Source: Actinomadura luteofluorescens
GTDB taxonomy: Bacteria > Actinomycetota > Actinomycetes > Streptosporangiales > Streptosporangiaceae
NCBI RefSeq assembly: GCF_013409365.1
Contig: NZ_JACCBA010000001.1
Coordinates: forward strand, 4,712,001-4,776,000
Length of the DNA stretch: 64,000 bases
Direction of reading: 5' to 3'
The position numbers and the translations under genes were made by a program. Shown here piece by piece: positions 1 to 64,000 of this stretch. The notes under the pieces are model-generated. The model was not told where the DNA came from and made no database searches. It saw only the letters and a list, made by a program, of their open reading frames with translations. Positions within the stretch are counted from its first letter, which is position 1. Every line of letters begins with the position of its first letter.

Positions 1-116
1 TCCCCGCTCCGCCGGAAGTGCCGCGCGAGGACGTCCGCCTGGACGAGCTCCAAGGCGAACCCCAGGTGCGGGCGGGCGTTGACGTACGGAATGGTCGTGG
101 TGAGGTAAACGTCCAT
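1..116 (-). CDS. metG: Methionine--tRNA ligase, N-terminal fragment (cut by window edge)
   Basis: Only the first 38 complete codons lie in the window. The peptide begins MDVYLTTTIPYVNARPHLGF and continues with ALELVQADVLARH, the start of the Rossmann catalytic domain of class I methionyl-tRNA synthetases, which charge tRNA-Met with methionine in the cytoplasm. The HIGH-type signature reads HLGF, with Phe where the last His is usual; I believe some actinobacterial paralogues share this, but I cannot check the rest. The ATG at 116 follows a good GGAGG ribosome site at about 123-127. The gene is preceded by a candidate transcription attenuator (143-241), which suggests control by methionyl-tRNA supply. 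It is codirectional with, and downstream of, the SARP gene. Family assignment is fairly firm; whether it is the main or a second MetRS is unknown. Confidence 0.8.
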   Translation of the reverse strand, partial: MDVYLTTTIPYVNARPHLGFALELVQADVLARHFRRSG

Positions 117-142
117 GGGAGCCTCCGAAAGGGAACGGAGCC

Positions 143-175
143 CCAAAAGAAAAGAGGCCCCGCGTACAGGGCCTC
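143..175 (-). terminator. Rho-independent terminator in the metG leader
   Basis: On the minus strand the stem GAGGCCC/GGGCCTC (175-169 with 160-154) with an 8-base loop is followed by TTTTCTTTT (153-145). It lies between the leader ORF and the metG start and would stop transcription before metG unless an alternative structure forms. Confidence 0.7.
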
Positions 176-190
176 GGAAAACGTCCAGCG

Positions 191-241
191 TCAGCGACCC
201 CGCGAGCGGGGCATCATCACCTGTTCACTGGAAGTCGTCAT
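191..241 (-). CDS. 16-aa leader peptide with tandem Met codons
   Basis: The ORF reads MTTSSEQVMMPRSRGR and ends in TGA at 193-191. Codons 9 and 10 are both ATG, preceded by GTG. No strong ribosome site is visible; the TAGGCT element just upstream would place the transcription start near the ATG, so leaderless translation is possible, as is common in actinobacteria. Its position before a terminator and metG is what supports it; on its own it would not be called. Confidence 0.55.
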   Translation of the reverse strand: MTTSSEQVMMPRSRGR

Positions 242-295
242 GCGCACAGCCTAACCGAGGAACCGCCGGAAGGCCCGCCGATATCCGCGCCCCGG

Positions 296-2248
296 TCATG
301 CGGTGAGGGCGCTGGCGAGATCGTCCAGATGGCGGGAGACCGGGCCCAGCGTGAGCAGGCCGCTCTGTGCGCCGGCGAGCTCGCCCGCGGCAGGGACGAG
401 TTCGTCATGCGCGCGCCGCATCGCCGCTTGGTCGCCCACGGCGATGGCGGCCTGCGCGGTGAGGCACCACAGGGCTTCGAACAGCAGGTCCCGCGGCGGT
501 TCCGGGACGTCCCGCAGCGCTGCGGCGGCCTCGCCCGGCGCACACCCGCGCGCCAGGAGCACCAGGGGACGAGCCCAGGGCAGGTACGGCCCCCAATCGG
601 CCGGCTCGGTCTGAGCGGGGCGCCGGTGCTGGACGCGCAGGCAGAGGAGGGCGAGCGGCAGCAAGCCGCTTTCCAGACCGGGCATGCCGCAGCCCTGCAT
701 GCGCGCCGCGGCGTCCTGGTAGGCCTTTTCCGCCTCCTCGAACGATGCCGTGCCGGACGCGGCGACCCGCAGAGCCCGGTACCAGGTCGTGAAGACGCCG
801 ACCAGAGGACGCTCGTGCCGCTCGGCCAGGCCATCGGCGGCGGCCGCATGCCGGTCGGCCCCGTCGAAGTCGCCGAGCGCACTGCGGGCCTGGAGCCGGA
901 TGAGGTGTCCGAGCACCTCGTAGCTCGACAGGTCGCCCCGCACCGCCAGGTCCACCAGCTCCGCGCCGATCCCGTCCCGCCGCGGGGCCAGCCCCGCCCG
1001 GTCGAACGCCTGCATGAACGCGCCGTTCAGCGCGAACGCCAGGAGAGCCGGATCGTCCAGCTCGCGGGCCGTCCGGACCGCGTCCCGCGCCGCCTCGCGC
1101 CCGCGGTCGCCGCGCGTGCCGCGCGACTCCAGCGCGACCGTGGCCAGCAGACGGGCCCGCGCGGCGCCGTGCCCGTGCGGCAGCCGGGCGAGGGCGCGCT
1201 CGGCCGCCGCCACCACCCCGGCCGCCTGGCGCGGATCGTCCGACCGGGTCCAGATCGCCGGGACGTCGAACGCGCCGATCACCCGGGCGGTCAGCTCCGC
1301 GTCGCCCAGCTCCTCGGCCGCCGTGATCACCGCCAGGCGCTGCTCGCGGGCCGCCTCCAGGCCCCCGGCGCCGGTCAGCGCAAGGCTCCGCAGGAGCCCG
1401 ACCGTCGACTCCAGCCGGACCCGAGCTCCGGACGCCACGGTGCGGTCGTACGCCTCGGCCGCCTGCGCCCACACACGCGAAGCCGCGTCCCGCGCGGGTT
1501 CCAGGTGATCGGCCTGGCGGAGGATGTCCTCCTCCAGGCGGCGCATAGCCGGACTCGGGTCCAGCCCCAGTTCCTCGACCAGAAGCTTGCGCGCCCTCTG
1601 GAGGACCGCCAGCGCGTCCCCCTGACGCCCGGTCCGGTACAGGGCGAGGGCCAGCAGGCGCCAAGCGTCCTCCCGCCAGGGATGGTCGGTGACATGCGCG
1701 TCCAGGTCCGGAATCGCCTCGGCGGCCAGACCCTGCGCCAGCCGCGCCTCGGCCTTCCGCTCGACGGCGCGCAGCCGCAGCTCGGCCAGCCGGGAGTGCT
1801 CCGCCCGCGCCCACGGCTCGTCGGTGAACTCGGCATAGGCGGGCCCGCGCCACCAGCCCAGCGCCTCGTCCAGCGCGGCGGCCAGCTCGGCCGGCGGGCC
1901 GTCCGACGCCACGGCCCGCTCGAAACGCCAGGCGTCCACGGCGTCGGGCCCGGCGCGCAGCGCGTAGCCCGGACCCTCGGTGACCAGCAGCCGGGGCGGC
2001 GTCCGCGGCGCACGGTCCGGTTCGAGGACGCGCCGCAGGGCCGCCACGAAGGTGCGGACGGCCCCGACCGCGTCCGACGGCGGATCGGCCCACAGATCGT
2101 CCACGATCCGGGACACCGGCACCACCCGCCCGCGCGCGACGACCAGGCGGGCGAGGACGGCACGGTGCCGCGGCCCCTTCAGGGCGATCGCGTTCCCGGA
2201 CCCGTCCCAGGCGGTCACCGGCCCCAGCACCCCGAACAGGACCTCCAC
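296..2248 (-). CDS. AfsR/SARP-type transcriptional regulator with BTAD domain
   Basis: About 650 aa. The N-terminus (about residues 1-95) is an OmpR-like winged helix opening with VEVLFGVLGPVTAW, the usual start of SARP regulators. A bacterial transcriptional activator domain follows (about 100-245, ending in LGLDPSPAMRRLEEDIL), then a roughly 400-residue Ala/Leu-rich helical C-terminus that looks TPR-like. There is no NB-ARC ATPase motif, so it is a SARP with a helical sensor rather than full AfsR. Such proteins usually activate secondary-metabolite or stress genes by binding direct repeats near the -35 region. GTG 2248 is preferred because TATACC at 2262-2257 fits a -10 box for a leaderless start; ATG 2272 is the alternative. 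It is divergent from the hydrolase at 2306. The target genes are not evident. Confidence 0.85.
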   Translation of the reverse strand: MEVLFGVLGPVTAWDGSGNAIALKGPRHRAVLARLVVARGRVVPVSRIVDDLWADPPSDAVGAVRTFVAALRRVLEPDRAPRTPPRLLVTEGPGYALRAGPDAVDAWRFERAVASDGPPAELAAALDEALGWWRGPAYAEFTDEPWARAEHSRLAELRLRAVERKAEARLAQGLAAEAIPDLDAHVTDHPWREDAWRLLALALYRTGRQGDALAVLQRARKLLVEELGLDPSPAMRRLEEDILRQADHLEPARDAASRVWAQAAEAYDRTVASGARVRLESTVGLLRSLALTGAGGLEAAREQRLAVITAAEELGDAELTARVIGAFDVPAIWTRSDDPRQAAGVVAAAERALARLPHGHGAARARLLATVALESRGTRGDRGREAARDAVRTARELDDPALLAFALNGAFMQAFDRAGLAPRRDGIGAELVDLAVRGDLSSYEVLGHLIRLQARSALGDFDGADRHAAAADGLAERHERPLVGVFTTWYRALRVAASGTASFEEAEKAYQDAAARMQGCGMPGLESGLLPLALLCLRVQHRRPAQTEPADWGPYLPWARPLVLLARGCAPGEAAAALRDVPEPPRDLLFEALWCLTAQAAIAVGDQAAMRRAHDELVPAAGELAGAQSGLLTLGPVSRHLDDLASALTA

Positions 2249-2305
2249 GCCACCACGGTATAGCGCGCTCATCGGATGCTCATCCGCGCCCGGCAGCCTG
2301 GACGC

Positions 2306-3169
2306 ATGCCAACGATCAGCGATTTCGACTACCAGCGCGTCCCCGTCGCCGAGGGCGTGACCCTCAACGCGGCGGTCGGCGGATCGGGCTCCCCGATCGT
2401 CCTGCTGCACGGCTTCCCGCAGACCCACCTGATGTGGCGGCACGTCGCCCGCGACCTCGCCGCCGACCACACGGTCATCGTCCCGGACCTGCGCGGATAC
2501 GGCGAGAGCGACAAACCGTCCGACGGCTACTCCAAGCGGACCATGGCCGCCGACACCGTCGCCCTCGCCCGCGCCCTCGGCCACGACCGCTTCGCCCTCG
2601 CCGGCCACGACCGCGGCGCGCTCGTCGCGTTCCGCGCCGGCCTCGACCATCCCGGCACGATCACCCACCTGGCCTGCCTGGACGTCCTGCCGACCCTGGA
2701 CATGTGGGACGTCATGCACGGCGCGTCGGCCGCCGTCGGCTTCCACCTGTACCTGATGGCGCAGCCGCCCGGCCTCCCCGAGCAGCTGATCGCCGGGGCC
2801 TCGGACGCCTTCTTCGGCCACTTCCTCGACGCGTGGACGAACGACCCGTCCGCGATCCCGCCCGACGTCCGCGCCGCCTACCTGGAGGCGTGCCGTGCCG
2901 CCGTCCCGTCGATCGTCGCGGACTACCGCGCGTCCGCCGGCGTCGACGTCGACCACGACAAGGCCGACCGCGCCGCGGGCAACCGCCTGCGCATGCCCGT
3001 CACCGTCCTGCAGCAGGACTGGGGCGCGGCCCTCGGCTATGACGCCGTCGCGCTGTGGGGTTCCTGGGCGGCCGACCTCCAGCATGAGACCGTCACGTGC
3101 GGCCACTTCATGGCGGAGGAGGCACCAGCGGAGGTGGCGAAATCCCTCAGGGCGCTCCTGGACCGCTAG
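2306..3169 (+). CDS. Alpha/beta hydrolase, haloacetate dehalogenase-like
   Basis: 287 aa. Motifs in order: oxyanion-hole HGFPQTHLMW, DLRGYGESDKP, the nucleophile elbow GHDRGA, and a C-terminal catalytic His in TCGHFMAEE. An Asp nucleophile inside GHDRG is typical of haloalkane/haloacetate dehalogenases and soluble epoxide hydrolases rather than of Ser esterases, so hydrolysis of a carbon-halogen or epoxide bond is the best guess; the natural substrate is unknown. It is cytoplasmic, with no signal peptide. ATG 2306 is preferred over ATG 2276 because the conserved region begins soon after it. It is transcribed divergently from the SARP gene across a gap of about 57 bp, so the SARP may control it, although SARPs more often act on larger clusters. 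Confidence 0.85.
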   Translation: MPTISDFDYQRVPVAEGVTLNAAVGGSGSPIVLLHGFPQTHLMWRHVARDLAADHTVIVPDLRGYGESDKPSDGYSKRTMAADTVALARALGHDRFALAGHDRGALVAFRAGLDHPGTITHLACLDVLPTLDMWDVMHGASAAVGFHLYLMAQPPGLPEQLIAGASDAFFGHFLDAWTNDPSAIPPDVRAAYLEACRAAVPSIVADYRASAGVDVDHDKADRAAGNRLRMPVTVLQQDWGAALGYDAVALWGSWAADLQHETVTCGHFMAEEAPAEVAKSLRALLDR

Positions 3170-3194
3170 GGGACGCGGGGGCGGCCCCCTGCGG

Positions 3195-3323
3195 CTACCA
3201 GAAGGGAGGGCCGCCCTGCGTCGCCGCCCACACCCACACGTAGATGATGAAACCGGTCGCGACCAGCCCCACCAGGAGTTCCCAGTTGGGCGGCGACGCG
3301 CTCCGTCCACGCCTGCGGTTCAT
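3195..3323 (-). CDS. Small single-span membrane protein (42 aa)
   Basis: The ORF starts MNRRRGRSASPPNWE and then has one hydrophobic stretch, LLVGLVATGFIIYVWVWA, ending TQGGPPFW. A positively charged, Arg-rich N-terminus before a single transmembrane helix predicts an N-in topology. It lies between the hydrolase and the amidase and is not part of either. I do not recognise a family. The regular architecture, an ATG start and the clean fit to an otherwise empty 230-bp gap support its being real; the ribosome site is weak (GGACG at about -11). Confidence 0.55.
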   Translation of the reverse strand: MNRRRGRSASPPNWELLVGLVATGFIIYVWVWAATQGGPPFW

Positions 3324-3405
3324 GGCGATCGTCCGTTCGTCCGGTGTGCCTCGTTGTGACTGACCTAGCCGGAGGCGTCCCGGACAATCCCAGCAACGGG
3401 CAAAC

Positions 3406-4206
3406 TCAGCGAAGGTAGTTCTCGAAGCCCTCCGCCAGGGACTCGGCCATCAGCTGCCTGAACGCGGCACTGGACATCCTGGCCGCGTCACCCGCGTTCT
3501 TCATGTTCCCGCATTCGATGAACACGGCCGGCACCGTGGACATGTTCAGCCCACCGAGGTCGTCCCGCCGGTCGAGGCCGTCCTTGCCGAGGTAGCCGGC
3601 GTAGGGCATGCCGGTCCCCGACCGGTAGGCGTCACGGATCGCCTCTCCCAGCCGGGCGGAGGGTGCGACGATCCCCCTGTTCCTGCCCACCGGCAGGGGC
3701 AGGATGACGTGGAACCCGTGCTTGGACGCCGCCGCCCCGTCGCCGTGGATCGACAGAGCCGCGTCGGCGTGCGCGCGGTTCCCGATCGCCGCCCGCTCCG
3801 TGACGCACGGCCCCACGCCGGAGTCGCCGCCGCGCGTCAACGTCACCTCGGCGCCCCTGGCCCGCAGCATCTTCGCCAGCCGGTTCGAGACGTCCCAGGT
3901 GAAGGCGTGCTCGGCGTAGCCGTCCGCGGTGGCGGTGCCGGCCGTGTTGCAGGCCTTGCGGCCGTTCCCGACCCAGACCGGCTTGTTGATCACTTCCGGA
4001 TGGGCCGCGTTCCCGCCGTTGTGCCCGGGATCGATCACGATCACCTTGCCGCTGAGCCGTCCTGCCCCGGCGGAACCGACGCTTCGCGCGGCCGGTGGCT
4101 CGCTGCCCGCGGCCGACGCATGGCAGGCGACCAGCCCCAGGCAGGCCAGACCAGCGATCACGGGCTTCCTGGCGAGCTTTGCTCTCCCTCGGCTTCGGCC
4201 TTCCAC
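3406..4206 (-). CDS. N-acetylmuramoyl-L-alanine amidase (Amidase_3), probable lipoprotein
   Basis: 266 aa from GTG 4206. A basic N-region and hydrophobic core end in the lipobox LVAC (about residue 28), so the mature protein is probably lipid-anchored outside the membrane. The catalytic domain shows the Amidase_3 zinc and active-site motifs in order: VIDPGHNGGN, VTLTRGGD, ALSIHGDGA and VFIECGNMKN (His, His and the catalytic Glu). The enzyme cleaves the bond between MurNAc and L-Ala of peptidoglycan stem peptides during cell-wall remodelling. No ATG is available near the signal sequence; GTG 4206 gives a sensible basic N-region but lacks a clear ribosome site, so the start is uncertain. It is codirectional with and downstream of the secreted lipase, separated by a hairpin. 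Confidence 0.85.
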   Translation of the reverse strand: MEGRSRGRAKLARKPVIAGLACLGLVACHASAAGSEPPAARSVGSAGAGRLSGKVIVIDPGHNGGNAAHPEVINKPVWVGNGRKACNTAGTATADGYAEHAFTWDVSNRLAKMLRARGAEVTLTRGGDSGVGPCVTERAAIGNRAHADAALSIHGDGAAASKHGFHVILPLPVGRNRGIVAPSARLGEAIRDAYRSGTGMPYAGYLGKDGLDRRDDLGGLNMSTVPAVFIECGNMKNAGDAARMSSAAFRQLMAESLAEGFENYLR

Positions 4207-4244
4207 CCCGGATTTGTGCGCCGGCCTCCGCGCAGCTAAACGGA

Positions 4245-4273
4245 ACGGGCGGGAGGTCGTCCCTCCCGCCCGT
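4245..4273 (-). terminator. Hairpin between lipase and amidase genes
   Basis: A perfect 12-bp stem ACGGGCGGGAGG/CCTCCCGCCCGT (4245-4256 with 4262-4273) with a 5-base loop lies 17 bases downstream of the lipase stop on the minus strand. The longest T tract (4273-4276) is on the plus side; on the minus side the tail is GTTCCGTTT, so termination is probable but not textbook. Confidence 0.6.
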
Positions 4274-4289
4274 TTTGCCCAGCGTCGGA

Positions 4290-4961
4290 TCAGCTCTTCG
4301 TGAACTGGGCGATCGCGCCGAGGACCACCGTGTCGGCCAGGTAGCCGATGTGGGTCTGGCACACGACGTTGTGGTTGCTCGCGCCGTCCAGCCGCGTGCT
4401 GGTGTAAGGGATGATGATGCCGTCGCACGCCGAGTACCAGGTGGCGTACTGCGTGCTGCCGGGCGTCTCGTCCCCCGCGCTGATCTGCTGGATGAACGTC
4501 GACCCGGGCAGCATCTGCCGGCACGTCTCGTAGATCGTGCAGGCGGTGGCGTAGGTCGTCCCATGGTTGGCGCCCGCGATCGACGCCAGGTGCGCGACGT
4601 TCGGGTTCCCGTTCAGCACCTTCAGGTAGTACTGGCTGACCAGGCCGCCCATGGAGTGGTTGACGATGTCGACCTGCGAGGCGCCGGTCCGCGACTTCAC
4701 CTGGTTCACGTACGACGCGAGCCCCGCCGCGTTCTGCTTGTTGTCGCCGTAGGAGTTGTACTCGTAGGCGAACAACTGGTCGCTGCTGTAGCCCGCGGCA
4801 CGGAACACCGCCATGGCGGTGACCCAGTTGGACGCGTTGCCGGTGTACCCGTGCACGAACACCACGGGCCGCGGCCCTGCCGCCTGCGCCGGCGCGAGGC
4901 CGACTCCGAACGCCGCCAGCGCCGCGAACAACGCGACGAGGGAACCGAGAACCCTTCTCAT
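4290..4961 (-). CDS. Secreted triacylglycerol lipase / esterase
   Basis: 223 aa. A classic Sec signal peptide (MRRVLGSLVALFAALAAFG, cleavage after about AQA) precedes the alpha/beta-hydrolase motif PVVFVHGYTGN (oxyanion region) and the nucleophile elbow NHSMGGL, with an Asp and a His (SNHNVVC) later in the chain. The size and motifs fit the small secreted lipases of the Bacillus LipA/Streptomyces EstA type, which hydrolyse ester lipids outside the cell. Several Cys (CTIYETCRQ, SACDG, VVCQ) suggest disulfides. ATG 4961 follows a strong GGAGG site with 5-base spacing; the open frame continues upstream but that part lacks homology. It is followed by a hairpin and the amidase gene, so both products act on the envelope or exterior. 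Confidence 0.88.
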   Translation of the reverse strand: MRRVLGSLVALFAALAAFGVGLAPAQAAGPRPVVFVHGYTGNASNWVTAMAVFRAAGYSSDQLFAYEYNSYGDNKQNAAGLASYVNQVKSRTGASQVDIVNHSMGGLVSQYYLKVLNGNPNVAHLASIAGANHGTTYATACTIYETCRQMLPGSTFIQQISAGDETPGSTQYATWYSACDGIIIPYTSTRLDGASNHNVVCQTHIGYLADTVVLGAIAQFTKS

Positions 4962-5285
4962 GGAACCTCCAGGGGTGGGACAGCCAACGCCCCGGAGTCT
5001 GACCCGCGCCGTCCAGGCGGGCATCGGCGAAATCACCGGCCTTCGTCCGCACGACACCGATCACCGTCGCGGGACCTCGCCGTCCCGCCGTCAGCGCTTG
5101 CCGGTGCCTTCCCCGGGGAACCCCTGTGACCAGGCCAGGGTCGACCACTGACCCCCTCCAGGGCTCGTCCGTCGACAGTGGACGTGAAACCGGAGGGAGG
5201 CCCGTCCGGGCAGGCACACGGCGCCCGGAAGCCCTGGCAATCGCGGCCCTCAAGACCATCCCGTACACGCACGAAAGGCAGTCGC
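4962..5285. other. Intergenic region, divergent promoters presumed
   Basis: 324 bases between the divergent lipase and NAD-binding protein genes. I see no convincing coding sequence, RNA gene or repeat; both promoters should lie here. Confidence 0.5.
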
Positions 5286-6029
5286 ATGAAGATCGTCGTC
5301 ATCGGCGGCACCGGCCTGATCGGGTCGAAGCTGATCGCGAACCTCACCGCGCAGGGCCACGAGGCCGTCGCCGCGGCCCCGAACACCGGCGTCAACACCC
5401 TCACCGGCGAGGGCCTCGCCGACGTCCTCGCGGGCGCGTCGGTCGTGGTCGACGTGTCGAACTCCCCGTCCTTCGAGGACGAGGCCGTCCTGAACTTCTT
5501 CGAGACCTCGACCGGCAACCTGCTAGCCGCCGAGGAGAAGGCGGGCGTCGGCCACCACGTCGCCCTGTCGATCGTGGGCGCCGAGCGCCCGCCGGAGCGC
5601 GGCTACTTCCGCGCGAAGATCGCCCAGGAGACCCTGATCGAGAAGTCGCCGATCCCGTACTCGATCGTCCACGCGACGCAGTTCTTCGAGTTCACGAAGG
5701 CCATCGCCGACGAGGCGACCACCGACGGCAAGGTCCACATGGCCCCGGTCTTCTACCAGCCCATGGCGGCCGACGACGTGGCGGAGCAGGTCGCGAGGGT
5801 CGCGACCGCCTCCCCGCTGAACGGCCGGGCCGAGATCGCGGGCCCGGACCGCTACCGCATGGACGAGTTCTTCCGCGAGGCCCTGGCCATCCGGAACGAC
5901 CCGCGCGAAGTCGTCGCCGACCCGGACGCCCACTACTTCGGCGCTCCCCTGGAGGAGCACAGCCTCGTCCCCCTGGGCGACGCCACGCTCGGCAAGGTGC
6001 ACTACAACACCTGGCCCGGACGCCTCTGA
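5286..6029 (+). CDS. NAD(P)-binding protein, atypical SDR / NmrA-like
   Basis: 247 aa. The N-terminus MKIVVIGGTGLIGSKLI carries the GGTGxxG dinucleotide-binding motif of atypical short-chain dehydrogenases (SDR_a5/NmrA-like, as in ycf39-related and NAD-dependent epimerase-like proteins). The middle has SIVGAERPPERGYFRAK, in place of a canonical YxxxK active site, and a conserved SIVHATQFFEF segment. Proteins of this kind act as NAD(P)H-binding oxidoreductases or redox sensors; the substrate is unknown. ATG 5286 is preceded by AAAGG at a good distance, and the homology begins at once. It stands alone, followed by a roughly 190-bp gap and a hairpin shared with the minus-strand gene to the right. 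Confidence 0.82.
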   Translation: MKIVVIGGTGLIGSKLIANLTAQGHEAVAAAPNTGVNTLTGEGLADVLAGASVVVDVSNSPSFEDEAVLNFFETSTGNLLAAEEKAGVGHHVALSIVGAERPPERGYFRAKIAQETLIEKSPIPYSIVHATQFFEFTKAIADEATTDGKVHMAPVFYQPMAADDVAEQVARVATASPLNGRAEIAGPDRYRMDEFFREALAIRNDPREVVADPDAHYFGAPLEEHSLVPLGDATLGKVHYNTWPGRL

Positions 6030-6215
6030 AACACACGCCGCCACAAGAGACTCCCGATGTCCGAACGGCCCTTCGACCCGGTAGACGATTGCCCTCCGCA
6101 ACCTCCTGGGCGCCCTCGAAGCGCTGGAAGAGACTTCGGCTCCGGAGACTTCAGACCCGCCTGACCGCTTGCCGCGATCCCGGGCTGCGCCGACTGGGGC
6201 TCCCTCGCAAAGGGC

Positions 6216-6246
6216 GCCGCCCGCCTCATGGGGTGAGACGGGCGGC
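6216..6246 (-). terminator. Hairpin terminator downstream of the 80-aa membrane protein gene
   Basis: An 8-bp stem GCCGCCCG/CGGGCGGC (6216-6223 with 6239-6246) contains an inner CTCA/TGAG pair. It lies 28 bases past the stop of the minus-strand gene at 6275 and could also act from the plus side. The T-rich tail is weak. Confidence 0.5.
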
Positions 6247-6274
6247 GAAGGACGTCACGGCTACGGACGCAGGA

Positions 6275-6517
6275 TCAGAAGGGGGAGCGGCTGCGAGCGC
6301 GCCGTCCGGCCTCCCCGCTGCGGCCGACGGCACGCGAGGAGCTGCGGAACGGCTTGCTCAGCAGCCGCCCGAGCCCGCCCGGAGCCGAAGAACCCGCCCG
6401 GGACCCCACCCCCAGCGCGCGCTGCGTACCCCGCTGCGGATGCCGCGACAACCTCGGCAGCAGGAACGCCAGAACCAGCAGAACCGCACAGACTCCAACG
6501 ATCGCGACAATAACCAT
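6275..6517 (-). CDS. Small membrane protein, DUF6411-like
   Basis: 80 aa. An N-terminal helix VIVAIVGVCAVLLVLAFLLP is followed by a basic, Ser/Gly/Arg-rich tail (RLSRHPQRGTQRALG, PFRSSSRAVGRSGEAGRRAR). I recall a conserved actinobacterial family with this layout (DUF6411) of unknown function; the exact number is from memory. The topology would leave a long basic tail in the cytoplasm, perhaps contacting nucleic acid or membrane phospholipids, but that is speculation. ATG 6517 has AAAGGGCGGG upstream. It is transcribed alone and ends before a hairpin. Confidence 0.7.
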   Translation of the reverse strand: MVIVAIVGVCAVLLVLAFLLPRLSRHPQRGTQRALGVGSRAGSSAPGGLGRLLSKPFRSSSRAVGRSGEAGRRARSRSPF

Positions 6518-6696
6518 GAAACCCGCCCTTTCAGCCGTTTACGGTCAAAGCCGCTCTACCCGCACTTGCCCGAGGCATGCAGCCCGTCCCTCCGGAGTCT
6601 CCGCGGCACGACCCTCGACGGCCTGCCCCCGCCGGCCGCGCACGTGGAGCGCCGAAGCACCGAGCTCAGCGAAACCATCCGACGTCCCGAGAAGTC

Positions 6697-7578
6697 TCAT
6701 GCGGCCCGGGCAGGGGAGCGGAACACCTCACGGGAGTGCCACGCGATGTGCTGGTCTTCCACATCAGGGAAGGCCCTCTGCGGCGTGCTGATCGGGCGTC
6801 CAGCCAAAGCGTGAACCTGATGGCGGGCGGCCGGACCGCGCCCAACGAAGTGCACCGACACGGTGACCCTCCGGTCGTCGTTTATGCCGAGCGCGCCCTT
6901 GTCGAAAAGCTTGTGATGCAGCGCGCACAGGCAGATGCCGTTGGTGACATCGTCGGGCCCGTCGAAAGCCCACCACCGGACATGCGCGGCGTCCAGCCCG
7001 ACCGCGGTCCCGCTCAACCACCCGTCATAGCCGCAGAACGCGCACTGGTACTCATAGGCGACCATGACTTGCTCGCGGAAGGCACGGTCACGCCGCCGCG
7101 GGACCACCACCCCCGCGACCTCGCCCGACTCCAGGTCGATCCCGGCAGCCGCGCAAATGTCGTCGTGCAGCGAGGGTTCGAAGTTGACGTCCAGGATGGC
7201 GCGGCACAGTTGCGGGAGCAGCCGCGGGTCCTGACGCAACGCAGCCGCCAACTCACCACTCAGCTGCCCGCGTGCAGCCTGAGAACGCAGGACACCGACA
7301 TGGGGCCCAGGACTGGAACCGCCGTCAGCGGTCCGCACCTCCCACAAACCGTCGCTGGTCAGATAATGGAAGGGATAGGCGGGACTGGTCTTCCGGGGCG
7401 GCCCGAACTCCCGCAACAGCCCGGCGAGATGCTCCTCAACCTCGCTGTAGAACATCGGCGCCTCGCCGCACCTCTGAAAGTGCCCAAGCGCATACAGCAA
7501 CAGCAGCGGCTTATGCGGCGCCCGCTCCCCGCCCCGCGACCACCGGCGGACCCCCGTAACCCGCTCAACCCAATCCAC
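6697..7578 (-). CDS. Phosphorothioated-DNA-binding HNH restriction endonuclease (SBD-HNH, ScoMcrA/SprMcrA-like)
   Basis: 293 aa. The N-terminal half (about 15-150) has the sulfur-binding-domain pattern APHKPLLLLYALG (20-32), RKTSPAYPFHYL (62-73) and DGLWEV. The C-terminal half is an HNH nuclease: CAFCG (179-183), LDAAH (195-199), an Asn in the VTNGICLC segment (211-218) and HH (221-222), all key residues present. Known members of this type IV family (ScoMcrA of Streptomyces coelicolor, the shorter SprMcrA) bind DNA whose backbone carries a Dnd-type phosphorothioate and cut nearby. The length matches the short SBD-HNH class, without an SRA domain. The gene stands alone about 2.1 kb outside the element that carries dndABCDE, an unexpected pairing because the enzyme should attack self DNA modified by Dnd. 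Binding specificity cannot be read from sequence by eye. Confidence 0.85.
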   Translation of the reverse strand: MDWVERVTGVRRWSRGGERAPHKPLLLLYALGHFQRCGEAPMFYSEVEEHLAGLLREFGPPRKTSPAYPFHYLTSDGLWEVRTADGGSSPGPHVGVLRSQAARGQLSGELAAALRQDPRLLPQLCRAILDVNFEPSLHDDICAAAGIDLESGEVAGVVVPRRRDRAFREQVMVAYEYQCAFCGYDGWLSGTAVGLDAAHVRWWAFDGPDDVTNGICLCALHHKLFDKGALGINDDRRVTVSVHFVGRGPAARHQVHALAGRPISTPQRAFPDVEDQHIAWHSREVFRSPARAA

Positions 7579-7791
7579 CCCGGCACCCTACGGGCCCTGG
7601 ACGCCCACCCCGGCCTGTCATGAACAGCCGGCGCTGGATGCCAGAACACGCAAGATGCTGCGGAGGCTCACCAAGGACGATTCATCGCCCGAGGTACCCA
7701 GCACGGCCACGGCCTGGCACGACCACCCAGCCATTGGCTGACAGCGTTGCCATGGAGCGAAATGGCTGTACCGATGTTCTCTGCGGCGGCG

Positions 7792-8670
7792 TCAGGCAAG
7801 GAAGAAACGCGCGGCGGCCTCAGCGGGCGTGATCGCTTGGCGACGTCCAGGAACATCGTAAACGTTCATTGCACCTTCGGACCGGAGCTGGTCGGCACTG
7901 GCGTCCCGGGCCATGACGGCGGCGTAGGCACGCACCTCCGCAGCGGTGAGATCCGTACGGCCTCGTTCCGTGTACTGCTGAAGTAGACCGGTCACGTCCG
8001 GGTCGAATCGCAGCATGGTCACCGGGACGTTGAAGCGCCTGGCAATGGCGATGAGTCGCGCCCGTGCCTGTGGTGTGACGTTAGTCGACTCGGCGACCAC
8101 GGTGCGTCCCGCGGAGAGCCTGGCAACGATCCTGCGGTCACGTGTCTCGAAGATCAGTGCGTCCGCCGCATCTGATTCAGCCTCCATCGGTGAGGTCCCG
8201 AAAAGCTCTGCGCGGATCGCATCGCTGGACACCACGGCTTCGGCATCGATCTGCCGACGCTCGATCAGTGCCCGGACGAAGCTGGTCTTGTCCGAGGCAG
8301 GTGGACCAACGAGGACAACGAGTCCTGCCGGCACCCGGATGACCGGCGCCAGAGCACTGAGGTAAAGGTCGCCTGCGCAGTCCAGAGCTTCTTCCGGGGA
8401 CCCAACGGGCAGGCCGCCGGGCAGGATTTGATCACGATAGACCTCGCTGCCGGCCAGGTACAGAGCGAAGCCCCAGGTGTGCAGACCGCCGTCATATCGC
8501 AGCCGGCATAGCGGCAGCCTCTTTCTGCCGGGCAACTCGGCTGCCACATAAGCGAATCCCCGGCGGATCTGGACCGTGATGGCGTCCACGTGAGGCCAGC
8601 GCTCAAGCGCATGGCGGTTCAGGCGCTGGCGCAGGCGGAACTGCATCGATTCCGGCGGATTCTTTGGCAC
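7792..8670 (-). CDS. AAA/polynucleotide kinase-like ATPase with atypical P-loop
   Basis: 292 aa from GTG 8670 (ribosome site GGATGGGG). The C-terminal half resembles polynucleotide kinase/zeta-toxin-type P-loop kinases: VVLVGPPASDKTSFVRAL, VVSSDAIRAELFG, then TVVAESTNVTPQARARLIAIA and an Arg-rich lid. The P-loop reads GPPASDKT, where GxxxxGKT is usual, so the Gly before Lys is Asp. The N-terminal 130 residues (IRRGFAYVAAELPGRKRLPLCRLRYDG and LYLAGSEVYRDQILPGG) form a separate domain I do not recognise, with a hydrophobic, Arg/Tyr-rich character. The open frame continues 456 bases upstream, but that part lacks coding character. The substrate could be RNA/DNA ends or a small molecule; the family is secure, the function is not. 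Confidence 0.75.
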   Translation of the reverse strand: MPKNPPESMQFRLRQRLNRHALERWPHVDAITVQIRRGFAYVAAELPGRKRLPLCRLRYDGGLHTWGFALYLAGSEVYRDQILPGGLPVGSPEEALDCAGDLYLSALAPVIRVPAGLVVLVGPPASDKTSFVRALIERRQIDAEAVVSSDAIRAELFGTSPMEAESDAADALIFETRDRRIVARLSAGRTVVAESTNVTPQARARLIAIARRFNVPVTMLRFDPDVTGLLQQYTERGRTDLTAAEVRAYAAVMARDASADQLRSEGAMNVYDVPGRRQAITPAEAAARFFLA

Positions 8671-8971
8671 GGCCCCATCCTGCCGGTGCCCCGACACCCG
8701 CCGTGATCGTGGCCACGAGGATGAACGAGCGACGGGAAGCCCGAGGCGCGCCCAGCGACCGCGCCCACAGCAGCCAACCTGCGACCCCCTCCTGAAGTGT
8801 CCAGCGTCCGCCCCGCCGGCCCAACACTCTTCAACCGAAACAGGAAGATGCGCGCGGGAGACGCTAGTAAACACAGGACGAGGCAAGGTCACACTGCCCA
8901 CACCACACGCACACAAACGAAGAATGCGTGCAGCCCGCATCACCTCACACCCGCTGCCTGGGCGTCCGACC
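8671..8971. other. Intergenic region without visible genes
   Basis: About 300 bases between the kinase-like gene and the acetyltransferase gene; no coding frame with sensible composition, RNA gene or repeat was seen. Confidence 0.4.
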
Positions 8972-9445
8972 TCAGCTGAGATCCTCGGCGAGCAGATCCA
9001 TGAGTAGGCCGTCCTGCCACAGACCCGTACGGTGGTCCAGCCAGTACGCTCGCATGACCCCCACGGGCTGGAACCCGACCTTGCGGTAACTGCGAATCGC
9101 AGCCGCGTTGGCCGCAGCGGGATCAATGACCAGCCGGTGATGCCCGCGCTCGCGCACCAGCCACCGGGCCAGCGTGCGCACAGCGTCGGTACCGAGTCCC
9201 TTCCCGTGAAGCCGCGCCGTCAAGAAGATGTCGATCCCAGCGTGGCGGTACTCCGTCTTGGTCTCCTCGTGGAACTGGATCGCTCCAACGACTTCCCCCT
9301 CGACGACAACGGCGAGCATGCGCTCGTAACTCTCCGGAGGCGACCACCACGCCGCGACTTCCGGCTCCCGAACGATCCTGTCGAGAACCTCACCATCACC
9401 GCGTGCCACGGGCCGCAACAAGACCTTGTCCCCGCGTAGCTCCAT
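8972..9445 (-). CDS. GNAT-family N-acetyltransferase, AAC(6')-like
   Basis: 157 aa from ATG 9445 (MELRGDKVLLRPVARGDGE). It shows the GNAT acetyl-CoA fold: IDIFLTARLHGKGLGTDAVR matches motif A (Q/RxxGxG/A, here HGKGLG) and NAAAIRSYRKVGFQPVGVM matches motif B. The early LRPV..D...L and the WWSPPESYE segment resemble aminoglycoside 6'-N-acetyltransferases and related small-molecule acetylases, but resistance cannot be concluded from this. Upstream in-frame starts exist (9454, 9457, GTG 9475); 9445 was chosen because the family alignment starts there. It is the last chromosomal gene before the left end of the integrated element. Confidence 0.82.
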   Translation of the reverse strand: MELRGDKVLLRPVARGDGEVLDRIVREPEVAAWWSPPESYERMLAVVVEGEVVGAIQFHEETKTEYRHAGIDIFLTARLHGKGLGTDAVRTLARWLVRERGHHRLVIDPAAANAAAIRSYRKVGFQPVGVMRAYWLDHRTGLWQDGLLMDLLAEDLS

Positions 9446-9642
9446 GATCCTCATCATCTCAGGACCGCGGAGCACTGAGGTTAGCCAACATAGGCCGATA
9501 AGAAGGACCGGACACCTCTGCCCCTTCTCTCACTCTCAAAGCGGGGACCGAAGGACGCGCGCCCAACTTTAGCGGTACGGCTGAATGGAGCGGTCGACCT
9601 GACGCCAACGCCGACACGAACCTCGCCATAATGCAGGCCCAA

Positions 9643-9679
9643 CATCGTCCAACCTCAAACTAGCGAGCCGTGGACGATG
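9643..9679. repeat. 9-bp inverted repeat near the left attachment site
   Basis: CATCGTCCA (9643-9651) and TGGACGATG (9671-9679) are perfect inverted copies 19 bases apart, 44 bases left of the att-like repeat. It could be an arm-type binding site for the integrase or excisionase, or a terminator; no T-run follows. Confidence 0.4.
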
Positions 9680-9722
9680 CAATATCTGACGGCCTAGAAA
9701 CTCTCCCGGGTAAATCGAATCT

Positions 9723-9748
9723 GAACCCGCGGCCTCTTCGTCCCGAAC
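9723..9748. repeat. Left attachment-site repeat (tRNA-Pro fragment)
   Basis: The 26 bases at 9723-9748 match 24 of 26 bases of tRNA-Pro positions 44021-44046, including 16 identical bases in a row (9733-9748 and 44031-44046). The copy lies 162 bases before the integrase gene and has the same orientation as the tRNA copy, as expected for a direct repeat flanking an element inserted into a tRNA 3' half. To its left the tRNA likeness fades (GAATCTGAACCC against GATTTGAACCC), consistent with decay of a displaced tRNA end. Confidence 0.7.
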
Positions 9749-9909
9749 TCCAAATCATGGCCATTTGGGGGTCATGCAGGTAAAGCGGATTCGCGTTAAA
9801 CTCCCAGGTGGACGGCGGGTTCCGGTGCCAGGCGCTCACGGACGAGGATGACCGGTTCGCCACCGTCCACGGACAAATCACGGACGGATGATCATGGGGA
9901 GATCGCCTC

Positions 9910-11253
9910 GTGGGATACGCGAAGAAGCGCAAAGGCAACAACGGAAAGTACCGCTACACGGCCTGCTACGTCGACATCAAGGGCCGCCTGCGGTCAGCCG
10001 GGACATACTCCAACAAAAGAGAAGCCGACAAGGCATGGCAGCGAGCCGAGGTGGAGGTCTCCAGAGGCCGAACCGGCGATCCAGGCCGCGGAAAGCAGCG
10101 GTTCAAGGATTACGTCGAGCAGGTCTGGCTCCCGAACCACGAGGTCGAGGCCACCACCCGTGAGGGCTACACGTACGCGATCTACAAGCACATCATGCCG
10201 ACGTTCGGCTCGATGCGGATGATCGACATCCTCCCCGAGCACGTCCGCGCGTGGATCACGGCCCTGAAGAACCAGGGCATGAAGCCCGTGACCATCCGCT
10301 ACAACAAGATCATCCTCAGCGCCATCTTCACCACGGCGATGGACGACCAGGTCACCTTCCTCCACCCCTGCCGCGGCGTCCGCACGCCCCCAGTCGTCCG
10401 CAAGCCCCTCGAGATCATCACGCCCGAGCAGTTCAACGACGTCTACAACGCCCTCCCCGAAGGCACCTTCCGCCTCCTCGCCGAAACCGAGGTCGAGAGC
10501 GGCCTCCGCTGGGGCGAACTCAGCGAGCTGCGCGTGAAGGACATCAACCTCAGAACCCGCATCCTCACGGTCAGCCGCACCGTCGTCGAGCTGAACCCGC
10601 AGTTCCACCCGGAAGGCCGCCACTTCCTCGTCAAGGACTACCCGAAGGACAAGGAGTACCGCCGCTTCAAGCTCAGCGTCCAGATCACCGAGAAGCTCGA
10701 GGACCACATCCGAACCGCCAACCTGACCCGGGACGACCTCCTCTTCCAGATGCCGCCCCAGGACAAGCCCCGAGCCCGCATCACCGAGATCCCAGACCCG
10801 AAGACACTCGGCCGCACCGAACCCAACGAGAAGGGCCGCACCTACAATCACGGAACCCTCAGCGGCTACACCGCCGGCCGCTGCCGCTGCGACTACTGCC
10901 GAGGCGCCTTCTCCCTCTACCGAGCCGCCCGCCGCGCGAAAGGCAAGGACAACCCGCGCCCCCGCCGCGTCCGAGAGACCGACGGCCACATCCCCAACGA
11001 CTGGTTCCGCCGCAACATCTGGAACCCCGCCCTGGCCGCCGCTGGCCTCAACTTCAAACCCACCATGCGCGACCTACGCCACGCCCACGCCTCCTGGCTC
11101 CTGAACGGCGGCGCCGACCTCCAGGTGGTAAAGGAACGCCTAGGCCACGCCTCCATCGCCACAACCGAGCGCTACCTACACACCCTCCCTGACGCCGACG
11201 AAACCGCCCTGGAGGCCCTCGCTAGGACCCGGCGTCGGGCCGACAATCGATAG
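9910..11253 (+). CDS. int: Tyrosine-family site-specific integrase
   Basis: 447 aa. An N-terminal AP2-like arm-binding region (YRYTACYVDIKGRLRSAGTY), a SAM-like core-binding domain (about 66-155) and a C-terminal catalytic domain are present. Catalytic residues: Arg200 in ESGLRWGEL, the box II segment RDLRHAHASWLL (387-398, Arg where the first His is usual), GHASIATTERYLH with Tyr422 as nucleophile. It recombines attP with the tRNA-Pro attachment site. A roughly 60-residue insert (about 290-355) lies before box II and contains CRCDYC (325-330), possibly a small zinc knuckle. GTG 9910 has GGGGAG upstream. A perfect 11-bp-stem terminator follows at 11276. No excisionase gene is directly next to it; the candidate is at 25994. 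Confidence 0.9.
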   Translation: MGYAKKRKGNNGKYRYTACYVDIKGRLRSAGTYSNKREADKAWQRAEVEVSRGRTGDPGRGKQRFKDYVEQVWLPNHEVEATTREGYTYAIYKHIMPTFGSMRMIDILPEHVRAWITALKNQGMKPVTIRYNKIILSAIFTTAMDDQVTFLHPCRGVRTPPVVRKPLEIITPEQFNDVYNALPEGTFRLLAETEVESGLRWGELSELRVKDINLRTRILTVSRTVVELNPQFHPEGRHFLVKDYPKDKEYRRFKLSVQITEKLEDHIRTANLTRDDLLFQMPPQDKPRARITEIPDPKTLGRTEPNEKGRTYNHGTLSGYTAGRCRCDYCRGAFSLYRAARRAKGKDNPRPRRVRETDGHIPNDWFRRNIWNPALAAAGLNFKPTMRDLRHAHASWLLNGGADLQVVKERLGHASIATTERYLHTLPDADETALEALARTRRRADNR

Positions 11254-11275
11254 CACCAACAGGCGCAACCTCTGC

Positions 11276-11302
11276 AGAAGGGCCGGAGACCCCGGCCCTT
11301 CT
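11276..11302 (+). terminator. Terminator after the integrase gene
   Basis: A perfect 11-bp stem AGAAGGGCCGG/CCGGCCCTTCT (11276-11286 with 11292-11302) with a 5-base loop lies 23 bases past the integrase stop. A short CTAT tail follows. Confidence 0.7.
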
Positions 11303-11441
11303 CTATCGACAGACCTGAACGCAGCTATCTATCGATCCCCGTGGCGCGCGCTGGTGCTGGTGACGGCGCCGACGTTCAGGACCCACCAGGAGACGCTCAG
11401 CACTCGATCGCTGGGCTGCATCGGCATGACCCTCTGCACTG

Positions 11442-12002
11442 TCAGTGCCCGGCGCTGTCAGTCGGGAGACGGTGGCGGGTGATGGCCATCATGTCGCCCA
11501 GGACGGTCGAGTTGGTCCAGCCGCGGTCGCGGGCGTAGGTGCGGGCGTCGGCGCGTTTACGGGTGGCCACGTCCGGGGAGTCGTGAGGACCAGCCAGCGC
11601 AGCTTTGGTAGTGGCGCGCAGAGCGCGGCCGTCGTCGCGGGTGCGACGCATCTCCGGGCGGTGCCGGATCCAGGTCTGCAGGGAGTCCTGGAACACCACC
11701 GCCAGACCGATGGGCAGCGCGAGCGCGGCGACCAAAAAGGCGATCTTGAATGCCAGTCCCACATTGTCGGTCTGTTGCCAGACGGCCAGGGCGGCGCCGG
11801 TAGGGGAGGCCGCGAGCCCCAGCAGCAGGGTCGTCAATGGCCACGCCTGCACCCGCGTCCCAGAGGCAGTGATGCTGGCCTGATCGGCTGCGCTGGCCGA
11901 CCTCCGTCCGCTGGCCCCGGAGCGTGAGGTGGGCGCGGCGACGGTGTCCGGCTGTGGCCGGGGCCGGCGTCGGGTGGTGCGGGGCGGACGAGTAGTGGCC
12001 AT
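11442..12002 (-). CDS. Membrane protein with two predicted transmembrane helices, unknown function
   Basis: 186 aa from ATG 12002, chosen because GGAG lies 9 bases before it. A basic, Pro/Arg-rich N-terminus (MATTRPPRTTRRRPRPQ) is followed by two hydrophobic helices, LTTLLLGLAASPTGAALAVW and GLAFKIAFLVAALALPIGLAVV, and a soluble tail with many Arg/Asp (RHRPEMRRTRDDGRALRATT, RKRADARTYARDRGW). I do not recognise a named family; similar two-helix proteins are frequent in actinobacterial mobile elements. It is transcribed towards the integrase and divergently from the sigma-like gene at 12245. Confidence 0.65.
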   Translation of the reverse strand: MATTRPPRTTRRRPRPQPDTVAAPTSRSGASGRRSASAADQASITASGTRVQAWPLTTLLLGLAASPTGAALAVWQQTDNVGLAFKIAFLVAALALPIGLAVVFQDSLQTWIRHRPEMRRTRDDGRALRATTKAALAGPHDSPDVATRKRADARTYARDRGWTNSTVLGDMMAITRHRLPTDSAGH

Positions 12003-12244
12003 GATGGGCGTCTCCAACTGTGTGCGTGGCTCGGCGGCTGTCGTGATGCCGATGTGTGAGCGGTGCCGTACGCCGATGGCTGTAGATCGCTGTGGGATGG
12101 GATTGCCTCACATCAAAGGCGTTCCATGCCGAGTTGGTCTGGGCGGAGAAAAAGTCGAGAACGAGTGAGGCAAACCGGCCGCGGCGTCATCTACATCGCT
12201 GACAGGTACGGCCATCCGGGCCAGACCCCCGCTGGAGGACCTTG

Positions 12245-13240
12245 ATGGGGCGAGCCGAGGAGGCTGGGGAGCCGCCACGGCCCGACTCGCCCCCGATACA
12301 ACACGGCGAGCGTCCGGATCAGGCCACCCCGGCCAGCACCTCACCACAACCCCCTCTTCAGCACGCCGTTACCGGCACAGACGCCGATGCTGAGGACGAG
12401 TTCGAAAAAGTGCAAGCTGGAGTTGACGGTGGGCTGGCAGTCACCGAGCGGCAGCTGCGTGCCTTGGAGGCCGAGGTCGCCGCGGTGGAGTTCGAGGACC
12501 AGGACTTCTTCGACCCGGAGACTAAGGCGCTGACCGAACGCGCTCAGCACCGCGCGGAGCAACAGCGACTGGTAATGGACATGCGGACCGAGGGTTTTAG
12601 AGGACCGATCACCACCACCTGGAAGGCCGAGACGGTCGCCTACGCGCTGGCGGTGATGATGAGCTGGACCCGCACTGGGCAGATCGTCAAGGAATGCAAT
12701 GCCAGGGGGCGACCGATCCGCCTGGCGGAGTACGGGCCTGGCCGTTGGAGCCGCGAGGATCGGTTGGAGTTGGTCGGTGAGACCGTCACCCGTGCGCTGC
12801 AGTACTTCATGACAAAAGTGCTGGCGGCTGGCCGCTGGGATCCGAATAAGGGCGCCAGCTTGAACACCTTCTTCATTGGCGCTTGCCTGTTCCAGTTCCC
12901 TAATGTCTACGACCGTTGGGCCCGCGAGCAGCACAGCTGGGACCGTATCGGCCGGTCCGAGCGTTCTCCCGAAGAGGCCGAGGTCGCCCTAACCACGAGC
13001 GCGACGTGGTGGGAAGACCCCACCAGCGAATCGGCGCTGAAACGCGACCACCGTCGGCAGATCCTGGAGAAGATCGCTAATCCGCAGACTCGCGCCGCTG
13101 CGCAGATGATCCTGGACGACAAGACGATCAAGGAGACTGCCGCCGCTCTGGAGATGAACGAGAAGACACTGCGGACTCGGCTTGGCCGATTGAGAACCAC
13201 AGTGAGCCGGGACGACGCGGTACAGGAGGGTGATCGATGA
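12245..13240 (+). CDS. Sigma-70-like RNA polymerase factor
   Basis: 331 aa. A low-complexity Pro/Gln/Asp-rich N-terminus of about 80 residues precedes a sigma region 2-like segment (VTRALQYFMTKVLAAGRWDP, then KGASLNTFFIGACLFQFPNVYDRW) and a C-terminal region 4-like helix-turn-helix (DDKTIKETAAALEMNEKTLRTRLGRLR). It probably directs RNA polymerase to element genes or is a sigma-derived regulator. ATG 12245 has GGAGG with 6-base spacing. The stop overlaps the start of the next gene (ATGATGA), so the two products are translationally coupled and probably work as a pair. Region 1.1 and a full region 3 are not seen. Function beyond the fold is unknown. Confidence 0.7.
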   Translation: MGRAEEAGEPPRPDSPPIQHGERPDQATPASTSPQPPLQHAVTGTDADAEDEFEKVQAGVDGGLAVTERQLRALEAEVAAVEFEDQDFFDPETKALTERAQHRAEQQRLVMDMRTEGFRGPITTTWKAETVAYALAVMMSWTRTGQIVKECNARGRPIRLAEYGPGRWSREDRLELVGETVTRALQYFMTKVLAAGRWDPNKGASLNTFFIGACLFQFPNVYDRWAREQHSWDRIGRSERSPEEAEVALTTSATWWEDPTSESALKRDHRRQILEKIANPQTRAAAQMILDDKTIKETAAALEMNEKTLRTRLGRLRTTVSRDDAVQEGDR

Positions 13241-14682
13241 TGACCGGCGCCAGCGACCACGCCAGCACCCACAACCTCCACAGCGGCAGTCACATCGGTA
13301 CCGGGCAGAGCGTTGTCTCCGCAAGGGGGGACAATACGGTTCAGACGAGCTCATTGATCCGTTCGCCCCAGGCTGCCCTGCAACGGCAAGCCGTGGAGCT
13401 GTGGCAAATGCTGCGCAACCGTGCACCCGCCGATACGCCTACCTCGCTTGACGTACTGATCGCCGAAGCGACCGCAGGCGCCGCGGTACTCCATCTCGAC
13501 ACCATCAACCGACGGCTGCAGCAGGTGGCCGACGCCGGCCAGGAGCTGCCCCCATGGCGCGAGATCGTCAATCAACCGTCAACGCGCCAGACCCTGGCAG
13601 GAGTACTGCGAGCCCTTAGTCTGCTCGAACACACCGACCTGGGGTCCTCCGGCGCTCGCCGACTGCGTGACCAGCCCGACGATGAACTGATCGCCGAAAT
13701 TCTGGACACCGCCCAAGCGCTCCAGCGGCCACGTTCCCCGCTGGACCTTAAACCTGCCTTGATCATGGCCGTCACCATCACTGGGTTCAGCCGTCCTGAC
13801 CGCGCTGACCACCACCGGGTGGCCCTGCGGGACGCCATGTATCACGTCCTGCAGCGGGCAGTTGATAAAAGCATCGAGGGAGGATGGAACGACGTTTACA
13901 CCGAAGATCGGGGCGACGGGCTACTGATGGTGTTTCCCCCACCCCCCCGAACGGCCGACTTCCTTCGGCTCATTGACGAGATGAGCCTCCAGGTACGCAA
14001 GCACAATCAGGTGCGTACCGCCGAAGCTGCGTTGCGCCTCCGCATAGCCGCTCACACCGGTCTCGTCCGCGCTGACGAGCACGGAGTCCTCGGCCAAGCC
14101 ATTAATCTGACCTACCGACTCCTGGATGCCCCGGTCGCCAAACGAGCGATGGCCGAGGCCGGTGCTGGCCTTACCATGATGCTCACGAACGCGCTGTACA
14201 CCGACTGCCTGTCGCACACTGTTCCTGATCGATCGAGATCCTCTGACCTCGCAGCGAAGTTCCGATCTGTAGGCGTCAGAGTAAAAGAGACAAGCGCACG
14301 TGGATGGCTGCTGGTCGATGTCGACAACCAGAGCCTGCGAGCAACTCCTGAGCAACCGACCGTTGTTGAGCCTCAAGGGGGCAGCGCGGCTCCAGTTCAT
14401 CCCACCACGATCCCGTCGGAAACGCCTACCATGGTCGGCCCAGCGTCTAGCGCTTTCACCACCCTCGCGCAACGTCGGGTTGTTGAGGATCAACTTCTAA
14501 GTGAAGAGGAGATTCGGCTGCTGGCTCAGATCGCCTCTGGCGTCACCGCCGATATTGCCGCCCGCAAGCTGGAGTTGTCTGCCCGTACCCTGCGCCGCCG
14601 CCTGCGTACGATTTGCGACAAACTTGAGGTGAACAGCCCGATCGAGGCGGTTGTGTGGGCTGCCCGCCGCCAACTGATCTGA
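13237..14682 (+). CDS. Cyclase-homology-domain protein with C-terminal LuxR-type HTH
   Basis: 481 aa. The N-terminus has a short Gly/Ser-rich motif (NLHSGSHIGTGQSVVSARGD, then NTVQ) that resembles bacterial amyloid/RHIM-like signalling motifs. A helical region (about 45-165) follows, then a class III nucleotidyl-cyclase-like domain (about 170-355) with EDRGDGLLMVFP and IAAHTGLVRADEHGVLGQAINLTYRLLDA. The first metal-binding Asp of cyclases is Thr here (TITGFS) while the second (GDG) is kept, so activity is doubtful. The C-terminus (about 410-481) is a LuxR/sigma-4-like HTH (IASGVTADIAARKLELSART). It is coupled to the sigma-like gene by overlapping codons; together they may be a signal-responsive transcription pair. 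Confidence 0.72.
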   Translation: MMTGASDHASTHNLHSGSHIGTGQSVVSARGDNTVQTSSLIRSPQAALQRQAVELWQMLRNRAPADTPTSLDVLIAEATAGAAVLHLDTINRRLQQVADAGQELPPWREIVNQPSTRQTLAGVLRALSLLEHTDLGSSGARRLRDQPDDELIAEILDTAQALQRPRSPLDLKPALIMAVTITGFSRPDRADHHRVALRDAMYHVLQRAVDKSIEGGWNDVYTEDRGDGLLMVFPPPPRTADFLRLIDEMSLQVRKHNQVRTAEAALRLRIAAHTGLVRADEHGVLGQAINLTYRLLDAPVAKRAMAEAGAGLTMMLTNALYTDCLSHTVPDRSRSSDLAAKFRSVGVRVKETSARGWLLVDVDNQSLRATPEQPTVVEPQGGSAAPVHPTTIPSETPTMVGPASSAFTTLAQRRVVEDQLLSEEEIRLLAQIASGVTADIAARKLELSARTLRRRLRTICDKLEVNSPIEAVVWAARRQLI

Positions 14683-14786
14683 TCCCGTGCTTCTCTCCGC
14701 GCGAGCACCTGCGTGACGACACCAACGCCGATTCCCAAAAGTGGCCTCACCCAGGTCGACTACCGGGCTGTGGAGGAGTGGCTAGC

Positions 14787-15253
14787 TCAGGTGTGCTCGC
14801 CATGTTCTAGATAGCGGGTGCTGCCGTCGCAGTGGGCTGCATGGGCATGGACGAGACGGCGGTCCAGGCGGGGGATGGTCAGGGCATGGATCTGAGCGAT
14901 GTCATAGAAGTCGCAGCCGACCAATTCGCCTGGATCCAGACGGATGACGGTGAGCTGGTCGGTGGTCAGGGCGCCACCCTCGAAGAGGAAGAGGACCTTG
15001 TCGCCTTCGGCTTCGTTAGGGGCCCAGTCGGTGACCAGGAGCCGCCCAATCTCCGGGTGGATACCGAGTTCTTCAGCAACTTCACGTTCCGCAGCCTGGC
15101 GGGGGTTTCGCCGTGCTCGACGTAGCCGCCGGGGATGTCACGGTGGTCCTTGTAGGAGGGGTCGACCAGCATGATGTGGTCGTGTTCGTTGAAGAACAGG
15201 ACACCTGCCGCGGCGCGAGCGCGGGTGAAGGTTGCCGTCGGGTCATCGGTCAT
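14787..15253 (-). pseudogene. NUDIX hydrolase, frameshifted
   Basis: The first 50 codons (MTDDPTATFTRARAAAGVLF to DIPGGYVEHGETP) are in one frame and the rest, starting RQAAEREVAEELGIHPEIG, is in another. Joining them restores a complete Nudix box GGYVEHGETPRQAAEREVAE plus ELG. The break is at a run of five C on the minus strand (15101-15105 on the plus strand); one missing C explains it. The restored protein is about 155 aa. It follows the XRE-deformylase gene by 6 bases and would be its operon partner. NUDIX enzymes cleave nucleoside diphosphates linked to another group. A sequencing error in the C run is as likely as a true inactivation. Confidence 0.75.
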
Positions 15254-15259
15254 GGGCGT

Positions 15260-16765
15260 TCAGCGGTAGGACCATGCATGGCCGGTTCCGCGGTAGTCCT
15301 CGACAGGGATCGGGTGGACGCCCTCGCGCATCCGGTCGGTGTAGAGATGCCCGTACAGGTGGTCGATTTCGTGCCCGGTCAAGCGAGCGAGTGCAGCGTT
15401 CAGGACGACGACCACCGACCGCCCGTCCAGACGAGTATGAGCGACTTCCAGCCGGAGCGGACGGGGCACCAGGCCGCGCACATCGAAGAAGCTGAGGCAA
15501 CCCTCGTATTGCTCGTCGGTCTCGGAAGACGCGTTGATCACACGGGGGTTGAGCAGCACGAGCGGCTCGGCGTCGGGATCCGGTGGGGCGATGACGGCGG
15601 CGGCGCGCTCGATGCCTATCTGTGGGGCGGCCAGCCCCATGCCCTTGCCGAACACGTGATGCTCACGGACTCGCTGCATCGCGGCGAACAACCGGTCGAT
15701 GACATCCCTGGCCTCAGCGGCTTCGGCGGGCAGCTCGAACGGGCGGGCGGTCGCGGCCAGGATCGGTTCGCCATGCTGGACGATGCCAGCCGCTTTCATA
15801 CGATCGCTTGCGGTGCGTAGTTCGAGACGTGGCTGGTCGGCATCGTCGTCGCGGGCGCGGAACCGCCATTCCAACCGGTAGCGAGCGCCCATCGGCGGGT
15901 CCTGGGTGGCCCACGAGAACATCAGCCGATCCCCGTCCACGGTGCGGGTGATGGGGGTGCGCAGGGGGACGGCTTCGGCGGTGGTGGAGGTCTCGGTGCC
16001 CCATACCACCGGGTCCAGTTCGGCGGGGAACACTAGCTCGACCGACAGGCGACGTGTAGGTAGGCGGACGGCGCGCTGGAACCAGGGGCCCCATCGCCCG
16101 TCGTCGACCTGGTAGCCATACTCGATGGTCGAGTGCTGACCGGGGTAGAGCGGGAAGCGCCCGCGGTCGTTGTCCAGGCACAGCCACGCCTCTTTGAACG
16201 AGTCGCGATCTTGCTTGGGGCGCCATTTCATGGGTTCGCCATCGCAGGACGCGCTCAGTGCGAGTTCATCCCAGGTGAGCGGCCGGGCCCGATACAAGGC
16301 ATTGGACTGGTCGGGACGGCCGGGGTAGCGGTCGACGCTAATGCGGATCAGGTAGCGGGTAACAGGTTCAGCACCGCCGTTGAACAGCCGACGCCGCTGC
16401 ATCGGCCGGTACGTCGTCCCGTCGTATTCCAACCGGGCATGGTCCTCCTCCACGACCAGGCCCTCGACGTTGCTTGCGCCAGCGCTGGTGCTGGCGGCTC
16501 GGGTCGGCCCGTCGGCTCGCCACGCCTGCCACAAGGAACCATCCGCGCTGAGCACGCCATCGGCCTTACGGGCGAAGTCCTCACTGGCTGGATGGCGTCC
16601 AGCCTCAACATGGCTGACGTAGGACGGGTCGAAGCCCATCGCCGCCGCCAATTTCTTCTTCGACATCGCGCGGTGTTCGCGCCACCAGGTCAAAGCCTCG
16701 CCGAACGGAGGCGTCCCCTCGGCGGAGGCGGTCGCTGGATCATCGGCGGAGTGCTGAACGCCCAT
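15260..16765 (-). CDS. XRE-type HTH - peptide deformylase fusion protein
   Basis: 501 aa. Residues about 20-75 form an XRE helix-turn-helix (MSKKKLAAAMGFDPSYVSHV). A middle region (about 100-320) is beta-rich with many Trp/Arg and no family I can name. The C-terminus is a peptide deformylase with all three active-site motifs: GMGLAAPQ (375-382), EGCLS (421-425) and HEIDH (465-469). Canonical deformylases are about 170-200 aa and remove the formyl group from nascent peptides; here the catalytic domain is attached to a DNA-binding domain. Possible roles are a formyl-peptide-sensing regulator, a spare deformylase giving tolerance to deformylase inhibitors, or a hydrolase for another formamide. 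It is divergent from the oxidoreductase/aminotransferase operon and upstream of a NUDIX gene. Domain calls are firm; the role is unknown. Confidence 0.85.
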   Translation of the reverse strand: MGVQHSADDPATASAEGTPPFGEALTWWREHRAMSKKKLAAAMGFDPSYVSHVEAGRHPASEDFARKADGVLSADGSLWQAWRADGPTRAASTSAGASNVEGLVVEEDHARLEYDGTTYRPMQRRRLFNGGAEPVTRYLIRISVDRYPGRPDQSNALYRARPLTWDELALSASCDGEPMKWRPKQDRDSFKEAWLCLDNDRGRFPLYPGQHSTIEYGYQVDDGRWGPWFQRAVRLPTRRLSVELVFPAELDPVVWGTETSTTAEAVPLRTPITRTVDGDRLMFSWATQDPPMGARYRLEWRFRARDDDADQPRLELRTASDRMKAAGIVQHGEPILAATARPFELPAEAAEARDVIDRLFAAMQRVREHHVFGKGMGLAAPQIGIERAAAVIAPPDPDAEPLVLLNPRVINASSETDEQYEGCLSFFDVRGLVPRPLRLEVAHTRLDGRSVVVVLNAALARLTGHEIDHLYGHLYTDRMREGVHPIPVEDYRGTGHAWSYR

Positions 16766-16892
16766 GTCCTAATCATCTCTTCAATCCAGGCTGAGCGAAT
16801 GAATGAACCGTGAATGAGGTCCCGTCAGCGTGGCCTCACAGACCGTATCGAGGGTTACCTCCCTGGTGACGACAACCTCGAGGAGGCTCTCG

Positions 16893-17987
16893 ATGACTCG
16901 CTTGGCTCCCCCCGACTCGCCAGTCGCCGATCAGGGTTGGCGGCTCCTGATCGTCGGCGCCGGTCAGCGCACCGTTGATGTGCTGCTGCCGGCGCTGCAC
17001 CGGGCCATGCCGACCGCGCGGGTCACAGCTATCTGTGATCCCGATCCCGCCGTCGCCGTCCGGATCGCGGGGCTGACACAAGCAGGGCGGCTGGTCGATG
17101 ACGTCTCGGTGTTCGCCGAGCTGGACCGAGCTCTGGCCGCAGGCCCGTACCAGGTCGCGATCCTGGCCTGTCCGCACGACCTGCACCAAGAGGCGACGCT
17201 ACGGCTGACCGACGCGCACATCGCGGTGTGGAAGGAGAAGCCCTACGCCCTCACGCTTCAGCAGGCCGCTCAGCTGGCACCCCGCAATGTGCGAGTGCTG
17301 GCGCATCGTCCACACTTGCAGCTGCTGCAGATCGCTACCGACCGGATGGCGGCCTGGGGACGGCTGCTGTCGTACCGAATCCGGATCACCCGTCCTACCG
17401 GCGACTACACCGGTACTTGGCGCGCCTCGGCTGAACGCGCGGGCGGTGGCGCCATCTGCGACCTGGGCTACCACGCCTTCGACCTGATCAGCCGCCTCAC
17501 CGGAGGGCCCTCCGCGCGACCGGCCACCGTATACGCGGTCACCACCGGCTCCCCGGTGCATCGGCCCGCCGTTGAGGTGGAGGAGAGCGCCCACCTGACC
17601 ATCACTCACGTCGACGGATGCGCAGGCACCGTGCACCTGTCGCGCTGCGAAGAGCGCGCCGACGAGATCGACCTGGTCACTGAGCAAGGACGCATCACGA
17701 TCTCGGGCGACCAGTCGGTGCTTCGCATCACCACTCCGGCCGGACGAACCCACCATGCCGAGGTAACAGCCGCCGACGACGATCCGTGGGCGGCGATGCT
17801 GTGCCACCACGCCCAGACCCTCGGCGACACAGCGGTCACCGCTGCCGAGGCCCGCATCGGCATCGCTGCGACCGCACTGATGGAGGCGGCCTACACCTCG
17901 GTGCGGCTGGGTCGTCCCGCCCATGTGGCCTCCTGCGCCGGCGCTGCTCCGGTGACCGTCCCCACCCTGGAAGGGCGCGCATCATGA
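16893..17987 (+). CDS. Gfo/Idh/MocA-family oxidoreductase
   Basis: 364 aa. The N-terminal Rossmann domain opens LLIVGAGQRTVDVLLPAL and contains the EKP motif (WKEKPYAL, Lys116), which positions the catalytic Lys in this family. The C-terminal alpha/beta domain has CDLGYHAFDLISRLTGGPSA, with the conserved DxxxH (Gly-Tyr-His) arrangement. These enzymes oxidise or reduce hydroxyl/keto groups of sugars or inositols with NAD(P). ATG 16893 has AGGAGG with 6-base spacing; upstream in-frame codons are not conserved. The stop overlaps the next start (ATGA). Paired with a DegT/StrS aminotransferase it suggests oxidation followed by transamination of a sugar or cyclitol, as in kanosamine (NtdC/NtdA) or 2,3-diamino-sugar pathways; the substrate is not predictable here. 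Confidence 0.86.
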   Translation: MTRLAPPDSPVADQGWRLLIVGAGQRTVDVLLPALHRAMPTARVTAICDPDPAVAVRIAGLTQAGRLVDDVSVFAELDRALAAGPYQVAILACPHDLHQEATLRLTDAHIAVWKEKPYALTLQQAAQLAPRNVRVLAHRPHLQLLQIATDRMAAWGRLLSYRIRITRPTGDYTGTWRASAERAGGGAICDLGYHAFDLISRLTGGPSARPATVYAVTTGSPVHRPAVEVEESAHLTITHVDGCAGTVHLSRCEERADEIDLVTEQGRITISGDQSVLRITTPAGRTHHAEVTAADDDPWAAMLCHHAQTLGDTAVTAAEARIGIAATALMEAAYTSVRLGRPAHVASCAGAAPVTVPTLEGRAS

Positions 17988-19201
17988 CATCCACGTGGCC
18001 ACCCATCGACGCCGAGGTCTCCGCCGCGGTCACCCGGCAACTGCACACGACCGTTTCCATCTACGACCGGTCAGGGATCATCGCCCGGTTCGAGGACGCG
18101 TTCGCCACCCGCCACAACGCCTCGCATGCGTTGCTGACCTCATCAGGCACCGCCGCGCTGCATTCGGCCTACTACGCGCTCGGCCTTGGCCCGGGCGACG
18201 AGGCGATCGTGCAGGACTACACCTTCTTCGCCACCGCAACCCCACTGCTCCAACTGGGTGCCGTGCCGGTCCTGGCCGACGTCGACATCCACGGCGAACT
18301 CGACCTTGGACGCGCGGCCGAACTGCTCACGGACCGCACCAAAGCCGTGGTCATCACGCACATGTGGGGCAACCCACAGAACGCCCGCCGGCTGCGGGAC
18401 TGGTGCGATGCGCGCGGGCTGGCGCTGGTGGAGGACTGCTCCCACGCCCACGGCGCCACCCGCGACGGCGTCAGCGTCGGCGAACTCGCTGACGCCGCCT
18501 GCTGGAGCCTTCAGGGCCGCAAGACCATCACCGCAGGCGAGGGCGGCATCCTGACTACCCCGCACCGCGAGGTCTACGAAAAGGCGACACTCCTTGGACA
18601 CTTCAACAAACGTGCCCTGGCCGAGGTGAGGACCGAGTCGCCGCTGTACCGGTTCGCCGAGACCGGACTCGGACTCAAATACCGGGCGCATCCCCTCGGG
18701 CTGGCGATGGCGGAGGTCTACCTGCGACGCCTGGACGACTGGCTACTCGCTCGCCAAAGCCACGCCGCCCGTCTGGAGAATTTCCTGGCCGGACGAGTTG
18801 GCATCAGCGTGCTCACCCCGACAGGCCCCGACCGAACCGCTACCTTCTACGCCTTCGTGTTCACCATCGACCCACACGCTGCCGGGTTCTCCCGCGAGGA
18901 TCTTCTCCGCGCTCTCCGGCAGTGCGGATACGGCGAGATCAGCACCTGCGACGCGATGCGGCCGCTGCACACCTACCCCGTCTTCGCCGCGCCCAGATCA
19001 CCGGTCACCGTCTACAAGACGTCATGTCTCCGCTGCGAACCGCACGTCGCCGAACGCCTGGCCGCCACCTCGTTACGGATCAACGTTCCCGCCGACGACG
19101 GACCGGCCGGACACGCCTTCATCGACACCGCGATCAACATCCTCGACCGAGCCCTCAACGCCCTCGCCGCGCCGCCTGGCCGGACTACCCTGCCAGCGTG
19201 A
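17984..19201 (+). CDS. DegT/DnrJ/EryC1/StrS-type PLP aminotransferase
   Basis: 405 aa. Motifs: TSSGTAALHSAYYALG (PLP phosphate region), QDYTFFATATPLLQLGAVPV, VEDCSHAHGA with Asp151 contacting the pyridine nitrogen, and SLQGRKTITAGEGG with Lys180 as the likely Schiff-base lysine. Family members transfer an amino group from Glu or Gln to keto-sugars or cyclitol ketones. The start overlaps the oxidoreductase stop (ATGA) and the stop overlaps the NUDIX start (GTGA), so this is a tightly coupled three-gene operon. No nucleotidyltransferase or glycosyltransferase is nearby, so this is not a full amino-sugar pathway; the product may be made from a host intermediate. Confidence 0.87.
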   Translation: MTSTWPPIDAEVSAAVTRQLHTTVSIYDRSGIIARFEDAFATRHNASHALLTSSGTAALHSAYYALGLGPGDEAIVQDYTFFATATPLLQLGAVPVLADVDIHGELDLGRAAELLTDRTKAVVITHMWGNPQNARRLRDWCDARGLALVEDCSHAHGATRDGVSVGELADAACWSLQGRKTITAGEGGILTTPHREVYEKATLLGHFNKRALAEVRTESPLYRFAETGLGLKYRAHPLGLAMAEVYLRRLDDWLLARQSHAARLENFLAGRVGISVLTPTGPDRTATFYAFVFTIDPHAAGFSREDLLRALRQCGYGEISTCDAMRPLHTYPVFAAPRSPVTVYKTSCLRCEPHVAERLAATSLRINVPADDGPAGHAFIDTAINILDRALNALAAPPGRTTLPA

Positions 19202-19698
19202 CCACCGCATCCGGGCTCGACATCCAGCGACTCCACGCCGACGCCGACCACGACGGCATCACCAAACTCGTGGTCGGCGCCATCGTTCATGCCGATGACC
19301 AGGTGCTCATCCTGCGCCGCTCCGCTGAGGACACGTTCATGGCCGGCATCGAAGAACTTCCTTCAGGCGGCGTCGAGTCAGGCGAGAACCTGCTCACCGC
19401 ACTGGAGCGCGAACTCGCTGAGGAAATTGGCTGGACCGGACAACTCGTCCTCGATCCCGGCTTCGTTACTCACTTCGACTACACCTCTGGATCCGGTCGC
19501 AAAGCTCGCCAGTACACGTTCGGCGTGCCCCACCACGGCCAGTCCATCGTTCTGAGCACCGAGCACACCGCCTATCGATGGCTCCGCCCCGCCGACCTGA
19601 ACGACTCCGACGTCACTGAAGAGACCGCTCGAGCAATCCTAGAGTGGACCGCCTCATGCCCCTGGCAGCAAAGCAGCACGAAAGTCCGGCGAGATTGA
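19198..19698 (+). CDS. NUDIX hydrolase
   Basis: 166 aa from GTG 19198, overlapping the aminotransferase stop. A complete Nudix box is visible: GGVESGENLLTALERELAEE plus IGW. Before it lies VVGAIVHADDQVLILRRSAED, typical of the NUDIX beta strand, and after it FVTHFDYTSGSGRKARQYTFGV. Such enzymes hydrolyse X-linked nucleoside diphosphates; with the two upstream genes, a nucleotide-sugar or the release of a sugar phosphate would make sense. It is the second NUDIX in this cluster; the first (14787-15253) is frameshifted. Substrate unknown. Confidence 0.83.
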   Translation: MTTASGLDIQRLHADADHDGITKLVVGAIVHADDQVLILRRSAEDTFMAGIEELPSGGVESGENLLTALERELAEEIGWTGQLVLDPGFVTHFDYTSGSGRKARQYTFGVPHHGQSIVLSTEHTAYRWLRPADLNDSDVTEETARAILEWTASCPWQQSSTKVRRD

Positions 19699-20116
19699 GC
19701 GCGAGCAGGGCGCACCTATGCGTTCCTCGCCGTCGACGGCGCCGAGGACACCTCCACGGTTGAGGACCGACGGGTCTACGCCGACAACATCGCCTCGCTG
19801 CACCGACACCCGGGGCGGTGCTCGTGTCCGCAGTGCCCGTCTAACGGCGCTACTAATTAGGAACGTCCCTGCCCAGCCGAATGACGAGACCCGGTGGGCG
19901 GGGTCATCGCACTGACCGTCGGCGTGGCGGATATCTGCGGTGTGGGCCCAGGCTCCAGAACGGCCATGCCCGTTTGTGCGATTGCTGAGCTCGGAGGCGT
20001 CAGGCCGACATCTGCAGGAAGAGCGTCACACCTCACTGCCTAGAGGTGACGCTACGAGGCCCTCAGCGGAGGAGTGCACGTGCTTGCGGTGCAGCCGGGC
20101 CGGCTCCTGAACCAGG
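19699..20116. other. Intergenic region with a possible gene remnant
   Basis: 418 bases. On the plus strand at about 19708-19860 a short open stretch reads RTYAFLAVDGAEDTSTVEDR and ends CSCPQCPSNGATN at a stop. It has no start and no recognised family, and may be the tail of a deleted gene. The rest shows nothing. Confidence 0.35.
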
Positions 20117-20323
20117 TCATCCCCGGTCGAGAGCGCCGGCCTTGATCTGGCGACTTAGCCTCCGCCAGGCCCCGCCCGTCAGTACGAGCCTGGAACCTTC
20201 CGGATCTTTGGAGTCGCGTACGGCCGCGTAGCCACTGACACCCGCTAGTTCGACGCACTGATCCGTCGTCTGCTGGCTGCGTGTGCTCTTGATCCAAGAA
20301 GCTTCGCCGAAATCCGGAATCAT
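20117..20323 (-). CDS. DUF397 domain protein
   Basis: 68 aa. It shows the DUF397 pattern: a Trp near the N-terminus (EASWIKST), QCVELAGV, AAVRDSKDPEGSRLVL, and a C-terminal W...IKAG. These small proteins are encoded throughout actinobacteria next to XRE/DUF5753 regulators and are thought to form toxin-antitoxin-like or developmental regulatory pairs (the whiJ/abaA-type loci of Streptomyces). Here it directly follows the XRE gene with a 10-base gap on the same strand. No clear ribosome site is seen before ATG 20323, so it may be translated by coupling. Confidence 0.8.
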   Translation of the reverse strand: MIPDFGEASWIKSTRSQQTTDQCVELAGVSGYAAVRDSKDPEGSRLVLTGGAWRRLSRQIKAGALDRG

Positions 20324-20333
20324 GCTTACTTGT

Positions 20334-21212
20334 CTACCTGGTCTGGTGACGACCGGCTATGGCTTTGATCAGGTCGACAGATGCCGCAGGGCTGAGGGCG
20401 GTCGCGCTGAGGTGCTGGAATGCACTGGTCGTGGCGTGGACGTCGGCGGCACGTTCCAGAAAGAGGGTGCCCGAGACGCTGTCGACATAAGCGACGTCGG
20501 GGTCCGAGCCGGGAAAGCTGAAGACTCCGATCATGCCGCTCAGTGAGGCGTGTGGACCTGCGCTGAACGGCATGACTTGGATGTCGACTCCTGGACGATG
20601 CGCCATCTCGACCAAGTGCATGAGTTGCTCGTGCATGACCTCGGGTCCACCGATCTCGCGGTAGAGGGCGGCCTCGTCCAGTACTGCCCAGAGCCGAAGG
20701 GTGCCCGCCTCGGTGATGACGGCTTGTCTCTTCATCCGGAGGCTGACGCGGCGTCCGATCTCGTCCTCCCCAAGCGTCAGCGGTCCGGCACGGGTGATGA
20801 TCGCTCGCGCGTAGTCGGAAGTCTGCAGGAGGCCCGGGACGGAGGATGGCTGGTACGTCCGGAGCGACTCCGCCGCTGACTCCAGACCGATGTAGGTTCG
20901 GGCGTTCTTGCTCAGCATGTCGCTGTAGGGCTGCCACCACTCTCTTTGCCGCGCCGCCTTGGCCAACTGGACGAGCGCCTCACGAGTGGCGGGATCGTCT
21001 ACCTCGTAGAGATCAAGGAGATCCATGACGTCCGACCAAGGGACGGAGATCCGTCCCTTCTCGATCCGCGAGACCTTCGCTCCGTACCAGCCCAGGCGCT
21101 CGGTGACCTGGTCACCTGTGAGCCCTGCCGCCTCGCGCAACTGACGGAGTTCCATGCCGAGTTGTCGGCGTCGGACCGTCGGGGAGGTCACCGCGCGCCC
21201 CACCTCTTCCAT
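20334..21212 (-). CDS. XRE-family regulator with DUF5753 (Scr1-type) domain
   Basis: 292 aa from ATG 21212. An N-terminal HTH (RRQLGMELRQLREAAGLTGD, then WYGAKVSRIEKGRI) is followed by the DUF5753 sensor region with IGLESAAESLRTYQPSSVPG, LLQTSDYARA, RMKRQAVI and LDEAALYR. Such regulators pair with DUF397 proteins and often with an RsbW-like kinase, and influence development and antibiotic production in Streptomyces. All three gene types are present here (DUF397 at 20117, ATPase-fold protein at 21431, divergent). Earlier in-frame starts at 21245 and 21263 are possible. Cytoplasmic DNA-binding protein; its operator is not identified. Confidence 0.85.
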   Translation of the reverse strand: MEEVGRAVTSPTVRRRQLGMELRQLREAAGLTGDQVTERLGWYGAKVSRIEKGRISVPWSDVMDLLDLYEVDDPATREALVQLAKAARQREWWQPYSDMLSKNARTYIGLESAAESLRTYQPSSVPGLLQTSDYARAIITRAGPLTLGEDEIGRRVSLRMKRQAVITEAGTLRLWAVLDEAALYREIGGPEVMHEQLMHLVEMAHRPGVDIQVMPFSAGPHASLSGMIGVFSFPGSDPDVAYVDSVSGTLFLERAADVHATTSAFQHLSATALSPAASVDLIKAIAGRHQTR

Positions 21213-21430
21213 CTCAGGAGAAATTTCACGAGAGCAGTTGCACATGAGTATGCCACCCAGCACACTGACTGTGTGCGACGAGTCACAGTGTGTGGCGAAA
21301 GTTGCCTCTACAGAGATTGATCTTTGTCGATGCAGAGGCTGTCGTCGCTGATCAGATACCGCCGCGCGGCCGGGCTATGGATTGGAGCCCTCGCCCGGCC
21401 GCGCGGCCTCACTCCTCAAGGGAGGTATGG

Positions 21431-22000
21431 ATGAGGATAGCTTCGAGGGCCCTGGCGGCGCCCGATCTCCAGAGTCCCGAGAGATCTACCATGACACTCG
21501 GGACCTCGTGTGACGACACCGTTTCCGTCGTGCCGGACCTGGACGGCGCATTGATCGCCTCAAGGGCACCGACGCCGCGCCAGGCCACCGCCGACGGAAC
21601 GAACACCGAAGCTCACAGGGACGGTCACTTCTGGCACGTTGACGTCCCAGGCGTGACTGACGCCGTGCCCCTGCTGCGTCGTTGGGTCCACCTGCTGCTG
21701 GCCGACGACGCGGAACTGACCGAGGCATTCGAACTGATCGTCAGCGAGTACGGCACCAACGCGCTGTGGCACTCGGCTAGTGGAGCGCCCGGCGGTCGGA
21801 TCAGGGTCGAACTCTGCATTAATCGCCGGCAGACGCGCCTCACAGTCTTGGACGACGGTCCCATCCCCGCTCGGACCGGCGAGGACACAGACCCGGCTGA
21901 GCACGGACGCGGACTGATCCTGGCAGATGCCTACGCTGACGAGACCGGTCAGTACGACTGTGTCGACGGCCACGCCGCCTGGGCCCTGATCAACCGCTGA
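21431..22000 (+). CDS. ATP-binding anti-sigma/RsbW-like protein (HATPase_c)
   Basis: 189 aa. The Bergerat ATP-binding fold is seen as ELIVSEYGTNALWHS (N box), LTVLDDGPIP (G1) and EHGRGLILADAYAD (G2). An extended N-terminus of about 60 residues has no motif. These single-domain kinases act as anti-sigma factors or serine kinases of STAS antagonists, and commonly accompany XRE/DUF397 pairs as here. ATG 21431 has GGAGG with 5-base spacing. It is divergent from the XRE gene; the roughly 220-bp spacer should hold both promoters. Confidence 0.8.
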   Translation: MRIASRALAAPDLQSPERSTMTLGTSCDDTVSVVPDLDGALIASRAPTPRQATADGTNTEAHRDGHFWHVDVPGVTDAVPLLRRWVHLLLADDAELTEAFELIVSEYGTNALWHSASGAPGGRIRVELCINRRQTRLTVLDDGPIPARTGEDTDPAEHGRGLILADAYADETGQYDCVDGHAAWALINR

Positions 22001-22175
22001 GACTGGGACGCGCGCCGCACCCCCACGGTGCGCATCCTTAGCCGGCCATCCCCCGGCCGGCCCGTCGTGCGGTCGGTGGCTGTTCCCCCCCGGAATCCAC
22101 CGGCCGCACGACGCCTCATGAGCCACCCAATCACCTGACGAGCGCGTGTCTCGCGTTCGCTCTGGAGGTGACGTT

Positions 22176-22622
22176 GTGACCTTCCGCGAGTACGCCGTTT
22201 GCCCCGGCGACTCCCTCGAGGCGGCTACCGCTGTATGGAGCCGCGGCGGCCTGGCAGGAGAACTCGATCTCGACCAGGCTGTGGAAGTCTTACGGCGGCG
22301 CTACCCCAGCCTGTGTATCTATTGGGGCGAGTACACCGGCTCCCTCTGGGCCTTGCTGCCTGATCAGCTGGTCGAGGCGAAGAACGCTTTTGACCTCGCT
22401 CGACGCATCGATGCGATGCTTGAGCATCCCCGTGTCCGTCCTGTCAGAGACCGCCGTGACCAGCGCGAGGTACCGGCTTCTCGGGCAGCGGACGGCACCC
22501 GGGCCATGCCGGAGAGGAAGGCGCCTTTCGCGCCTGTCAATCCCGCCCCGCTGACTTGGCAAGATGCCGTCGGCGAAGCAGCGTCCTCCGACGCGCCCTG
22601 GTCGGTTGCCGTCGCGCCCTGA
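22176..22622 (+). CDS. Hypothetical protein
   Basis: 148 aa from GTG 22176, which has GGAGG upstream. The first 85 residues look folded (CPGDSLEAATAVWSRGGLAG, ELDLDQAVEVLRRRYPSLCI, LWALLPDQLVEA), while the rest is Arg/Pro/Ala-rich and probably disordered. I do not recognise a family. It follows the anti-sigma-like gene on the same strand after about 175 bases and precedes the non-coding region before mobC. Confidence 0.55.
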   Translation: MTFREYAVCPGDSLEAATAVWSRGGLAGELDLDQAVEVLRRRYPSLCIYWGEYTGSLWALLPDQLVEAKNAFDLARRIDAMLEHPRVRPVRDRRDQREVPASRAADGTRAMPERKAPFAPVNPAPLTWQDAVGEAASSDAPWSVAVAP

Positions 22623-23345
22623 GGGGGCAATCGACAGTGCCAACTCCCGCATGTTGAAGCGCCGCCACGGGACGACCACTTCTCGCCCGCTCGGAGCCGT
22701 AACCAGACGACGGCTAGCCACGCTGTGACGAGCAAGAGGATCGGGACCATGGGGAACGGGCATGACGGCCAATGGGAAACCTGGGTTCCTTGAGGGTCTG
22801 CATGACTTGAACGTCCTCGGCTTGTGGCCGAGGCATCGCAGGTAGCGTCCTCCAGTCGTGCTGGCGGCCATCGGGAACAGAACCCGCACTACTCGGCGTC
22901 TTCCTCGACCATCCTGCCGAGGAGTTCTGCCGCATCCCGAGCCTGGGGTTGCATCGTATGCGTGCTGTTCGTCTGAGAACAAGCGTCGGCGAGTTGGGTG
23001 GCGCTTTTATATTTGAGACGAGCTAACCTGTTCACGGCCTCTAGAAGAGCTGAACCATCCAGCACTTCGCGGCACGCCCCAACCCGCCCCCGCAGCATAA
23101 GGGATTGCAAGTCACACGCTGGCAACATTTGGCCGCCGCACTGCTTGAAGGCTGCAAGGTAGGAGCGTGTCGCGACACGTTGCGGATTCATAAGAATCCG
23201 CCGCGCACACTCCCGTGATGCGGAACCGGGCGCGGTTCTGGAAGAGTCGATCGGAGGTGGAACGACGAGCGACGAGCAGGCAAGCCAGCCCCGCAAGCTG
23301 CAACGACGTTCGCAGCTTGGCGGAGGACGCCGACGGGACCGTGAG
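22623..23345. other. Long non-coding region upstream of mobC, candidate oriT region
   Basis: About 720 bases without a convincing gene. It contains two adjacent inverted repeats (23166-23179 and 23182-23201) 145-180 bases before mobC, the usual place of an origin of transfer. A minus-strand open frame at 22889-23377 has a composition unlike its neighbours and no recognisable motif, so I do not call it. Confidence 0.45.
23166..23201. repeat. Two adjacent perfect inverted repeats (candidate oriT or operator)
   Basis: CGTGTCGCGACACG (23166-23179) is a 14-bp perfect palindrome. Two bases on, GCGGATTC-ATAA-GAATCCGC (23182-23201) has 8-bp arms and a 4-base loop. Hairpins of this kind beside a nic site are typical of relaxase-recognised origins, and mobC/relaxase lie immediately downstream; a MobC operator is the alternative. 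Confidence 0.5.
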
Positions 23346-23678
23346 ATGAGGTTCCGAGTCAGCGACCAGGAGTACATGGAAATCTGCGCGGCGGCCCAGC
23401 AAGCGGGAGCCGCCTATGGAACGTTCATCGTCCACACACTACAGGCAGCCACTCGCCAGCGCGGATTGGGGCAGCAACCGACTGCAGAACTCTGCGAAGA
23501 ATTGCGTGGCATCGCACGACAGTTAAACCGCATCGGTGTGAACCTCAATCAACTGGCGCGCATAGCGAACGCGACAGGGCAGTTGCCTTGTGAACTGCCG
23601 GCCGCTCTGTCGTATCTGGAGAACGTGCTCCGCAGAGTGGACGCCTCGTCCGTTGAGATCGGTCGGCTCCTGCGGTGA
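23346..23678 (+). CDS. mobC: Mobilisation relaxosome accessory protein MobC
   Basis: 110 aa as written. RFRVSDQEYMEICAAAQQAG is the ribbon-helix-helix-like N-terminus and LNRIGVNLNQLARIANATGQ is the conserved C-terminal MobC motif. MobC helps melt DNA at oriT and loads the relaxase. The same frame stays open upstream to 23163 and encodes an Arg-rich stretch (RKLQRRSQLGGGRRRDRE) like the N-terminal tails of other MobC proteins, but it has no ATG, GTG or TTG; the true start may be non-standard or lost. The stop overlaps the relaxase start (GTGA). Confidence 0.82.
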   Translation: MRFRVSDQEYMEICAAAQQAGAAYGTFIVHTLQAATRQRGLGQQPTAELCEELRGIARQLNRIGVNLNQLARIANATGQLPCELPAALSYLENVLRRVDASSVEIGRLLR

Positions 23679-25210
23679 TCGGCAAAGTCACCCGCGGCCA
23701 AGGACTGCCGAGGCTGCTGTCCTACCTCTACGGCCCCGGCCGCCGTAACGAGCACGTAGATCCTCACATGGTCGCGGGGTTTCGTCTCCCCATGGCCCTC
23801 GAGCCTGGCCTCGATGCCAGAGGCGATCGAGACTTCCGCCACTTGGTCGGTGTCCTGAACTCCCCGTTCGACACGCTCCGACACACGCCGCTGCCCCTGC
23901 CGATCTGGCAGTGCTCGATTCGGGCGGCCCCTACAGACCGAACCCTGTCAGACGATGAATGGGCCGACATCGCCGAAGAGGTGATGCACCAGACCGGATT
24001 TGCGCGCCGTGGCGACGACCAGGCATGCCGCTGGATCGCAGTACGGCACGCCGACGACCACATCCACCTCGCTGTCGTCCTGGCCCGCGAGGACGGACGC
24101 AACCCTAACGTCCACCGCGACTACTACAAGGTTGCCGACGCCTGCCGCATCGTCGAGGAACGCTACGGCCTCATCCGAACCGCGCCTGCCGACCGAACAG
24201 CCGCACCTCGACCGACCCGAGCCGAGACAGAACTCGCCCATCGCAAGAACTGGCTGGAGCCACCTCGCACCACCCTCCGCCGGCACGTAGCCACCGCAGC
24301 CGCCGGAGCCGAAACCGAAGACGACTTCTTTGCCGCCCTCGAAGATGCTGGAGTGCTGGTCAAGACCCGTGAGAGCACCCGCACTCCTGGAGAGGTCACC
24401 GGTTACGCAGTCGCACTTCCACACCACGCCAACCAAGAAGGCCAACCAGTCTGGTTCTCCGGAGGAAGACTCGCCGCCAACCTCACCCTCCCCAAGCTTC
24501 GCCACCGCTGGTCGTCCCAACACGGAGGTAACTCCTTCGAGCGGCGCTTCAACAGAGGGGAGTTGACTGCGCAAGAACGGACGGCGGTCTACCAGGACGC
24601 TGCCCGAGCCGCCGCCACAGCCACGTGGCAGATGCGCCACATCCAAGACCCGGTTGTCCGCGCCGATATCGCGGCTGCAGCCGCCGACGTCCTCCACGTA
24701 TCTGCGGCCATCACCGGTAACCGAGGACTCACGGCGGCTGCCGACTTCTACGACCGTGCTGCTCGCGAACCCTATGGCCGCCAGCCACTCGTCACTCCCT
24801 ACGGTGCGAACCTTCGCACGGTTGCGCGAGCACTGGCCCTCTCCGAGATCCAAAGACGACGCGGTCACCGCCCGAACTTCACCGGCAACCTGTTCCATCT
24901 CATCCTGCACCTGGCAGCCTTGATCGAAGCCATCGCAGAATTCCGGCAGCTACAGCGACGTGCCGCTCAGGCAGCCGCCGCTCGAAAGGCTGCCGCTCAG
25001 CTCACGAGCCTCAGCCGGCCAACACCCCAGCCCCGGCTCGCGACGTTGTCAAGGACGCAGCCGGACCTCATGGCAGAGCAGGACGTTGCGCGTCTCGCCG
25101 CTCTCGGCTTCCCGGCACCTCTCAGCAGCCATCAGATGAATGCCCATCAGTACCAATCCGTCCGACCCGAGAAGCTGCACGACTCGCACCGCCGTCGTCC
25201 ATCGCGGTAG
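23675..25210 (+). CDS. Relaxase, MobA/VirD2 (MOBP-like) type
   Basis: 511 aa. The N-terminal nuclease domain has the metal-binding motif III HADDHIHL (125-132) within WIAVRHADDHIHLAVVLARE and an early Tyr region (LLSYLYGPGRRNEH) for the nucleophile. The C-terminal 300 residues are helical and basic. It nicks the transferred strand at oriT and leads it into the recipient. GTG 23675 overlaps the mobC stop, so the two are coupled. No coupling protein or type IV secretion gene is found in the window, so transfer would depend on a helper. The gene looks intact. Confidence 0.87.
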   Translation: MIGKVTRGQGLPRLLSYLYGPGRRNEHVDPHMVAGFRLPMALEPGLDARGDRDFRHLVGVLNSPFDTLRHTPLPLPIWQCSIRAAPTDRTLSDDEWADIAEEVMHQTGFARRGDDQACRWIAVRHADDHIHLAVVLAREDGRNPNVHRDYYKVADACRIVEERYGLIRTAPADRTAAPRPTRAETELAHRKNWLEPPRTTLRRHVATAAAGAETEDDFFAALEDAGVLVKTRESTRTPGEVTGYAVALPHHANQEGQPVWFSGGRLAANLTLPKLRHRWSSQHGGNSFERRFNRGELTAQERTAVYQDAARAAATATWQMRHIQDPVVRADIAAAAADVLHVSAAITGNRGLTAAADFYDRAAREPYGRQPLVTPYGANLRTVARALALSEIQRRRGHRPNFTGNLFHLILHLAALIEAIAEFRQLQRRAAQAAAARKAAAQLTSLSRPTPQPRLATLSRTQPDLMAEQDVARLAALGFPAPLSSHQMNAHQYQSVRPEKLHDSHRRRPSR

Positions 25211-25424
25211 CTCGACCACAAGACCTGACGACGCGCCGAGCGCAGTTGTGGCGTAATGCTTAACGTTGCTTCATGCTAACGGAACGTAACGAAGCGCAAG
25301 CAGCACACAGGCGTAGCGACCAAGGTCGCAAACCTGGGTCACTTCATCCCCACTCATGAGAAAGGTGACGCCATGACCAACCACAGCCCGCACCTGGGGC
25401 CCATATCCACAAGGACAAACCCAC

Positions 25425-25991
25425 ATGACCGCCCACAGGCTGGGTCTCGCCGCTGCTAGTAACGACGACGAGACAGCCCAACTCGCGTCCAAACTGTACG
25501 AGCACGTCCGCCAGCTCAACTACGCCACAGCCGGCCCGCCGAGCCTCACTCTGCCTTCCACCGCTTACGCCATCCTCGGCAACCTCAGCGCAGCCACCTA
25601 CGGTCTCGATCAGCTCCTCGACCAGATCAACCGCTTCTTCCTGCGCGAGCTCCCGGCTGGCCGACTCGGCCACGACCACGGCGAAGACCTCACCGACGTC
25701 CTGAGCCATCACGGCCAAGCTCTGGCCGAAGCCAGGCACCACACCAGGGCTCTCTGCACCGCTCTGAACGAGGCCCAATCCGCTATCAACGCCGTCCACT
25801 CCCGTCCCACCCCAGGACGCATAGCCAACCTCACAACTCAGGGCATGGCAGGCGAGCAGGACGCCGGAGTAGCAGCAGCGGCCAACGACTTCCCGCGGCC
25901 GATCAGCGATCCAACGCTCCTCGAACCTCCTTTCCTCAGCGACCGGCACAACCCGGTCCGCACTCGCCGTCTGAAGAGCCCGGAGTCCTGA
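25425..25991 (+). CDS. Hypothetical protein of the mobilisation region
   Basis: 188 aa. It is largely helical (DETAQLASKLYEHVRQLNYA, AYAILGNLSAATYGLDQLLD, ALAEARHHTRALCTALNEAQ) with a disordered Pro-rich C-terminus. I do not recognise a domain; similar helical proteins often follow relaxase genes in actinobacterial mobilisable elements. ATG 25425 has AAGGA upstream. It is followed after 2 bases by the excisionase-like gene, so the two are one operon. Confidence 0.6.
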   Translation: MTAHRLGLAAASNDDETAQLASKLYEHVRQLNYATAGPPSLTLPSTAYAILGNLSAATYGLDQLLDQINRFFLRELPAGRLGHDHGEDLTDVLSHHGQALAEARHHTRALCTALNEAQSAINAVHSRPTPGRIANLTTQGMAGEQDAGVAAAANDFPRPISDPTLLEPPFLSDRHNPVRTRRLKSPES

Positions 25992-25993
25992 GC

Positions 25994-26203
25994 ATGGAGC
26001 CGATGAGCCATGAGGAACTCGCAGCCCTCCCGACCACAACCACTATCGAAACCGCCGCCCGTGCCCTCGGCCTTGGCCGCACCCGCGCCTACCAGCTAGC
26101 CCGCGAGAATCGCTTCCCCTGCAAGGTCATCCGCATAGGGACCACATACCGTGTCATCACGGCTGACCTGCAGCGCAGGTTGGCTACAGACACCAACACC
26201 TAA
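25994..26203 (+). CDS. Excisionase-like helix-turn-helix protein
   Basis: 69 aa. The sequence TIETAARALGLGRTRAYQLA and a wing with VIRIGTTYRVITADLQRRL match the MerR/excisionase HTH family. These small proteins bend DNA at attachment sites for excision or act as repressors. It lies far from the integrase (about 15 kb), unlike typical xis-int pairs, but it is the only candidate in the element. ATG 25994 or 26003 may be used. A long hairpin follows at 26219. Confidence 0.75.
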   Translation: MEPMSHEELAALPTTTTIETAARALGLGRTRAYQLARENRFPCKVIRIGTTYRVITADLQRRLATDTNT

Positions 26204-26218
26204 ACATGGGTCGGTTCG

Positions 26219-26248
26219 GGCCCCGCTGGGCGTTCGCCGAGCGGGGCC
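26219..26248 (+). terminator. Hairpin after the excisionase-like gene
   Basis: GGCCCCGCT/AGCGGGGCC (26219-26227 with 26240-26248) encloses an inner GGCG/CGCC stem. No T-run follows. Its position argues that the next gene starts at 26263 or 26302 rather than at ATG 26206. Confidence 0.5.
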
Positions 26249-26301
26249 TCGGGGAGCGCGGTATGACTGGAGAGGCGGTCGGGGAACCAACGGGAGCGTC
26301 C

Positions 26302-27753
26302 ATGCCGGACTTGTACTGGGAGAGTGATCGTCGCCTCACTGCGATCGGGCGCACCACGCTGTCGGTGGCAGCTCGCCAAGCCGTCGTCGACGGCGAAGTG
26401 AACGCGGCCACAAGCGTCCTCGACTACGGCAGCGGGCGCGGCGACGATGTCCGTGGGCTGCGGGAGATGCGGTTTCAGGCTCATGGATGGGATCCCTTCT
26501 ACGCTCCGAATGAGGCACCCCGAGCCGCGGACGTCGTGCTGTTGACCTACGTTCTCAACGTCATTGAGGACCCTGCTGAGCGACGTCATGCGCTGCGAAG
26601 GGCGTGGGAGCTCACTGAGCGCCTGCTTGTGGTCACGACCAGGCTCACTTGGGATCGATCGAAGGTCCGCGGGCAACAGTACGAGGACGGCGTGCTGACG
26701 AGCAGACGAACCTTTCAACACCTGTTCAGCCCGGCCGAGCTTCGTACCTATGTCGAGCAGGGGACTGGAATCCGCTGCGTCTCGGCTGCCCCTGGCATCG
26801 TCTATGCCTACAAGAGTGATGACGCTCGGCTTCGCTACCTAGCCCGAAAGGTCGTTCCGCACGCCGATTGGTTGGCCTCGGAAGACACCGGTTCGGCCAT
26901 CGCCGCAGTGGTGGACTACACCGAGCGACGTGGTCGCCTACCCAGGCTAGAAGAGATGCCAGCGGAGATGGCCAAGCTCCTGGCCCACGTTCAGCCAAAC
27001 GAGCTGCACCGCATTGTGAGGAAGTCGGCAGCCCCGCAGAAGGTCGATGCCGGCGCCAGAACATCTACCCTGTCTACGCTGCTGTTCCTCGCGGTCGAGC
27101 TGTTCAATGGACGCGGACCTTACGGCAGTCTGCCCATCTCGCTGCAACTGGACGTCAAAGCCTTCTTCTCGTCCTACAAGGAGGCGTGCAGACGGGCGGA
27201 CCGGCTGCTGCTGAAGCTTCGCGACGACTCCTACGTCAGAGGGGCGATGCAGGCTTCAAAGGTCGGCAAGCTCACACCCACAGCGCTTTACGTGCATCGG
27301 CGTGCAGCTGACCAGATGCCGACAGTGCTGCGCCTCTACGAGCACTGTGCCTCAATCGCAGCAGGGAGGCCACCGTCTTGGACGGTGGCCAAGCTACGCC
27401 ATCAGGGTCGTGCGGTGAGCTGGTTGGACTATCCAAAGTTCGACACCGACCCGCATCCGAAGCTCCACTCGTCATACGTGGTGGATCTCACCACCCTGAA
27501 GACCTCGTACAAGTCATACGAGGAGGCTCTCAACCGGCCGCTCCTTCACCGCAAGCATGAGTTTCTAGCCCCGGATGACCCGGATGCCCCTAAGTACCGA
27601 CGACTGACACAGTCCGAGGTACGGGCTGGCCTCTACCGTCACCCCCACCTCATTGGCACAGAGGACGGGTGGAAGGGTGAACTGCTCCGCTCCGGCAGGG
27701 CACTACGCGGACATCGCCTGGTCCGTCGCAAGGAAGTCAATCAAGCGAAGTAG
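26302..27753 (+). CDS. DNA phosphorothioation-associated putative methyltransferase
   Basis: 483 aa. An N-terminal SAM-binding region SVLDYGSGRGDDVRGLREM (motif I DYGSGRG) is followed by AHGWDPFYAP (acidic motif II) and VVLLTYVLNVIEDPAERRH, then a long C-terminal region with SWLDYPKFDTDPHPKLHSSY. This matches, as I recall, the dnd-linked putative methyltransferase family (TIGR04096). The DNA or protein target is unknown. ATG 26302 (GGGAG upstream) or 26263 (GGGGAG) are better starts than 26206, which precedes a hairpin. It is convergent with dndA, overlapping its end by 13 bases. No experimental role is established; the association with dnd loci is its main evidence. Confidence 0.8.
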   Translation: MPDLYWESDRRLTAIGRTTLSVAARQAVVDGEVNAATSVLDYGSGRGDDVRGLREMRFQAHGWDPFYAPNEAPRAADVVLLTYVLNVIEDPAERRHALRRAWELTERLLVVTTRLTWDRSKVRGQQYEDGVLTSRRTFQHLFSPAELRTYVEQGTGIRCVSAAPGIVYAYKSDDARLRYLARKVVPHADWLASEDTGSAIAAVVDYTERRGRLPRLEEMPAEMAKLLAHVQPNELHRIVRKSAAPQKVDAGARTSTLSTLLFLAVELFNGRGPYGSLPISLQLDVKAFFSSYKEACRRADRLLLKLRDDSYVRGAMQASKVGKLTPTALYVHRRAADQMPTVLRLYEHCASIAAGRPPSWTVAKLRHQGRAVSWLDYPKFDTDPHPKLHSSYVVDLTTLKTSYKSYEEALNRPLLHRKHEFLAPDDPDAPKYRRLTQSEVRAGLYRHPHLIGTEDGWKGELLRSGRALRGHRLVRRKEVNQAK

Positions 27754-28892
27754 GACGCTTCTTCCTGGAACGCCCAGATCTCGTTCACTAGCTCGTCCAT
27801 GTCCAAGCCCTGCACCTGGTCGGGGAACCAAGACAGCCGCAGACCGTTGCTGGCGACATCCTCTGGCAGCCCCATACTGCGCAGAACGTGACTCGGAGTG
27901 TAGGACGCGCTTGTGCAGGCCGAGCCTGTAGCGATAGCGACGAGCTCCTTGAGCCGCACGATCAGGGCCTCGGCATCCACTCCCTCGAAAGAGAGATTGA
28001 GGATGTGCGGGACCACATGGTCCTGGTCGCCGTGGAAACGCACCTGCGTCTTGCCCAAGGCCTCAACCAGGCGGGCACGGAATGTCGCCGCTTGGTCCCA
28101 CCACTGCTGATGTTCCTTCTCGAAGATCTCAGCGGCTTTGGCAAGCCCGGCTATGAGCGGCACCGGGAGTGTCCCTGGTCGGAGCTTGCGCTCCTGGCCG
28201 CCGCCGTACATCAAGGGCGTCAGGGGAACAGTGTCACGACCGCGTCGCCGGATGAGGAGAGTTCCGATTCCCTTGGGGCCGCCAACCTTGTGGCCGCTGA
28301 TGCTGATCATATCGATCGGTGCCTTGAGGTCCTGAGTGAGCTTGCCGAACCCCTGGGCGGCGTCAACGTGGAGGTAGGTGGGGGTTTCGCGCAGCAGCTC
28401 GGCTAGCTCCGCGACAGGTTGGATCACTCCTGTCTCGTTGTTGACGTGCATCAGGGAGACCAGCAGAGTGTCATCGCGCAAGCGCTCCCGTACGGCTTCC
28501 ACGCTCACTCGGCCAGAGGGGCCCGGTGAGATCAGGTCAACTTCGAACCCACGAGAAGCAAGGTGCTCCAAGGGCTCGAGGACGGCCTTGTGTTCGATCG
28601 TGGAGCTGATGATGTGCCGGCGGGCGTGGTTCTCGCCGTGTGGAGCCAGACCAAGCAGGGCAATGTTGTTGCTCTCGGTCGCGCCTGACGTGAAGATCAG
28701 CTCAGAGGCAGTGGCGTTCAGCTGCCCGGCGAGCTGCTCTCGGGCTTGCTGGACGCATCGCTTGGCCCTGGTCCCCCAGTCGTGGGTGCGGCTCCCGGCG
28801 TTGCCGAACTCCGAGGTCATCCAGTGGAGGACTACCTCAGCCACACGAGGATCGACCCGTGTGGTGGCTGCTGAGTCCAAGTACACGGTCAT
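27741..28892 (-). CDS. dndA: Cysteine desulfurase DndA (IscS-like)
   Basis: 383 aa, fold-type I PLP enzyme. ISGHKVGGPKG holds the PLP lysine (Lys202), TSGATESNN binds the cofactor, LHVDAAQGFGK is the Asp region, and the catalytic Cys326 lies in ATGSACTSAS, in the short-loop form of IscS/DndA. It removes sulfur from cysteine and hands it to DndC as persulfide for backbone phosphorothioation; it may also help assemble the DndC iron-sulfur cluster. As in Streptomyces, dndA is divergent from dndBCDE with a short intergenic spacer (70 bases). All key residues are present. Confidence 0.93.
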   Translation of the reverse strand: MTVYLDSAATTRVDPRVAEVVLHWMTSEFGNAGSRTHDWGTRAKRCVQQAREQLAGQLNATASELIFTSGATESNNIALLGLAPHGENHARRHIISSTIEHKAVLEPLEHLASRGFEVDLISPGPSGRVSVEAVRERLRDDTLLVSLMHVNNETGVIQPVAELAELLRETPTYLHVDAAQGFGKLTQDLKAPIDMISISGHKVGGPKGIGTLLIRRRGRDTVPLTPLMYGGGQERKLRPGTLPVPLIAGLAKAAEIFEKEHQQWWDQAATFRARLVEALGKTQVRFHGDQDHVVPHILNLSFEGVDAEALIVRLKELVAIATGSACTSASYTPSHVLRSMGLPEDVASNGLRLSWFPDQVQGLDMDELVNEIWAFQEEASYFA

Positions 28893-28922
28893 GCTTCCTG
28901 CACCCCTCCGGCCGCTCGACTC

Positions 28923-28938
28923 TCACGTATGCACGTGA
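28923..28938. promoter_or_regulatory. Palindrome in the dndA-dndB intergenic spacer
   Basis: TCACGT-ATGC-ACGTGA (28923-28938): 6-bp arms around a 4-base centre, between the divergent dndA and dndB starts. DndB has been reported to repress dnd promoters in other bacteria; this is the only clear dyad in the spacer and is a candidate operator. Confidence 0.45.
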
Positions 28939-28962
28939 AAAACTAAACGTACATCCGGTAGC

Positions 28963-30102
28963 GTGAAGCCAGTGGGGTCACTCTTGTCTTCGCCATCGGC
29001 GAGTAGAACAACAGCAGGGTTCGAGTACGTCTTCCCTGCGATCCGAGGGATCCAGGCACAGCGAGAGTTCTATGTCTCGATGTGTCCGCTCCGCCTGATC
29101 CCAAAGATCTTCCTGTTCGACGAGGAGGAGCTGGCGCCCGAGGTGCGGGCACAGCGAGTGCTCAACAAGGCACGCATCCCTGCTCTCGCCTCCTACATCG
29201 TCAGCAACCCGACCGACTACGTGTTCTCGGCGCTGACTGCATCGGTGGACGGGGAGATGCGTTTTGTCGGTATTGCCGACGAGGGGCCCGGCATGCGCAT
29301 CGGGCAGCTCCACATCCCTATGGCTGCCCGCTTCCTCATCAACGATGGCCAGCACCGGCGAGCGGCGATCGAGGCAGCGCTCACTGGGAACCCTGAACTG
29401 GGCGATGAGACCATCGCAGTCGTCTTCTTCCATGACGCGGGCCTGTCTCGTAGCCAGCAGATGTTCGCCGACCTCAACCGGCATGCAGTCCGTCCAGCCC
29501 GATCTATCGGTGTGCTCTATGACCACCGTGACGAACGCGCCAAAGCAGCCAGGCTGTTGGCACTGAAGTCGCCGATCTTCCGCAACTTCGTGGAGATGGA
29601 GAGCAGCACACTGTCAGCTAGATCCCGCAAGTTGTTCACACTCAGTGCCCTCTACTATGCGTCCAGTTCGCTACTGCAAGGGCTTGAGCTGAGTGACGCC
29701 GACGAGGCGGCCAGCCTTGCGGACGAGTACTGGACGGCCGTCGATGCGCTCATCCCCGAGTGGGACCTCGTCCGGACGCGGAAGATGACGGCAGCGGAGG
29801 TTCGGAAGCAGTACCTGCACAGTCACGGGATCGCGCTGCATGCCCTCGGCCGGCTCGGCAACACTCTTCTGCAGATATCCACAGAACCAGATTCGTGGAG
29901 ACCCCGGTTGAAGCCATTGGCCAAAATCGACTGGTCCCGAACCAACCACGACTGGGAGGGCCGAGCAATCGTCGGTGGCCGCGTCTCCAAGAACCACTCT
30001 AACGTCGTGCTCACAGTCAACTACTTGCGCCAGAAAATCGGCATGGAGCTTGGCCCCGAAGAGGCCAGCGTTGAAGCAACACACTTGCGAGGAGAGCGAT
30101 GA
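28963..30102 (+). CDS. dndB: DNA phosphorothioation regulator DndB (DGQHR domain)
   Basis: 379 aa. The hallmark DGQHR motif lies in LINDGQHRRAAIEAAL (about residue 127), with an FFHDAGLSRSQQMFADLNRH segment that fits the family. DndB is not needed for sulfur insertion but lowers modification and represses dnd transcription in studied systems. The GTG start at 28963 lacks a strong ribosome site and could be leaderless; GTG 28972 is an alternative. The stop overlaps the dndC start (ATGA), so dndBCDE form one operon. Confidence 0.9.
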   Translation: MKPVGSLLSSPSASRTTAGFEYVFPAIRGIQAQREFYVSMCPLRLIPKIFLFDEEELAPEVRAQRVLNKARIPALASYIVSNPTDYVFSALTASVDGEMRFVGIADEGPGMRIGQLHIPMAARFLINDGQHRRAAIEAALTGNPELGDETIAVVFFHDAGLSRSQQMFADLNRHAVRPARSIGVLYDHRDERAKAARLLALKSPIFRNFVEMESSTLSARSRKLFTLSALYYASSSLLQGLELSDADEAASLADEYWTAVDALIPEWDLVRTRKMTAAEVRKQYLHSHGIALHALGRLGNTLLQISTEPDSWRPRLKPLAKIDWSRTNHDWEGRAIVGGRVSKNHSNVVLTVNYLRQKIGMELGPEEASVEATHLRGER

Positions 30103-31622
30103 GCGTCCCTTTGGGCATCCCAGCCCGCCGGGCTATTCCGTTCAAGGAACGGGGAGGGCTTGGCGCTGTCGTCAAGGGGCTGATTGAGGAGATCCAGGAG
30201 CTCTACCTAGCCGACAAGGTCCCTTGGGTAGTCGGTTACAGCGGCGGCAAGGACTCTACTGCTGTGCTTCAGCTGGTATGGCTCTCACTTCAGGAGCTAC
30301 CGGAGGACAAGCGGACCAAACCGGTACACGTGATCTCTACCGACACTCTGGTAGAGAATCCGATTGTCGCCAGCTGGGTCACACAATCCCTAGCTACCAT
30401 GGAGAAGGCGGCGGAGGAGCGTCATCTTCCGATCAAACCGCACCGTCTCACCCCCGAGGTCAAGGACAGTTTCTGGGTCGGCCTGATCGGGAAGGGATAC
30501 CCAGCACCGCGCCCGAAGTTCCGTTGGTGCACCGAACGACTCAAGATTCGCCCCTCTAACTCGTTCATTCGCAACGTAGTCCGCGAGCACGGTGAGACGA
30601 TCCTTGTCCTCGGCATTCGCAAGGCAGAAAGCCAGGCTCGGGCGAGAGCCATGACACGCCATGAGAAGCACCGAGTCCGTGACCGGCTGTCTCCCAACGG
30701 GAACCTTCCCAACTCCCTCGTCTACAGTCCAATCGAAGAGTGGACCAACGATGAGGTCTGGACGTTCCTGATGCAGCGTCCCAACCCTTGGGGGCACAAC
30801 AACAAGGATCTCCTGACCATGTATCAGGGCGCCTCTAGTGATGGAGAGTGTCCGCTAGTGGTGGACAACACCACTCCCTCGTGTGGTGACAGCCGGTTCG
30901 GATGCTGGACTTGCACCCTCGTCGACCAGGACAAGTCCATGGCAGCGATGATTCAGAACGACGAGGAGAAGGAGTGGATGCAGCCGCTCCTTGACCTGCG
31001 CAACAAGCTAGACGTCCGTAACGAGGAGGGGCGTCGTGACGACAAGCATCTCCGCGACTGGCGGAAGATGAACGGCTCCATCCAGCTGTTCAACGACCAG
31101 GTCGTCCACGGCCCTTACACACAGGAATCACGTGCTAACTGGCTACGAGATCTTCTCAACGCCCAGACTTGGGTCCGGCAGAACGGTCCCCGCAGTGTCC
31201 GGGATATCGAACTGATCACCATGGGCGAGCTTCATGAGATCCGCCGCATCTGGGTCTTCGAGAAGCACGAGGTGGAAGACCTGCTTCCCAAGATCTATGA
31301 GAAGGAGACCGGAGATAAGTTCCCAGGAGGTCCGCTAGACGAGCAGCTCGCTCTTGCAGGCGACGAGATGGAACTGCTTCGCGAAGTCTGTGGTGACGAC
31401 GAGCTGCACTTTTCTACCGCACGTGAGCTGTTGGCGGTGGAGCGCAAGTTCCGTACGATGACTCGCAGGGCAGGCCTTTTTGAGGAACTAGAGAAGACGA
31501 TCCGGCGCGGCTACTACGAGAACAAAGAAGACGCCGAACAGAGCGCACTGCGGATCCAGCGCGAGAAGACAGCCCCTGAGTTGCCGTTGTTCAACGAAGA
31601 GATCACCAATGCTTCTGCTTAA
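30099..31622 (+). CDS. dndC: DNA sulfur modification protein DndC (PAPS reductase family)
   Basis: 507 aa. The PP-loop SGGKDST (48-54) binds ATP, and cysteines Cys144 (FRWCTERLK), Cys251, Cys262, Cys269 and Cys272 (PSC, FGCWTC) provide the persulfide acceptor and the 4Fe-4S ligands known for DndC. The enzyme activates the DNA phosphate and accepts sulfur from DndA, probably in a complex with DndD and DndE. The start overlaps the dndB stop and the stop overlaps the dndD start by 14 bases, indicating strict coupling. Length and all motifs fit a functional protein. Confidence 0.95.
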   Translation: MSVPLGIPARRAIPFKERGGLGAVVKGLIEEIQELYLADKVPWVVGYSGGKDSTAVLQLVWLSLQELPEDKRTKPVHVISTDTLVENPIVASWVTQSLATMEKAAEERHLPIKPHRLTPEVKDSFWVGLIGKGYPAPRPKFRWCTERLKIRPSNSFIRNVVREHGETILVLGIRKAESQARARAMTRHEKHRVRDRLSPNGNLPNSLVYSPIEEWTNDEVWTFLMQRPNPWGHNNKDLLTMYQGASSDGECPLVVDNTTPSCGDSRFGCWTCTLVDQDKSMAAMIQNDEEKEWMQPLLDLRNKLDVRNEEGRRDDKHLRDWRKMNGSIQLFNDQVVHGPYTQESRANWLRDLLNAQTWVRQNGPRSVRDIELITMGELHEIRRIWVFEKHEVEDLLPKIYEKETGDKFPGGPLDEQLALAGDEMELLREVCGDDELHFSTARELLAVERKFRTMTRRAGLFEELEKTIRRGYYENKEDAEQSALRIQREKTAPELPLFNEEITNASA

Positions 31623-33603
31623 CGTCACCCTTGAGAACTACGGCGCCTATAAAGGCAAGCAGTCTCTTGATCTGACGACTCGTCCTGGCCGACCCGTCAT
31701 CTTGATCGGCGGACTCAACGGTTGCGGAAAGACCACTCTGCTGGACGCAATTCAGCTGGCACTCTACGGTGCACGGGCCCGCACAAGCGGACGCGGTACC
31801 CGCACCTATGATGACTACCTCCGCGAGAGCATTAACCGTCAAGCCAGCCCTAAACATGCCAGAGTGGTCGTCGAGTTCTCCACAACGGTAGAAGGACGCG
31901 AGCGAATCTATAAGGTCGTGCGTTCTTGGGAGGTCAAGGGCAAGTCCGTCCGCGAATTTCTCAACGTGCTCATCGACGGCGAACTCGATCTAGTTGTGAG
32001 TGAGCAGTGGGCTGACTACGTGGAGGACCTCCTACCCCTCGAGGCATCGTCGCTCTTTTTCTTTGACGGCGAGAAGATCGAATCCCTTGCGAATCCAGAC
32101 CGGGCAGCGTCAGTAATCGCATCAGCCGTGCAGTCATTGTTCGGGCTCAGCTCGGTTGAGCGGCTGCGGAACGACCTGCTCGCCGTGCAGCGTCGCCAGA
32201 AGATCCCAAGGGAAGATCGTGAGGCTCTGGACAAGATTCACCAGTTCGAGAACCAAATTAGGGAATGCGACCAGCTGCGTGACCAGATAAACCAACGCGT
32301 CGCTTCGATGACCTCCGGGCTTGAAGTGGCAGAGCGGCGCTTCGCTACCATCGATGAGGCTTTTGCTAAGGAAGGTGGCGACCTCTACTCTCGGCGCGCC
32401 GAACTGGAATCCGAGCGCTCTCAGACCGCCTCCCAGCTCAAGAGCATCAACGAGGTACTCGCCAGCACTATTGCGACTGGCCCTCTCCCTCTCCTGCTGC
32501 TTGCGCCGCAGCTCTCCGCTGTTCGTGAGCAGGTTGAGAGGGAGCGGCATGCGAGCGAAGCGTCGCAAGTCATCGAGGTGCTAAGCGAGCGGGATTCTAA
32601 GCTGCTGAGCCTTCTTCGGGATCTCCTCCCCCCGAATGATCTCGCAGTCGCTGAGAAGCACCTAAGCGCTGACCGTCAAGAGCGAGTTTCTGTCATCAAC
32701 AAGACCCCGCAGGTGCTCAACTTTCCATCCGAGTCACTTTCACAGCTCATGTCCCTGGATGAGATCCTTCGCCAGGAGGCGACACGGGCGAGCGAACTCA
32801 TTGAACAAGCACAGCTTCACCAGGAACGTCTAAGCGTCCTCGATCGCCAGCTCGCGGGCGTACCCGACCACGACGTGATTGCTGTCCTTCTGCGGGAGCG
32901 AGACTCTCAGCGCGACGATGTTACTCGGCTCAGAATGGAGCTCGGTAAACTCAAAGAAGAGCTGGATGCTACGCGACGCCGACGCGAGCAGCTCATACTT
33001 GACCGTGAGCGTGCCTACAAGGGACGAGCCGCAAAGCTTGCCAAGGTAGAGGACGCGGAGCGTATTGTTGCATATGCGGACAAGGTGAGGGGCACCATGG
33101 AGAAATTTGGTGCCGCACTCCTGCAACGCCATATCAACAAGCTGGAGGTTGCCGTCCTGAAGAGCTTCCAGTACCTCATGCGTAAATCCGCTCTCGTCCG
33201 CGATCTCCGCATCGATACCGAGAAATTCACACTCACCTTGGTCGGGCCCGATGACCGGGAGCTGGATCCTTCGCGCCTCAGCGCCGGCGAGCGTCAGCTC
33301 CTGGCTGTTTCGCTACTCTGGGGGCTCGCGAAGGTCGCTGGCAATCGTCTGCCCACTGTGATCGACACTCCTCTTGGTCGGCTCGACAGCCGCCATCGCG
33401 AACACCTGGTGGACCGCTATTTCCCGCAGGCCAGTCACCAGGTGCTGCTGCTTTCCACAGATGAGGAAATCGACGAATACCTGCTGAGCAAGCTAGGGCC
33501 GTCGATCGCTCACACCTACACGCTCATCCACGATGATAAGACGTTCACTACGTCGGTCGAAAAGGGATACTGGTGGAGCGGAGGTACGGTGCATGTCGCT
33601 TGA
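31609..33603 (+). CDS. dndD: DNA sulfur modification ATPase DndD (SMC/Rad50-like)
   Basis: 664 aa. Walker A GGLNGCGKTT (34-43), a long coiled-coil middle (about 190-510), signature LSAGERQ (about 557) and Walker B LPTVIDTPLGRLD (about 581-593). It is the ATPase of the Dnd modification complex, thought to nick or open DNA so that sulfur can be inserted. It overlaps dndC at its start and dndE at its end (11 bases). The 3' end continues to KGYWWSGGTVHVA, a normal DndD end. No damage is seen. Confidence 0.94.
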   Translation: MLLLNVTLENYGAYKGKQSLDLTTRPGRPVILIGGLNGCGKTTLLDAIQLALYGARARTSGRGTRTYDDYLRESINRQASPKHARVVVEFSTTVEGRERIYKVVRSWEVKGKSVREFLNVLIDGELDLVVSEQWADYVEDLLPLEASSLFFFDGEKIESLANPDRAASVIASAVQSLFGLSSVERLRNDLLAVQRRQKIPREDREALDKIHQFENQIRECDQLRDQINQRVASMTSGLEVAERRFATIDEAFAKEGGDLYSRRAELESERSQTASQLKSINEVLASTIATGPLPLLLLAPQLSAVREQVERERHASEASQVIEVLSERDSKLLSLLRDLLPPNDLAVAEKHLSADRQERVSVINKTPQVLNFPSESLSQLMSLDEILRQEATRASELIEQAQLHQERLSVLDRQLAGVPDHDVIAVLLRERDSQRDDVTRLRMELGKLKEELDATRRRREQLILDRERAYKGRAAKLAKVEDAERIVAYADKVRGTMEKFGAALLQRHINKLEVAVLKSFQYLMRKSALVRDLRIDTEKFTLTLVGPDDRELDPSRLSAGERQLLAVSLLWGLAKVAGNRLPTVIDTPLGRLDSRHREHLVDRYFPQASHQVLLLSTDEEIDEYLLSKLGPSIAHTYTLIHDDKTFTTSVEKGYWWSGGTVHVA

Positions 33604-33970
33604 TAACGTTCGGCTCTCCCAGCCCGCAAAAGACCAGCTGATCAGACTCAAGCGGATAACCGGTATTAAGAACTGGAACACTCTGTGTCGTTGGGCGCTT
33701 GCGCTCTCCCTCCGGGACCCATCCCCACCGCTAGTTCGCGACATCAATACCGACTCCAGTGTGGAAATGACCTGGAAGACCTTCGCTGGCTCCTACGGGG
33801 ACATCTACCTGGCCCTTCTTAAACACCAATGCCTTGCCGACGGCCGTGAGCCCACCGAGGAGAACCTCTCCCATATCCTGACCGTTCATGTCCACCGCGG
33901 CATCGGCCATCTAGCAGGTCGCCGAGACCTCAAATCTGTTGCTGACCTGATATCTCTCGCGGCACTTTGA
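33593..33970 (+). CDS. dndE: DNA sulfur modification protein DndE
   Basis: 125 aa from ATG 33593, preceded by GGAGG; a longer in-frame start at 33533 lies inside dndD and is less likely. VRLSQPAKDQLIRLKRITGI and WNTLCRWALALSL are the conserved N-terminal DndE helices; known structures show a tetramer with nicked-DNA affinity. The C-terminus VHVHRGIGHLAGRRDLKSVA fits. It closes the dndBCDE operon; the next feature, 20 bases on, is a transposase remnant on the opposite strand, so this is a boundary of the original locus. Confidence 0.92.
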   Translation: MSLDNVRLSQPAKDQLIRLKRITGIKNWNTLCRWALALSLRDPSPPLVRDINTDSSVEMTWKTFAGSYGDIYLALLKHQCLADGREPTEENLSHILTVHVHRGIGHLAGRRDLKSVADLISLAAL

Positions 33971-33989
33971 TCAATGACTTTGGTCAATG

Positions 33990-34715
33990 TCGGCGTACCC
34001 GTGAGCGCACGCGGCGTCGGTCCTGGTGCGGGCGCCGCCGAGCACGACAGGGTGGTCGCAGGAAACCGCGACCACGTAGTTCACCCCGCGACCGTCGCCG
34101 CGCGGTGCTGTCACCGGTCACCGGTCACCCACAAGCAGCAGGGGGTGTCGCAGGCGCGTCGATCACGTGCCAGGCCGGCTCCGGCTTGGTTTCGAACTGT
34201 GCCCCGCCGGGACGCCCGCGTCGACGAGCCCGCTGGGATCGGCGAACGAGGACTCGGGCACATACAGCTTTCGGTTGATGAGAACCCGCTGCTGGTCGGG
34301 GTTGAGATACGAGGTGAACACTCCGATCTGGCAATCGGTGATCTCGCCTGTGGTGCCGGTGTACTAGGGCTGTACTCCCGCGCTGCGGCGGCCCTTCCTC
34401 TCAGACCCGGTGTCGTCGACCACCAGGACCCGTCGGCGGCGCCGAGCCGCTCGGCGCCCAGGTGGCCCAGGTGGCCGAGCCGCTCGGCCACCTGGGCCGG
34501 CAGCGCGTCTCCGGCGAACTCCGCCAGCGTCCAGCCGTTCTTGCGTTCCAGTCCGCTCGGCAGACCCAGCAGATCCCGCCGGCCCGCACCCTGGGCTCCC
34601 GCTGGCCAAAGGGTGGGCCACCACCTGCGCGAACAGCTCATTGAACCCATAGCCCACCCGGCGGGGTCGAGATCTTCTACAGTACGCGGGACGCAACCGC
34701 CACCCCGCCGATCGT
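33990..34715 (-). pseudogene. IS701-family transposase remnant
   Basis: Pieces of one transposase appear in different frames: TVEDLDPAGWA (about 34655-34685), LERKNGWTLAEFAGDALPAQ, VLVVDDTGSERKGRRSAGVQ (a catalytic Asp region), VLINRKLYVPES-like and PSGLVDAG pieces, then VNYVVAVSCDHPVVLGGART near 34060. The order follows IS701-type transposases. Several frameshifts and the loss of the C-terminal third mean it is dead. It abuts dndE within about 20 bases and marks an old insertion between the modification and restriction halves of the locus. Confidence 0.7.
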
Positions 34716-34804
34716 TTGGTACTAACACACCCACACGACCACAGCGGTGGCCGTCTCATCTCCCGGCCTTGATCAGACTGAGATCTCCAAGACCGGCTGA
34801 AGTA

Positions 34805-35146
34805 TCAGGTGTGGTCTCTAAACCAGTTCAGGATCCCTCGGGCGTCTTTGATCATGTTTGTGGACGTCCCGCTCTGCCCGTCGTCGTCCTTGTACTCGTA
34901 GTCCTGGCGGATGCCGACGTCGTTGGTGAAGGTGTCGGTGAACGTCTCGCGACGTGTGTACTTCCCGTCGGAGCTCCAACCGACATGCCTGGTGGTGCGG
35001 GTCTCTGTGCGCCCCCTGTAGGTCTCGTCGTACGCGTCGAGGAAGTCCCTCAGGAACCTTGCCTCGTCGTCTGTCAAGCGCGTGCTGGAGACGTCCAGAT
35101 GCTCGCCGATGTAGTCGCGGAGCCGCTTCTTCTCGTGTCGATCCAC
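34805..35146 (-). CDS. Hypothetical protein, 113 aa
   Basis: From GTG 35146 with a strong GGAGGG site. The protein is charged and hydrophilic: MDRHEKKRLRDYIGEHLDVS, TRLTDDEARFLRDFLDAYDE, then Thr-rich strands (YRGRTETRTTRHVGWSSDGK, YTRRETFTDTFTNDVG) and a C-terminal ARGILNWFRDHT. An N-terminal helical hairpin followed by a beta-rich segment is likely. I do not recognise a family. It is isolated between two dead or damaged transposons and on the strand opposite to the dnd genes; it may be a passenger gene or a defence accessory. Confidence 0.6.
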   Translation of the reverse strand: MDRHEKKRLRDYIGEHLDVSSTRLTDDEARFLRDFLDAYDETYRGRTETRTTRHVGWSSDGKYTRRETFTDTFTNDVGIRQDYEYKDDDGQSGTSTNMIKDARGILNWFRDHT

Positions 35147-35475
35147 GTGTCCCTCCCTGTCCTCCTCCGGTGACCCGGAGGGCTATCCAGACCGAGTCGA
35201 TCACGCTCGGACTCCAGGTCCGGGCAGAGCTCGAGCCGGGTGACATTCCCCGAGATCTTGAGGAAGACCGTCAGCTGTCCGCAGTAACGAATGCTAAAGA
35301 TATCTGCGCGTTGCGGCAGATAATGCATCTTGCCCCGTGTCGCATCGCCCGCATGCTTGGTGATCGGCCAGCGGGTCCGCGCGGGCGCTGCTGGTCGCTG
35401 ATTAACGCTCGTACATACATCCGTCCATGCATCTGGGCTCTACCTGTGGAGCAGCCGACCCATCGAGCCCATCAG
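35147..35475. other. Intergenic region left of the IS982-type element
   Basis: About 330 bases with patches of lower G+C (35281-35340). No gene, hairpin or repeat of note; it probably holds the promoter of the 113-aa gene. Confidence 0.4.
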
Positions 35476-36474
35476 CTAGATCGTTGATGGGGGTTTGCTG
35501 AACCGGCGGCGGGCATGACGAAGGGCGCCCATGATCAGTGTGTGAAGACAAACCTGGACGCCCTTCTGACCGCACTCTATGTCCATCTGGACGATCACGT
35601 CCTGCGGTCAGCCGACCGGCCGCGGCGACGCGGTCCCGAACGGGTTCTCAACGACGCTGAGCTGGTGTGTGTCGCCGTGGCCCAGGTCCTGCTCGGCTGC
35701 GATTCCGAGCGGCGGTGGCTGCGGACCGCGCCGCGCAGGATCGGGCACCTGTTCCCGCGGCTGCCCGGCCAGTCCGAGTACAACCGGCACCTGCGCGATG
35801 CCGCGCCGCCCTGTTCGCCGCGTCGATGTGGCTGGTCCGCCAGACGCCTTCCTGGCAGGAGCGGCTGCGTTTGATGGACGGCACCCCGGTGCGGTGCGGC
35901 GCCTCGCGCACCACCGTGCACCGCTCGGGCCTGGGCGAGATCGCCGGCTACGGCATGGACAAGTCCCACCACGCCTTCTACTGGGGCGCCAAACTGATGC
36001 TGATCACCACCGCCGAGGGAGCGGTGTGCTCCTTCAGCCTGGCCCACCCCAAGGAACTGGACGAGCGGCTGCAGGCGATCCACCTGCTGCACGTCCAGCC
36101 GCCCGCGCCCGGGCAGTGCCCGATCGTGTGCGACAAGGGGTTCGCCGGGGCCGGAGTGCACAAGGCCGCCGCTGATCTGGGCCATGTGCTGATCCGGCCA
36201 CCACGCGCCGACGAGCCCGATCCGCCGGTGGCAGTGTTCCCCGGCTGGCTGCGCCAGCGCATCGAAGCGGTCATCTGGACACTGAAGAACCAACTCGGCC
36301 TCGAACGCCACGCCGCCCGCACCACCCAAGGACTCTGGACACGCCTGTGCCAGCGGATCTGCGCCCTCAACGCCGCCATCTGGCACAACTGGCTGACCGA
36401 CGCCCCGGTCAAACGATTACTGATCGCCTACGACCACTGACCACAGCTCCCCGAAACTCCCATCAACGATCTAG
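35476..36474. mobile_element. IS982-family-like insertion sequence, about 1.0 kb
   Basis: Terminal inverted repeats CTAGATCGTTGATGGGGGTT (left, from 35476) and its near-complement ending CATCAACGATCTAG at 36474 (right, from 36454) match in all but one or two of 21 positions. They bracket one transposase gene. I see no clear target duplication in the flanks (left ATCAG, right TCGTG). The element sits between the dnd modification operon and the restriction module. Family name is from memory of the transposase sequence. Confidence 0.75.
35515..36440 (+). pseudogene. IS982-type transposase, frameshifted
   Basis: The first part (MTKGAHDQCVKTNLDALLTA to SEYNRHLRD) is in one frame and the rest, from about ALFAASMWLVRQTPSWQERL to VKRLLIAYDH, is in another; the switch is at about 35795-35815. 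Catalytic segments RLMDGTPVRCG, PIVCDKGFAG and IEAVIWTLKNQLGLERH supply the DDE residues and are intact. Either the IS is inactive, or the frames are joined by ribosomal slippage. No obvious slippery heptamer was seen, so inactivation (or a sequencing error) is favoured. Confidence 0.72.
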
Positions 36475-36722
36475 TCGTGATGACACGAACTACCTCGCCC
36501 ATGCGGAACGACAGCGGCTGCCGGGTGAGACTCTCTGTACGTAGCGACCAGGAGATCACCGAAGGTCGTTGACCCACGTCGCAGTCGGCTGCTCACCGCC
36601 TGGGCCATGTTCGAGACGGGCTGTACTAGACCAGTGCCGTTTCGCCTGTCCCAAACCGGCCATAGTGACGAATGGGGCCAAAGGGTATGAACCCAGCATC
36701 TAGCCGGAGATCCTGAGGTAGC

Positions 36723-38912
36723 ATGTCGACCCTTACAGCGAAGGGAGCCACGGTTGGGGGACGTGTGGTAGCTGGGCTAGCTCACCTTTCCCTGTCCAGG
36801 AGATACCGAACCGGACGCAACGACTTGCTCCATGATTTCTACATGCCTTGTCTTGGGCAAGCTACTTCCTATGACCGTGCGGTCGGTTTCTTCACGGCGG
36901 GATCGATCGCTCTAGCAGCCCAAGGTTTCGGCAGTCTAATCGAGCGACGGGGCAAGGTGCGCCTGATTGCGTGCCCACGCTTGGACCCTAGCGATCTAGA
37001 GGCAATCGAACGTGGCTACCGATTGCGAAGTGACCAAATTGCGAAGCGCCTGCTGGCAGAGCTTGAACCAGAATCGATAACCGCTCTAAATGAGTGTGCG
37101 CGCAGTCGGTTCGAATTGGTGACGTGGCTTGTCGCTCAAAACCATCTCGACTTCAAAATAGCAAACGTTACTCACTCGGCGAATCAGGGTATCTATCATG
37201 AAAAGATTGGCCTTTTTAGAGACGATTGGAGAAATGAAGTCGCATTCTCGGGGTCGAGCAATGAGTCGATCTCAGGAATCTCTCTCAATTTTGAATCCTT
37301 CAACGTCTTCAGGTCCTGGGTCTCCAAGGACATTGAACGTCTACAGGAGCATCGAGAAGATTTTGAAGATCTCTGGTCAGATCGAACACCGGGGCTGGAG
37401 GTAATTGAGCTTCCTGAAGCAGTTAAAAAGCGTCTTATCGAGCTTGCTCCCGATGAACTGCCCCGCGAAATTATTCCACATCGTAGACTGCCGCCTCATC
37501 CGGGCACAGAAGTCACGATTGGGGATGAACTTTACGGATTCCCCGTTCGCCCTTCGTCGGTGGTGCTTTACGAGCACCAGCGCGAAGCCTTGAGGGCGTG
37601 GATTGATGCTGGTTCCCAAGGCGTTCTTTCAATGGCAACAGGTACCGGAAAGACCCTGACGGCGCTCTCTGGGATGTCGGCCATGGCAGCTGCACTCAGG
37701 CAAGCGGATCGCCCGCTTTTTGTATTGATTGTTGCCCCTTATAAGATACTAGTTCGCCAATGGGCTACCCAAGCAGGAAACTTTGGCGCCGATTCTTTGT
37801 TGTGCTACGACTCCGCGTCGAAGTGGGTTGAACAGCTATCCGAGAGACTGCGTGCCATTCGACAAGGTTTCGCACCTTTTGCGCTCGCTATCACAACCAC
37901 TGCCACGTTCAGCGGACCCTGGATGAAAGAGGCAATGCAGCAGGCACCTAAAGACTTTTTGGTCATCGCCGATGAGGTCCATAATCTTGGGAGCGATACT
38001 GCGCTCAAGGCCCTCCCAGATAATGCGTCAATGCGCATTGGCTTGAGTGCGACCCCGGACAGACATCTCGATCCCCAAGGCACTAAAGGAATAAAAGAAT
38101 ACTTCGGTGAAACGGTCTTTAATTTCTCTCTTAAGAACGCACTTTCCGGTGGCTTTCTGAGTAAATACTACTATCGTCCAGTGCTTGTCAATTTCACTCT
38201 AGAAGAAGCTGAGAAGTACGTGCTCGTATGTAGAAAGATCGCGAGGCTTCTCGGCACTAACGACCCAACCCTTGAAAATTTGCCAAACGGTCCACTTAAA
38301 ACCCTCCTATTTGAACGAGCTCGTCTCATCGGGGGAGCGCAGAACAAGATCAGCGCACTCCGTACCGCTATCGCGCCCTATCGGAAGGATGCCAATAGCC
38401 TTATATATTGTAGTGATGCGAGCCTAGGTATAGATGGCTCAGCCCCTCAGCGGCAGCTCGATGCAGTCGTGCGGATGCTTGGGGGCGAGCTAGGCATGCA
38501 CGTGCACTCGTATACGAGTGACGAAGATGAATCAACTCGAATTACACTCGAACAGAGATTCAAGAATAGAGATCTCCAGGCGTTGGTCGCCATCCGATGC
38601 TTGGATGAGGGAGTAGATCTGCCATCCGTCCGACGGGCCTTCATACTCGCCAGCAGTACAAATCCACGCCAGTTTATCCAGCGCAGAGGCCGAGTCCTGC
38701 GGAATGCTCCTGGTAAAGAATACGCTGAAATTTTTGATTTTGCCGTAGTCCCGCCGGAAGATTCCGATCCTTCGCTTTTTTCTCTCGAGCGTCGACTTTT
38801 TAAGCGCGAGCTGCAGAGAATGAGTGAGTTTGCTGAGCACGCGATGAATGGCCAACAAGCCTTTAGTAGTTTGCTCGATCTCCAGAAGCGTTATCACCTA
38901 CTCGATATATAA
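36723..38912 (+). CDS. Dnd-linked restriction protein: PLD-type nuclease fused to SF2 helicase
   Basis: 729 aa. The N-terminal phospholipase-D-like nuclease carries YHEKIGLFRD (158-167; HxK) and FSGSSNES (175-182). The SF2 helicase part has MATGTGKT (304-311), DEVH (417-420), SATP (442-445), ALVAIRCLDEGVDLPSVRRA and QRRGRVLR (653-660). It matches, as I recall, the dnd-linked restriction family TIGR04095, proposed to cut unmodified DNA in cells that carry phosphorothioates. ATG 36723 has GAGG upstream. It starts a four-gene operon with visibly lower G+C than the rest (27 of 60 bases G+C at 37201-37260). The usual DndF/G/H proteins are absent here. Confidence 0.85.
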   Translation: MSTLTAKGATVGGRVVAGLAHLSLSRRYRTGRNDLLHDFYMPCLGQATSYDRAVGFFTAGSIALAAQGFGSLIERRGKVRLIACPRLDPSDLEAIERGYRLRSDQIAKRLLAELEPESITALNECARSRFELVTWLVAQNHLDFKIANVTHSANQGIYHEKIGLFRDDWRNEVAFSGSSNESISGISLNFESFNVFRSWVSKDIERLQEHREDFEDLWSDRTPGLEVIELPEAVKKRLIELAPDELPREIIPHRRLPPHPGTEVTIGDELYGFPVRPSSVVLYEHQREALRAWIDAGSQGVLSMATGTGKTLTALSGMSAMAAALRQADRPLFVLIVAPYKILVRQWATQAGNFGADSLLCYDSASKWVEQLSERLRAIRQGFAPFALAITTTATFSGPWMKEAMQQAPKDFLVIADEVHNLGSDTALKALPDNASMRIGLSATPDRHLDPQGTKGIKEYFGETVFNFSLKNALSGGFLSKYYYRPVLVNFTLEEAEKYVLVCRKIARLLGTNDPTLENLPNGPLKTLLFERARLIGGAQNKISALRTAIAPYRKDANSLIYCSDASLGIDGSAPQRQLDAVVRMLGGELGMHVHSYTSDEDESTRITLEQRFKNRDLQALVAIRCLDEGVDLPSVRRAFILASSTNPRQFIQRRGRVLRNAPGKEYAEIFDFAVVPPEDSDPSLFSLERRLFKRELQRMSEFAEHAMNGQQAFSSLLDLQKRYHLLDI

Positions 38913-38927
38913 CCAAAGGAAGGCCGC

Positions 38928-39113
38928 GTGTCTGGGAACAACGAGGAAGATGACCGGGCGCTGAGCGTCGGGGAGCGTTTGAGGAATCTCGACCCGGTTA
39001 CGATGGCTGCCCTGGATGAAGTCCTCCGTCTCGAGCGGAGCAAGCTTCATTTGCTCAGGCCACATGGGATTAAGCAAGACATCATTGACGTAGTTAAGAG
39101 GCTAGTAACATGA
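38928..39113 (+). CDS. Small dnd-associated protein, 61 aa
   Basis: GTG 38928 follows AAGGAAGG. The sequence is charged and helical: NNEEDDRALSVGERLRNLDP, VTMAALDEVLRLERSKLHLL, then IKQDIIDVVKRLVT. It overlaps the next start (ATGA at 39110-39113), so it is coupled to the ATPase and probably works with it. No named family is known to me. The place between restriction protein and ATPase recalls the small middle component of three-part ABC-ATPase defence systems, an analogy only. Confidence 0.72.
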   Translation: MSGNNEEDDRALSVGERLRNLDPVTMAALDEVLRLERSKLHLLRPHGIKQDIIDVVKRLVT

Positions 39114-41203
39114 AGCTACGGAAGCTAGAACTCAAGAATTTTCGGCAGTTCCAAGGAACGACTGAGCTTGAGTTTGCGAGCGACGAGACCCATAATGTGA
39201 CGCTGGTTTTCGGCGCCAACGGATCTGGTAAGACAACTTTGCTCAACTCGCTGACTTGGGTCCTTTATGGTGAGCTCAGTCGCGATTTCCTGTTCCACGA
39301 CCGGCTCATTAACGAACAGACATGGGCCGAAGCCCGAGTTGGGGAGACCGTAGCTGCGGAAGTTCGACTCGTGTTCGAGCACGAAGATGCTGAATACACA
39401 CTAGTACGCGGCGTCACTGCACAAAAATCAACGCTCGAAAGCAAGCAGACCTCTCCTGCCACGTCTGTCCACCTGAACGTTATCGACAGTTCGGGGAGAA
39501 GCCGAGAGATCAAAGCTCCTGACGACTTTGTCAATAGCCTACTTCCTAAGAAACTCCATCACTTCTTTTTCCTAAATGGAGAGCGCTTCGAGCACCTTCA
39601 TAGCGATAACGCTTACGAGGACATTGAATCTGCGATAAAGACACTTCTCGGAATCGAGATCATTGAGCGCGCGATTCGCCATCTTCCTGAGGTGGAACGC
39701 ACTCTTCGTGAAGAGCATTCGGCTATAGGTGGAGCCGATGTGCAAGCCCTCAACAGCGACATTTTCCAAGCGGAAGCTACGATCGAATCGGCCCTCAAAG
39801 CGATTGAAGGTATTGAAAAGGAGCAGGAAGCGCGCGACGAACGTATCGAGGCCATCGACGGCCGCCTTCGCGAACTGGACGCGACCAAGGAGCTTCAAAG
39901 GCGACGCGATTCCGCCGAAGTGGCTCGGAAGAAGGCCGTTTCTGATATCGAGCGCGCGAGGGACCACCTAGCGTCCGAGATTGCTGACCTGGGTTTTATG
40001 GCCTTCATTCGGCCTCTTGTTTCACGAACGCTTGGTGTTTATGAGGATCTACGGGTTAAGGGAGAGGTTCCTCGAAGGATCAAGTCGCAGTTTATCGATG
40101 ACCTTCTAGATGCCGGCAAGTGTATATGTGGTACTGATCTATCCACAGACGGACCCTGCAGGGAGTCGGTACTTCAATGGAAGGATCGTGCAGGGCTACC
40201 TGGAGTCGATGAAAGCTGGTTGGATCTCTGCGCGCGAGTGAAGGCAATGCCAGGAGACATTGAACGGCTAGCTGGACGGCTCGATAGTCTTGACGAATTG
40301 ATCATACGCGCGCGCGTGGCAAGGGATCAGGCGGACGAGGAGCTGTCCGCTGTCTCCGCCAAACTGGAGAGCGTTGGCGAGGAGGACATCGCTGAGCTGG
40401 AAAGTAAGCGGCGTAAGTTGGTGCACGAGAAGAAGCAGTGGGACGAGCAGATTGGAGTTCACCGCAAGGAGATCTCTGCTTCTGAGGAGACCATTGCGGC
40501 CCGCAAGAAGGCTCTCGAAAAAGCGGCTGCAGATAACAAGAAGGCGGCTGTCGCGAAGCGGCGCGTTGATGTGGTCGAGGCGGTGCTAGAACTTCTGGTG
40601 GATTTGAGAACCCTGCGGGTAGAGGAAGTACGTAGGGAACTCGACGCTAGGATCAGAGATACCTTCGAGGGTATCATCTATCAAGATTACACAACGACAC
40701 TTACGGAACATTTTAAACTTGTCCTACAGAAGACTGTTGACGGCCGACGTATTCCCGTCGCCCGGAGCACCGGACAAGGTCAGATTCTCGTTCTCGCCTT
40801 TGTTGGGGCGCTTGCCGCAATGGCCCGTGAGCGGGCTGTAACCAAACCAAAATCGCCCACACAGATGCTCAACCTTCCCTCTGGAGGGATCTTTCCATTC
40901 GTTAGTGATGCCGTTTTTGGAACTCTGGAGGATACCTACCGAAAGGAAATCGCTTCAGTACTTCCGCGCCTCGCCCCTCAAGTCGTCATATTCGTTAGCA
41001 AGGCTCAAGGGCTCGGGGTCGTCGAGAATGAGCTGCGTCCGAGGGTTGGGCACGAGTATATTATTCAAACACAGACTCCTAAGCAGTCTGCGAAGCCAGA
41101 AAGAATTGATCTCGGAGGACGGTCTTTCTCTTTCGTGGACGTGCGGCCGGGTGAATCCGAACTTTCCAAGCTTGTTGCTGTGAGGGGTGACGACGATGAG
41201 TGA
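39110..41203 (+). CDS. SMC/DndD-like ATPase of the restriction module
   Basis: 697 aa, a second SMC-type ATPase distinct from dndD. Walker A GANGSGKTT is near residue 35; a long coiled coil (about 190-500) is interrupted at about 335-350 by KCICGTDLSTDGPC, a Cys-rich hinge resembling a Rad50 zinc hook. The signature reads RSTGQGQILVLAFVGAL (compare LSAGERQ in DndD), and Walker B is FPFVSDAVFGTLED. Paired with the helicase/nuclease it probably gives ATP-driven DNA sensing or looping in restriction. It overlaps the genes on both sides. The G+C is as low as that of the helicase gene. The precise role in Dnd restriction is not established. Confidence 0.82.
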   Translation: MKLRKLELKNFRQFQGTTELEFASDETHNVTLVFGANGSGKTTLLNSLTWVLYGELSRDFLFHDRLINEQTWAEARVGETVAAEVRLVFEHEDAEYTLVRGVTAQKSTLESKQTSPATSVHLNVIDSSGRSREIKAPDDFVNSLLPKKLHHFFFLNGERFEHLHSDNAYEDIESAIKTLLGIEIIERAIRHLPEVERTLREEHSAIGGADVQALNSDIFQAEATIESALKAIEGIEKEQEARDERIEAIDGRLRELDATKELQRRRDSAEVARKKAVSDIERARDHLASEIADLGFMAFIRPLVSRTLGVYEDLRVKGEVPRRIKSQFIDDLLDAGKCICGTDLSTDGPCRESVLQWKDRAGLPGVDESWLDLCARVKAMPGDIERLAGRLDSLDELIIRARVARDQADEELSAVSAKLESVGEEDIAELESKRRKLVHEKKQWDEQIGVHRKEISASEETIAARKKALEKAAADNKKAAVAKRRVDVVEAVLELLVDLRTLRVEEVRRELDARIRDTFEGIIYQDYTTTLTEHFKLVLQKTVDGRRIPVARSTGQGQILVLAFVGALAAMARERAVTKPKSPTQMLNLPSGGIFPFVSDAVFGTLEDTYRKEIASVLPRLAPQVVIFVSKAQGLGVVENELRPRVGHEYIIQTQTPKQSAKPERIDLGGRSFSFVDVRPGESELSKLVAVRGDDDE

Positions 41204-41699
41204 TGAATCTGGCTATGCGGTTAAAGCTGGCGTCCGCGATGTCCGAGCACCAGCTGAGCGGCTTGAGCTAATAGAACGTCTGACTGAGCACGACCGACCC
41301 TTTCCATCAATGAGGGATGTGCTGGTCTTTGCTGCAGCTGTGGGATGGTCTCAGGGTCGAAGTGAATCATTCGAGAAAAGCATAAGAGACAGAATCCGTT
41401 GGAGTACAATGACGAATCGGACCGGTACAGAGGACCTGATTAACATGATCGCCGTGGCGGAGACGAGTGATGCCAATATTCTGTCTCCAGATCGTTTCGG
41501 CGAACGTATACGGATCTTTGAAGAGTATGCCAACGGCGGGCTTATCTTTATTGAGAATTTGATTGCCAGCCAGCCTCATCGTGATCTCATAACTCTACTT
41601 GCAGAGCTGGTCAGAACTGGGCTCGATGAGGGCTCAGAGGATGACCTCGATTCGTACCTTCCGGATGAGGTTTCCCGTTTGGCGAAAGAACTCCTTTAG
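41196..41699 (+). CDS. DNA phosphorothioation-associated protein 4-like
   Basis: 167 aa from ATG 41196 (GAGG upstream; GTG 41187 possible). The segment RPFPSMRDVLVFAAAVGWSQ, then DLINMIAVAETSDANIL, FEEYANGGLIFIENLI and the Asp/Glu-rich C-terminal helix fit the dnd_assoc_4 family (TIGR04062) as I recall. Its function is unknown, although it occurs with dnd restriction modules. It overlaps the ATPase gene stop by 8 bases and ends the operon; a small hairpin at 41733-41749 follows. Confidence 0.78.
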   Translation: MSDESGYAVKAGVRDVRAPAERLELIERLTEHDRPFPSMRDVLVFAAAVGWSQGRSESFEKSIRDRIRWSTMTNRTGTEDLINMIAVAETSDANILSPDRFGERIRIFEEYANGGLIFIENLIASQPHRDLITLLAELVRTGLDEGSEDDLDSYLPDEVSRLAKELL

Positions 41700-41732
41700 T
41701 GATTTCGGTCAACGCGGTTCCCCCGGTGATTA

Positions 41733-41749
41733 GCTGTCACGCTGACAGC
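41733..41749 (+). terminator. Small hairpin after the restriction module
   Basis: GCTGTCA-CGC-TGACAGC (41733-41739 with 41743-41749), 34 bases past the last stop. A perfect 7-bp stem without a T-run; possibly a terminator, otherwise a protein-binding dyad. Confidence 0.4.
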
Positions 41750-41849
41750 AGCTGACTCAAATGCGTACGGGCAGTCCGCTCCAACTTGAATGTGCAGCCC
41801 ACAGGCTGGTTGTGATCGACAAGTGCGGGCTGTGAATGAATGGTGATCC

Positions 41850-42430
41850 TGCTAGATGAGGCTGCCAATCAATCCCAGCCTTGTCCGCACACGAGCTTCA
41901 CGTGCTGTTTCCTGTGCCGGCCTCGATCTGCCGCGTCCGATCCTGACGTTCGAAACGAGGGTTGGTGCGCGATCATCAAGACGGATCGGCCCGCGGGTGC
42001 GGGTGCTGAGCCTCAAGGTCAAACGTCGTAGCGCTGGTGCACCTGGCCCGCAAGAGCACCTTCGCGATCCTGGCGGCCGTGTTCGGGATTGTTGCGGTGA
42101 CCGGTCAGCGTTACGTCACCGAGGTTATCTTGCTGTTGGCGGACCGGAATCGTAGAAGCGATATGGATTCCCAGCGCGAACGCCTTTGTGATCCTCCAGG
42201 GCAGCTCCGCACCGGACGGGACGCTGCGGTGGGTGTCGGGACTGCTGGGCGGCTCGTCCACGACCTGACCACAGTCCGGATCCGGGGCGTCATCCGGGCA
42301 CTGGCGGCCACGGGGCTGCTCATGCTGGCCGATAAGGACCACCAGGGGCCGAGGCGCAGGCGGGCGAGACTTTCAGTCACGTCGCCAAGCTGCTTGTAGC
42401 GGGCTCGACCATCTGCACCCGCACACGATC
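41850..42430 (+). pseudogene. IS5-family-type transposase remnant
   Basis: Fragments in several frames follow the order of an IS5-group (DDE_Tnp_4-like) transposase: LTFETRVGARSSRRIGPRVR near 41945, VHLARKSTFAILAAVFGIVA (about 42035), then WVSGLLGG-like and LTTVRIRGVIRALAATGLLM with LADKDH near 42340. Multiple frameshifts and the loss of most of the C-terminus show decay. It fills the space between the restriction module and the right end of the element. Confidence 0.6.
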
Positions 42431-42947
42431 CACTCGGCGCAGGACTACTTCAGCGGGGCGTTTAAGCGTCGCAGTGCGTCGCCCTGCATGAAGACTCCCG
42501 GCGTAAGGCCTTCTCCGTGCCGTACTTTGCCGCTGACACTCCGCTCCACTAGGTCGGCCCGGTCGTGACTTGTACCGATAGATCGGACTGCTGCTCGGTC
42601 GACCGGACAGGATGGAGGTGGTTCGGCCCTCGCGAGCCAGTCTCCGCAAGTCTCTTTATGAACGCGGCGGTGATAGTCGGCAACGCTGGAACGGAACAGG
42701 CCGCAGCGTAAACCGGCTCGTTCGACCTCGCGCGCGGTGACAGGCAGGATCTCCCTCATCGCGATGTAGAGACCGCCGGGCGTTCTGTCTGTACCCTGAC
42801 TTAGCATGGGAATGTGGGTGCGGCTAGCACCCGTTCCCGGAGGAGACCGGCCCGCAGTCAAGTACAGACCGGCCCCCTCCAGCGCGTCCAGCGGTGGGAC
42901 CCCTCGAGGTAAGCGGCCCCGGGGGGATCCTTCCGACGGGCGGGCCG
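42431..42947. other. Intergenic region without a supported gene
   Basis: About 515 bases. A minus-strand open frame (42445-43050) lacks recognisable domains and has atypical composition; I see no RNA gene or clear repeat. It is probably debris from old insertions. Confidence 0.4.
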
Positions 42948-43151
42948 TTAGACCCAGATCGCCAAGACGATCATCACCAGAATCGTGAGGAACTGGAGGG
43001 CCACCCCGGCCACCTGGAGGGCGGTGGGGCTGGGACTCCAGCCACGCCATTGCCAGCGATGCCGCCTAGGACGACGCCACATCGGGACGCGGCGCTCGTG
43101 TTCTGGCGCGCCGTTGTCACCGCCGGAGCCCTCGGGTGACGTTTCCGACAT
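42948..43151 (-). CDS. Small membrane protein, 67 aa
   Basis: ATG 43151 has AAGGAG upstream. A hydrophilic N-terminus (MSETSPEGSGGDNGAPEHER), then a basic/Trp-rich stretch (MWRRPRRHRWQWRGW), and a C-terminal helix VAGVALQFLTILVMIVLAIW ending at the stop. It predicts a tail-anchored or single-span protein with a positively charged juxtamembrane patch. No family recognised. The short regular design and the good ribosome site make it likely to be real; it is the last clear gene before the right end of the element. Confidence 0.6.
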   Translation of the reverse strand: MSETSPEGSGGDNGAPEHERRVPMWRRPRRHRWQWRGWSPSPTALQVAGVALQFLTILVMIVLAIWV

Positions 43152-43344
43152 CCGACCGACTCCTTCAACGGACCTTGACGATGGTCGGGGGTCGACCATG
43201 GCCCGCCTCGATCGACCCCCGCGGGAGATCGACCGATCATTGACTCAACGCACCAGGCACTCGCGTTCTCTAAGAGTAGAGGTCGCCACGGACAACTTTG
43301 TGGACTTCGTCGGCCTGGTCCTCCGCGATGACTTCCTGCCCAGT

Positions 43345-43689
43345 TCAACACGCTCTGGGACAGGCCCCACATCGGTAGGAATCTGAGACGGCGTTGACTA
43401 AAACCGACAGTGGATCGTCCCAGTCAGTGAGGGGCTGTCGGCTCCTGCGTTCAGGAGTCGCCGCCTGAGTTTCGGGCAGGCCAATGAGGATCTCCTTGGC
43501 CTGTTGGGCGACAGACCTCGTGGTACAGCGTAGGTTCAGGGCTAGCTTGTTGTCTTCGGTCAGCTGGGCGCCACCGCGCTTCGGCGCAGCTCGGCCAACA
43601 GGGCCCGGATCGAGGTCCCCGGTGACCAGCCAATCGGAGTGCCGCCGCCTCAAGAAATCGACCACCGTCGGGCAGACGACGGCGCGCAC
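43345..43689 (-). CDS. Doubtful hypothetical protein
   Basis: 114 aa: VDFLRRRHSDWLVTGDLDPG, then QLTEDNKLALNLRCTTRSVA, QQAKEILIGLPE and a Cys-containing end. The composition is close to coding DNA and no stop occurs, but there is no recognised family and no ribosome site, and the region is rich in debris. It could be a gene fragment. Confidence 0.3.
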   Translation of the reverse strand: MRAVVCPTVVDFLRRRHSDWLVTGDLDPGPVGRAAPKRGGAQLTEDNKLALNLRCTTRSVAQQAKEILIGLPETQAATPERRSRQPLTDWDDPLSVLVNAVSDSYRCGACPRAC

Positions 43690-43954
43690 AGCCCACTGGC
43701 AGGGGACTTCACCGGTGCATCCACTTCAGCAAACGCTGGCCTTCTGTTGGAGGCTCTGGACGGACCCTTGCTGAGGCTGTTACATCTGCCGAGCCGGTGT
43801 TGGGCAGCTCGCTTTCAGCGTTTCGCGTGTGCGGCGGAGGCTCGGATTTTGAACGATGTAGGGACGAGGCGACTGTCTGTCGGTCCTGGTGGGGGACGGA
43901 CGGTGTCCGTGGGTGGTGGTGGAGTTCGCGGACGAATGACGGACAAAAGATCTT

Positions 43955-43986
43955 GAGGCCGGTCTCCTATGGGGAGAACCGGCCTC
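43955..43986 (-). terminator. Terminator of the tRNA-Pro gene
   Basis: GAGGCCGGT/ACCGGCCTC (43955-43963 with 43978-43986) with an inner CTCC/GGAG stem lies 18 bases beyond the tRNA 3' end on the minus strand and is followed by AAGATCTTTTG. Because it is on the element side of the att core, it came with the element, which would restore both the tRNA end and its terminator. Confidence 0.7.
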
Positions 43987-44003
43987 TGACCTGCACCTTT
44001 GTG

Positions 44004-44077
44004 TCGGGGTGGCGGGATTTGAACCCACGACCTCTTCGTCCCGAACGAAGCGCGCTGCCAAGCTGCGCTACACCCCG
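44004..44077 (-). tRNA. tRNA-Pro (anticodon CGG)
   Basis: The cloverleaf was folded by hand: acceptor CGGGGTG/CACCCCG (ends 44077 and 44005, discriminator A at 44004), D arm GCGCAGCTTGGCAGCGC, anticodon stem CTTCG/CGAAG with loop TTCGGGA (anticodon CGG at positions 34-36, reading CCG), and T arm with GTTCAAAT. 74 bases, no encoded CCA. Its 3' half (44021-44046) contains the attachment-site sequence repeated at 9723-9748; the gene remains complete after integration. Confidence 0.93.
44021..44046. repeat. Right attachment-site repeat inside tRNA-Pro
   Basis: 26 bases, 24 identical to 9723-9748; the core CCTCTTCGTCCCGAAC (44031-44046) is perfect. It spans the anticodon-loop to T-arm part of the tRNA, a common target of tyrosine integrases. 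Confidence 0.72.
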
Positions 44078-44115
44078 GTGGTGGCTGCCCGGGAGTCGTA
44101 CGTGCCTCCCGGCGC

Positions 44116-44743
44116 CTAGACCACTTTAGCGGATGCTGGGGAGTGGTGCGTCCCTGATTTTCGGGCTGTGAAGGCGGTCACTGCGCCGGAGGCGGTGAGG
44201 GTGATGTTCGTCAGGGGGGCCGTCTCCAGCCAGGTTCGGAGGTCGGTTCTGGTGCCTGGGTTGCCGAAGGCGCCCTGGCGGCGGAACAGGTTGATCAAGG
44301 GGTCTCGGCCGGCGGCCCTGACGAGGGTTGTGCCTTGGAGGGTGCCGCCTGGGCGTAGGACTCGGGTCAGTTCGTGGAGGGCTGACGGTGGGTCTTCCAG
44401 GCAGTGCAGGCCGTTGTAGGTGAGGCAGGCGTCGAAGGTGTCGGTGGGGAAGGGGAGGTTGTAGATATCCGCCTGGACGAGGGTTGTCGTCTTGCGGCGG
44501 GCCCTCTTGAGCATGGTTCGGGAGAGGTCGGCTGCTACGTGGCGGGGGTTGTCACGTATGGCCAGGCCGCCGCCGCAGGGGATGTCCAGGGTTAGGGCCG
44601 CGGGGTCCTGGGCGGCGATGAGTTCGTGCAGGTGGGTGATGTCGTAGTGCCAGAGGACGCGGGCTCCCAGGCGGGAGAGGGCGCGGTTCTGGACGGCGAA
44701 GTCGTACAGGGTGGCTAGGAGCGGGGGCGGTCTTCCAGCTCAC
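44116..44743 (-). CDS. SAM-dependent methyltransferase (frame break near start)
   Basis: About 205 aa if joined. Motif I LDIPCGGGLAI, then DLSRTMLKRARRKTTTLVQA with ADIYNLPFPTDTFDACLTYN (acidic and motif II-IV region) and HELTRVLRPGGTL mark a UbiE/class I methyltransferase. The frame that carries these runs back to codons just after the metallophosphoesterase stop but has no ATG/GTG/TTG there; the coupled GTG 44743 (GTGA overlap with the upstream stop) is in another frame. A one-base error or frameshift at the run of G at 44723-44727 would join them. Substrate unknown. First chromosomal gene right of the tRNA. Confidence 0.65.
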
Positions 44744-45639
44744 TGTCGGGGGACAAGGGTGAGCAGGGAGGCCTCGGGCGGGCAGCAGAAGCGCATGGGG
44801 GCCTTCGGGGACGTGCCCAGGCCCGCGGAGACGTGGAGCCAGGAGCCGCGGTGCTTGTGGAGGCCCTTCACGCGGGGGCGGTCGAGGCCGCAGTTGGTGG
44901 CGAGGGCGCCGTAGAAGGGGACGCAGACCTGGCCGCCGTGGGTGTGGCCGGCGAGGAGGAGGTCGTAGCCGTCGGCGGTGAAGCGGTCGAGGTTGCGGGG
45001 TTCCGGGGAGTGCATGATGCCGAGGTGGACGTCGGCCTGCGGGTCGACGGGGCCGGCGATCTTGTCGTAGCGGTCTCGGTTGATGTGGGAGTCGTCGATG
45101 CCGCCGAACTCGACGTCCAGTTCGCCGACCTTGAGGCGGCCGATGCGGTTGTTGAGGTCGAGCCAGCCGGCGGCCTGGAGGGACGAGCCGAGCTCGCGGT
45201 AGGGGAGATCGGGCTCGCGGCGGCGGCGGCCGTAGTCGGACTTGCTCGTGCGCCAGATGTAGCGGAGCGGGTTCTTCAGGACCGGGGAGTACAGGTCGTT
45301 GGAGCCGTAGACGAAGACGCCGGGGCGGTCGAGGAGGGGGCCGAGGGCGTCGAGGAAGGGGCCGATCGCGTCGCGGTGGGAGAGGGAGTCGCCGGTGTTG
45401 ACGACGAGGTCCGGTTCCAGGGCGTCGAGCGAGCGCACCCAGTGGATCAGGCGTGACCGGCCGGGCGTGAGGTGCGCGTCGGAGATGTGCAGGATCTTCA
45501 CCGGGGGGCGGCCGGGCGGCAGCACGGGTACGTCGAAGCGGCGGAGGCGGAACCAGTTCCGCTCGATCAACGAGGCGTACCCGAAGGTCGCGGCGCCAGC
45601 GCCCAGCACTCCCAGCGGCACGGCGTGGATCTTTCGCAC
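44740..45639 (-). CDS. Metallophosphoesterase, membrane-associated
   Basis: 299 aa. An N-terminal hydrophobic segment (VPLGVLGAGAATFGYASLIE) precedes the calcineurin-like motifs: HISDAHLTPG, VVNTGDSLSH, VYGSNDLY (GNH/GxN motif variant), LGIMHSPEP and LLAGHTHGGQV. Binuclear metal phosphoesterases of the YkuE/YaeI-like type hydrolyse phosphate esters, often of lipids or nucleotides, at the membrane. In the third motif Ser replaces the usual Gly of GNH/D. The stop overlaps the methyltransferase start. It is divergent from the YqeY-like gene. Confidence 0.85.
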   Translation of the reverse strand: MRKIHAVPLGVLGAGAATFGYASLIERNWFRLRRFDVPVLPPGRPPVKILHISDAHLTPGRSRLIHWVRSLDALEPDLVVNTGDSLSHRDAIGPFLDALGPLLDRPGVFVYGSNDLYSPVLKNPLRYIWRTSKSDYGRRRREPDLPYRELGSSLQAAGWLDLNNRIGRLKVGELDVEFGGIDDSHINRDRYDKIAGPVDPQADVHLGIMHSPEPRNLDRFTADGYDLLLAGHTHGGQVCVPFYGALATNCGLDRPRVKGLHKHRGSWLHVSAGLGTSPKAPMRFCCPPEASLLTLVPRQ

Positions 45640-45733
45640 GGCTCTCCCTTCTCAGGGTTCCATGCTTTCAGACATGGGCGCCGCTCGGTAATCCTGATGA
45701 GGCGGAAGGTCGCGGACGGGCATGATGTTGGGC

Positions 45734-46186
45734 ATGACCCTGAAGGAGAAGCTGGAGACCGATCTGTCGTCCGCGATGAAGGCGCGCGACGAGTTGCGGA
45801 CGCGCACGCTGCGCATGGCGCTCACGGCGGTGAAGAACGAGGAGGTCGCCGGCAAGCAGTCGCGGACGCTTTCCGACGACGACGTCGTGAAGGTGCTCAC
45901 GCGGGAGGCGAAGAAGCGGCGGGAGGCCGCGACGGCGTTCGGTGACGCGGGGCGCGAGGAGCAGGCGAAGGCGGAGCGGGACGAGGGCGAGGTGCTGGAG
46001 GGGTACCTGCCCGCGCAGCTGTCCGACGAGGAGCTGACGGCGCTGGTGGCGGACGCGATCGCCGAGACGGGCGCGTCGGGGCCCCGCGCGATGGGGCAGG
46101 TCATGAAGTCGGTGAATCCGAAGGTGGCCGGGCGCGCGGAGGGCGGGCGCGTCGCGGCGGAGGTGAAGCGGCAGCTCGCGGAATGA
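45734..46186 (+). CDS. GatB/YqeY domain protein
   Basis: 150 aa. The sequence LKEKLETDLSSAMKARDELR, then LRMALTAVKNEEVAGK and LEGYLPAQLSDEELTALVAD with GPRAMGQVMKSVNPKVAGRA matches YqeY-like proteins, which share the tail domain of the GatB amidotransferase subunit that binds tRNA. The role in the cell is not firmly known. ATG 45734 is preferred over 45722 because the conserved region begins there. A strong hairpin terminator follows, shared with the convergent PBP gene. Confidence 0.88.
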   Translation: MTLKEKLETDLSSAMKARDELRTRTLRMALTAVKNEEVAGKQSRTLSDDDVVKVLTREAKKRREAATAFGDAGREEQAKAERDEGEVLEGYLPAQLSDEELTALVADAIAETGASGPRAMGQVMKSVNPKVAGRAEGGRVAAEVKRQLAE

Positions 46187-46187
46187 G

Positions 46188-46215
46188 AAAGGGCCCGGCG
46201 CGTGCCGGGCCCTTT
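46188..46215. terminator. Bidirectional terminator between yqeY-like and PBP genes
   Basis: A perfect 12-bp stem AAAGGGCCCGGC/GCCGGGCCCTTT (46188-46199 with 46204-46215) with a 4-base loop. A-rich and T-rich edges allow it to work from both sides. Confidence 0.85.
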
Positions 46216-46219
46216 CGCG

Positions 46220-48517
46220 TCAGTCGCCGGGGGGCGGCCCGCCGTGCTTCTTGCCGCCGCTCACGTAGAGGATGATCGTCGTGCCGGGCGGGACGGAGGT
46301 GCCCGCGTCGGGTGAGGCCGACACGACCGTGCCCTTCGGCTGGTCGGAGTCGACGGAGCCGGACGCGACCTGGACCTTCAGGTCGGCGCCCTTGAGCTTG
46401 GCGGTGGCGGCGGCGACCGTGAGGCCCTTCACCTGCGGGACGTTCGTGGTGTCGCCGAAGTCGCGGGTCGGGGTCTGGAAGCCGGGCGCGGGCTTGCCCG
46501 CCAGGGCGCTGCGCATGGACTGCTGCCACATGCCGCCGGGGATGTCCGCGCCGTAGACGCCGTAGACCTTGTACTGCCAGGGGCCGCGGAAGTCCCAGTA
46601 GGCGGTGGCGGCGGCGAGGTTCGGGGTGAACCCGGCGAACACGGCGCAGGTGAACTCTTCACAGGTTCCGGTCTTGCCGGCGGCGGGACGTCCGATGCTG
46701 CGTCCGGCCGCGGTGCCCTTGGTGAGGACGCCCTGCAGGATCGAGTTCACCTTGTCGGCGACGTCCTGGTCGAGGGCCTGGTGGCAGTCCTGCTTGGGGA
46801 GCTTGAGCTTCTTGCCCTCGGGGTCGACGACCTCGGTGACCGAGAGGGGGGCGCAGTACTTGCCGCGGGCGGCGAAGCCGGCGTAGGCGGCGGCGAGGTG
46901 CACCATGTCGATGTCGTTGACGCCGAGGACCTGCGAGGCGATCGGCATCAGGGGGTCGCCGGTGGCCTGCTTCATCCCGAACTTCTCGGCCATCTTGACG
47001 GCGTTGCAGACGCCGACGCGCTTCTCCAGGACGGCGTAGAAGGTGTTGACCGAGTGCCAGGTGCCGGTCTTCAGGTTGAAGTTGCCCTTCTCGCTGTCAC
47101 CCGCGTTCGACAGCGTCCAGGGGCCGCCGCCGACCATGGCGTTCTTCACCTTCTTGCCGTCGAACGTCCCGGTGTAGCGGCACGGCTGGAACCCGCTGAC
47201 CGTGGTGGTCTGCGGCGAGTTGATGGTCGTGCTGACCGGGATGCCCTGGTCGATGGCGGCGGCGAGGGTGAAGACCTTGAAGGTGGAGCCCGCCGAGACG
47301 CCGCTTCCGCCGCCGTGCGCGGAGTCGGCCGGGAGGTTGATGGTCGTGCGGCCCTTGCCGGCGCCGTACCGCTTGCTCAGTCCGATGGCCCGGACCTTGC
47401 CGGTGCCGGGCTCGACCATCGCCTCGGCGCCGACGCGGTTGCCGCCGGGGGCGACGGTTCCGCGCAGGGCCCTGTCGACGGCGCGCTGGTCGTCCATGTC
47501 GAGGGTGGTGCGGATGGTGTAGCCGCCGCGGTTCAGCTTGTTGACGACGGTCTGCTGCTGCTTCGGCTTGAGCTGCCAGTACTTGCCGTCCGACAGGATG
47601 TTGAGCATGTCGTACTTCACGTACTCGCAGAAGTACGGCGCCTTGCTGGTCTCGCAGCCGCCGACCGGGTCGGTGCGGTTCAGCTGGATCGGCTTGGCGG
47701 CCTCCGCGTCGGCCTGCGCCTTGGTGATGTGGCGGAGCTGCGCCATCCGGTAGAGGACGACGTCGCGGCGCTTGCGGGCGTCCTTGGGGTTGCGGATGGG
47801 GTCGAAGGCGGTGGGGTTCTGGGTGATGCCGGCGAGGAGGGCGGCCTGGCCGAGCTCCAGTTTGGACGCGGGGATGCTGAAGTACCGCTTGGACGCGGCC
47901 TGGACGCCGTAGGCGCCGGCGCTGAAGTAGGCGACGTTCATGTAGCCCTCAAGGATCTGGTCCTTGGTGAGGCGCTGCTCGACGTCGAGCGCGTAGCGGA
48001 GCTCGCGCAGCTTGCGCCCGACCGTGGGCGCGGTGACCTCGCGGTACTCCTCCTCGGACTTGGCGCTGTCGACCAGGAGGTTCTTGACGTACTGCTGGGT
48101 GAGGGTCGAGCCGCCCTGCGTCTGCTCGGACTCGACGTTGGACGCCATCGCGCGGATGGTGCCCTTGAGGTCGAGCGCGCCGTGCTCGTAGAAGCGCGAG
48201 TCCTCGATGTCGATCATCGCCTGCCGCATGATGGGGGCGACCTGGTCGAGCCGGACGGACTCGCGGTACTTGTCGAAGAACGTGGCGACCTGCTTGCCGT
48301 TGCCGTCGTACATCACCGTCTTCTCGGACGGCGGTGTCGTCTTGAGCTGGCTGTCCATGTCCTCGAAGTTGTTGGCGGCGTCGCGGGCGGTGAGCCCGGC
48401 GCTGCCTACGGCGGGCAACGCGATGAGCGCGACGATGAGGCCCGCCACCACCCCGGCACCTAGCAACCTGAACAGCGTGGACGCGGCCTGGGCCCGATCG
48501 TTCTTCGCAACGCGCAC
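46220..48517 (-). CDS. Bifunctional penicillin-binding protein (class A) with PASTA domain
   Basis: 765 aa from GTG 48517. A short cytoplasmic tail and transmembrane anchor (about 15-40) precede a glycosyltransferase 51 domain (IDIEDSRFYEHGALDLKGTI, GGSTLTQQYVKN) and a transpeptidase with GSTFK (SxxK, about 410), HSVN (SxN) and GKTGTCE (KTG, about 615). A C-terminal PASTA repeat (VPQVKGLTVAAATAKLKGAD) probably binds muropeptides or beta-lactams. It polymerises and crosslinks peptidoglycan, as ponA-type PBPs do. It is divergent from wblA, the arrangement kept in Streptomyces and Mycobacterium (ponA2/whiB4). The 325-bp spacer holds both promoters. Confidence 0.93.
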   Translation of the reverse strand: MRVAKNDRAQAASTLFRLLGAGVVAGLIVALIALPAVGSAGLTARDAANNFEDMDSQLKTTPPSEKTVMYDGNGKQVATFFDKYRESVRLDQVAPIMRQAMIDIEDSRFYEHGALDLKGTIRAMASNVESEQTQGGSTLTQQYVKNLLVDSAKSEEEYREVTAPTVGRKLRELRYALDVEQRLTKDQILEGYMNVAYFSAGAYGVQAASKRYFSIPASKLELGQAALLAGITQNPTAFDPIRNPKDARKRRDVVLYRMAQLRHITKAQADAEAAKPIQLNRTDPVGGCETSKAPYFCEYVKYDMLNILSDGKYWQLKPKQQQTVVNKLNRGGYTIRTTLDMDDQRAVDRALRGTVAPGGNRVGAEAMVEPGTGKVRAIGLSKRYGAGKGRTTINLPADSAHGGGSGVSAGSTFKVFTLAAAIDQGIPVSTTINSPQTTTVSGFQPCRYTGTFDGKKVKNAMVGGGPWTLSNAGDSEKGNFNLKTGTWHSVNTFYAVLEKRVGVCNAVKMAEKFGMKQATGDPLMPIASQVLGVNDIDMVHLAAAYAGFAARGKYCAPLSVTEVVDPEGKKLKLPKQDCHQALDQDVADKVNSILQGVLTKGTAAGRSIGRPAAGKTGTCEEFTCAVFAGFTPNLAAATAYWDFRGPWQYKVYGVYGADIPGGMWQQSMRSALAGKPAPGFQTPTRDFGDTTNVPQVKGLTVAAATAKLKGADLKVQVASGSVDSDQPKGTVVSASPDAGTSVPPGTTIILYVSGGKKHGGPPPGD

Positions 48518-48843
48518 GGGGTCTAGGGTACGCGGGACGAGCAGTGCATTAGGGACAGGTCCCCCAGGGTTCGTGCTTTCCGGACCGGCTGATCAGGATC
48601 TTCGTCCGTTATGCCCTCATCGTGACAACCTGCGCGGTGTCTGGCGCGTCAACTACAGGTAACTAGTCCGTTCCGGCGGTATGGCCCCGGTGGGCTATAT
48701 CGAGAATGGGCCCAACGGGGGCTGTTGAAACGTCCCTCGCTTCCGTAAGTTCTTCCCCACGGCTTTCGTTTGGCGGCCTGACGTCCGCGCCCGTCCGGCC
48801 AAGGAGCGCAAATCGACACAGACCCTAGGGGAGTGGGGCCAAG
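48518..48843. other. PBP-wblA divergent intergenic region
   Basis: 326 bases with no gene. wblA homologues have long leaders, so promoters and regulator sites are expected here, but I cannot point to a specific site. Confidence 0.4.
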
Positions 48844-49155
48844 ATGTGGATCACGGATTGGACCGCCCGCGCCGCCTGCCGTAACGCGGATCCGGACGCT
48901 CTGTTCGTGCAGGGTGCGGCGCAGAACCGAGCCAAGCTCATCTGCCGCGGCTGCCCGGTGCGCACGGAGTGTCTCGCCGACGCTCTCGACAACCGGATCG
49001 AGTTCGGTGTGTGGGGCGGGATGACCGAGCGGGAGCGCCGAGCCCTGCTGCGGCGGCGGCCGGATGTGCGCTCGTGGCGCGACCTTCTGGAGACCGCGAA
49101 GGAAGAGTACGAGCGGTCGGCGGAGGTCGACGAGGAAGAACTCGTCGCCAGCTAG
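48844..49155 (+). CDS. wblA: WhiB-family iron-sulfur regulator, WblA/WhiB4-type
   Basis: 103 aa. Four cysteines, Cys12, Cys34, Cys37 and Cys43 (ACRNADPDALF, ICRGCPVRTEC), bind a 4Fe-4S cluster; GVWGGMTERERR (55-66) is the Wbl turn. The basic tail (RALLRRRPDVRSW) contacts DNA. Such proteins bind the principal sigma factor and respond to NO or oxygen. The position opposite the PBP and before the ArsA-type genes matches wblA in Streptomyces and whiB4 in mycobacteria, where it represses secondary metabolism or redox genes. Two hairpins follow. Confidence 0.92.
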   Translation: MWITDWTARAACRNADPDALFVQGAAQNRAKLICRGCPVRTECLADALDNRIEFGVWGGMTERERRALLRRRPDVRSWRDLLETAKEEYERSAEVDEEELVAS

Positions 49156-49158
49156 TTC

Positions 49159-49179
49159 GACGGGCCCCCGGGGCCCGTC
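49159..49179 (+). terminator. Hairpin directly after wblA
   Basis: GACGGGCCC/GGGCCCGTC (49159-49167 with 49171-49179), 9 bp, 3-base loop, beginning 4 bases after the stop. Confidence 0.6.
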
Positions 49180-49215
49180 CGGCAGCGGTCCAAGGACCGG
49201 CACGGTCCAAATAAA

Positions 49216-49266
49216 GCGTGGCCGGTAGGCCCGTACCACCTTTTGGGTACGGGCCTATCGCCACGC
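49216..49266. terminator. Long bidirectional hairpin between wblA and the ArsA-type genes
   Basis: An outer stem GCGTGGC/GCCACGC (49216-49222 with 49260-49266) and an inner 12-bp stem TAGGCCCGTACC/GGTACGGGCCTA (49226-49237 with 49246-49257). It separates the convergent genes and probably ends both transcripts. Confidence 0.75.
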
Positions 49267-49323
49267 CATAAATGTCTGTTCTCGCTGATCAGAGTGCGGA
49301 ACGGCCGGACGCCCGGCCGGGCG

Positions 49324-50481
49324 TCAGGCGGCGGTGGGGGACGCGGCGGGCGCGGCCAGGTCCTCGCCCACCTGGCGCAGGCCGTCGAGGTCGTGGACGT
49401 CCTCCGCCTGCGCCGGGACGGCCGTGACCGGCACGGTCGGGTGCGTCGACGCGAAGTGGTCGCGGAGGCGCTCCTCGCGGGCGGCCAGTTGCAGGCGGTC
49501 GGTGTGCAGGCGCAGCAGGGCCGCGGTCAGCGTGTGCTCGCCGCGCTCCTCCAGCGTCTCGGCGGCGGCCTGGCTGCGGGCCGCCGACAGCGTGTCCGCG
49601 GCCGACTCGTGGACGCGGTTGACCACGAGTCCGGCGAGCGGCATCCGCTCCTCGGCGAGGCGCTCGACGAAGTAGGACGCCTCGCGCAGGGCGTCGGGCT
49701 CGGGCGCGGCGACGACGAGGAACGCGGTGCCCGGGGTCTGCAGGAGCTTGAACGTCTTCTCGGCGCGCTCCCGGAACCCGCCGAACATCGTGTCGAAGGC
49801 GGCGACGAACGTCTGCACGTCGCGCAGCAGCTGGACGCCGAGGACCTTGTTGATGACGCCGGTGAACACGCCGAACCCGGCGCTGATCACCTTGACGCCG
49901 AAGCGGCCGCCGGTCTTGGCCGGGGCGGCGAGGAGCTTCATGAAGCGGCCGTCGAGGAAGCGGCCCATCCGCTCGGGGGCGTCGAGGAAGTCCAGCGCGT
50001 TCCGGGACGGCGGGGTGTCGACGATGATCAGGTCCCAGGCGCCGGAGCGGTGCAGCTGCCCGAGCTTCTCCATCGCCATGTACTCCTGCGTCCCCGACAG
50101 GCTGGACGACAGCGACTGGTAGAAGGGGTTGGCGAGGATCTGCTTGGCCCGGTCGGGGTCGGCGTGCGCCTCGACGATCTCGTCGAAGGTCCGCTTCATG
50201 TCGAGCATCATGGCGTGCAGCTCGCCGTCGCCGTCGATCTCGATCCGGCGCGGGTTGTTGTCGAGCTCCGACAGGCCCATCGACTGCGCGAGGCGGCGCG
50301 CCGGGTCGACGGTGAGGACGACGACGTCGCGTCCCCGCTCGGCGGCGCGGACGCCGAGCGCGGCGGCCGTGGTGGTCTTGCCGACGCCGCCCGACCCGCA
50401 GCACACGATGATCTTCGTGCGGGGGTCGTCGAGCAGCCCGTCGACGTCGAGCACCGGTGGGGTCTTGCTGGTCTGGCTCAT
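49324..50481 (-). CDS. ArsA/GET3-family ATPase, second of pair
   Basis: 385 aa. The P-loop GSGGVGKTTTAAALG, switch-like VDPARRLAQSMG and LIIVDTPPSRNALDFLD show the ArsA/MinD deviant-Walker fold. No CxC metal site typical of true arsenite pumps was noticed, so an arsenite role is doubtful; family members next to wblA and whiB4 are called anion-transporting ATPases without proof and may target membrane proteins like GET3. The start at 50481 overlaps the stop of a 31-aa ORF (ATGA). Works presumably as a heterodimer with the next protein upstream. Confidence 0.87.
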   Translation of the reverse strand: MSQTSKTPPVLDVDGLLDDPRTKIIVCCGSGGVGKTTTAAALGVRAAERGRDVVVLTVDPARRLAQSMGLSELDNNPRRIEIDGDGELHAMMLDMKRTFDEIVEAHADPDRAKQILANPFYQSLSSSLSGTQEYMAMEKLGQLHRSGAWDLIIVDTPPSRNALDFLDAPERMGRFLDGRFMKLLAAPAKTGGRFGVKVISAGFGVFTGVINKVLGVQLLRDVQTFVAAFDTMFGGFRERAEKTFKLLQTPGTAFLVVAAPEPDALREASYFVERLAEERMPLAGLVVNRVHESAADTLSAARSQAAAETLEERGEHTLTAALLRLHTDRLQLAAREERLRDHFASTHPTVPVTAVPAQAEDVHDLDGLRQVGEDLAAPAASPTAA

Positions 50482-50573
50482 CGGTTCACCTCTGCCGGTC
50501 GGTCCTCGCCCGCACGGGGGGTCAGCCTCACCCAGGAGACGCCGCGGTGGGGGGTGGGGGCGGGCGCGGTCAT
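50478..50573 (-). CDS. 31-aa ORF coupled between the two ArsA-type genes
   Basis: The frame reads MTAPAPTPHRGVSWVRLTPR then AGEDRPAEVNR and a stop. Its start overlaps the stop of the upstream ArsA gene (ATGA at 50573-50570), and its stop overlaps the start of the downstream one (ATGA at 50481-50478). Exact ATGA coupling on both sides is unlikely by chance in unselected spacer, so it is probably translated, either as a peptide or as a coupling device. No family known. Confidence 0.55.
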   Translation of the reverse strand: MTAPAPTPHRGVSWVRLTPRAGEDRPAEVNR

Positions 50574-51577
50574 GCCGCGCCCTGGTCGCGGAGGGCGGCG
50601 GCCAGGTCGTAGAGGCCCGCCAGGTCCATGCCGTCGGAGAGCAGGGGGAGGGTGTAGCGGGGCCGGTCGACGGAGTCCAGGCGCTCCTTCTCGCGGCGCT
50701 GGAGGGCGGTGCGGCGGGCGTGGTCGGCGGCCTCCTCGGCGAGGACGGCGGCGATCGACTCGGCGTCGTGCTCCAGGCCGGCGGCCTTCACGCCGCGGAC
50801 GATCTCGTCGGTGTCCAGGGACCCGGCGGCGGCCACGGCGAGGTCGTCCTCGGAGAGGACGGGCTGGTGCTCCATGTTGACGATCACGCCGCCGACGGGG
50901 AGCCCGGCAGCGGTGAGGTCGCGGATGCCGTCCATCGTCTCCTGGACGGGCATCTCCTCCAGGAGCGTGACGAAGTGCACGGCGGTCTCGGGGCTGCGGA
51001 CGACCTTCATCACGGTGTCGGCGTGGTTGCGGACGGGGCCGACCTTGGCGAGGCCGGAGACCTCGTCGTTGACGTTCAGGAACTTCGTGATGCGGCCGGT
51101 GGGCGGGGCGTCCATCACGACGGCGTCGTAGATGAACGAGCCGTCCTTCTTCTTGCGGCGCACCGACTCGGACGTCTTGCCGGTGAGGATGACGTCGCGC
51201 AGGCCGGGGGCGATGGTGGTGACGAAGTCGACGATGCCGAGCTTGGTCATCGCCTTTCCGGCGCGCTTGAGGTTGTAGAACATCTCGAGGTACTCGATGA
51301 GCGCCTCTTCGGTGTCGATGGCGAGCGCGTGGACGTCCCCGCCGTCCGGGGCGACGGCGACGCGGCGCTCCTCGTAGGGCAGCGGCGGGCAGTCGAAGAG
51401 CTGGGCGATGCCCTGGCGTCCCTCGACCTCGACGAGCAGGACCTTGCGGCCGCCGGCGGCCAGGGCAAGGGCGAGGGCGGCGGCGACGGTCGTCTTGCCC
51501 GTGCCGCCCTTGCCGGTGACCACATGGAGGCGTACGCCGTCCCAGTCGGTGTCTCTCGCGCTCACCCGATCGACCAT
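50570..51577 (-). CDS. ArsA/GET3-family ATPase, first of pair
   Basis: 335 aa from ATG 51577 (GTG 51586 is possible). GKGGTGKTTVAAALALAL is the deviant P-loop; VEVEGRQGIAQLFDCPPLPY, MDAPPTGRITKFLNV and LTGKTSESVRRKKKDG follow the family. It pairs with the ATPase at 49324, and the two are always neighbours in this locus in other actinomycetes, suggesting a two-subunit enzyme. The target is unknown. No ribosome site of note, so the start is uncertain. Confidence 0.87.
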   Translation of the reverse strand: MVDRVSARDTDWDGVRLHVVTGKGGTGKTTVAAALALALAAGGRKVLLVEVEGRQGIAQLFDCPPLPYEERRVAVAPDGGDVHALAIDTEEALIEYLEMFYNLKRAGKAMTKLGIVDFVTTIAPGLRDVILTGKTSESVRRKKKDGSFIYDAVVMDAPPTGRITKFLNVNDEVSGLAKVGPVRNHADTVMKVVRSPETAVHFVTLLEEMPVQETMDGIRDLTAAGLPVGGVIVNMEHQPVLSEDDLAVAAAGSLDTDEIVRGVKAAGLEHDAESIAAVLAEEAADHARRTALQRREKERLDSVDRPRYTLPLLSDGMDLAGLYDLAAALRDQGAA

Positions 51578-51802
51578 ATCGTTCACTCGTCAAACACTTG
51601 AGGGGGCGGTCGCCCTCATGCAAGTGATCCCTGACACGGTTCCCCCGCCCGGACGCTGTCATTCGGCCTGCCCGCGCGGTTAGCTTGAAAACGTGAGCCG
51701 TGCTATGGACGGTTCCGTCCGGGCCCTGAGCGGTCCGGACGCCCGCCGGAGCTCCGGGGGCGCCTCCCGGGGCCCGGGCCCTCATGCGAAAGAGGTGCCG
51801 TG

Positions 51803-52840
51803 ATGGAAGCGGTGGCCCTGATCATCCTGCTCGTCATCGTGGTCGTCGGCCTGATCGTCCTGTCGTCGTCGATCCGGGTCGTGCAGCAGTTCGAGCACGG
51901 GATCGTGTTCCGGTTCGGGCAGGTACAGCGGAACGGGCAGCTGCGGCCCGGCGCGGTGCGAGCGCCGGGCCTGACGGTGATCGTCCCGATCGCCGAGCGC
52001 ATGCAGAAGGTCAGCCGGCAGACGATCACGATGGGGGTGCCCGGCCAGGACGGGATCACCCAGGACAACGTGAGCGTCCGTGTCGACGCCGTCGTCTACT
52101 TCCGGGTGATCGACCCGGTGAAGGCGATCGTGAACGTGCACAACTACGGGTACGCGGTCTCGCAGGTGGCGCAGACGTCGCTGCGGTCGGTGATCGGGCA
52201 GGCCGACATGCAGGAGCTGCTCGGCGAGCGCGAGAAGATCAACATGCGGCTGCGGGCGATCATCGACGAGATCACCGAGGGGCCGTGGGGCATCCTGATC
52301 GAGCGTGTCGAGATCAAGGACGTCTCGCTGCCGGAGGGCATGAAGCGGTCGATGGCCCGGCAGGCGGAGGCGGAGCGGGAGCGCCGCGCCCGCATCATCA
52401 CCGCGGACGGCGAGTTCCAGGCGTCCAAGCGCCTCGCCGCCGCCGCGGAGATCATGTCGCAGGACCCGGCGGCCCTCCAGCTGCGCCTGCTGCAGACGGT
52501 CGTGGAGGTCTCGGCCGAGAAGAACAGCACGCTGGTCATGCCGCTGCCGGTGGAGATCCTGCGCTTCTTCGAGCGCGCCGCGGGCGGTGCGGCCGGACGG
52601 TCCGAGGACGGCGGCGAGAGCAAGCCCGACCTCGGCGAGCGGCTCGCCAAGGCGGAGGAGGAGCTGGCCAAGGCGGCCGAGCAGTCGTCGTCGCTGGAGT
52701 CGGCCGAGGAGGTCCCGCCGGTCATCGGGCTGGACGAACCCAAGCGCCGCGGGTCCGAGGTGTCCGCTCCGCGGGAGGAGCAGCGGCGCGGCATCGGTGG
52801 CGGCGCGCAGGAGACCCCGGAGGAGCAGCCGCCCCGCTGA
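51803..52840 (+). CDS. SPFH/band 7 membrane protein (slipin-like)
   Basis: 345 aa. An N-terminal membrane helix (LIILLVIVVVGLIVL) is followed by an SPFH domain: IRVVQQFEHGIVFRFGQVQR, VDAVVYFRVIDPVKAIVNVH, QTSLRSVIGQADMQELLGER and ITEGPWGILIERVEIKDVSL. A coiled-coil tail and a low-complexity acidic C-terminus complete it. Slipins and stomatins organise membrane microdomains and often act with a protease of the NfeD type; no NfeD gene is next to it here. ATG 51803 has AGAGG upstream. It is convergent with the MFS gene. Confidence 0.88.
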   Translation: MEAVALIILLVIVVVGLIVLSSSIRVVQQFEHGIVFRFGQVQRNGQLRPGAVRAPGLTVIVPIAERMQKVSRQTITMGVPGQDGITQDNVSVRVDAVVYFRVIDPVKAIVNVHNYGYAVSQVAQTSLRSVIGQADMQELLGEREKINMRLRAIIDEITEGPWGILIERVEIKDVSLPEGMKRSMARQAEAERERRARIITADGEFQASKRLAAAAEIMSQDPAALQLRLLQTVVEVSAEKNSTLVMPLPVEILRFFERAAGGAAGRSEDGGESKPDLGERLAKAEEELAKAAEQSSSLESAEEVPPVIGLDEPKRRGSEVSAPREEQRRGIGGGAQETPEEQPPR

Positions 52841-52849
52841 CCCGGGGCC

Positions 52850-54088
52850 TCACCCGGCCTGCGGCTGAGGTGAGGCGGTCGCGGCGTCCGGCGCGGCTTC
52901 GGGCATGGTCAGGCGCCGGACGCCCGGCACCGCCGCCGTGCCCAGGCAGGCGGCACCGACGAGGACGGCCGCCGTCCACAGCGGGACGGAGGGGCCCCAT
53001 ACCGAGGCGGCCCACGGCGCGAGCGCGTAGCCGAGGGGCGCCGCGGCCAGCGACAGCAGCCAGTCGTAGGACGTCACCCGGGCCAGCGCCTGCGGCGGGA
53101 TGGTCAGCTGCACGACGGTCTCCCAGGTGGGGTTGAGGATGCCGAGGCCGGTGAGCGCCAGCCCGTACGCCGCGACGAGCAGCGGCGCGGGCGCGGCGAC
53201 CGCGAACAGGGCGAGGGGCAGCGCCAGCGCGGCCAGGCCCGCGTTCGCGACGAGGACGGGACGGCGCGGCCGGACGCGGGCGGCCAGCAGCGCCCCCGCG
53301 ACGAGCCCGGCCGCGCCCACCTGGACGGTCGCGATCCAGACGCCCTCGCCGCCGAGCCGCTCGACCGCGAGGGCGGGGCCGAGGGTGAGCAGGACGGCGG
53401 AGGCGCCGTTCCAGACGCCGTGCGCGATGAGGCTCGTCCAGTACCAGTCGCGCGAACGGACCTCCGACCAGCCTTCCGCCAGGTCGGCCCGCAGTGAGCG
53501 CCTCGGGATCGGGACGTGCCGGACGCGTACCAGGGCGAGGAGCGCCGCGCTCGCGGCGAACGACGCCGAGTCCAGCAGGAACGTCCAGCCGGGGCCGGCG
53601 GTCAGCACGAAGGTGCCGGCGAGGGCGGGCCCGGCGAGGCGGGTGGCGCCGTTGGCGAGGCCCATCAGGGAGTTGGCCTTCTGGAGCCCGGACGGCTCGA
53701 CGGTCCCGGCGATCAGGGGCGAGATGGTCGGCGCCTGGAAGGCCGAGGCCGCGCCGCCGATCACCTGGGCGGCGGCGAGGTGCCCCAGCCGCGGCTCGCC
53801 GCCCAGCAGCTCCAGCGCCGCGAACAGCTGCGCGGCCGCGGCGGCGAGGTCGGTCGTGAGGGCGACTCCGCGCGCGTCGAGGCGGTCGGCGAGCACGCCT
53901 CCGAGGGGCAGCAGGAGCAGGCGCGGCACCATGGCGCAGCCGAGCACGAGGGCGAGCGCCGACGTGGAACCCGTCGCCCGCAGGACGGCGAGCGCCAGCG
54001 CGGCGGGGACGGCGGCGTCGCCGGTCAGGGACAGGACGCGGGCGGCGGCCAGCAGCCGGAAGTCCCGGCCGCGCAGGGGGTGGGTCAT
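52850..54088 (-). CDS. MFS transporter
   Basis: 412 aa with about 12 hydrophobic helices, the first beginning FRLLAAARVLSLTGDAAVPA, and basic loops such as PLGGVLADRLDARGV (motif A-like). It resembles 12-helix drug/metabolite exporters of the DHA type. The gene is divergent from the MarR-type gene with a palindrome between them, so it is probably a MarR-controlled efflux pump. The substrate is unknown. The stop is 10 bases from the convergent SPFH gene's stop. Confidence 0.82.
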   Translation of the reverse strand: MTHPLRGRDFRLLAAARVLSLTGDAAVPAALALAVLRATGSTSALALVLGCAMVPRLLLLPLGGVLADRLDARGVALTTDLAAAAAQLFAALELLGGEPRLGHLAAAQVIGGAASAFQAPTISPLIAGTVEPSGLQKANSLMGLANGATRLAGPALAGTFVLTAGPGWTFLLDSASFAASAALLALVRVRHVPIPRRSLRADLAEGWSEVRSRDWYWTSLIAHGVWNGASAVLLTLGPALAVERLGGEGVWIATVQVGAAGLVAGALLAARVRPRRPVLVANAGLAALALPLALFAVAAPAPLLVAAYGLALTGLGILNPTWETVVQLTIPPQALARVTSYDWLLSLAAAPLGYALAPWAASVWGPSVPLWTAAVLVGAACLGTAAVPGVRRLTMPEAAPDAATASPQPQAG

Positions 54089-54100
54089 GGTCGGACAATG

Positions 54101-54118
54101 TAGTTCGGTAGCGAACTA
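54101..54118. promoter_or_regulatory. Palindrome between the MFS and MarR genes, candidate MarR operator
   Basis: TAGTTCG-GTAG-CGAACTA (54101-54118) has perfect 7-bp arms, lies 13 bases upstream of the MFS start and 53 upstream of the MarR start, and has the size of a MarR-dimer site. Confidence 0.6.
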
Positions 54119-54170
54119 ATCGCTAACGAATTATTCGCCGATGAATCACCGGGAGGGCTACGATTCCGGC

Positions 54171-54689
54171 ATGGGCGCGAGGGACCGGGTCGACGAGCAT
54201 GTGGAGCGGTGGGCGCCGATCGTGCCCGACCTCGACCCCGACACCGAGGGCGCCGTGACCCGGATGATCTTCTTCGTCAAGCACATCCGGCGGATGAAGG
54301 AGGAGCTCCTCGCCGCCTCCGGCCTGCAGCGGCACGAGTTCGACACGCTGCACGCGCTCGCCGGCCGGCACGGCACCGCCGCCCCCTCCCGGCTCGCCGC
54401 CGACCTCGCCATGCCGCCGAACTCGATCACCGGGCGGCTGGACGCGCTGGAGCGCCGCGGCTTCGTCCGCCGGTCCCCCTCGGCCACCGACCGCCGCCGC
54501 GTCGTCGTCGAGCTCACCCCCGCCGGTCGCTCCGCCTGGCGCGACGCGATGGACGGCCTCGGCGTCGAGGAGGCCCGCCTGCTCGGCGCCCTCGACCCCG
54601 CCGAGCGCCGCACCCTCTCCGACCTGCTCCGCCGCATCATGCTCCGCGCCGAGCAGCCCCCTAGTCCGCCAGAGGGCCCTACGGGGTGA
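54171..54689 (+). CDS. MarR-family transcriptional regulator
   Basis: 172 aa from ATG 54171 (54141 also possible). The winged helix is seen as AASGLQRHEFDTLHALAGRH, PSRLAADLAMPPNSITGRLD, ALERRGFVRRSPSATDRRRV and VELTPAG, the classical MarR recognition helix and wing. It dimerises through terminal helices and usually loses DNA on binding a small phenolic ligand. It is divergent from the MFS gene and likely represses it through the 54101 palindrome. Its end overlaps the convergent oxidoreductase gene by 11 bases. Confidence 0.85.
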   Translation: MGARDRVDEHVERWAPIVPDLDPDTEGAVTRMIFFVKHIRRMKEELLAASGLQRHEFDTLHALAGRHGTAAPSRLAADLAMPPNSITGRLDALERRGFVRRSPSATDRRRVVVELTPAGRSAWRDAMDGLGVEEARLLGALDPAERRTLSDLLRRIMLRAEQPPSPPEGPTG

Positions 54690-55626
54690 GGGTCAGGCGG
54701 CCGCGTAGGCCGCCTGTTTCTAGGCGCTTGTGGGCTTTGGTCGCCTCGGCCAGGGGGTGGGTGTCGGCGACGCGGGGGGTGAGGTGGCCTTCGTCCGTGA
54801 GCGCGGTGAGCATGGCCAGCTGGGCGGCGTCCGCGCGTATCCACACGTTGTGGACGGCGATCCTGCGCAGCGGAAGTGGGGTGGCCGGGCCGCCGTTCAC
54901 CGCCGCGAACGCCCCGCCGCTGCGGACGGCGTCGAGGGCCGCGACCGAGAGGAGGGCGGCGTCGAGGGCACCGTCCACACCACCAGGGACGATCGCCCTG
55001 ACGGCGTCTCCCAGGTGCGCGCCGCGCGGAACGAACATCTCCGCGCCGAATCCGCGCACCAGGGCCTCGTCGGACGCGGAGGCCGTCGCGACGACGCGCA
55101 GGCCGCGGTGGGCGGCCAGTTCCACGGCGTAGCCGCCGACGGCGCCCGCCGCTCCCGTGACGAGCAACGTGGCTCCCGAGGGCAGATCGAGGAGGTCGAG
55201 GGCCTGCAAGGCGGTCAGCCCGTTCAGCGGGATCGTCGCCGCCCCGGTCGCCGGGACGGACCGCGGCGCGGGCGCGACGGCGTCCGCGTCCAGGACGATC
55301 GCGTCCGCGTAGGCGCCCAGCGGCACGTCGAGCCGGTCCTTCAGGCCGATGACCTCGTCGCCGGCGGCGATGCGGGTCACGCCCTCCCCGACCGCGTCGA
55401 CGGTGCCGGCGACGTCCCAGCCGATGCCGACCGCGGGCCGCGAGCCGAACGGCGGCATCAGCCCCGCATCGGCCAGCGCCCCAGAACGGGTCGCGGCGTC
55501 GACCGGGTTGACCGCCGCGGCCGCCACCCGGATCCGCACCTGGCCGGGCCCTGGGACGGGCACCGGGACATCGGTGAGCTCCAGCGCGTCGGGCCCGCCG
55601 GGTGTCCTCACGATGATCGCGCGCAT
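54679..55626 (-). CDS. NADP-dependent zinc-type alcohol dehydrogenase / quinone oxidoreductase family
   Basis: 315 aa. It begins MRAIIVRTPGGPDALELTDV, and has VNPVDAATRSGALADAG, GWDVAGTVDAVGEGV and the nucleotide-binding LLVTGAAGAVGGYAVELA. No zinc ligands of classical alcohol dehydrogenases are evident, so it belongs to the zeta-crystallin/QOR-like branch that reduces quinones or enones with NADPH. It is divergent from an HxlR regulator, a pairing commonly used to respond to reactive aldehydes or quinones. Confidence 0.87.
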   Translation of the reverse strand: MRAIIVRTPGGPDALELTDVPVPVPGPGQVRIRVAAAAVNPVDAATRSGALADAGLMPPFGSRPAVGIGWDVAGTVDAVGEGVTRIAAGDEVIGLKDRLDVPLGAYADAIVLDADAVAPAPRSVPATGAATIPLNGLTALQALDLLDLPSGATLLVTGAAGAVGGYAVELAAHRGLRVVATASASDEALVRGFGAEMFVPRGAHLGDAVRAIVPGGVDGALDAALLSVAALDAVRSGGAFAAVNGGPATPLPLRRIAVHNVWIRADAAQLAMLTALTDEGHLTPRVADTHPLAEATKAHKRLETGGLRGRLTLTP

Positions 55627-55758
55627 GGCAGAGAACTCCCTGGAAGAAGTGGGTTCAGGTGCGGGACGACCCCCGCACCGGACACTTTCGCCGGAACAGC
55701 CGCGGGCCGGAAGAAGTTACTTCGAGGTGCGTTCGGTACCCGGAGGTGATCCCGCGGC

Positions 55759-56193
55759 ATGGCCACGATGACGGCGGCGGAGCGTCGCGAGCAGGACAAG
55801 GCGGCGTTCGACGCCTATATGGACGGATGCCCCACCCATCAGCTGATGGGGATCATCGGCAACAAGTGGAGCATGCTGCTCCTCTCGGACCTGGCGCACG
55901 GCACACGCAGGTACGCCGAGATCGGCAGGGCGCTCCCAGGCGTCAGCGCGAAGATGCTCACGCAGACGCTTCGCTCCCTGGAGCGGGACGGTTTCGTGGC
56001 GCGAAGCGTGACACCGTCCGTCCCCGTCCAGGTCGAGTACACCCTGACGCTGCTGGGCGAACGGATCGTGCCGCTGCTCACCTCCATCCAGGAATGGGCG
56101 GGCCGCCACATCGAGGAGATCCACGCGGCGCGCGAGCGGTACGGCGAGGGGGCCGGTCAGGAGGTCGGGGCGGACTGCCGATCGCTAGGGTGA
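55759..56193 (+). CDS. HxlR-family transcriptional regulator
   Basis: 144 aa. The wHTH CPTHQLMGIIGNKWSMLLLS, LAHGTRRYAEIGRALPGVSA, KMLTQTLRSLERDGFVAR and YTLTLLGERIV match HxlR/MarR-like DUF24 proteins. The Cys near the N-terminus (DGCPTH) is the one that senses electrophiles in many members. It has a strong GGAGG site and is divergent from the oxidoreductase gene, which it probably controls. Followed 5 bases later by the DUF4177 gene. Confidence 0.87.
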   Translation: MATMTAAERREQDKAAFDAYMDGCPTHQLMGIIGNKWSMLLLSDLAHGTRRYAEIGRALPGVSAKMLTQTLRSLERDGFVARSVTPSVPVQVEYTLTLLGERIVPLLTSIQEWAGRHIEEIHAARERYGEGAGQEVGADCRSLG

Positions 56194-56198
56194 GGGCC

Positions 56199-56354
56199 AT
56201 GAAGAAGTGGGAGTACGCGACCGTTCCGCTGCTGGTGCACGCGACCAAGCAGATCCTCGACAACTGGGGCCAGGACGGGTGGGAGCTCGTCACCGTCCTG
56301 CCGGGGCCGAACCCCGAGAACCTCGTCGCCTACTTCAAGCGCGAAGTCGAGTAG
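56199..56354 (+). CDS. DUF4177 domain protein, 51 aa
   Basis: MKKWEYATVPLLVHATKQIL, DNWGQDGWELVTVLPG, then PENLVAYFKREVE: the compact DUF4177 fold with Trp-Glu pairs. The family is conserved in this locus next to RidA in actinomycetes; function unknown. It lies in the same frame as a longer spurious reading frame; the internal ATG at 56199 with a GAGGG site is the true start. Confidence 0.8.
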   Translation: MKKWEYATVPLLVHATKQILDNWGQDGWELVTVLPGPNPENLVAYFKREVE

Positions 56355-56409
56355 CGGCGACCGCCGGAACAGCCCCGTCGTAACGGACCTCAACGAGGAG
56401 GAATGGGCT

Positions 56410-56871
56410 TTGAGCACGCCTGAAGAGCGGATCCGCGAGCTCGGCATCGAGCTGCCGGAGGTCGTCCCGCCGGTCGCGTCCTACGTGCCGACGGCGCGGA
56501 CGGGGTCGCTCGTCTACACCGCCGGCCAGATCCCCCTGGTCAAGGGAGAGCTGGGCGCCACCGGGAAGGTGGGCGCGGAGGTCAGCGCCGAGGAGGCGGC
56601 CCGGCAGGCGCGGATCTGCGCGCTGAACGCGATCGCGGCGCTGAAGGCGGAGGTCGGCGAGCTGTCGCGGATCGTGCGGATCGTGAAGGTCGTCGGTTTC
56701 GTCGCCAGCGCTCCGGACTTCCACGGCCAGCCCCAGGTGATCAACGGGGCGAGCGACCTGCTGGCCGAGGTGTTCGGGGACGCGGGAAGGCACGCGCGCA
56801 GCGCCGTCGGCGTCGCCGTCCTGCCCCGGGACGTCCCGGTCGAGGTGGAGCTGATCGCCGAGGTGGCGTGA
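56410..56871 (+). CDS. ridA: RidA-family enamine/imine deaminase
   Basis: 153 aa from TTG 56410, preceded by GAGGAGG. The segments VPTARTGSLVYTAGQIPLVK and VKVVGFVASAPDFHGQPQVI with the DVPVEVELIAEVA end match YjgF/RidA. It hydrolyses reactive enamines formed by PLP enzymes, protecting the cell. An ATG in the leader (56403) is out of frame. It is followed by a NUDIX and an MBL gene on the same strand. Confidence 0.87.
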   Translation: MSTPEERIRELGIELPEVVPPVASYVPTARTGSLVYTAGQIPLVKGELGATGKVGAEVSAEEAARQARICALNAIAALKAEVGELSRIVRIVKVVGFVASAPDFHGQPQVINGASDLLAEVFGDAGRHARSAVGVAVLPRDVPVEVELIAEVA

Positions 56872-56901
56872 GGCGCCGGGCTTGACGGAACGCCATTCGG
56901 T

Positions 56902-57774
56902 ATGTCCGAATGGCTCGCCATGGGGAACACCAACGGACTCAAGCTGCCCGAATCGTTCCGGGGGCAGGTCGAGGACATCCTGGAAGGCCGGACCGAGCCG
57001 GTGGCCGCCAAGCACGCGGCGACGGTGGTCGTGCTGCGCGACCACGACGAGCACGGGTTGCAGGCGTTCATGCTGCGCCGCGTCCGGTCGATGGCGTTCG
57101 CGCCCGGCGCCTACGTGTTCCCCGGCGGCTCGGTCGACCCGCGCGACGGGGAGGCGGCGCTGGCGTGGTCCGGGCCGTCCCCCGCCGAGTGGGGCAAGGC
57201 GTTCGGCGCCGACGAGACGCTGGCCCGCGAGCTGGTCTGCGCGGCGGTCCGGGAGACGTTCGAGGAGACGCTCGTGCTGCTCGCCGGCCCGACCGGGGAG
57301 ACGGTCGTGGACGACACGCGCGGCGACGACTGGGAGGCCGACCGGCAGGCGCTGCTGGACCGCTCCCAGTCGTTCGGGGGGTTCCTCGACCGGCGCGGTC
57401 TCGTGCTGCGCTCGGACCTGCTGCGCCCGTGGGCGCACTGGATCACCCCCAAGATCGAACGTAAGCGCTACGACACCCGGTTCTTCGTCGCCGCGATGCC
57501 GGCGGGGCAGCGGGCCAGGGACGTCAGCACCGAGGCCGACCAGGTGGCCTGGGTGAGCCCGGCGGAGGCGGCCGAGCGGGCCGCGCGCGGCGAGTGGATG
57601 ATGCTGCCGCCGACGATCGCGACGCTCGCCGAGCTCGCCGAGTTCGCGACGGTGGCCGACGTGCTGGCCGCGCGGCGCGAGATCGTCGTGCACGAGCCGG
57701 TCGCGGAGATCATCGACGGCGACGCCTACCTCGTCCTGCCCGAGGGCGTCGCGCGGCACTACCCGCAGGGCTGA
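56902..57774 (+). CDS. NUDIX hydrolase, long form
   Basis: 290 aa. The Nudix region is spread: FAPGAYVFPGGSVDPRDG, then CAAVRETFEETLVLLAGP carrying REx2EE. The roughly 40-residue spacing between the GG segment and RETFEE is a known variant in NUDT19-like acyl-CoA diphosphatase proteins. A C-terminal IDGDAYLVLPEGVARHY follows. It belongs to the conserved RidA - NUDIX - MBL - crp gene order. ATG 56902 or 56920 may be used. Confidence 0.83.
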   Translation: MSEWLAMGNTNGLKLPESFRGQVEDILEGRTEPVAAKHAATVVVLRDHDEHGLQAFMLRRVRSMAFAPGAYVFPGGSVDPRDGEAALAWSGPSPAEWGKAFGADETLARELVCAAVRETFEETLVLLAGPTGETVVDDTRGDDWEADRQALLDRSQSFGGFLDRRGLVLRSDLLRPWAHWITPKIERKRYDTRFFVAAMPAGQRARDVSTEADQVAWVSPAEAAERAARGEWMMLPPTIATLAELAEFATVADVLAARREIVVHEPVAEIIDGDAYLVLPEGVARHYPQG

Positions 57775-57911
57775 CGGACGTGCGCCGCCGGGTGCCGCTC
57801 AGCCAGGCCGTCCTGTGGCGGCTGGCGGGCACCTCCGCGCTCCGGCGGCTGGAGCGTCTCGGCTGGAACCCCGCCCGTCACCCCGATCGCGCCTCGGGCA
57901 GGATAGGGGAC

Positions 57912-58703
57912 ATGACGGAGATCGACGGGATGGGTACCGAGCGGGCGACCTGTGTGCTCGCCCCGAACCCGTCCGCCATGACCCTGGACGGCACCAACAC
58001 CTGGATCATCGCCGAGCCCGGTGCCGCCGAGGCCGTCGTCGTCGACCCCGGGCCGAAGGACGGCGAGCACCTGCGGCGCGTCCTGGAGACGGTGGAGGCG
58101 CAGGGGCGGCGGGTCGGTCTCGTCCTGCTCACGCACGGGCACCCGGACCACTCCGCGGGCGCCGGGAAGTTCGCGAGGATGGCGGGCGGCGGGGTCGCGG
58201 TGCGGGCGCTGGACCCCCGGCACCGGCTCGGCGCCGAGGGCCTCGCGGAGGGCGACGTCGTCACCACGGGCGGCCTGGAGCTGCGGATCATGGAGACGCC
58301 GGGGCACAGCGACGACTCGCTGACGTTCTGGCTTCCGGCCGACGGCGCCGTCCTCACCGGCGACACCGTCCTCGGGTACGGGACGACCGTGCTGGAGGGG
58401 AGGCTCGGCGACTACCTCGGCTCGCTCGACCGGCTCCGCCGGTTCTCCGCCGACCGGGGCGCCGCGACGATCCTCCCCGGTCACGGGCCCAAGCTGGACG
58501 ACCCCATCGCCGTCCTCGACCACTACATCGACCACCGCCGCGAGCGCCTCGCCCAGGTCGAGGCCGCGGTCGCCGCGGGCGCCCGCACCGCCCGGGAGGT
58601 CGTCGAGCGCGTCTACGCCGACGTGGACAAGGCCCTGTGGCCCGCGGCCGAGTGGTCGGTCCAGTCCCAGCTCGACTACCTCGCCGAGCGCGGGACCGGC
58701 TGA
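57912..58703 (+). CDS. MBL-fold metallo-hydrolase
   Basis: 263 aa. The metal-binding motif LLTHGHPDHSAGAGKF (HxHxDH), TPGHSDDSLTFW, LTGDTVLG and ILPGHGPK mark the beta-lactamase superfamily; it resembles LACTB2-like RNases and glyoxalase II-like hydrolases (NTWIIAE at the N-terminus). ATG 57912 has AGGGGAC upstream. A longer in-frame start would add an Arg-rich stretch (RRRVPLSQAVLWRLAG) of doubtful status. It is followed by the convergent crp gene. Confidence 0.85.
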   Translation: MTEIDGMGTERATCVLAPNPSAMTLDGTNTWIIAEPGAAEAVVVDPGPKDGEHLRRVLETVEAQGRRVGLVLLTHGHPDHSAGAGKFARMAGGGVAVRALDPRHRLGAEGLAEGDVVTTGGLELRIMETPGHSDDSLTFWLPADGAVLTGDTVLGYGTTVLEGRLGDYLGSLDRLRRFSADRGAATILPGHGPKLDDPIAVLDHYIDHRRERLAQVEAAVAAGARTAREVVERVYADVDKALWPAAEWSVQSQLDYLAERGTG

Positions 58704-58709
58704 CTCCCC

Positions 58710-59396
58710 CTACTTCGAGCGCTTGCGGAGCCGCTCGATGTCGAGGATCACCACGGCGCGGGCCTCGATGCGCAGCCAGTTGCGCTGGGCGAAGTCGGCG
58801 AGGGCCTTGTTGACCGTCTCGCGGGACGCGCCGACGAGCTGCGCCAGCTCCTCCTGGGTGAGGTCGTGGTGGACGTGCAGGCCCGCCTCCGACGGCTGGC
58901 CGAAGCGCTCCGCGAGGTCGAGCAGCGCCTTGGCGACGCGTCCGGGCACGTCGGTGAAGACCAGGTCGGCCATCACGTCGTTGGTCTTGCGGAGCCGCTG
59001 CGCGAGGGCGCGGAGCAGCTGCACGGCGACCTCGGGGTGGCCGGTGAGCCAGGGCCGCAGGTCGTCGTGGCCGAGCCCGGCGAGGCGGCACTCGGTGACC
59101 GCGATGGCGCTGGCGGTGCGGGGGCGCGGGTCGAACAGCGACAGCTCGCCGAACATCTCGCTCGGGCCGAGCACGCTCAGCAGGTTCTCGCGCCCGTCCG
59201 GCGCCGTGCGGGTCAGCTTGATCTTTCCTTCGAGGACGACGTAGAGCCGGTCCCCGGTCTCGCCCTCGTTGAACAGCGTCTGTCCGCGGGCGAGACGCAC
59301 CTCGGTCACGTTGGCGCGCAGCGCCTTGGCACCCTGCTCGTCGAGAGCCTCGAAGAGCGGGGCTCTGCTCAGAACGTCCACGTCGCGATCGGTCAC
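58710..59396 (-). CDS. crp: Crp/Fnr-family global regulator
   Basis: 228 aa from GTG 59396 (GAGGAGG upstream). The cNMP-binding domain LFNEGETGDRLYVVLEGKIK and FGELSLFDPRPRTASAIAV (the cyclic-nucleotide pocket) precede a C-terminal HTH LTQEELAQLVGASRETVNKA. It matches actinobacterial Crp, the cAMP-binding regulator of germination, carbon and antibiotic genes. Its place after the MBL gene is the same as in Streptomyces. Inverted repeats upstream (59432-59453) may be autoregulatory. Confidence 0.92.
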   Translation of the reverse strand: MTDRDVDVLSRAPLFEALDEQGAKALRANVTEVRLARGQTLFNEGETGDRLYVVLEGKIKLTRTAPDGRENLLSVLGPSEMFGELSLFDPRPRTASAIAVTECRLAGLGHDDLRPWLTGHPEVAVQLLRALAQRLRKTNDVMADLVFTDVPGRVAKALLDLAERFGQPSEAGLHVHHDLTQEELAQLVGASRETVNKALADFAQRNWLRIEARAVVILDIERLRKRSK

Positions 59397-59431
59397 GCTA
59401 TTCCTCCTCGAACACCTACTTGCCTAGTGTG

Positions 59432-59453
59432 ACGTACGTCCCACCGCGTACGT
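59432..59453. promoter_or_regulatory. Inverted repeat upstream of crp
   Basis: ACGTACG (59432-59438) and CGTACGT (59447-59453), perfect arms 8 bases apart, 36 bases before the crp start. It does not match the classical TGTGA-N6-TCACA site, but the place fits an operator. Confidence 0.45.
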
Positions 59454-59627
59454 GAAGGCAGGGTCACGGCGCGCCGAAACGCGGGACCAGGGGTGATCCG
59501 TCCCGGGGGGCGGCCGCGGTCCCGTTCGCCCAGTGTACGGACCGCCGGGTGAATGCCGTCACACCGGTCTCATCGCCCGTTACGGGATGGCCCGGGCAGG
59601 GTAGCGCCCGTGCCCTAACCTGAGCGG

Positions 59628-60302
59628 ATGCAGAGGTCCGAGCCCGAGCCCACCCCGCGCCGCCTCCCCAGGGGGCGCCACGCGCTGTCGCGCGCGGAGG
59701 TCGAGCGGGTGCACCGCGACCGCCTGTGCGGCGCCATGGCCCAGGCGATGGCGGAGAAGGGGTTCGTCGGGACGTCGGTGGAGGACGTCCTGAAACGGGC
59801 CAGGGTGTCACGGCAGAGCTTCTACGCGCTGTTCACGTCCAAGCTCGACTGCTTCATGGCCGCCTTCGACCAGGCGGGCCTGCTGCTGTACCTCCAGCTG
59901 GAGGAGGCGATGCAGGGCGAGGGCGACGCCCCCGGGCAGGGGCCGGCGCAGGGCGAGGGCGACGCGGGCGAACGGTTCGAGCGCGTCATGACCGCCTACC
60001 TGGAGGCGCTGGCGGCCGAACCGGCGTACGCGCGGCTGTTCCTGGTGGAGGTGTTCGCGGCGGGCCCGGAGGCGGTCCGGCGGCGGACGCGCGTCCAGCG
60101 CGATCTCGCGGCGAGCCTCGCCGACCTCATGGGCGTGACGGGCGACGCCGGCCGGTTCGCGTGCGAGGTGATCGTGGCGGCGGTGAGCTCGATGGTGACT
60201 CCGGCCATCGCGGCGGGCGACATGGAGGCGCTGCGCGCGATCAGGGCCCCGGTCATCGAGCACGTGCGGCTCCTGCTGCGCTCGGGGGTCATGGACGGCT
60301 GA
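59628..60302 (+). CDS. TetR-family regulator
   Basis: 224 aa. The N-terminal HTH is seen in MAQAMAEKGFVGTSVEDVLK, RARVSRQSFYALFTSKLDCF, the typical TetR turn. The ligand-binding C-terminal half has a short acidic Gly/Gln linker with two near-repeats (QGEGDAP, QGEGDAG) at about residue 96. It overlaps the end of the convergent esterase gene by 14 bases. Target unknown. Confidence 0.83.
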   Translation: MQRSEPEPTPRRLPRGRHALSRAEVERVHRDRLCGAMAQAMAEKGFVGTSVEDVLKRARVSRQSFYALFTSKLDCFMAAFDQAGLLLYLQLEEAMQGEGDAPGQGPAQGEGDAGERFERVMTAYLEALAAEPAYARLFLVEVFAAGPEAVRRRTRVQRDLAASLADLMGVTGDAGRFACEVIVAAVSSMVTPAIAAGDMEALRAIRAPVIEHVRLLLRSGVMDG

Positions 60303-61653
60303 TCGTGACCAGCGTGGTCGTGGTGCCGCGTGCGGGCGGCATTGTGAAGGTGAGCCGCCCGGACGGGCCGGCGGCGGTTCTGAAGGCCGTGCGCGTCCTC
60401 CCGCGCGTTACAGCGATGACGACGCGTGTGCCGGGACGGTAGGACGCGGGGGTCGTGACGGTGGCGGTACCGGCGGCGCGCAGGGCGAACCCGGTGGCGG
60501 AGGCGTCCGTCAGCGCGCTGAACCGCCGCGCCTTCGACGGCTTGAGCGAGACCGTCCAGCCCCACTGCGTCCAGGCCGGGTCGGCCGACAGGTAGGAGAC
60601 CTTCGCGGGCGGGCGCGGCGGGGCGGCGAAGGTCCGCATCAGCGGGCCGATGTGCCGCCGCAGGTCGCGGGCCCAGTACGGGAACGTGTGGGTGCCGAGC
60701 ACGTAGTCGTCGTAGTGGCTGGGGATCTCCAGCGCGTCCAGCCGCCGGTGGAAGCTGACGGTGGAGGCGTGCGTGAGGGCCTCGATGCCCATCGCGGCCG
60801 GGTCGGGGACGGGCGGGTCGAGCGGGCCCGGGACGCCGGTGGCGGTGTGGAGCGCGAGCCGCATCCCGCGCAGGTTGGGCGCGAGGGTCGCCGGGTCGTG
60901 GCCGCGCCAGTTGATCGCGTTCCCGAGCCGGGAACCGAAGATCGCGTCGGGGTGCACGCCGTCGCCGGCGGCCGCGACGTAGGACACGACGCCGGTCGCG
61001 CCGACGGAGACGATCGGGTCGTGAGCGATGTCGGGCGCGCCTGAGAACGAGGCGGCGGACACGAAGAGCTCGGGATGGCGGGCGGCGTAGCTCATCGCCC
61101 CGAAGCCGCCCTGCGACAGACCCGCGATGGCCCGGCCCTCCCGCCCTGGAACGGTGCGCAGGTTCCGGTCGATCCAGGGGATGAGCTGGTTGACGTGGAA
61201 GGTCTCCCACCTGGAGGGCCCGAGCCGGGTGCGCGGGTCGGCCCAGTCGGTGTACCAGCCGCCGCCGTTGCCGTCGAAGCCCCCGTCCGGCATGACGGTG
61301 ATCAGCGGCCGTCCGGCGGTGGTCCGCTCGGCGTCGCCGCGGTCGACCCAGTCGGAGGCGCGCCCGGACGTCCCGTGGAACAGGTACAGGACGGGGAACC
61401 GGGCGCGGGGACCGCGGTCGTAGCCGGTCGGCAGCAGGACGCGCACGTCGACGGCCCGCCCCAGTGCGGCCGTGCTGACGCGCAGCGCGTACTGGCGGTC
61501 GTCGACGCGCCGCACGTTCACGACGTGGACGCCGCCGGCGTCGGTGAAGCGGACCGCCCGTCCGGCCGGCCCGCCGGCCGCGTGGGCCGGGGCGGCGAGT
61601 CCCGCGGAGGTCGTGGCGAGGGTCAGGGTGATCGCGAGGGCTCGGGTGCGCAT
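60289..61653 (-). CDS. Secreted alpha/beta-hydrolase esterase, antigen 85/FrsA-like
   Basis: 454 aa. A signal peptide (MRTRALAITLTLATTSAGLA, then APAHAA) precedes a hydrolase domain with VLYLFHGTSGRASDW (oxyanion), ITVMPDGGFDGNGGGWYTDW, AIAGLSQGGFGAMSY (nucleophile Ser) and THTFPYWARDLRRH (catalytic His). The second half is beta-rich (about 350-454). It resembles mycolyltransferase/esterase D-type proteins (antigen 85 family) that act on cell-surface esters. ATG 61653 has GAGGAGT upstream. It is the third gene of a minus-strand set with the CMD and SDR genes. Confidence 0.83.
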   Translation of the reverse strand: MRTRALAITLTLATTSAGLAAPAHAAGGPAGRAVRFTDAGGVHVVNVRRVDDRQYALRVSTAALGRAVDVRVLLPTGYDRGPRARFPVLYLFHGTSGRASDWVDRGDAERTTAGRPLITVMPDGGFDGNGGGWYTDWADPRTRLGPSRWETFHVNQLIPWIDRNLRTVPGREGRAIAGLSQGGFGAMSYAARHPELFVSAASFSGAPDIAHDPIVSVGATGVVSYVAAAGDGVHPDAIFGSRLGNAINWRGHDPATLAPNLRGMRLALHTATGVPGPLDPPVPDPAAMGIEALTHASTVSFHRRLDALEIPSHYDDYVLGTHTFPYWARDLRRHIGPLMRTFAAPPRPPAKVSYLSADPAWTQWGWTVSLKPSKARRFSALTDASATGFALRAAGTATVTTPASYRPGTRVVIAVTRGRTRTAFRTAAGPSGRLTFTMPPARGTTTTLVTISRP

Positions 61654-61676
61654 GGGGGACTCCTCGGACGTGCCGG

Positions 61677-62234
61677 TCAGCGGCCTCCGGCGGGGCGGCG
61701 GGGCCGGTCGGGCTGGACGCGCAGCGTCGTGATCACGGTCGCGAGCATCGCGTAGTGGGCGGCGAGCATGGTCAGCTCGACGCACTCGGCCTCGGTGAGG
61801 TGGGTGCGCAGCCGCGTCCAGGTCTCGTCGTCCAGGTCCTGCTCGGCGTGGAGGCGGTCGGCGGCGGTGAGGATCGCGCGCTCGCGCGGCGTCCACCCGC
61901 CGGCGTCCGGGCCGGCCTTGAGGCGTTCCACGTCCGGCTCGCGCACGCCCGCGCGGCGCGCGAGCCGGACGTGGTGGCCGAACTCGTAGCGGCAGTCGCG
62001 CAGGTGGGCGACGCGCAGGATCACCAGTTCGGTGTCGCGGCGCGGCAGGGTGCCGCCGGGCATGAGGTGTCCGGCGAACCACAGCCAGCCGCGGAACAGC
62101 CCGCGGCGCCGCGCCAGGGTCAGGAACAGGTTCGGCGGCCCGGTCCCGGCGGCCCGGCCCGCGGCGCGGCAGGCGAGCCAGTTGACCACCCCCACCTCGC
62201 GGATCCCGCCGGGAGTGGCGCGGGGCGCCGTCAC
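61677..62234 (-). CDS. Carboxymuconolactone decarboxylase (AhpD-like) family protein
   Basis: 185 aa from GTG 62234. The CMD motif is in ELVILRVAHLRDCRYEFGHH with VRLARRAGV, one Cys (not the CxxC of AhpD), so it is more like decarboxylases than peroxidase partners. The segment TAAELHAE-like DRLHAEQDLDDETWTRLRTH follows. It overlaps the SDR stop (GTGA) and lies just upstream of the esterase gene, so a small operon is likely. Reaction unknown. Confidence 0.8.
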   Translation of the reverse strand: MTAPRATPGGIREVGVVNWLACRAAGRAAGTGPPNLFLTLARRRGLFRGWLWFAGHLMPGGTLPRRDTELVILRVAHLRDCRYEFGHHVRLARRAGVREPDVERLKAGPDAGGWTPRERAILTAADRLHAEQDLDDETWTRLRTHLTEAECVELTMLAAHYAMLATVITTLRVQPDRPRRPAGGR

Positions 62235-63112
62235 CGCTCGGGATCCGGCTGCGGCGTGGTCAGTTCGACCGGCTCGTTCCTGGCGACCTCCAGGATGTCG
62301 CGCAGCCCGCGCTGGACGGCGCGGTCGGCGACCGGCTGCACGGCCATCCGGGCCGGCAGGACGGCGCCCACCCACCAGGGGGCGACGATCCGCCGGGACC
62401 GGCGGGCGATCCCGCGTTCGAGCGCGCCGATCCCCACCTCCAGCGGCGTGACGCCGAAGATCATGCTGCTCCGGGGGGTCGCCTCCATCATGGCGGACGC
62501 GGCCTCGGTGCCGAATCCGCGGCGCGTCATGTCGGTGTCGAGCTCGGCGAAGTACGCGACGCCGGCCTTGGCGCCCCACGGGCGCAGTTCGGCCCGCAGC
62601 GTGTTGCCCAGCGCCTCCACCGCGGCCTTGGACGCGCTGTAGGCGCCCAGGAGGGGCGCGTTGACGGCCGCGGCCAGGGAGGACACGGCCAGAGCGTAAC
62701 CGCGCTCATGGCTGACGTGGGGCCCGGCAGCGCGAAGCGTGTTGTAGACGCCCAGCACGTTGACCCGCAGGCTCTGCTCCATGACGGACGGGTCGCCGCC
62801 AAGGACCGGCATCTGCGCGGCCACGCCGGCGTTGGCGACGACCACGTCCAGGCCGCCCAGCTCCTGGACGGCGCTGCCGACGACGTCCTCGACCGTGCCG
62901 CGGTCGGTGACGTCGCACGTCCACCAGGGCGCCGTTCCGCAGGCGGCGGCGACGTCCGAGAGGAGTTCGGGCTCCAGCCCGGCGAGCGCCACGCGCGCGC
63001 CGCGTTCGTGCAGCCGGGCGGCGAGCGCCGCACCGATGCCCCGAGCGGCGCCGGTGATCAGCACGCGCCGTCCGGCGAGGGTCGCCGTCCACCGGGAGGA
63101 GTCCAGTTTCAT
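62231..63112 (-). CDS. Short-chain dehydrogenase/reductase
   Basis: 293 aa. GAARGIGAALA is the TGxxxGxG cofactor loop, DVTDRGTV and VVANAGVAAQMPVL (NAG) follow, and the catalytic YSASK (Tyr-x-x-x-Lys) is in LGAYSASKAAVEALG. It is a classical NAD(P)-dependent SDR with a C-terminal hydrophobic patch (VAPWWVGAVLPARMAVQPVA) suggesting lipid or membrane contact. First gene of the SDR-CMD-esterase set. Confidence 0.88.
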   Translation of the reverse strand: MKLDSSRWTATLAGRRVLITGAARGIGAALAARLHERGARVALAGLEPELLSDVAAACGTAPWWTCDVTDRGTVEDVVGSAVQELGGLDVVVANAGVAAQMPVLGGDPSVMEQSLRVNVLGVYNTLRAAGPHVSHERGYALAVSSLAAAVNAPLLGAYSASKAAVEALGNTLRAELRPWGAKAGVAYFAELDTDMTRRGFGTEAASAMMEATPRSSMIFGVTPLEVGIGALERGIARRSRRIVAPWWVGAVLPARMAVQPVADRAVQRGLRDILEVARNEPVELTTPQPDPER

Positions 63113-63260
63113 GCGGTGACCCTAACATTGGGGAACAGGCTTGTCTTTTTAAGATTGCCCACAAATCCCCGTAATCCGGACGCGGGTGCGGTGTCTACTC
63201 CTTCGGTGAGCAAGCGACCTCCGAAGGTTGTGGTGAGATGCGGGCCTTGGGTTGGATGGC

Positions 63261-64000
63261 GTGGTGGTAGCGGGCGTGGGGACGCGGCCGGACGCCGACC
63301 TTCTGGCGGCCGCCGCGGAGGGCGACGAGGAGGCCTCGGACGAGCTGTTCCGGCGGCACCACACGGCGGTCCTGCGGTACGCACGCGGGCTGGTCCGCGA
63401 CCAGCACCTCGCCGAGGACCTGACGAGCGAGGCGTTCACCCGCACGTTCGCGGCGATGCGCCAGGGCGGCGGACCCCGCGACGCCTGCCGGCCCTACCTG
63501 TACACGGTCGTGCGCAACACGGCCACCGACTGGGCGCGCGGCGCCCGCCGCACCGTCGTGACCGACGAGGTCGCCGAGTGGGCGTCGGACTCCGAGGACG
63601 AGCCACCGGACGTCGACGAACTGGACGCGCTCGTCCGCGCCTTCCGGTCGCTGCCCGAACGGTGGCAGACCGTCCTCTGGTACACGGTCATCGAGGACGA
63701 GCCCGTCGGGCAGGTCGCGGAGCTGCTCGGCATGGAGAAGGGCGCGGTCTCCCAGCTCGCGTTCCGCGCGCGGGAGGGGCTGCGGCAGGCGTTCCTCGTC
63801 GCCGGCTCGGGGGGACGTCCGGAATGCGCGGAGTTCACCGCCCAGCTCGCCGCGAGCGTCCGCCGTCCCGGCCGCCGGCGCAGCCGTGCCCTGCGACAGC
63901 ACCTTGAGTCCTGCGAGGAGTGCCGACGGGCCGCCAGGGAGATGGCCGATCTCAACGGGCGGCTGCGGCGCGCCCTGCCGATCGGCGCCGTCCTGCTGGG
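63261..64000 (+). CDS. ECF-type sigma factor with zinc-finger tail (cut by window edge)
   Basis: The first 246 codons are in the window. Region 2: DELFRRHHTAVLRYARGLVR with AEDLTSEAFTRTFAAMR; region 4: RSLPERWQTVLWYTVIEDEP, VGQVAELLGMEKGAVSQLAF, an ECF-type HTH. A zinc-finger-like HLESCEECRRAAREM follows inside the same chain, so sigma and anti-sigma-like zinc parts are fused. Start options: GTG 63261, 63264 or 63276. The 3' end lies outside the window. It probably controls stress or developmental genes. Confidence 0.83.
   Translation, partial: MVVAGVGTRPDADLLAAAAEGDEEASDELFRRHHTAVLRYARGLVRDQHLAEDLTSEAFTRTFAAMRQGGGPRDACRPYLYTVVRNTATDWARGARRTVVTDEVAEWASDSEDEPPDVDELDALVRAFRSLPERWQTVLWYTVIEDEPVGQVAELLGMEKGAVSQLAFRAREGLRQAFLVAGSGGRPECAEFTAQLAASVRRPGRRRSRALRQHLESCEECRRAAREMADLNGRLRRALPIGAVLL

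Follow-up and report, generated by a model that had tools for sequence, protein, structure and literature searches.

The window, here meaning the whole stretch of 64,000 nucleotides of Actinomadura luteofluorescens that was analysed, contains a predicted phosphorothioate (PT)-dependent nuclease gene of the SBD-HNH kind, followed by a 34.3 kb element that carries a dnd cluster and is bounded by a repeat and a tRNA-Pro gene. The features used below are as follows.

296-3310, minus strand: BTAD-domain regulator, a conserved left neighbour in sister genomes
3406-5268, minus strand: N-acetylmuramoyl-L-alanine amidase, a conserved left neighbour in sister genomes
6697-7578, minus strand: predicted SBD-HNH PT-dependent restriction endonuclease (NCBIfam NF045808), 293 aa, GTG start
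7792-9126, minus strand: AAA_33 kinase-like gene between the nuclease and the element edge; a TTG-started frame whose true start may lie further in
9719-9748: left att-like repeat, 27/30 identical to the copy in tRNA-Pro
9910-11253, plus strand: tyrosine integrase
23675-25210, plus strand: MobA/VirD2-type relaxase
26206-27753, plus strand: TIGR04096 phosphorothioation-associated putative methyltransferase
27741-28892, minus strand: dndA, cysteine desulfurase
28963-30102, plus strand: dndB
30099-31622, plus strand: dndC
31609-33603, plus strand: dndD
33593-33970, plus strand: dndE, 125 aa
36723-38912, plus strand: PbeA-like PLD/DEAD helicase, candidate restriction partner (PADLOC PbeA 763.7 bits; TIGR04095 536.7 bits, under the cut-off of 600)
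39110-41203, plus strand: PbeC-like (DndD-related) ABC ATPase
44003-44077, minus strand: tRNA-Pro(cgg), probable integration site, with the right repeat copy inside it (44017-44046)

The nuclease reading frame has no internal stops and scored 342.1 bits against the model NF045808, 'phosphorothioated DNA-binding restriction endonuclease' (cut-off 180), which places it in this family. HNH_2 was the sole Pfam match (45.5 bits), and no SAD/SRA domain was found between the SBD and HNH parts. Among solved SBDs, the sequence matched those of SprMcrA (7cc9, 7ccd, 7ccj) and ScoMcrA (5zmm, 5zmo, 5zmn), and the nearest of the homologs listed were from A. luteofluorescens (97%) and A. coerulea (89-91%). 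The single 9.62-Mb contig of the genome (G000) gave one match to the nuclease protein; a second full-length SBD-HNH was considered and rejected, as the other search added a match to the HNH part at 29.5 bits.

Residues H22, K23, Y68 and P69 of the nuclease aligned with the sulfur-pocket residues H116, R117, Y164 and P165 of ScoMcrA, and Y72 aligned with ScoMcrA A168. R117 of ScoMcrA is a lysine in most homologs, and the HR/HK and YP pairs have been described as relatively conserved (PMC6224610, PMC7461809). All four pocket residues were invariant in 34 sequences picked among 120 listed homologs, so loss of the binding pocket was rejected. The initial annotation had named such a loss as grounds for refuting its reading, and by alignment the reading is not refuted. 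In the same 34 picked sequences, C179, C182, H199, N213, C218, H221 and H222 of the HNH region were also invariant; the catalytic residues presumably lie among these. In the AlphaFold2 model the SBD half was mostly confident (blocks of residues 1-120 with pLDDT 80-96, one block at 62) and the HNH half poor. A Foldseek search with this model gave the SprMcrA SBD/PT-DNA complexes as top matches (E 9e-8), and the ScoMcrA SBD 5zmo was matched with a TM-score of 0.78 to the target. These matches support a sulfur-binding domain fold. Overall, the assignment to a family that cuts PT-modified DNA, proposed in the initial annotation, was confirmed by the family score and the kept pocket and HNH motif, and the gene is best read as a putative resident type IV restriction enzyme, a new example of a known SBD-HNH kind.

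The same annotation had described an element starting 2.1 kb from the nuclease with a complete dndABCDE, which was borne out: dndA to dndE are all present and match their family models over nearly the full length, making up a DndABCDE set. Its remark that both genes look intact likewise agrees with the full-length dnd genes and with a nuclease that has no internal stop and keeps its pocket and HNH motif. PT-dependent cutting by the nuclease, and activity of the nuclease and dnd loci, are what we infer from this. Those 2.1 kb reach no further than the element edge; between the nuclease and the closest dnd gene, dndA, there are 20 kb. The nuclease is outside the repeat-bounded element and is not encoded in the Dnd locus. 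With three mismatches in 30 between the two repeats, the precise point of crossover is unproved. Given the relaxase, the element is probably mobilisable.

Absent from the initial annotation is a candidate restriction pair that the element brings itself, the PbeA-like helicase and the PbeC-like ATPase. The stretch from dndE to the PbeA-like gene contains a transposase frame with a partial DDE_Tnp_1 match (35667-36440), which possibly separates the restriction pair from the modification operon. In two genus genomes with the closest DndC (L075, L076), PbeA/PbeC-like genes are found upstream of dnd rather than downstream, and are only ~34-40% identical to those of the window; the upstream place and low identity suggest that the restriction pair may be exchanged separately. 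The element also includes a fusion of helix-turn-helix and peptide deformylase domains (15260-16765) and cargo at 16830-19698 with oxidoreductase, DegT-type aminotransferase and NUDIX genes.

The order of arrival was assessed from four genomes of the same genus (G008, G027, G007 and G051), in which nuclease orthologs 88-90% identical were found near the same amidase and BTAD genes. Genes between amidase and nuclease, scanned in three sisters, were of ordinary kinds (regulators, transporter, hydrolase). A tRNA search of the stretches at nine sister loci found none, and the site was later located through the right flank of tRNA-Pro, which was found in all four genomes at 94-96% identity. The nuclease and tRNA-Pro share a contig in G008 (separation ~35 kb) and in G027 (~49 kb), are near opposite ends of one contig in G007 and are on separate contigs in G051. 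In G008 and G027, an integrase ~84% identical to that of the window lies between the two, with best repeat copies near it of 24/30 and 26/30. None of the four sisters had a DndC ortholog. The G051 match, at 24% identity and 22 bits, was rejected as a second Dnd system; this frame precedes a frame judged by eye to be ParB-like. The sister synteny, the flanking integrases and the lack of a DndC ortholog in the four sisters indicate a recurrent integration hotspot at which the nuclease is resident and dnd a later arrival. Of the initial suggestion that the nuclease was a barrier which the element overcame, the order of arrival alone is upheld, the nuclease being older and the sisters without a DndC ortholog. 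Separately, G051 has an exact 46-base copy of the tRNA-Pro end at C28:13220-13265, 83 kb from the tRNA-Pro flank (C28:96616), which suggests that this genome has a further large element inserted at this site.

To place the pairing in a wider frame, the nuclease and dndC were counted in a GTDB family sample of 341 genomes, with the nuclease counted only above the NF045808 cut-off; matches below it were left uncounted (in the genus, for example, 53 of 65 genomes gave a match of some kind and 25 exceeded the cut-off). Of 25 DndC matches the weak one of G051 was dropped, leaving 24. The nuclease was present in 102/341 genomes and dndC in 24/341, with both in 10, compared with an expectation of 7.18 (two-sided Fisher test, p 0.25; one-sided for depletion, 0.93; these statistics ignore descent). 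The nuclease was also present in 92 of the 317 genomes without dndC. Both genes were present in G000, G033, G072, G097, G180, G235, G251, G261, G291 and G325, a set spanning several genera which includes G000, the reason for the search, and G097, kept although its dndC is in two pieces (9/23 without it).

A sample of 246 genomes of the genus of G424, taken as Streptomyces since a match in its genome G737 agrees in position, frame and E-value with one in Streptomyces sp. Ru62, gave a similar picture, with the nuclease in 77, strong DndC in 9 (10 matches, the weak one of G667 dropped) and both in 2, where 2.8 were expected. The pooled Mantel-Haenszel odds ratio for the family and Streptomyces, again ignoring descent, was 1.34 (p 0.43). 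Among the best 80 of 340 dndC loci were 25 Streptomyces, of which 5 had the nuclease where the genus sample predicts 7.8 (p 0.36), a slight lean in the opposite direction; the 25 share members with that sample and hence are not independent of it. The thin class-wide sample had the nuclease in 16/296 and dndC in 5/296, with both in G000 and G180. The pairing is about as frequent as chance, which does not fit strong exclusion, though a slight avoidance might escape these counts, none of which allows for descent.

Nine of the ten co-occurring nucleases keep the H-K and Y-P pocket pairs and the HNH residues. The exception, G325 (L109), carries arginine in place of K23 and of H199, and alanine in place of P69. 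In the 93 other rows, H22 was kept in 87, K23 in 88, Y68 in 83 and P69 in 90, some of the rest being gaps; for this count the second copies of G079, G271, G326 and G327 were left out and the second copy of G094 was included. The nuclease and dnd were within ~20 kb of each other in two of the ten genomes, G000 and G291, were on one contig with nuclease and dndC ~2 Mb apart in G235 and G325, and were on different contigs in the six others. In G291, taken as Spongiactinospora gelatinilytica, 17 kb of a single contig separate the nuclease from dndC, and Pbe-like genes follow beyond dnd. A type IIG restriction-methyltransferase-like frame (L101, 10742-11743) stands beside the SBD-HNH gene there, and the contig resembles a defence island.

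In a search from the dnd side, covering up to 10 kb each side of the best 80 of 340 dndC loci, the nuclease profile was matched at L248 (193.8 bits) and L244 (76.5 bits), and at L215 in the HNH part alone. So few SBD-HNH matches at dndC loci are in line with the 'less than 3.6%' given by Lutz 2020 (PMC7461809). The SBD-HNH-like genes of L248 and L244, within ~10 kb of dndC, are in MAGs labelled Verrucomicrobia and Verrucomicrobiales. Three dnd-bearing Streptomyces (L254, L255, L263) have a second SBD-HNH subtype with MPF instead of YPF at the pocket. The identity of DndC was of no use as a guide to the PT motif, as the co-occurring DndCs, 66-100% identical to that of the window, were mixed among the others.

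Pairwise dN/dS of the nuclease was 0.096-0.128 for four close pairs with G000, 0.116-0.157 for pairs among those four and 0.166-0.233 for pairs with the more distant G038. On these values, decay of the nuclease was rejected. The gene is under ordinary purifying selection and relaxation was not seen, although the time since insertion may be too short. The initial annotation had presented the two loci as a natural conflict, which predicted mutual avoidance or decay, and neither was seen (both genes in 10 of 24 dndC genomes vs 7.2 expected in the family and in 2 of 9 vs 2.8 in Streptomyces; pocket kept in 9/10).

Of the three alternatives that it offered (differing recognition sequences, one silent system, or a barrier that was overcome), we infer that differing recognition sequences are the likeliest. 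The SBD at the N terminus would hold the phosphorothioate sulfur of DNA entering the cell, and the HNH domain would cut nearby. The nuclease would have been at the edge of the tRNA-Pro hotspot first, and a probably mobilisable element would then have brought dndABCDE and the PbeA/PbeC-like pair. The nuclease would not act productively on the local Dnd pattern, most likely through differing sequence contexts, and the two loci would be neighbours via the integration hotspot and not one system. That the resident nuclease and the dnd island coexist because their target contexts differ, and are adjacent because of a shared hotspot, has in our judgement about an even chance of being right. The reservation comes from the predicted reader itself. 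In SprMcrA, R73 (equivalent to ScoMcrA E156) affects relaxation of the reader and H102-G103-D104 contacts the bases; when ScoMcrA was mutated to a basic residue at this loop-34 position, binding to further contexts rose (PMC7470945). SprMcrA R73 aligned with K63 of the nuclease, so by the ScoMcrA mutants the basic K63 in loop 34 points to a broad reader, for which the local motif is a likelier target. An easy mismatch is thereby made less credible, and for this reason the explanation is held no more firmly. The reported failure of ScoMcrA to coexist with the S. lividans dnd cluster (PMC3009677) also counts against it. The base-reading loop was placed less surely, with H102 on H93 in the single-sequence alignment and G103 on column 93 in the profile alignment. 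Ranked by entropy among 291 columns (92 family rows), site 63 was 12th and site 93 was 21st, and pocket residues Y68 and P69 were 234th and 259th. Variability at sites 63 and 93 fits diversification of context, but is equally expected of many exposed loops and is no proof of altered specificity.

Alternatively, the contexts may be the same and one system quiet, with DndB repression, low PT occupancy or scant nuclease expression making self-cutting tolerable. We consider this rather unlikely. In its favour, the element includes dndB, whose product has been characterised as a negative regulator (PMC7461809), the same source suggests low activity under tight regulation for the co-located SBD-HNH Bsp48385I, and the basic loop 34 (K63) points in the same direction. 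Against it, both loci look intact and the nuclease is under purifying selection, with silence since the arrival of the island still compatible with both. Recent conflict, in which the element has just arrived, the pair is unstable and one side is to be lost, would explain why the four sisters showed no DndC ortholog, and has a precedent in the precise loss of the dnd island when sco4631 was expressed in S. lividans (PMC3009677). It is very unlikely here, given that co-occurrence is not below chance and extends over several genera, and that repeats differing at 3/30 places do not mark an obviously fresh insertion, though they may never have been identical.

A further reading is functional partnership, with the SBD-HNH protein reading Dnd-written PT marks as a restriction or suicide component. 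Roles of this sort are proposed by Rakesh 2024, who counts 698 taxa whose Dnd locus encodes a wHTH(SBD)+SAD+HNH protein (PMC10853773), and the two genomes with nuclease and dnd within ~20 kb (G000, G291) could be read in this way. Partnership is nevertheless quite unlikely: the nuclease has no SRA match and is outside an element with its own candidate restriction pair, the 92 of 317 family genomes without dndC have it all the same, and the best 80 of 340 dndC loci yielded SBD-HNH matches at two, a third being in the HNH part alone. The preferred reading remains that of differing contexts, that is, probably two defences tolerating each other rather than an active conflict.

Among known systems, the nuclease is like SprMcrA of Streptomyces pristinaespiralis in its SBD-HNH layout, SBD fold and Y-P pocket pair and in a basic residue at the loop-34 switch site. 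It differs in having 22% identity in the Foldseek SBD alignment, H-K in place of Y31-Q32 in the pocket, no base-reading H-G-D motif kept as such, and H as the last residue of an HNH motif reported as H-N-R in SprMcrA. The sulfur pocket aligns with that of ScoMcrA (SBD-SRA-HNH, Streptomyces coelicolor), but the nuclease has no SRA match, is basic in loop 34 where ScoMcrA is acidic, and lives alongside a dnd cluster in one genome, a combination reported as impossible for ScoMcrA. Liu 2010 found that sco4631 (ScoMcrA) and the S. lividans dnd genes cannot coexist in one host, S. lividans given sco4631 having lost the whole island (PMC3009677). The SBD+SAD+HNH nucleases in Dnd loci, regarded by Rakesh 2024 as likely partners (PMC10853773), also join a PT reader to HNH in a Dnd neighbourhood, whereas the present nuclease is without SAD/SRA and is encoded beyond the element boundary, at 20 kb from dnd. 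A further PT-sensing partner, DndI, protects by sparing PT DNA (PMC11662687). The element itself resembles Dnd systems with HKD/SF2-helicase or Pbe-type restriction genes in carrying dndABCDE and PbeA-/PbeC-like genes together, but differs in the transposase gene between dndE and the PbeA-like gene.

The question of coexistence was already posed in print in 2020, when Lutz 2020 stated that PT-cutting and PT-writing should not share a genome unless the contexts differ and offered explanations similar to ours (PMC7461809); the near-chance co-occurrence sharpens it. Among the papers listed in the literature searches, no study testing a natural SBD-HNH/Dnd pair with mapped motifs came up, and a search combining Actinomadura and phosphorothioation found no paper. 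The family offers ten natural reader/writer pairs, nine with a kept pocket and one from a genome assembled as a single contig, where less than 30 kb takes in both loci. With these ten genomes, context discrimination by PT readers becomes testable in natural rather than engineered pairs. It is doubtful that the SBD-HNH subfamily varies its context at the loop-34 and base-reading sites and is compatible as a class with resident Dnd systems. If true, PT-writing and PT-cutting would form an open, context-coded market in actinomycetes, with cells stacking both.
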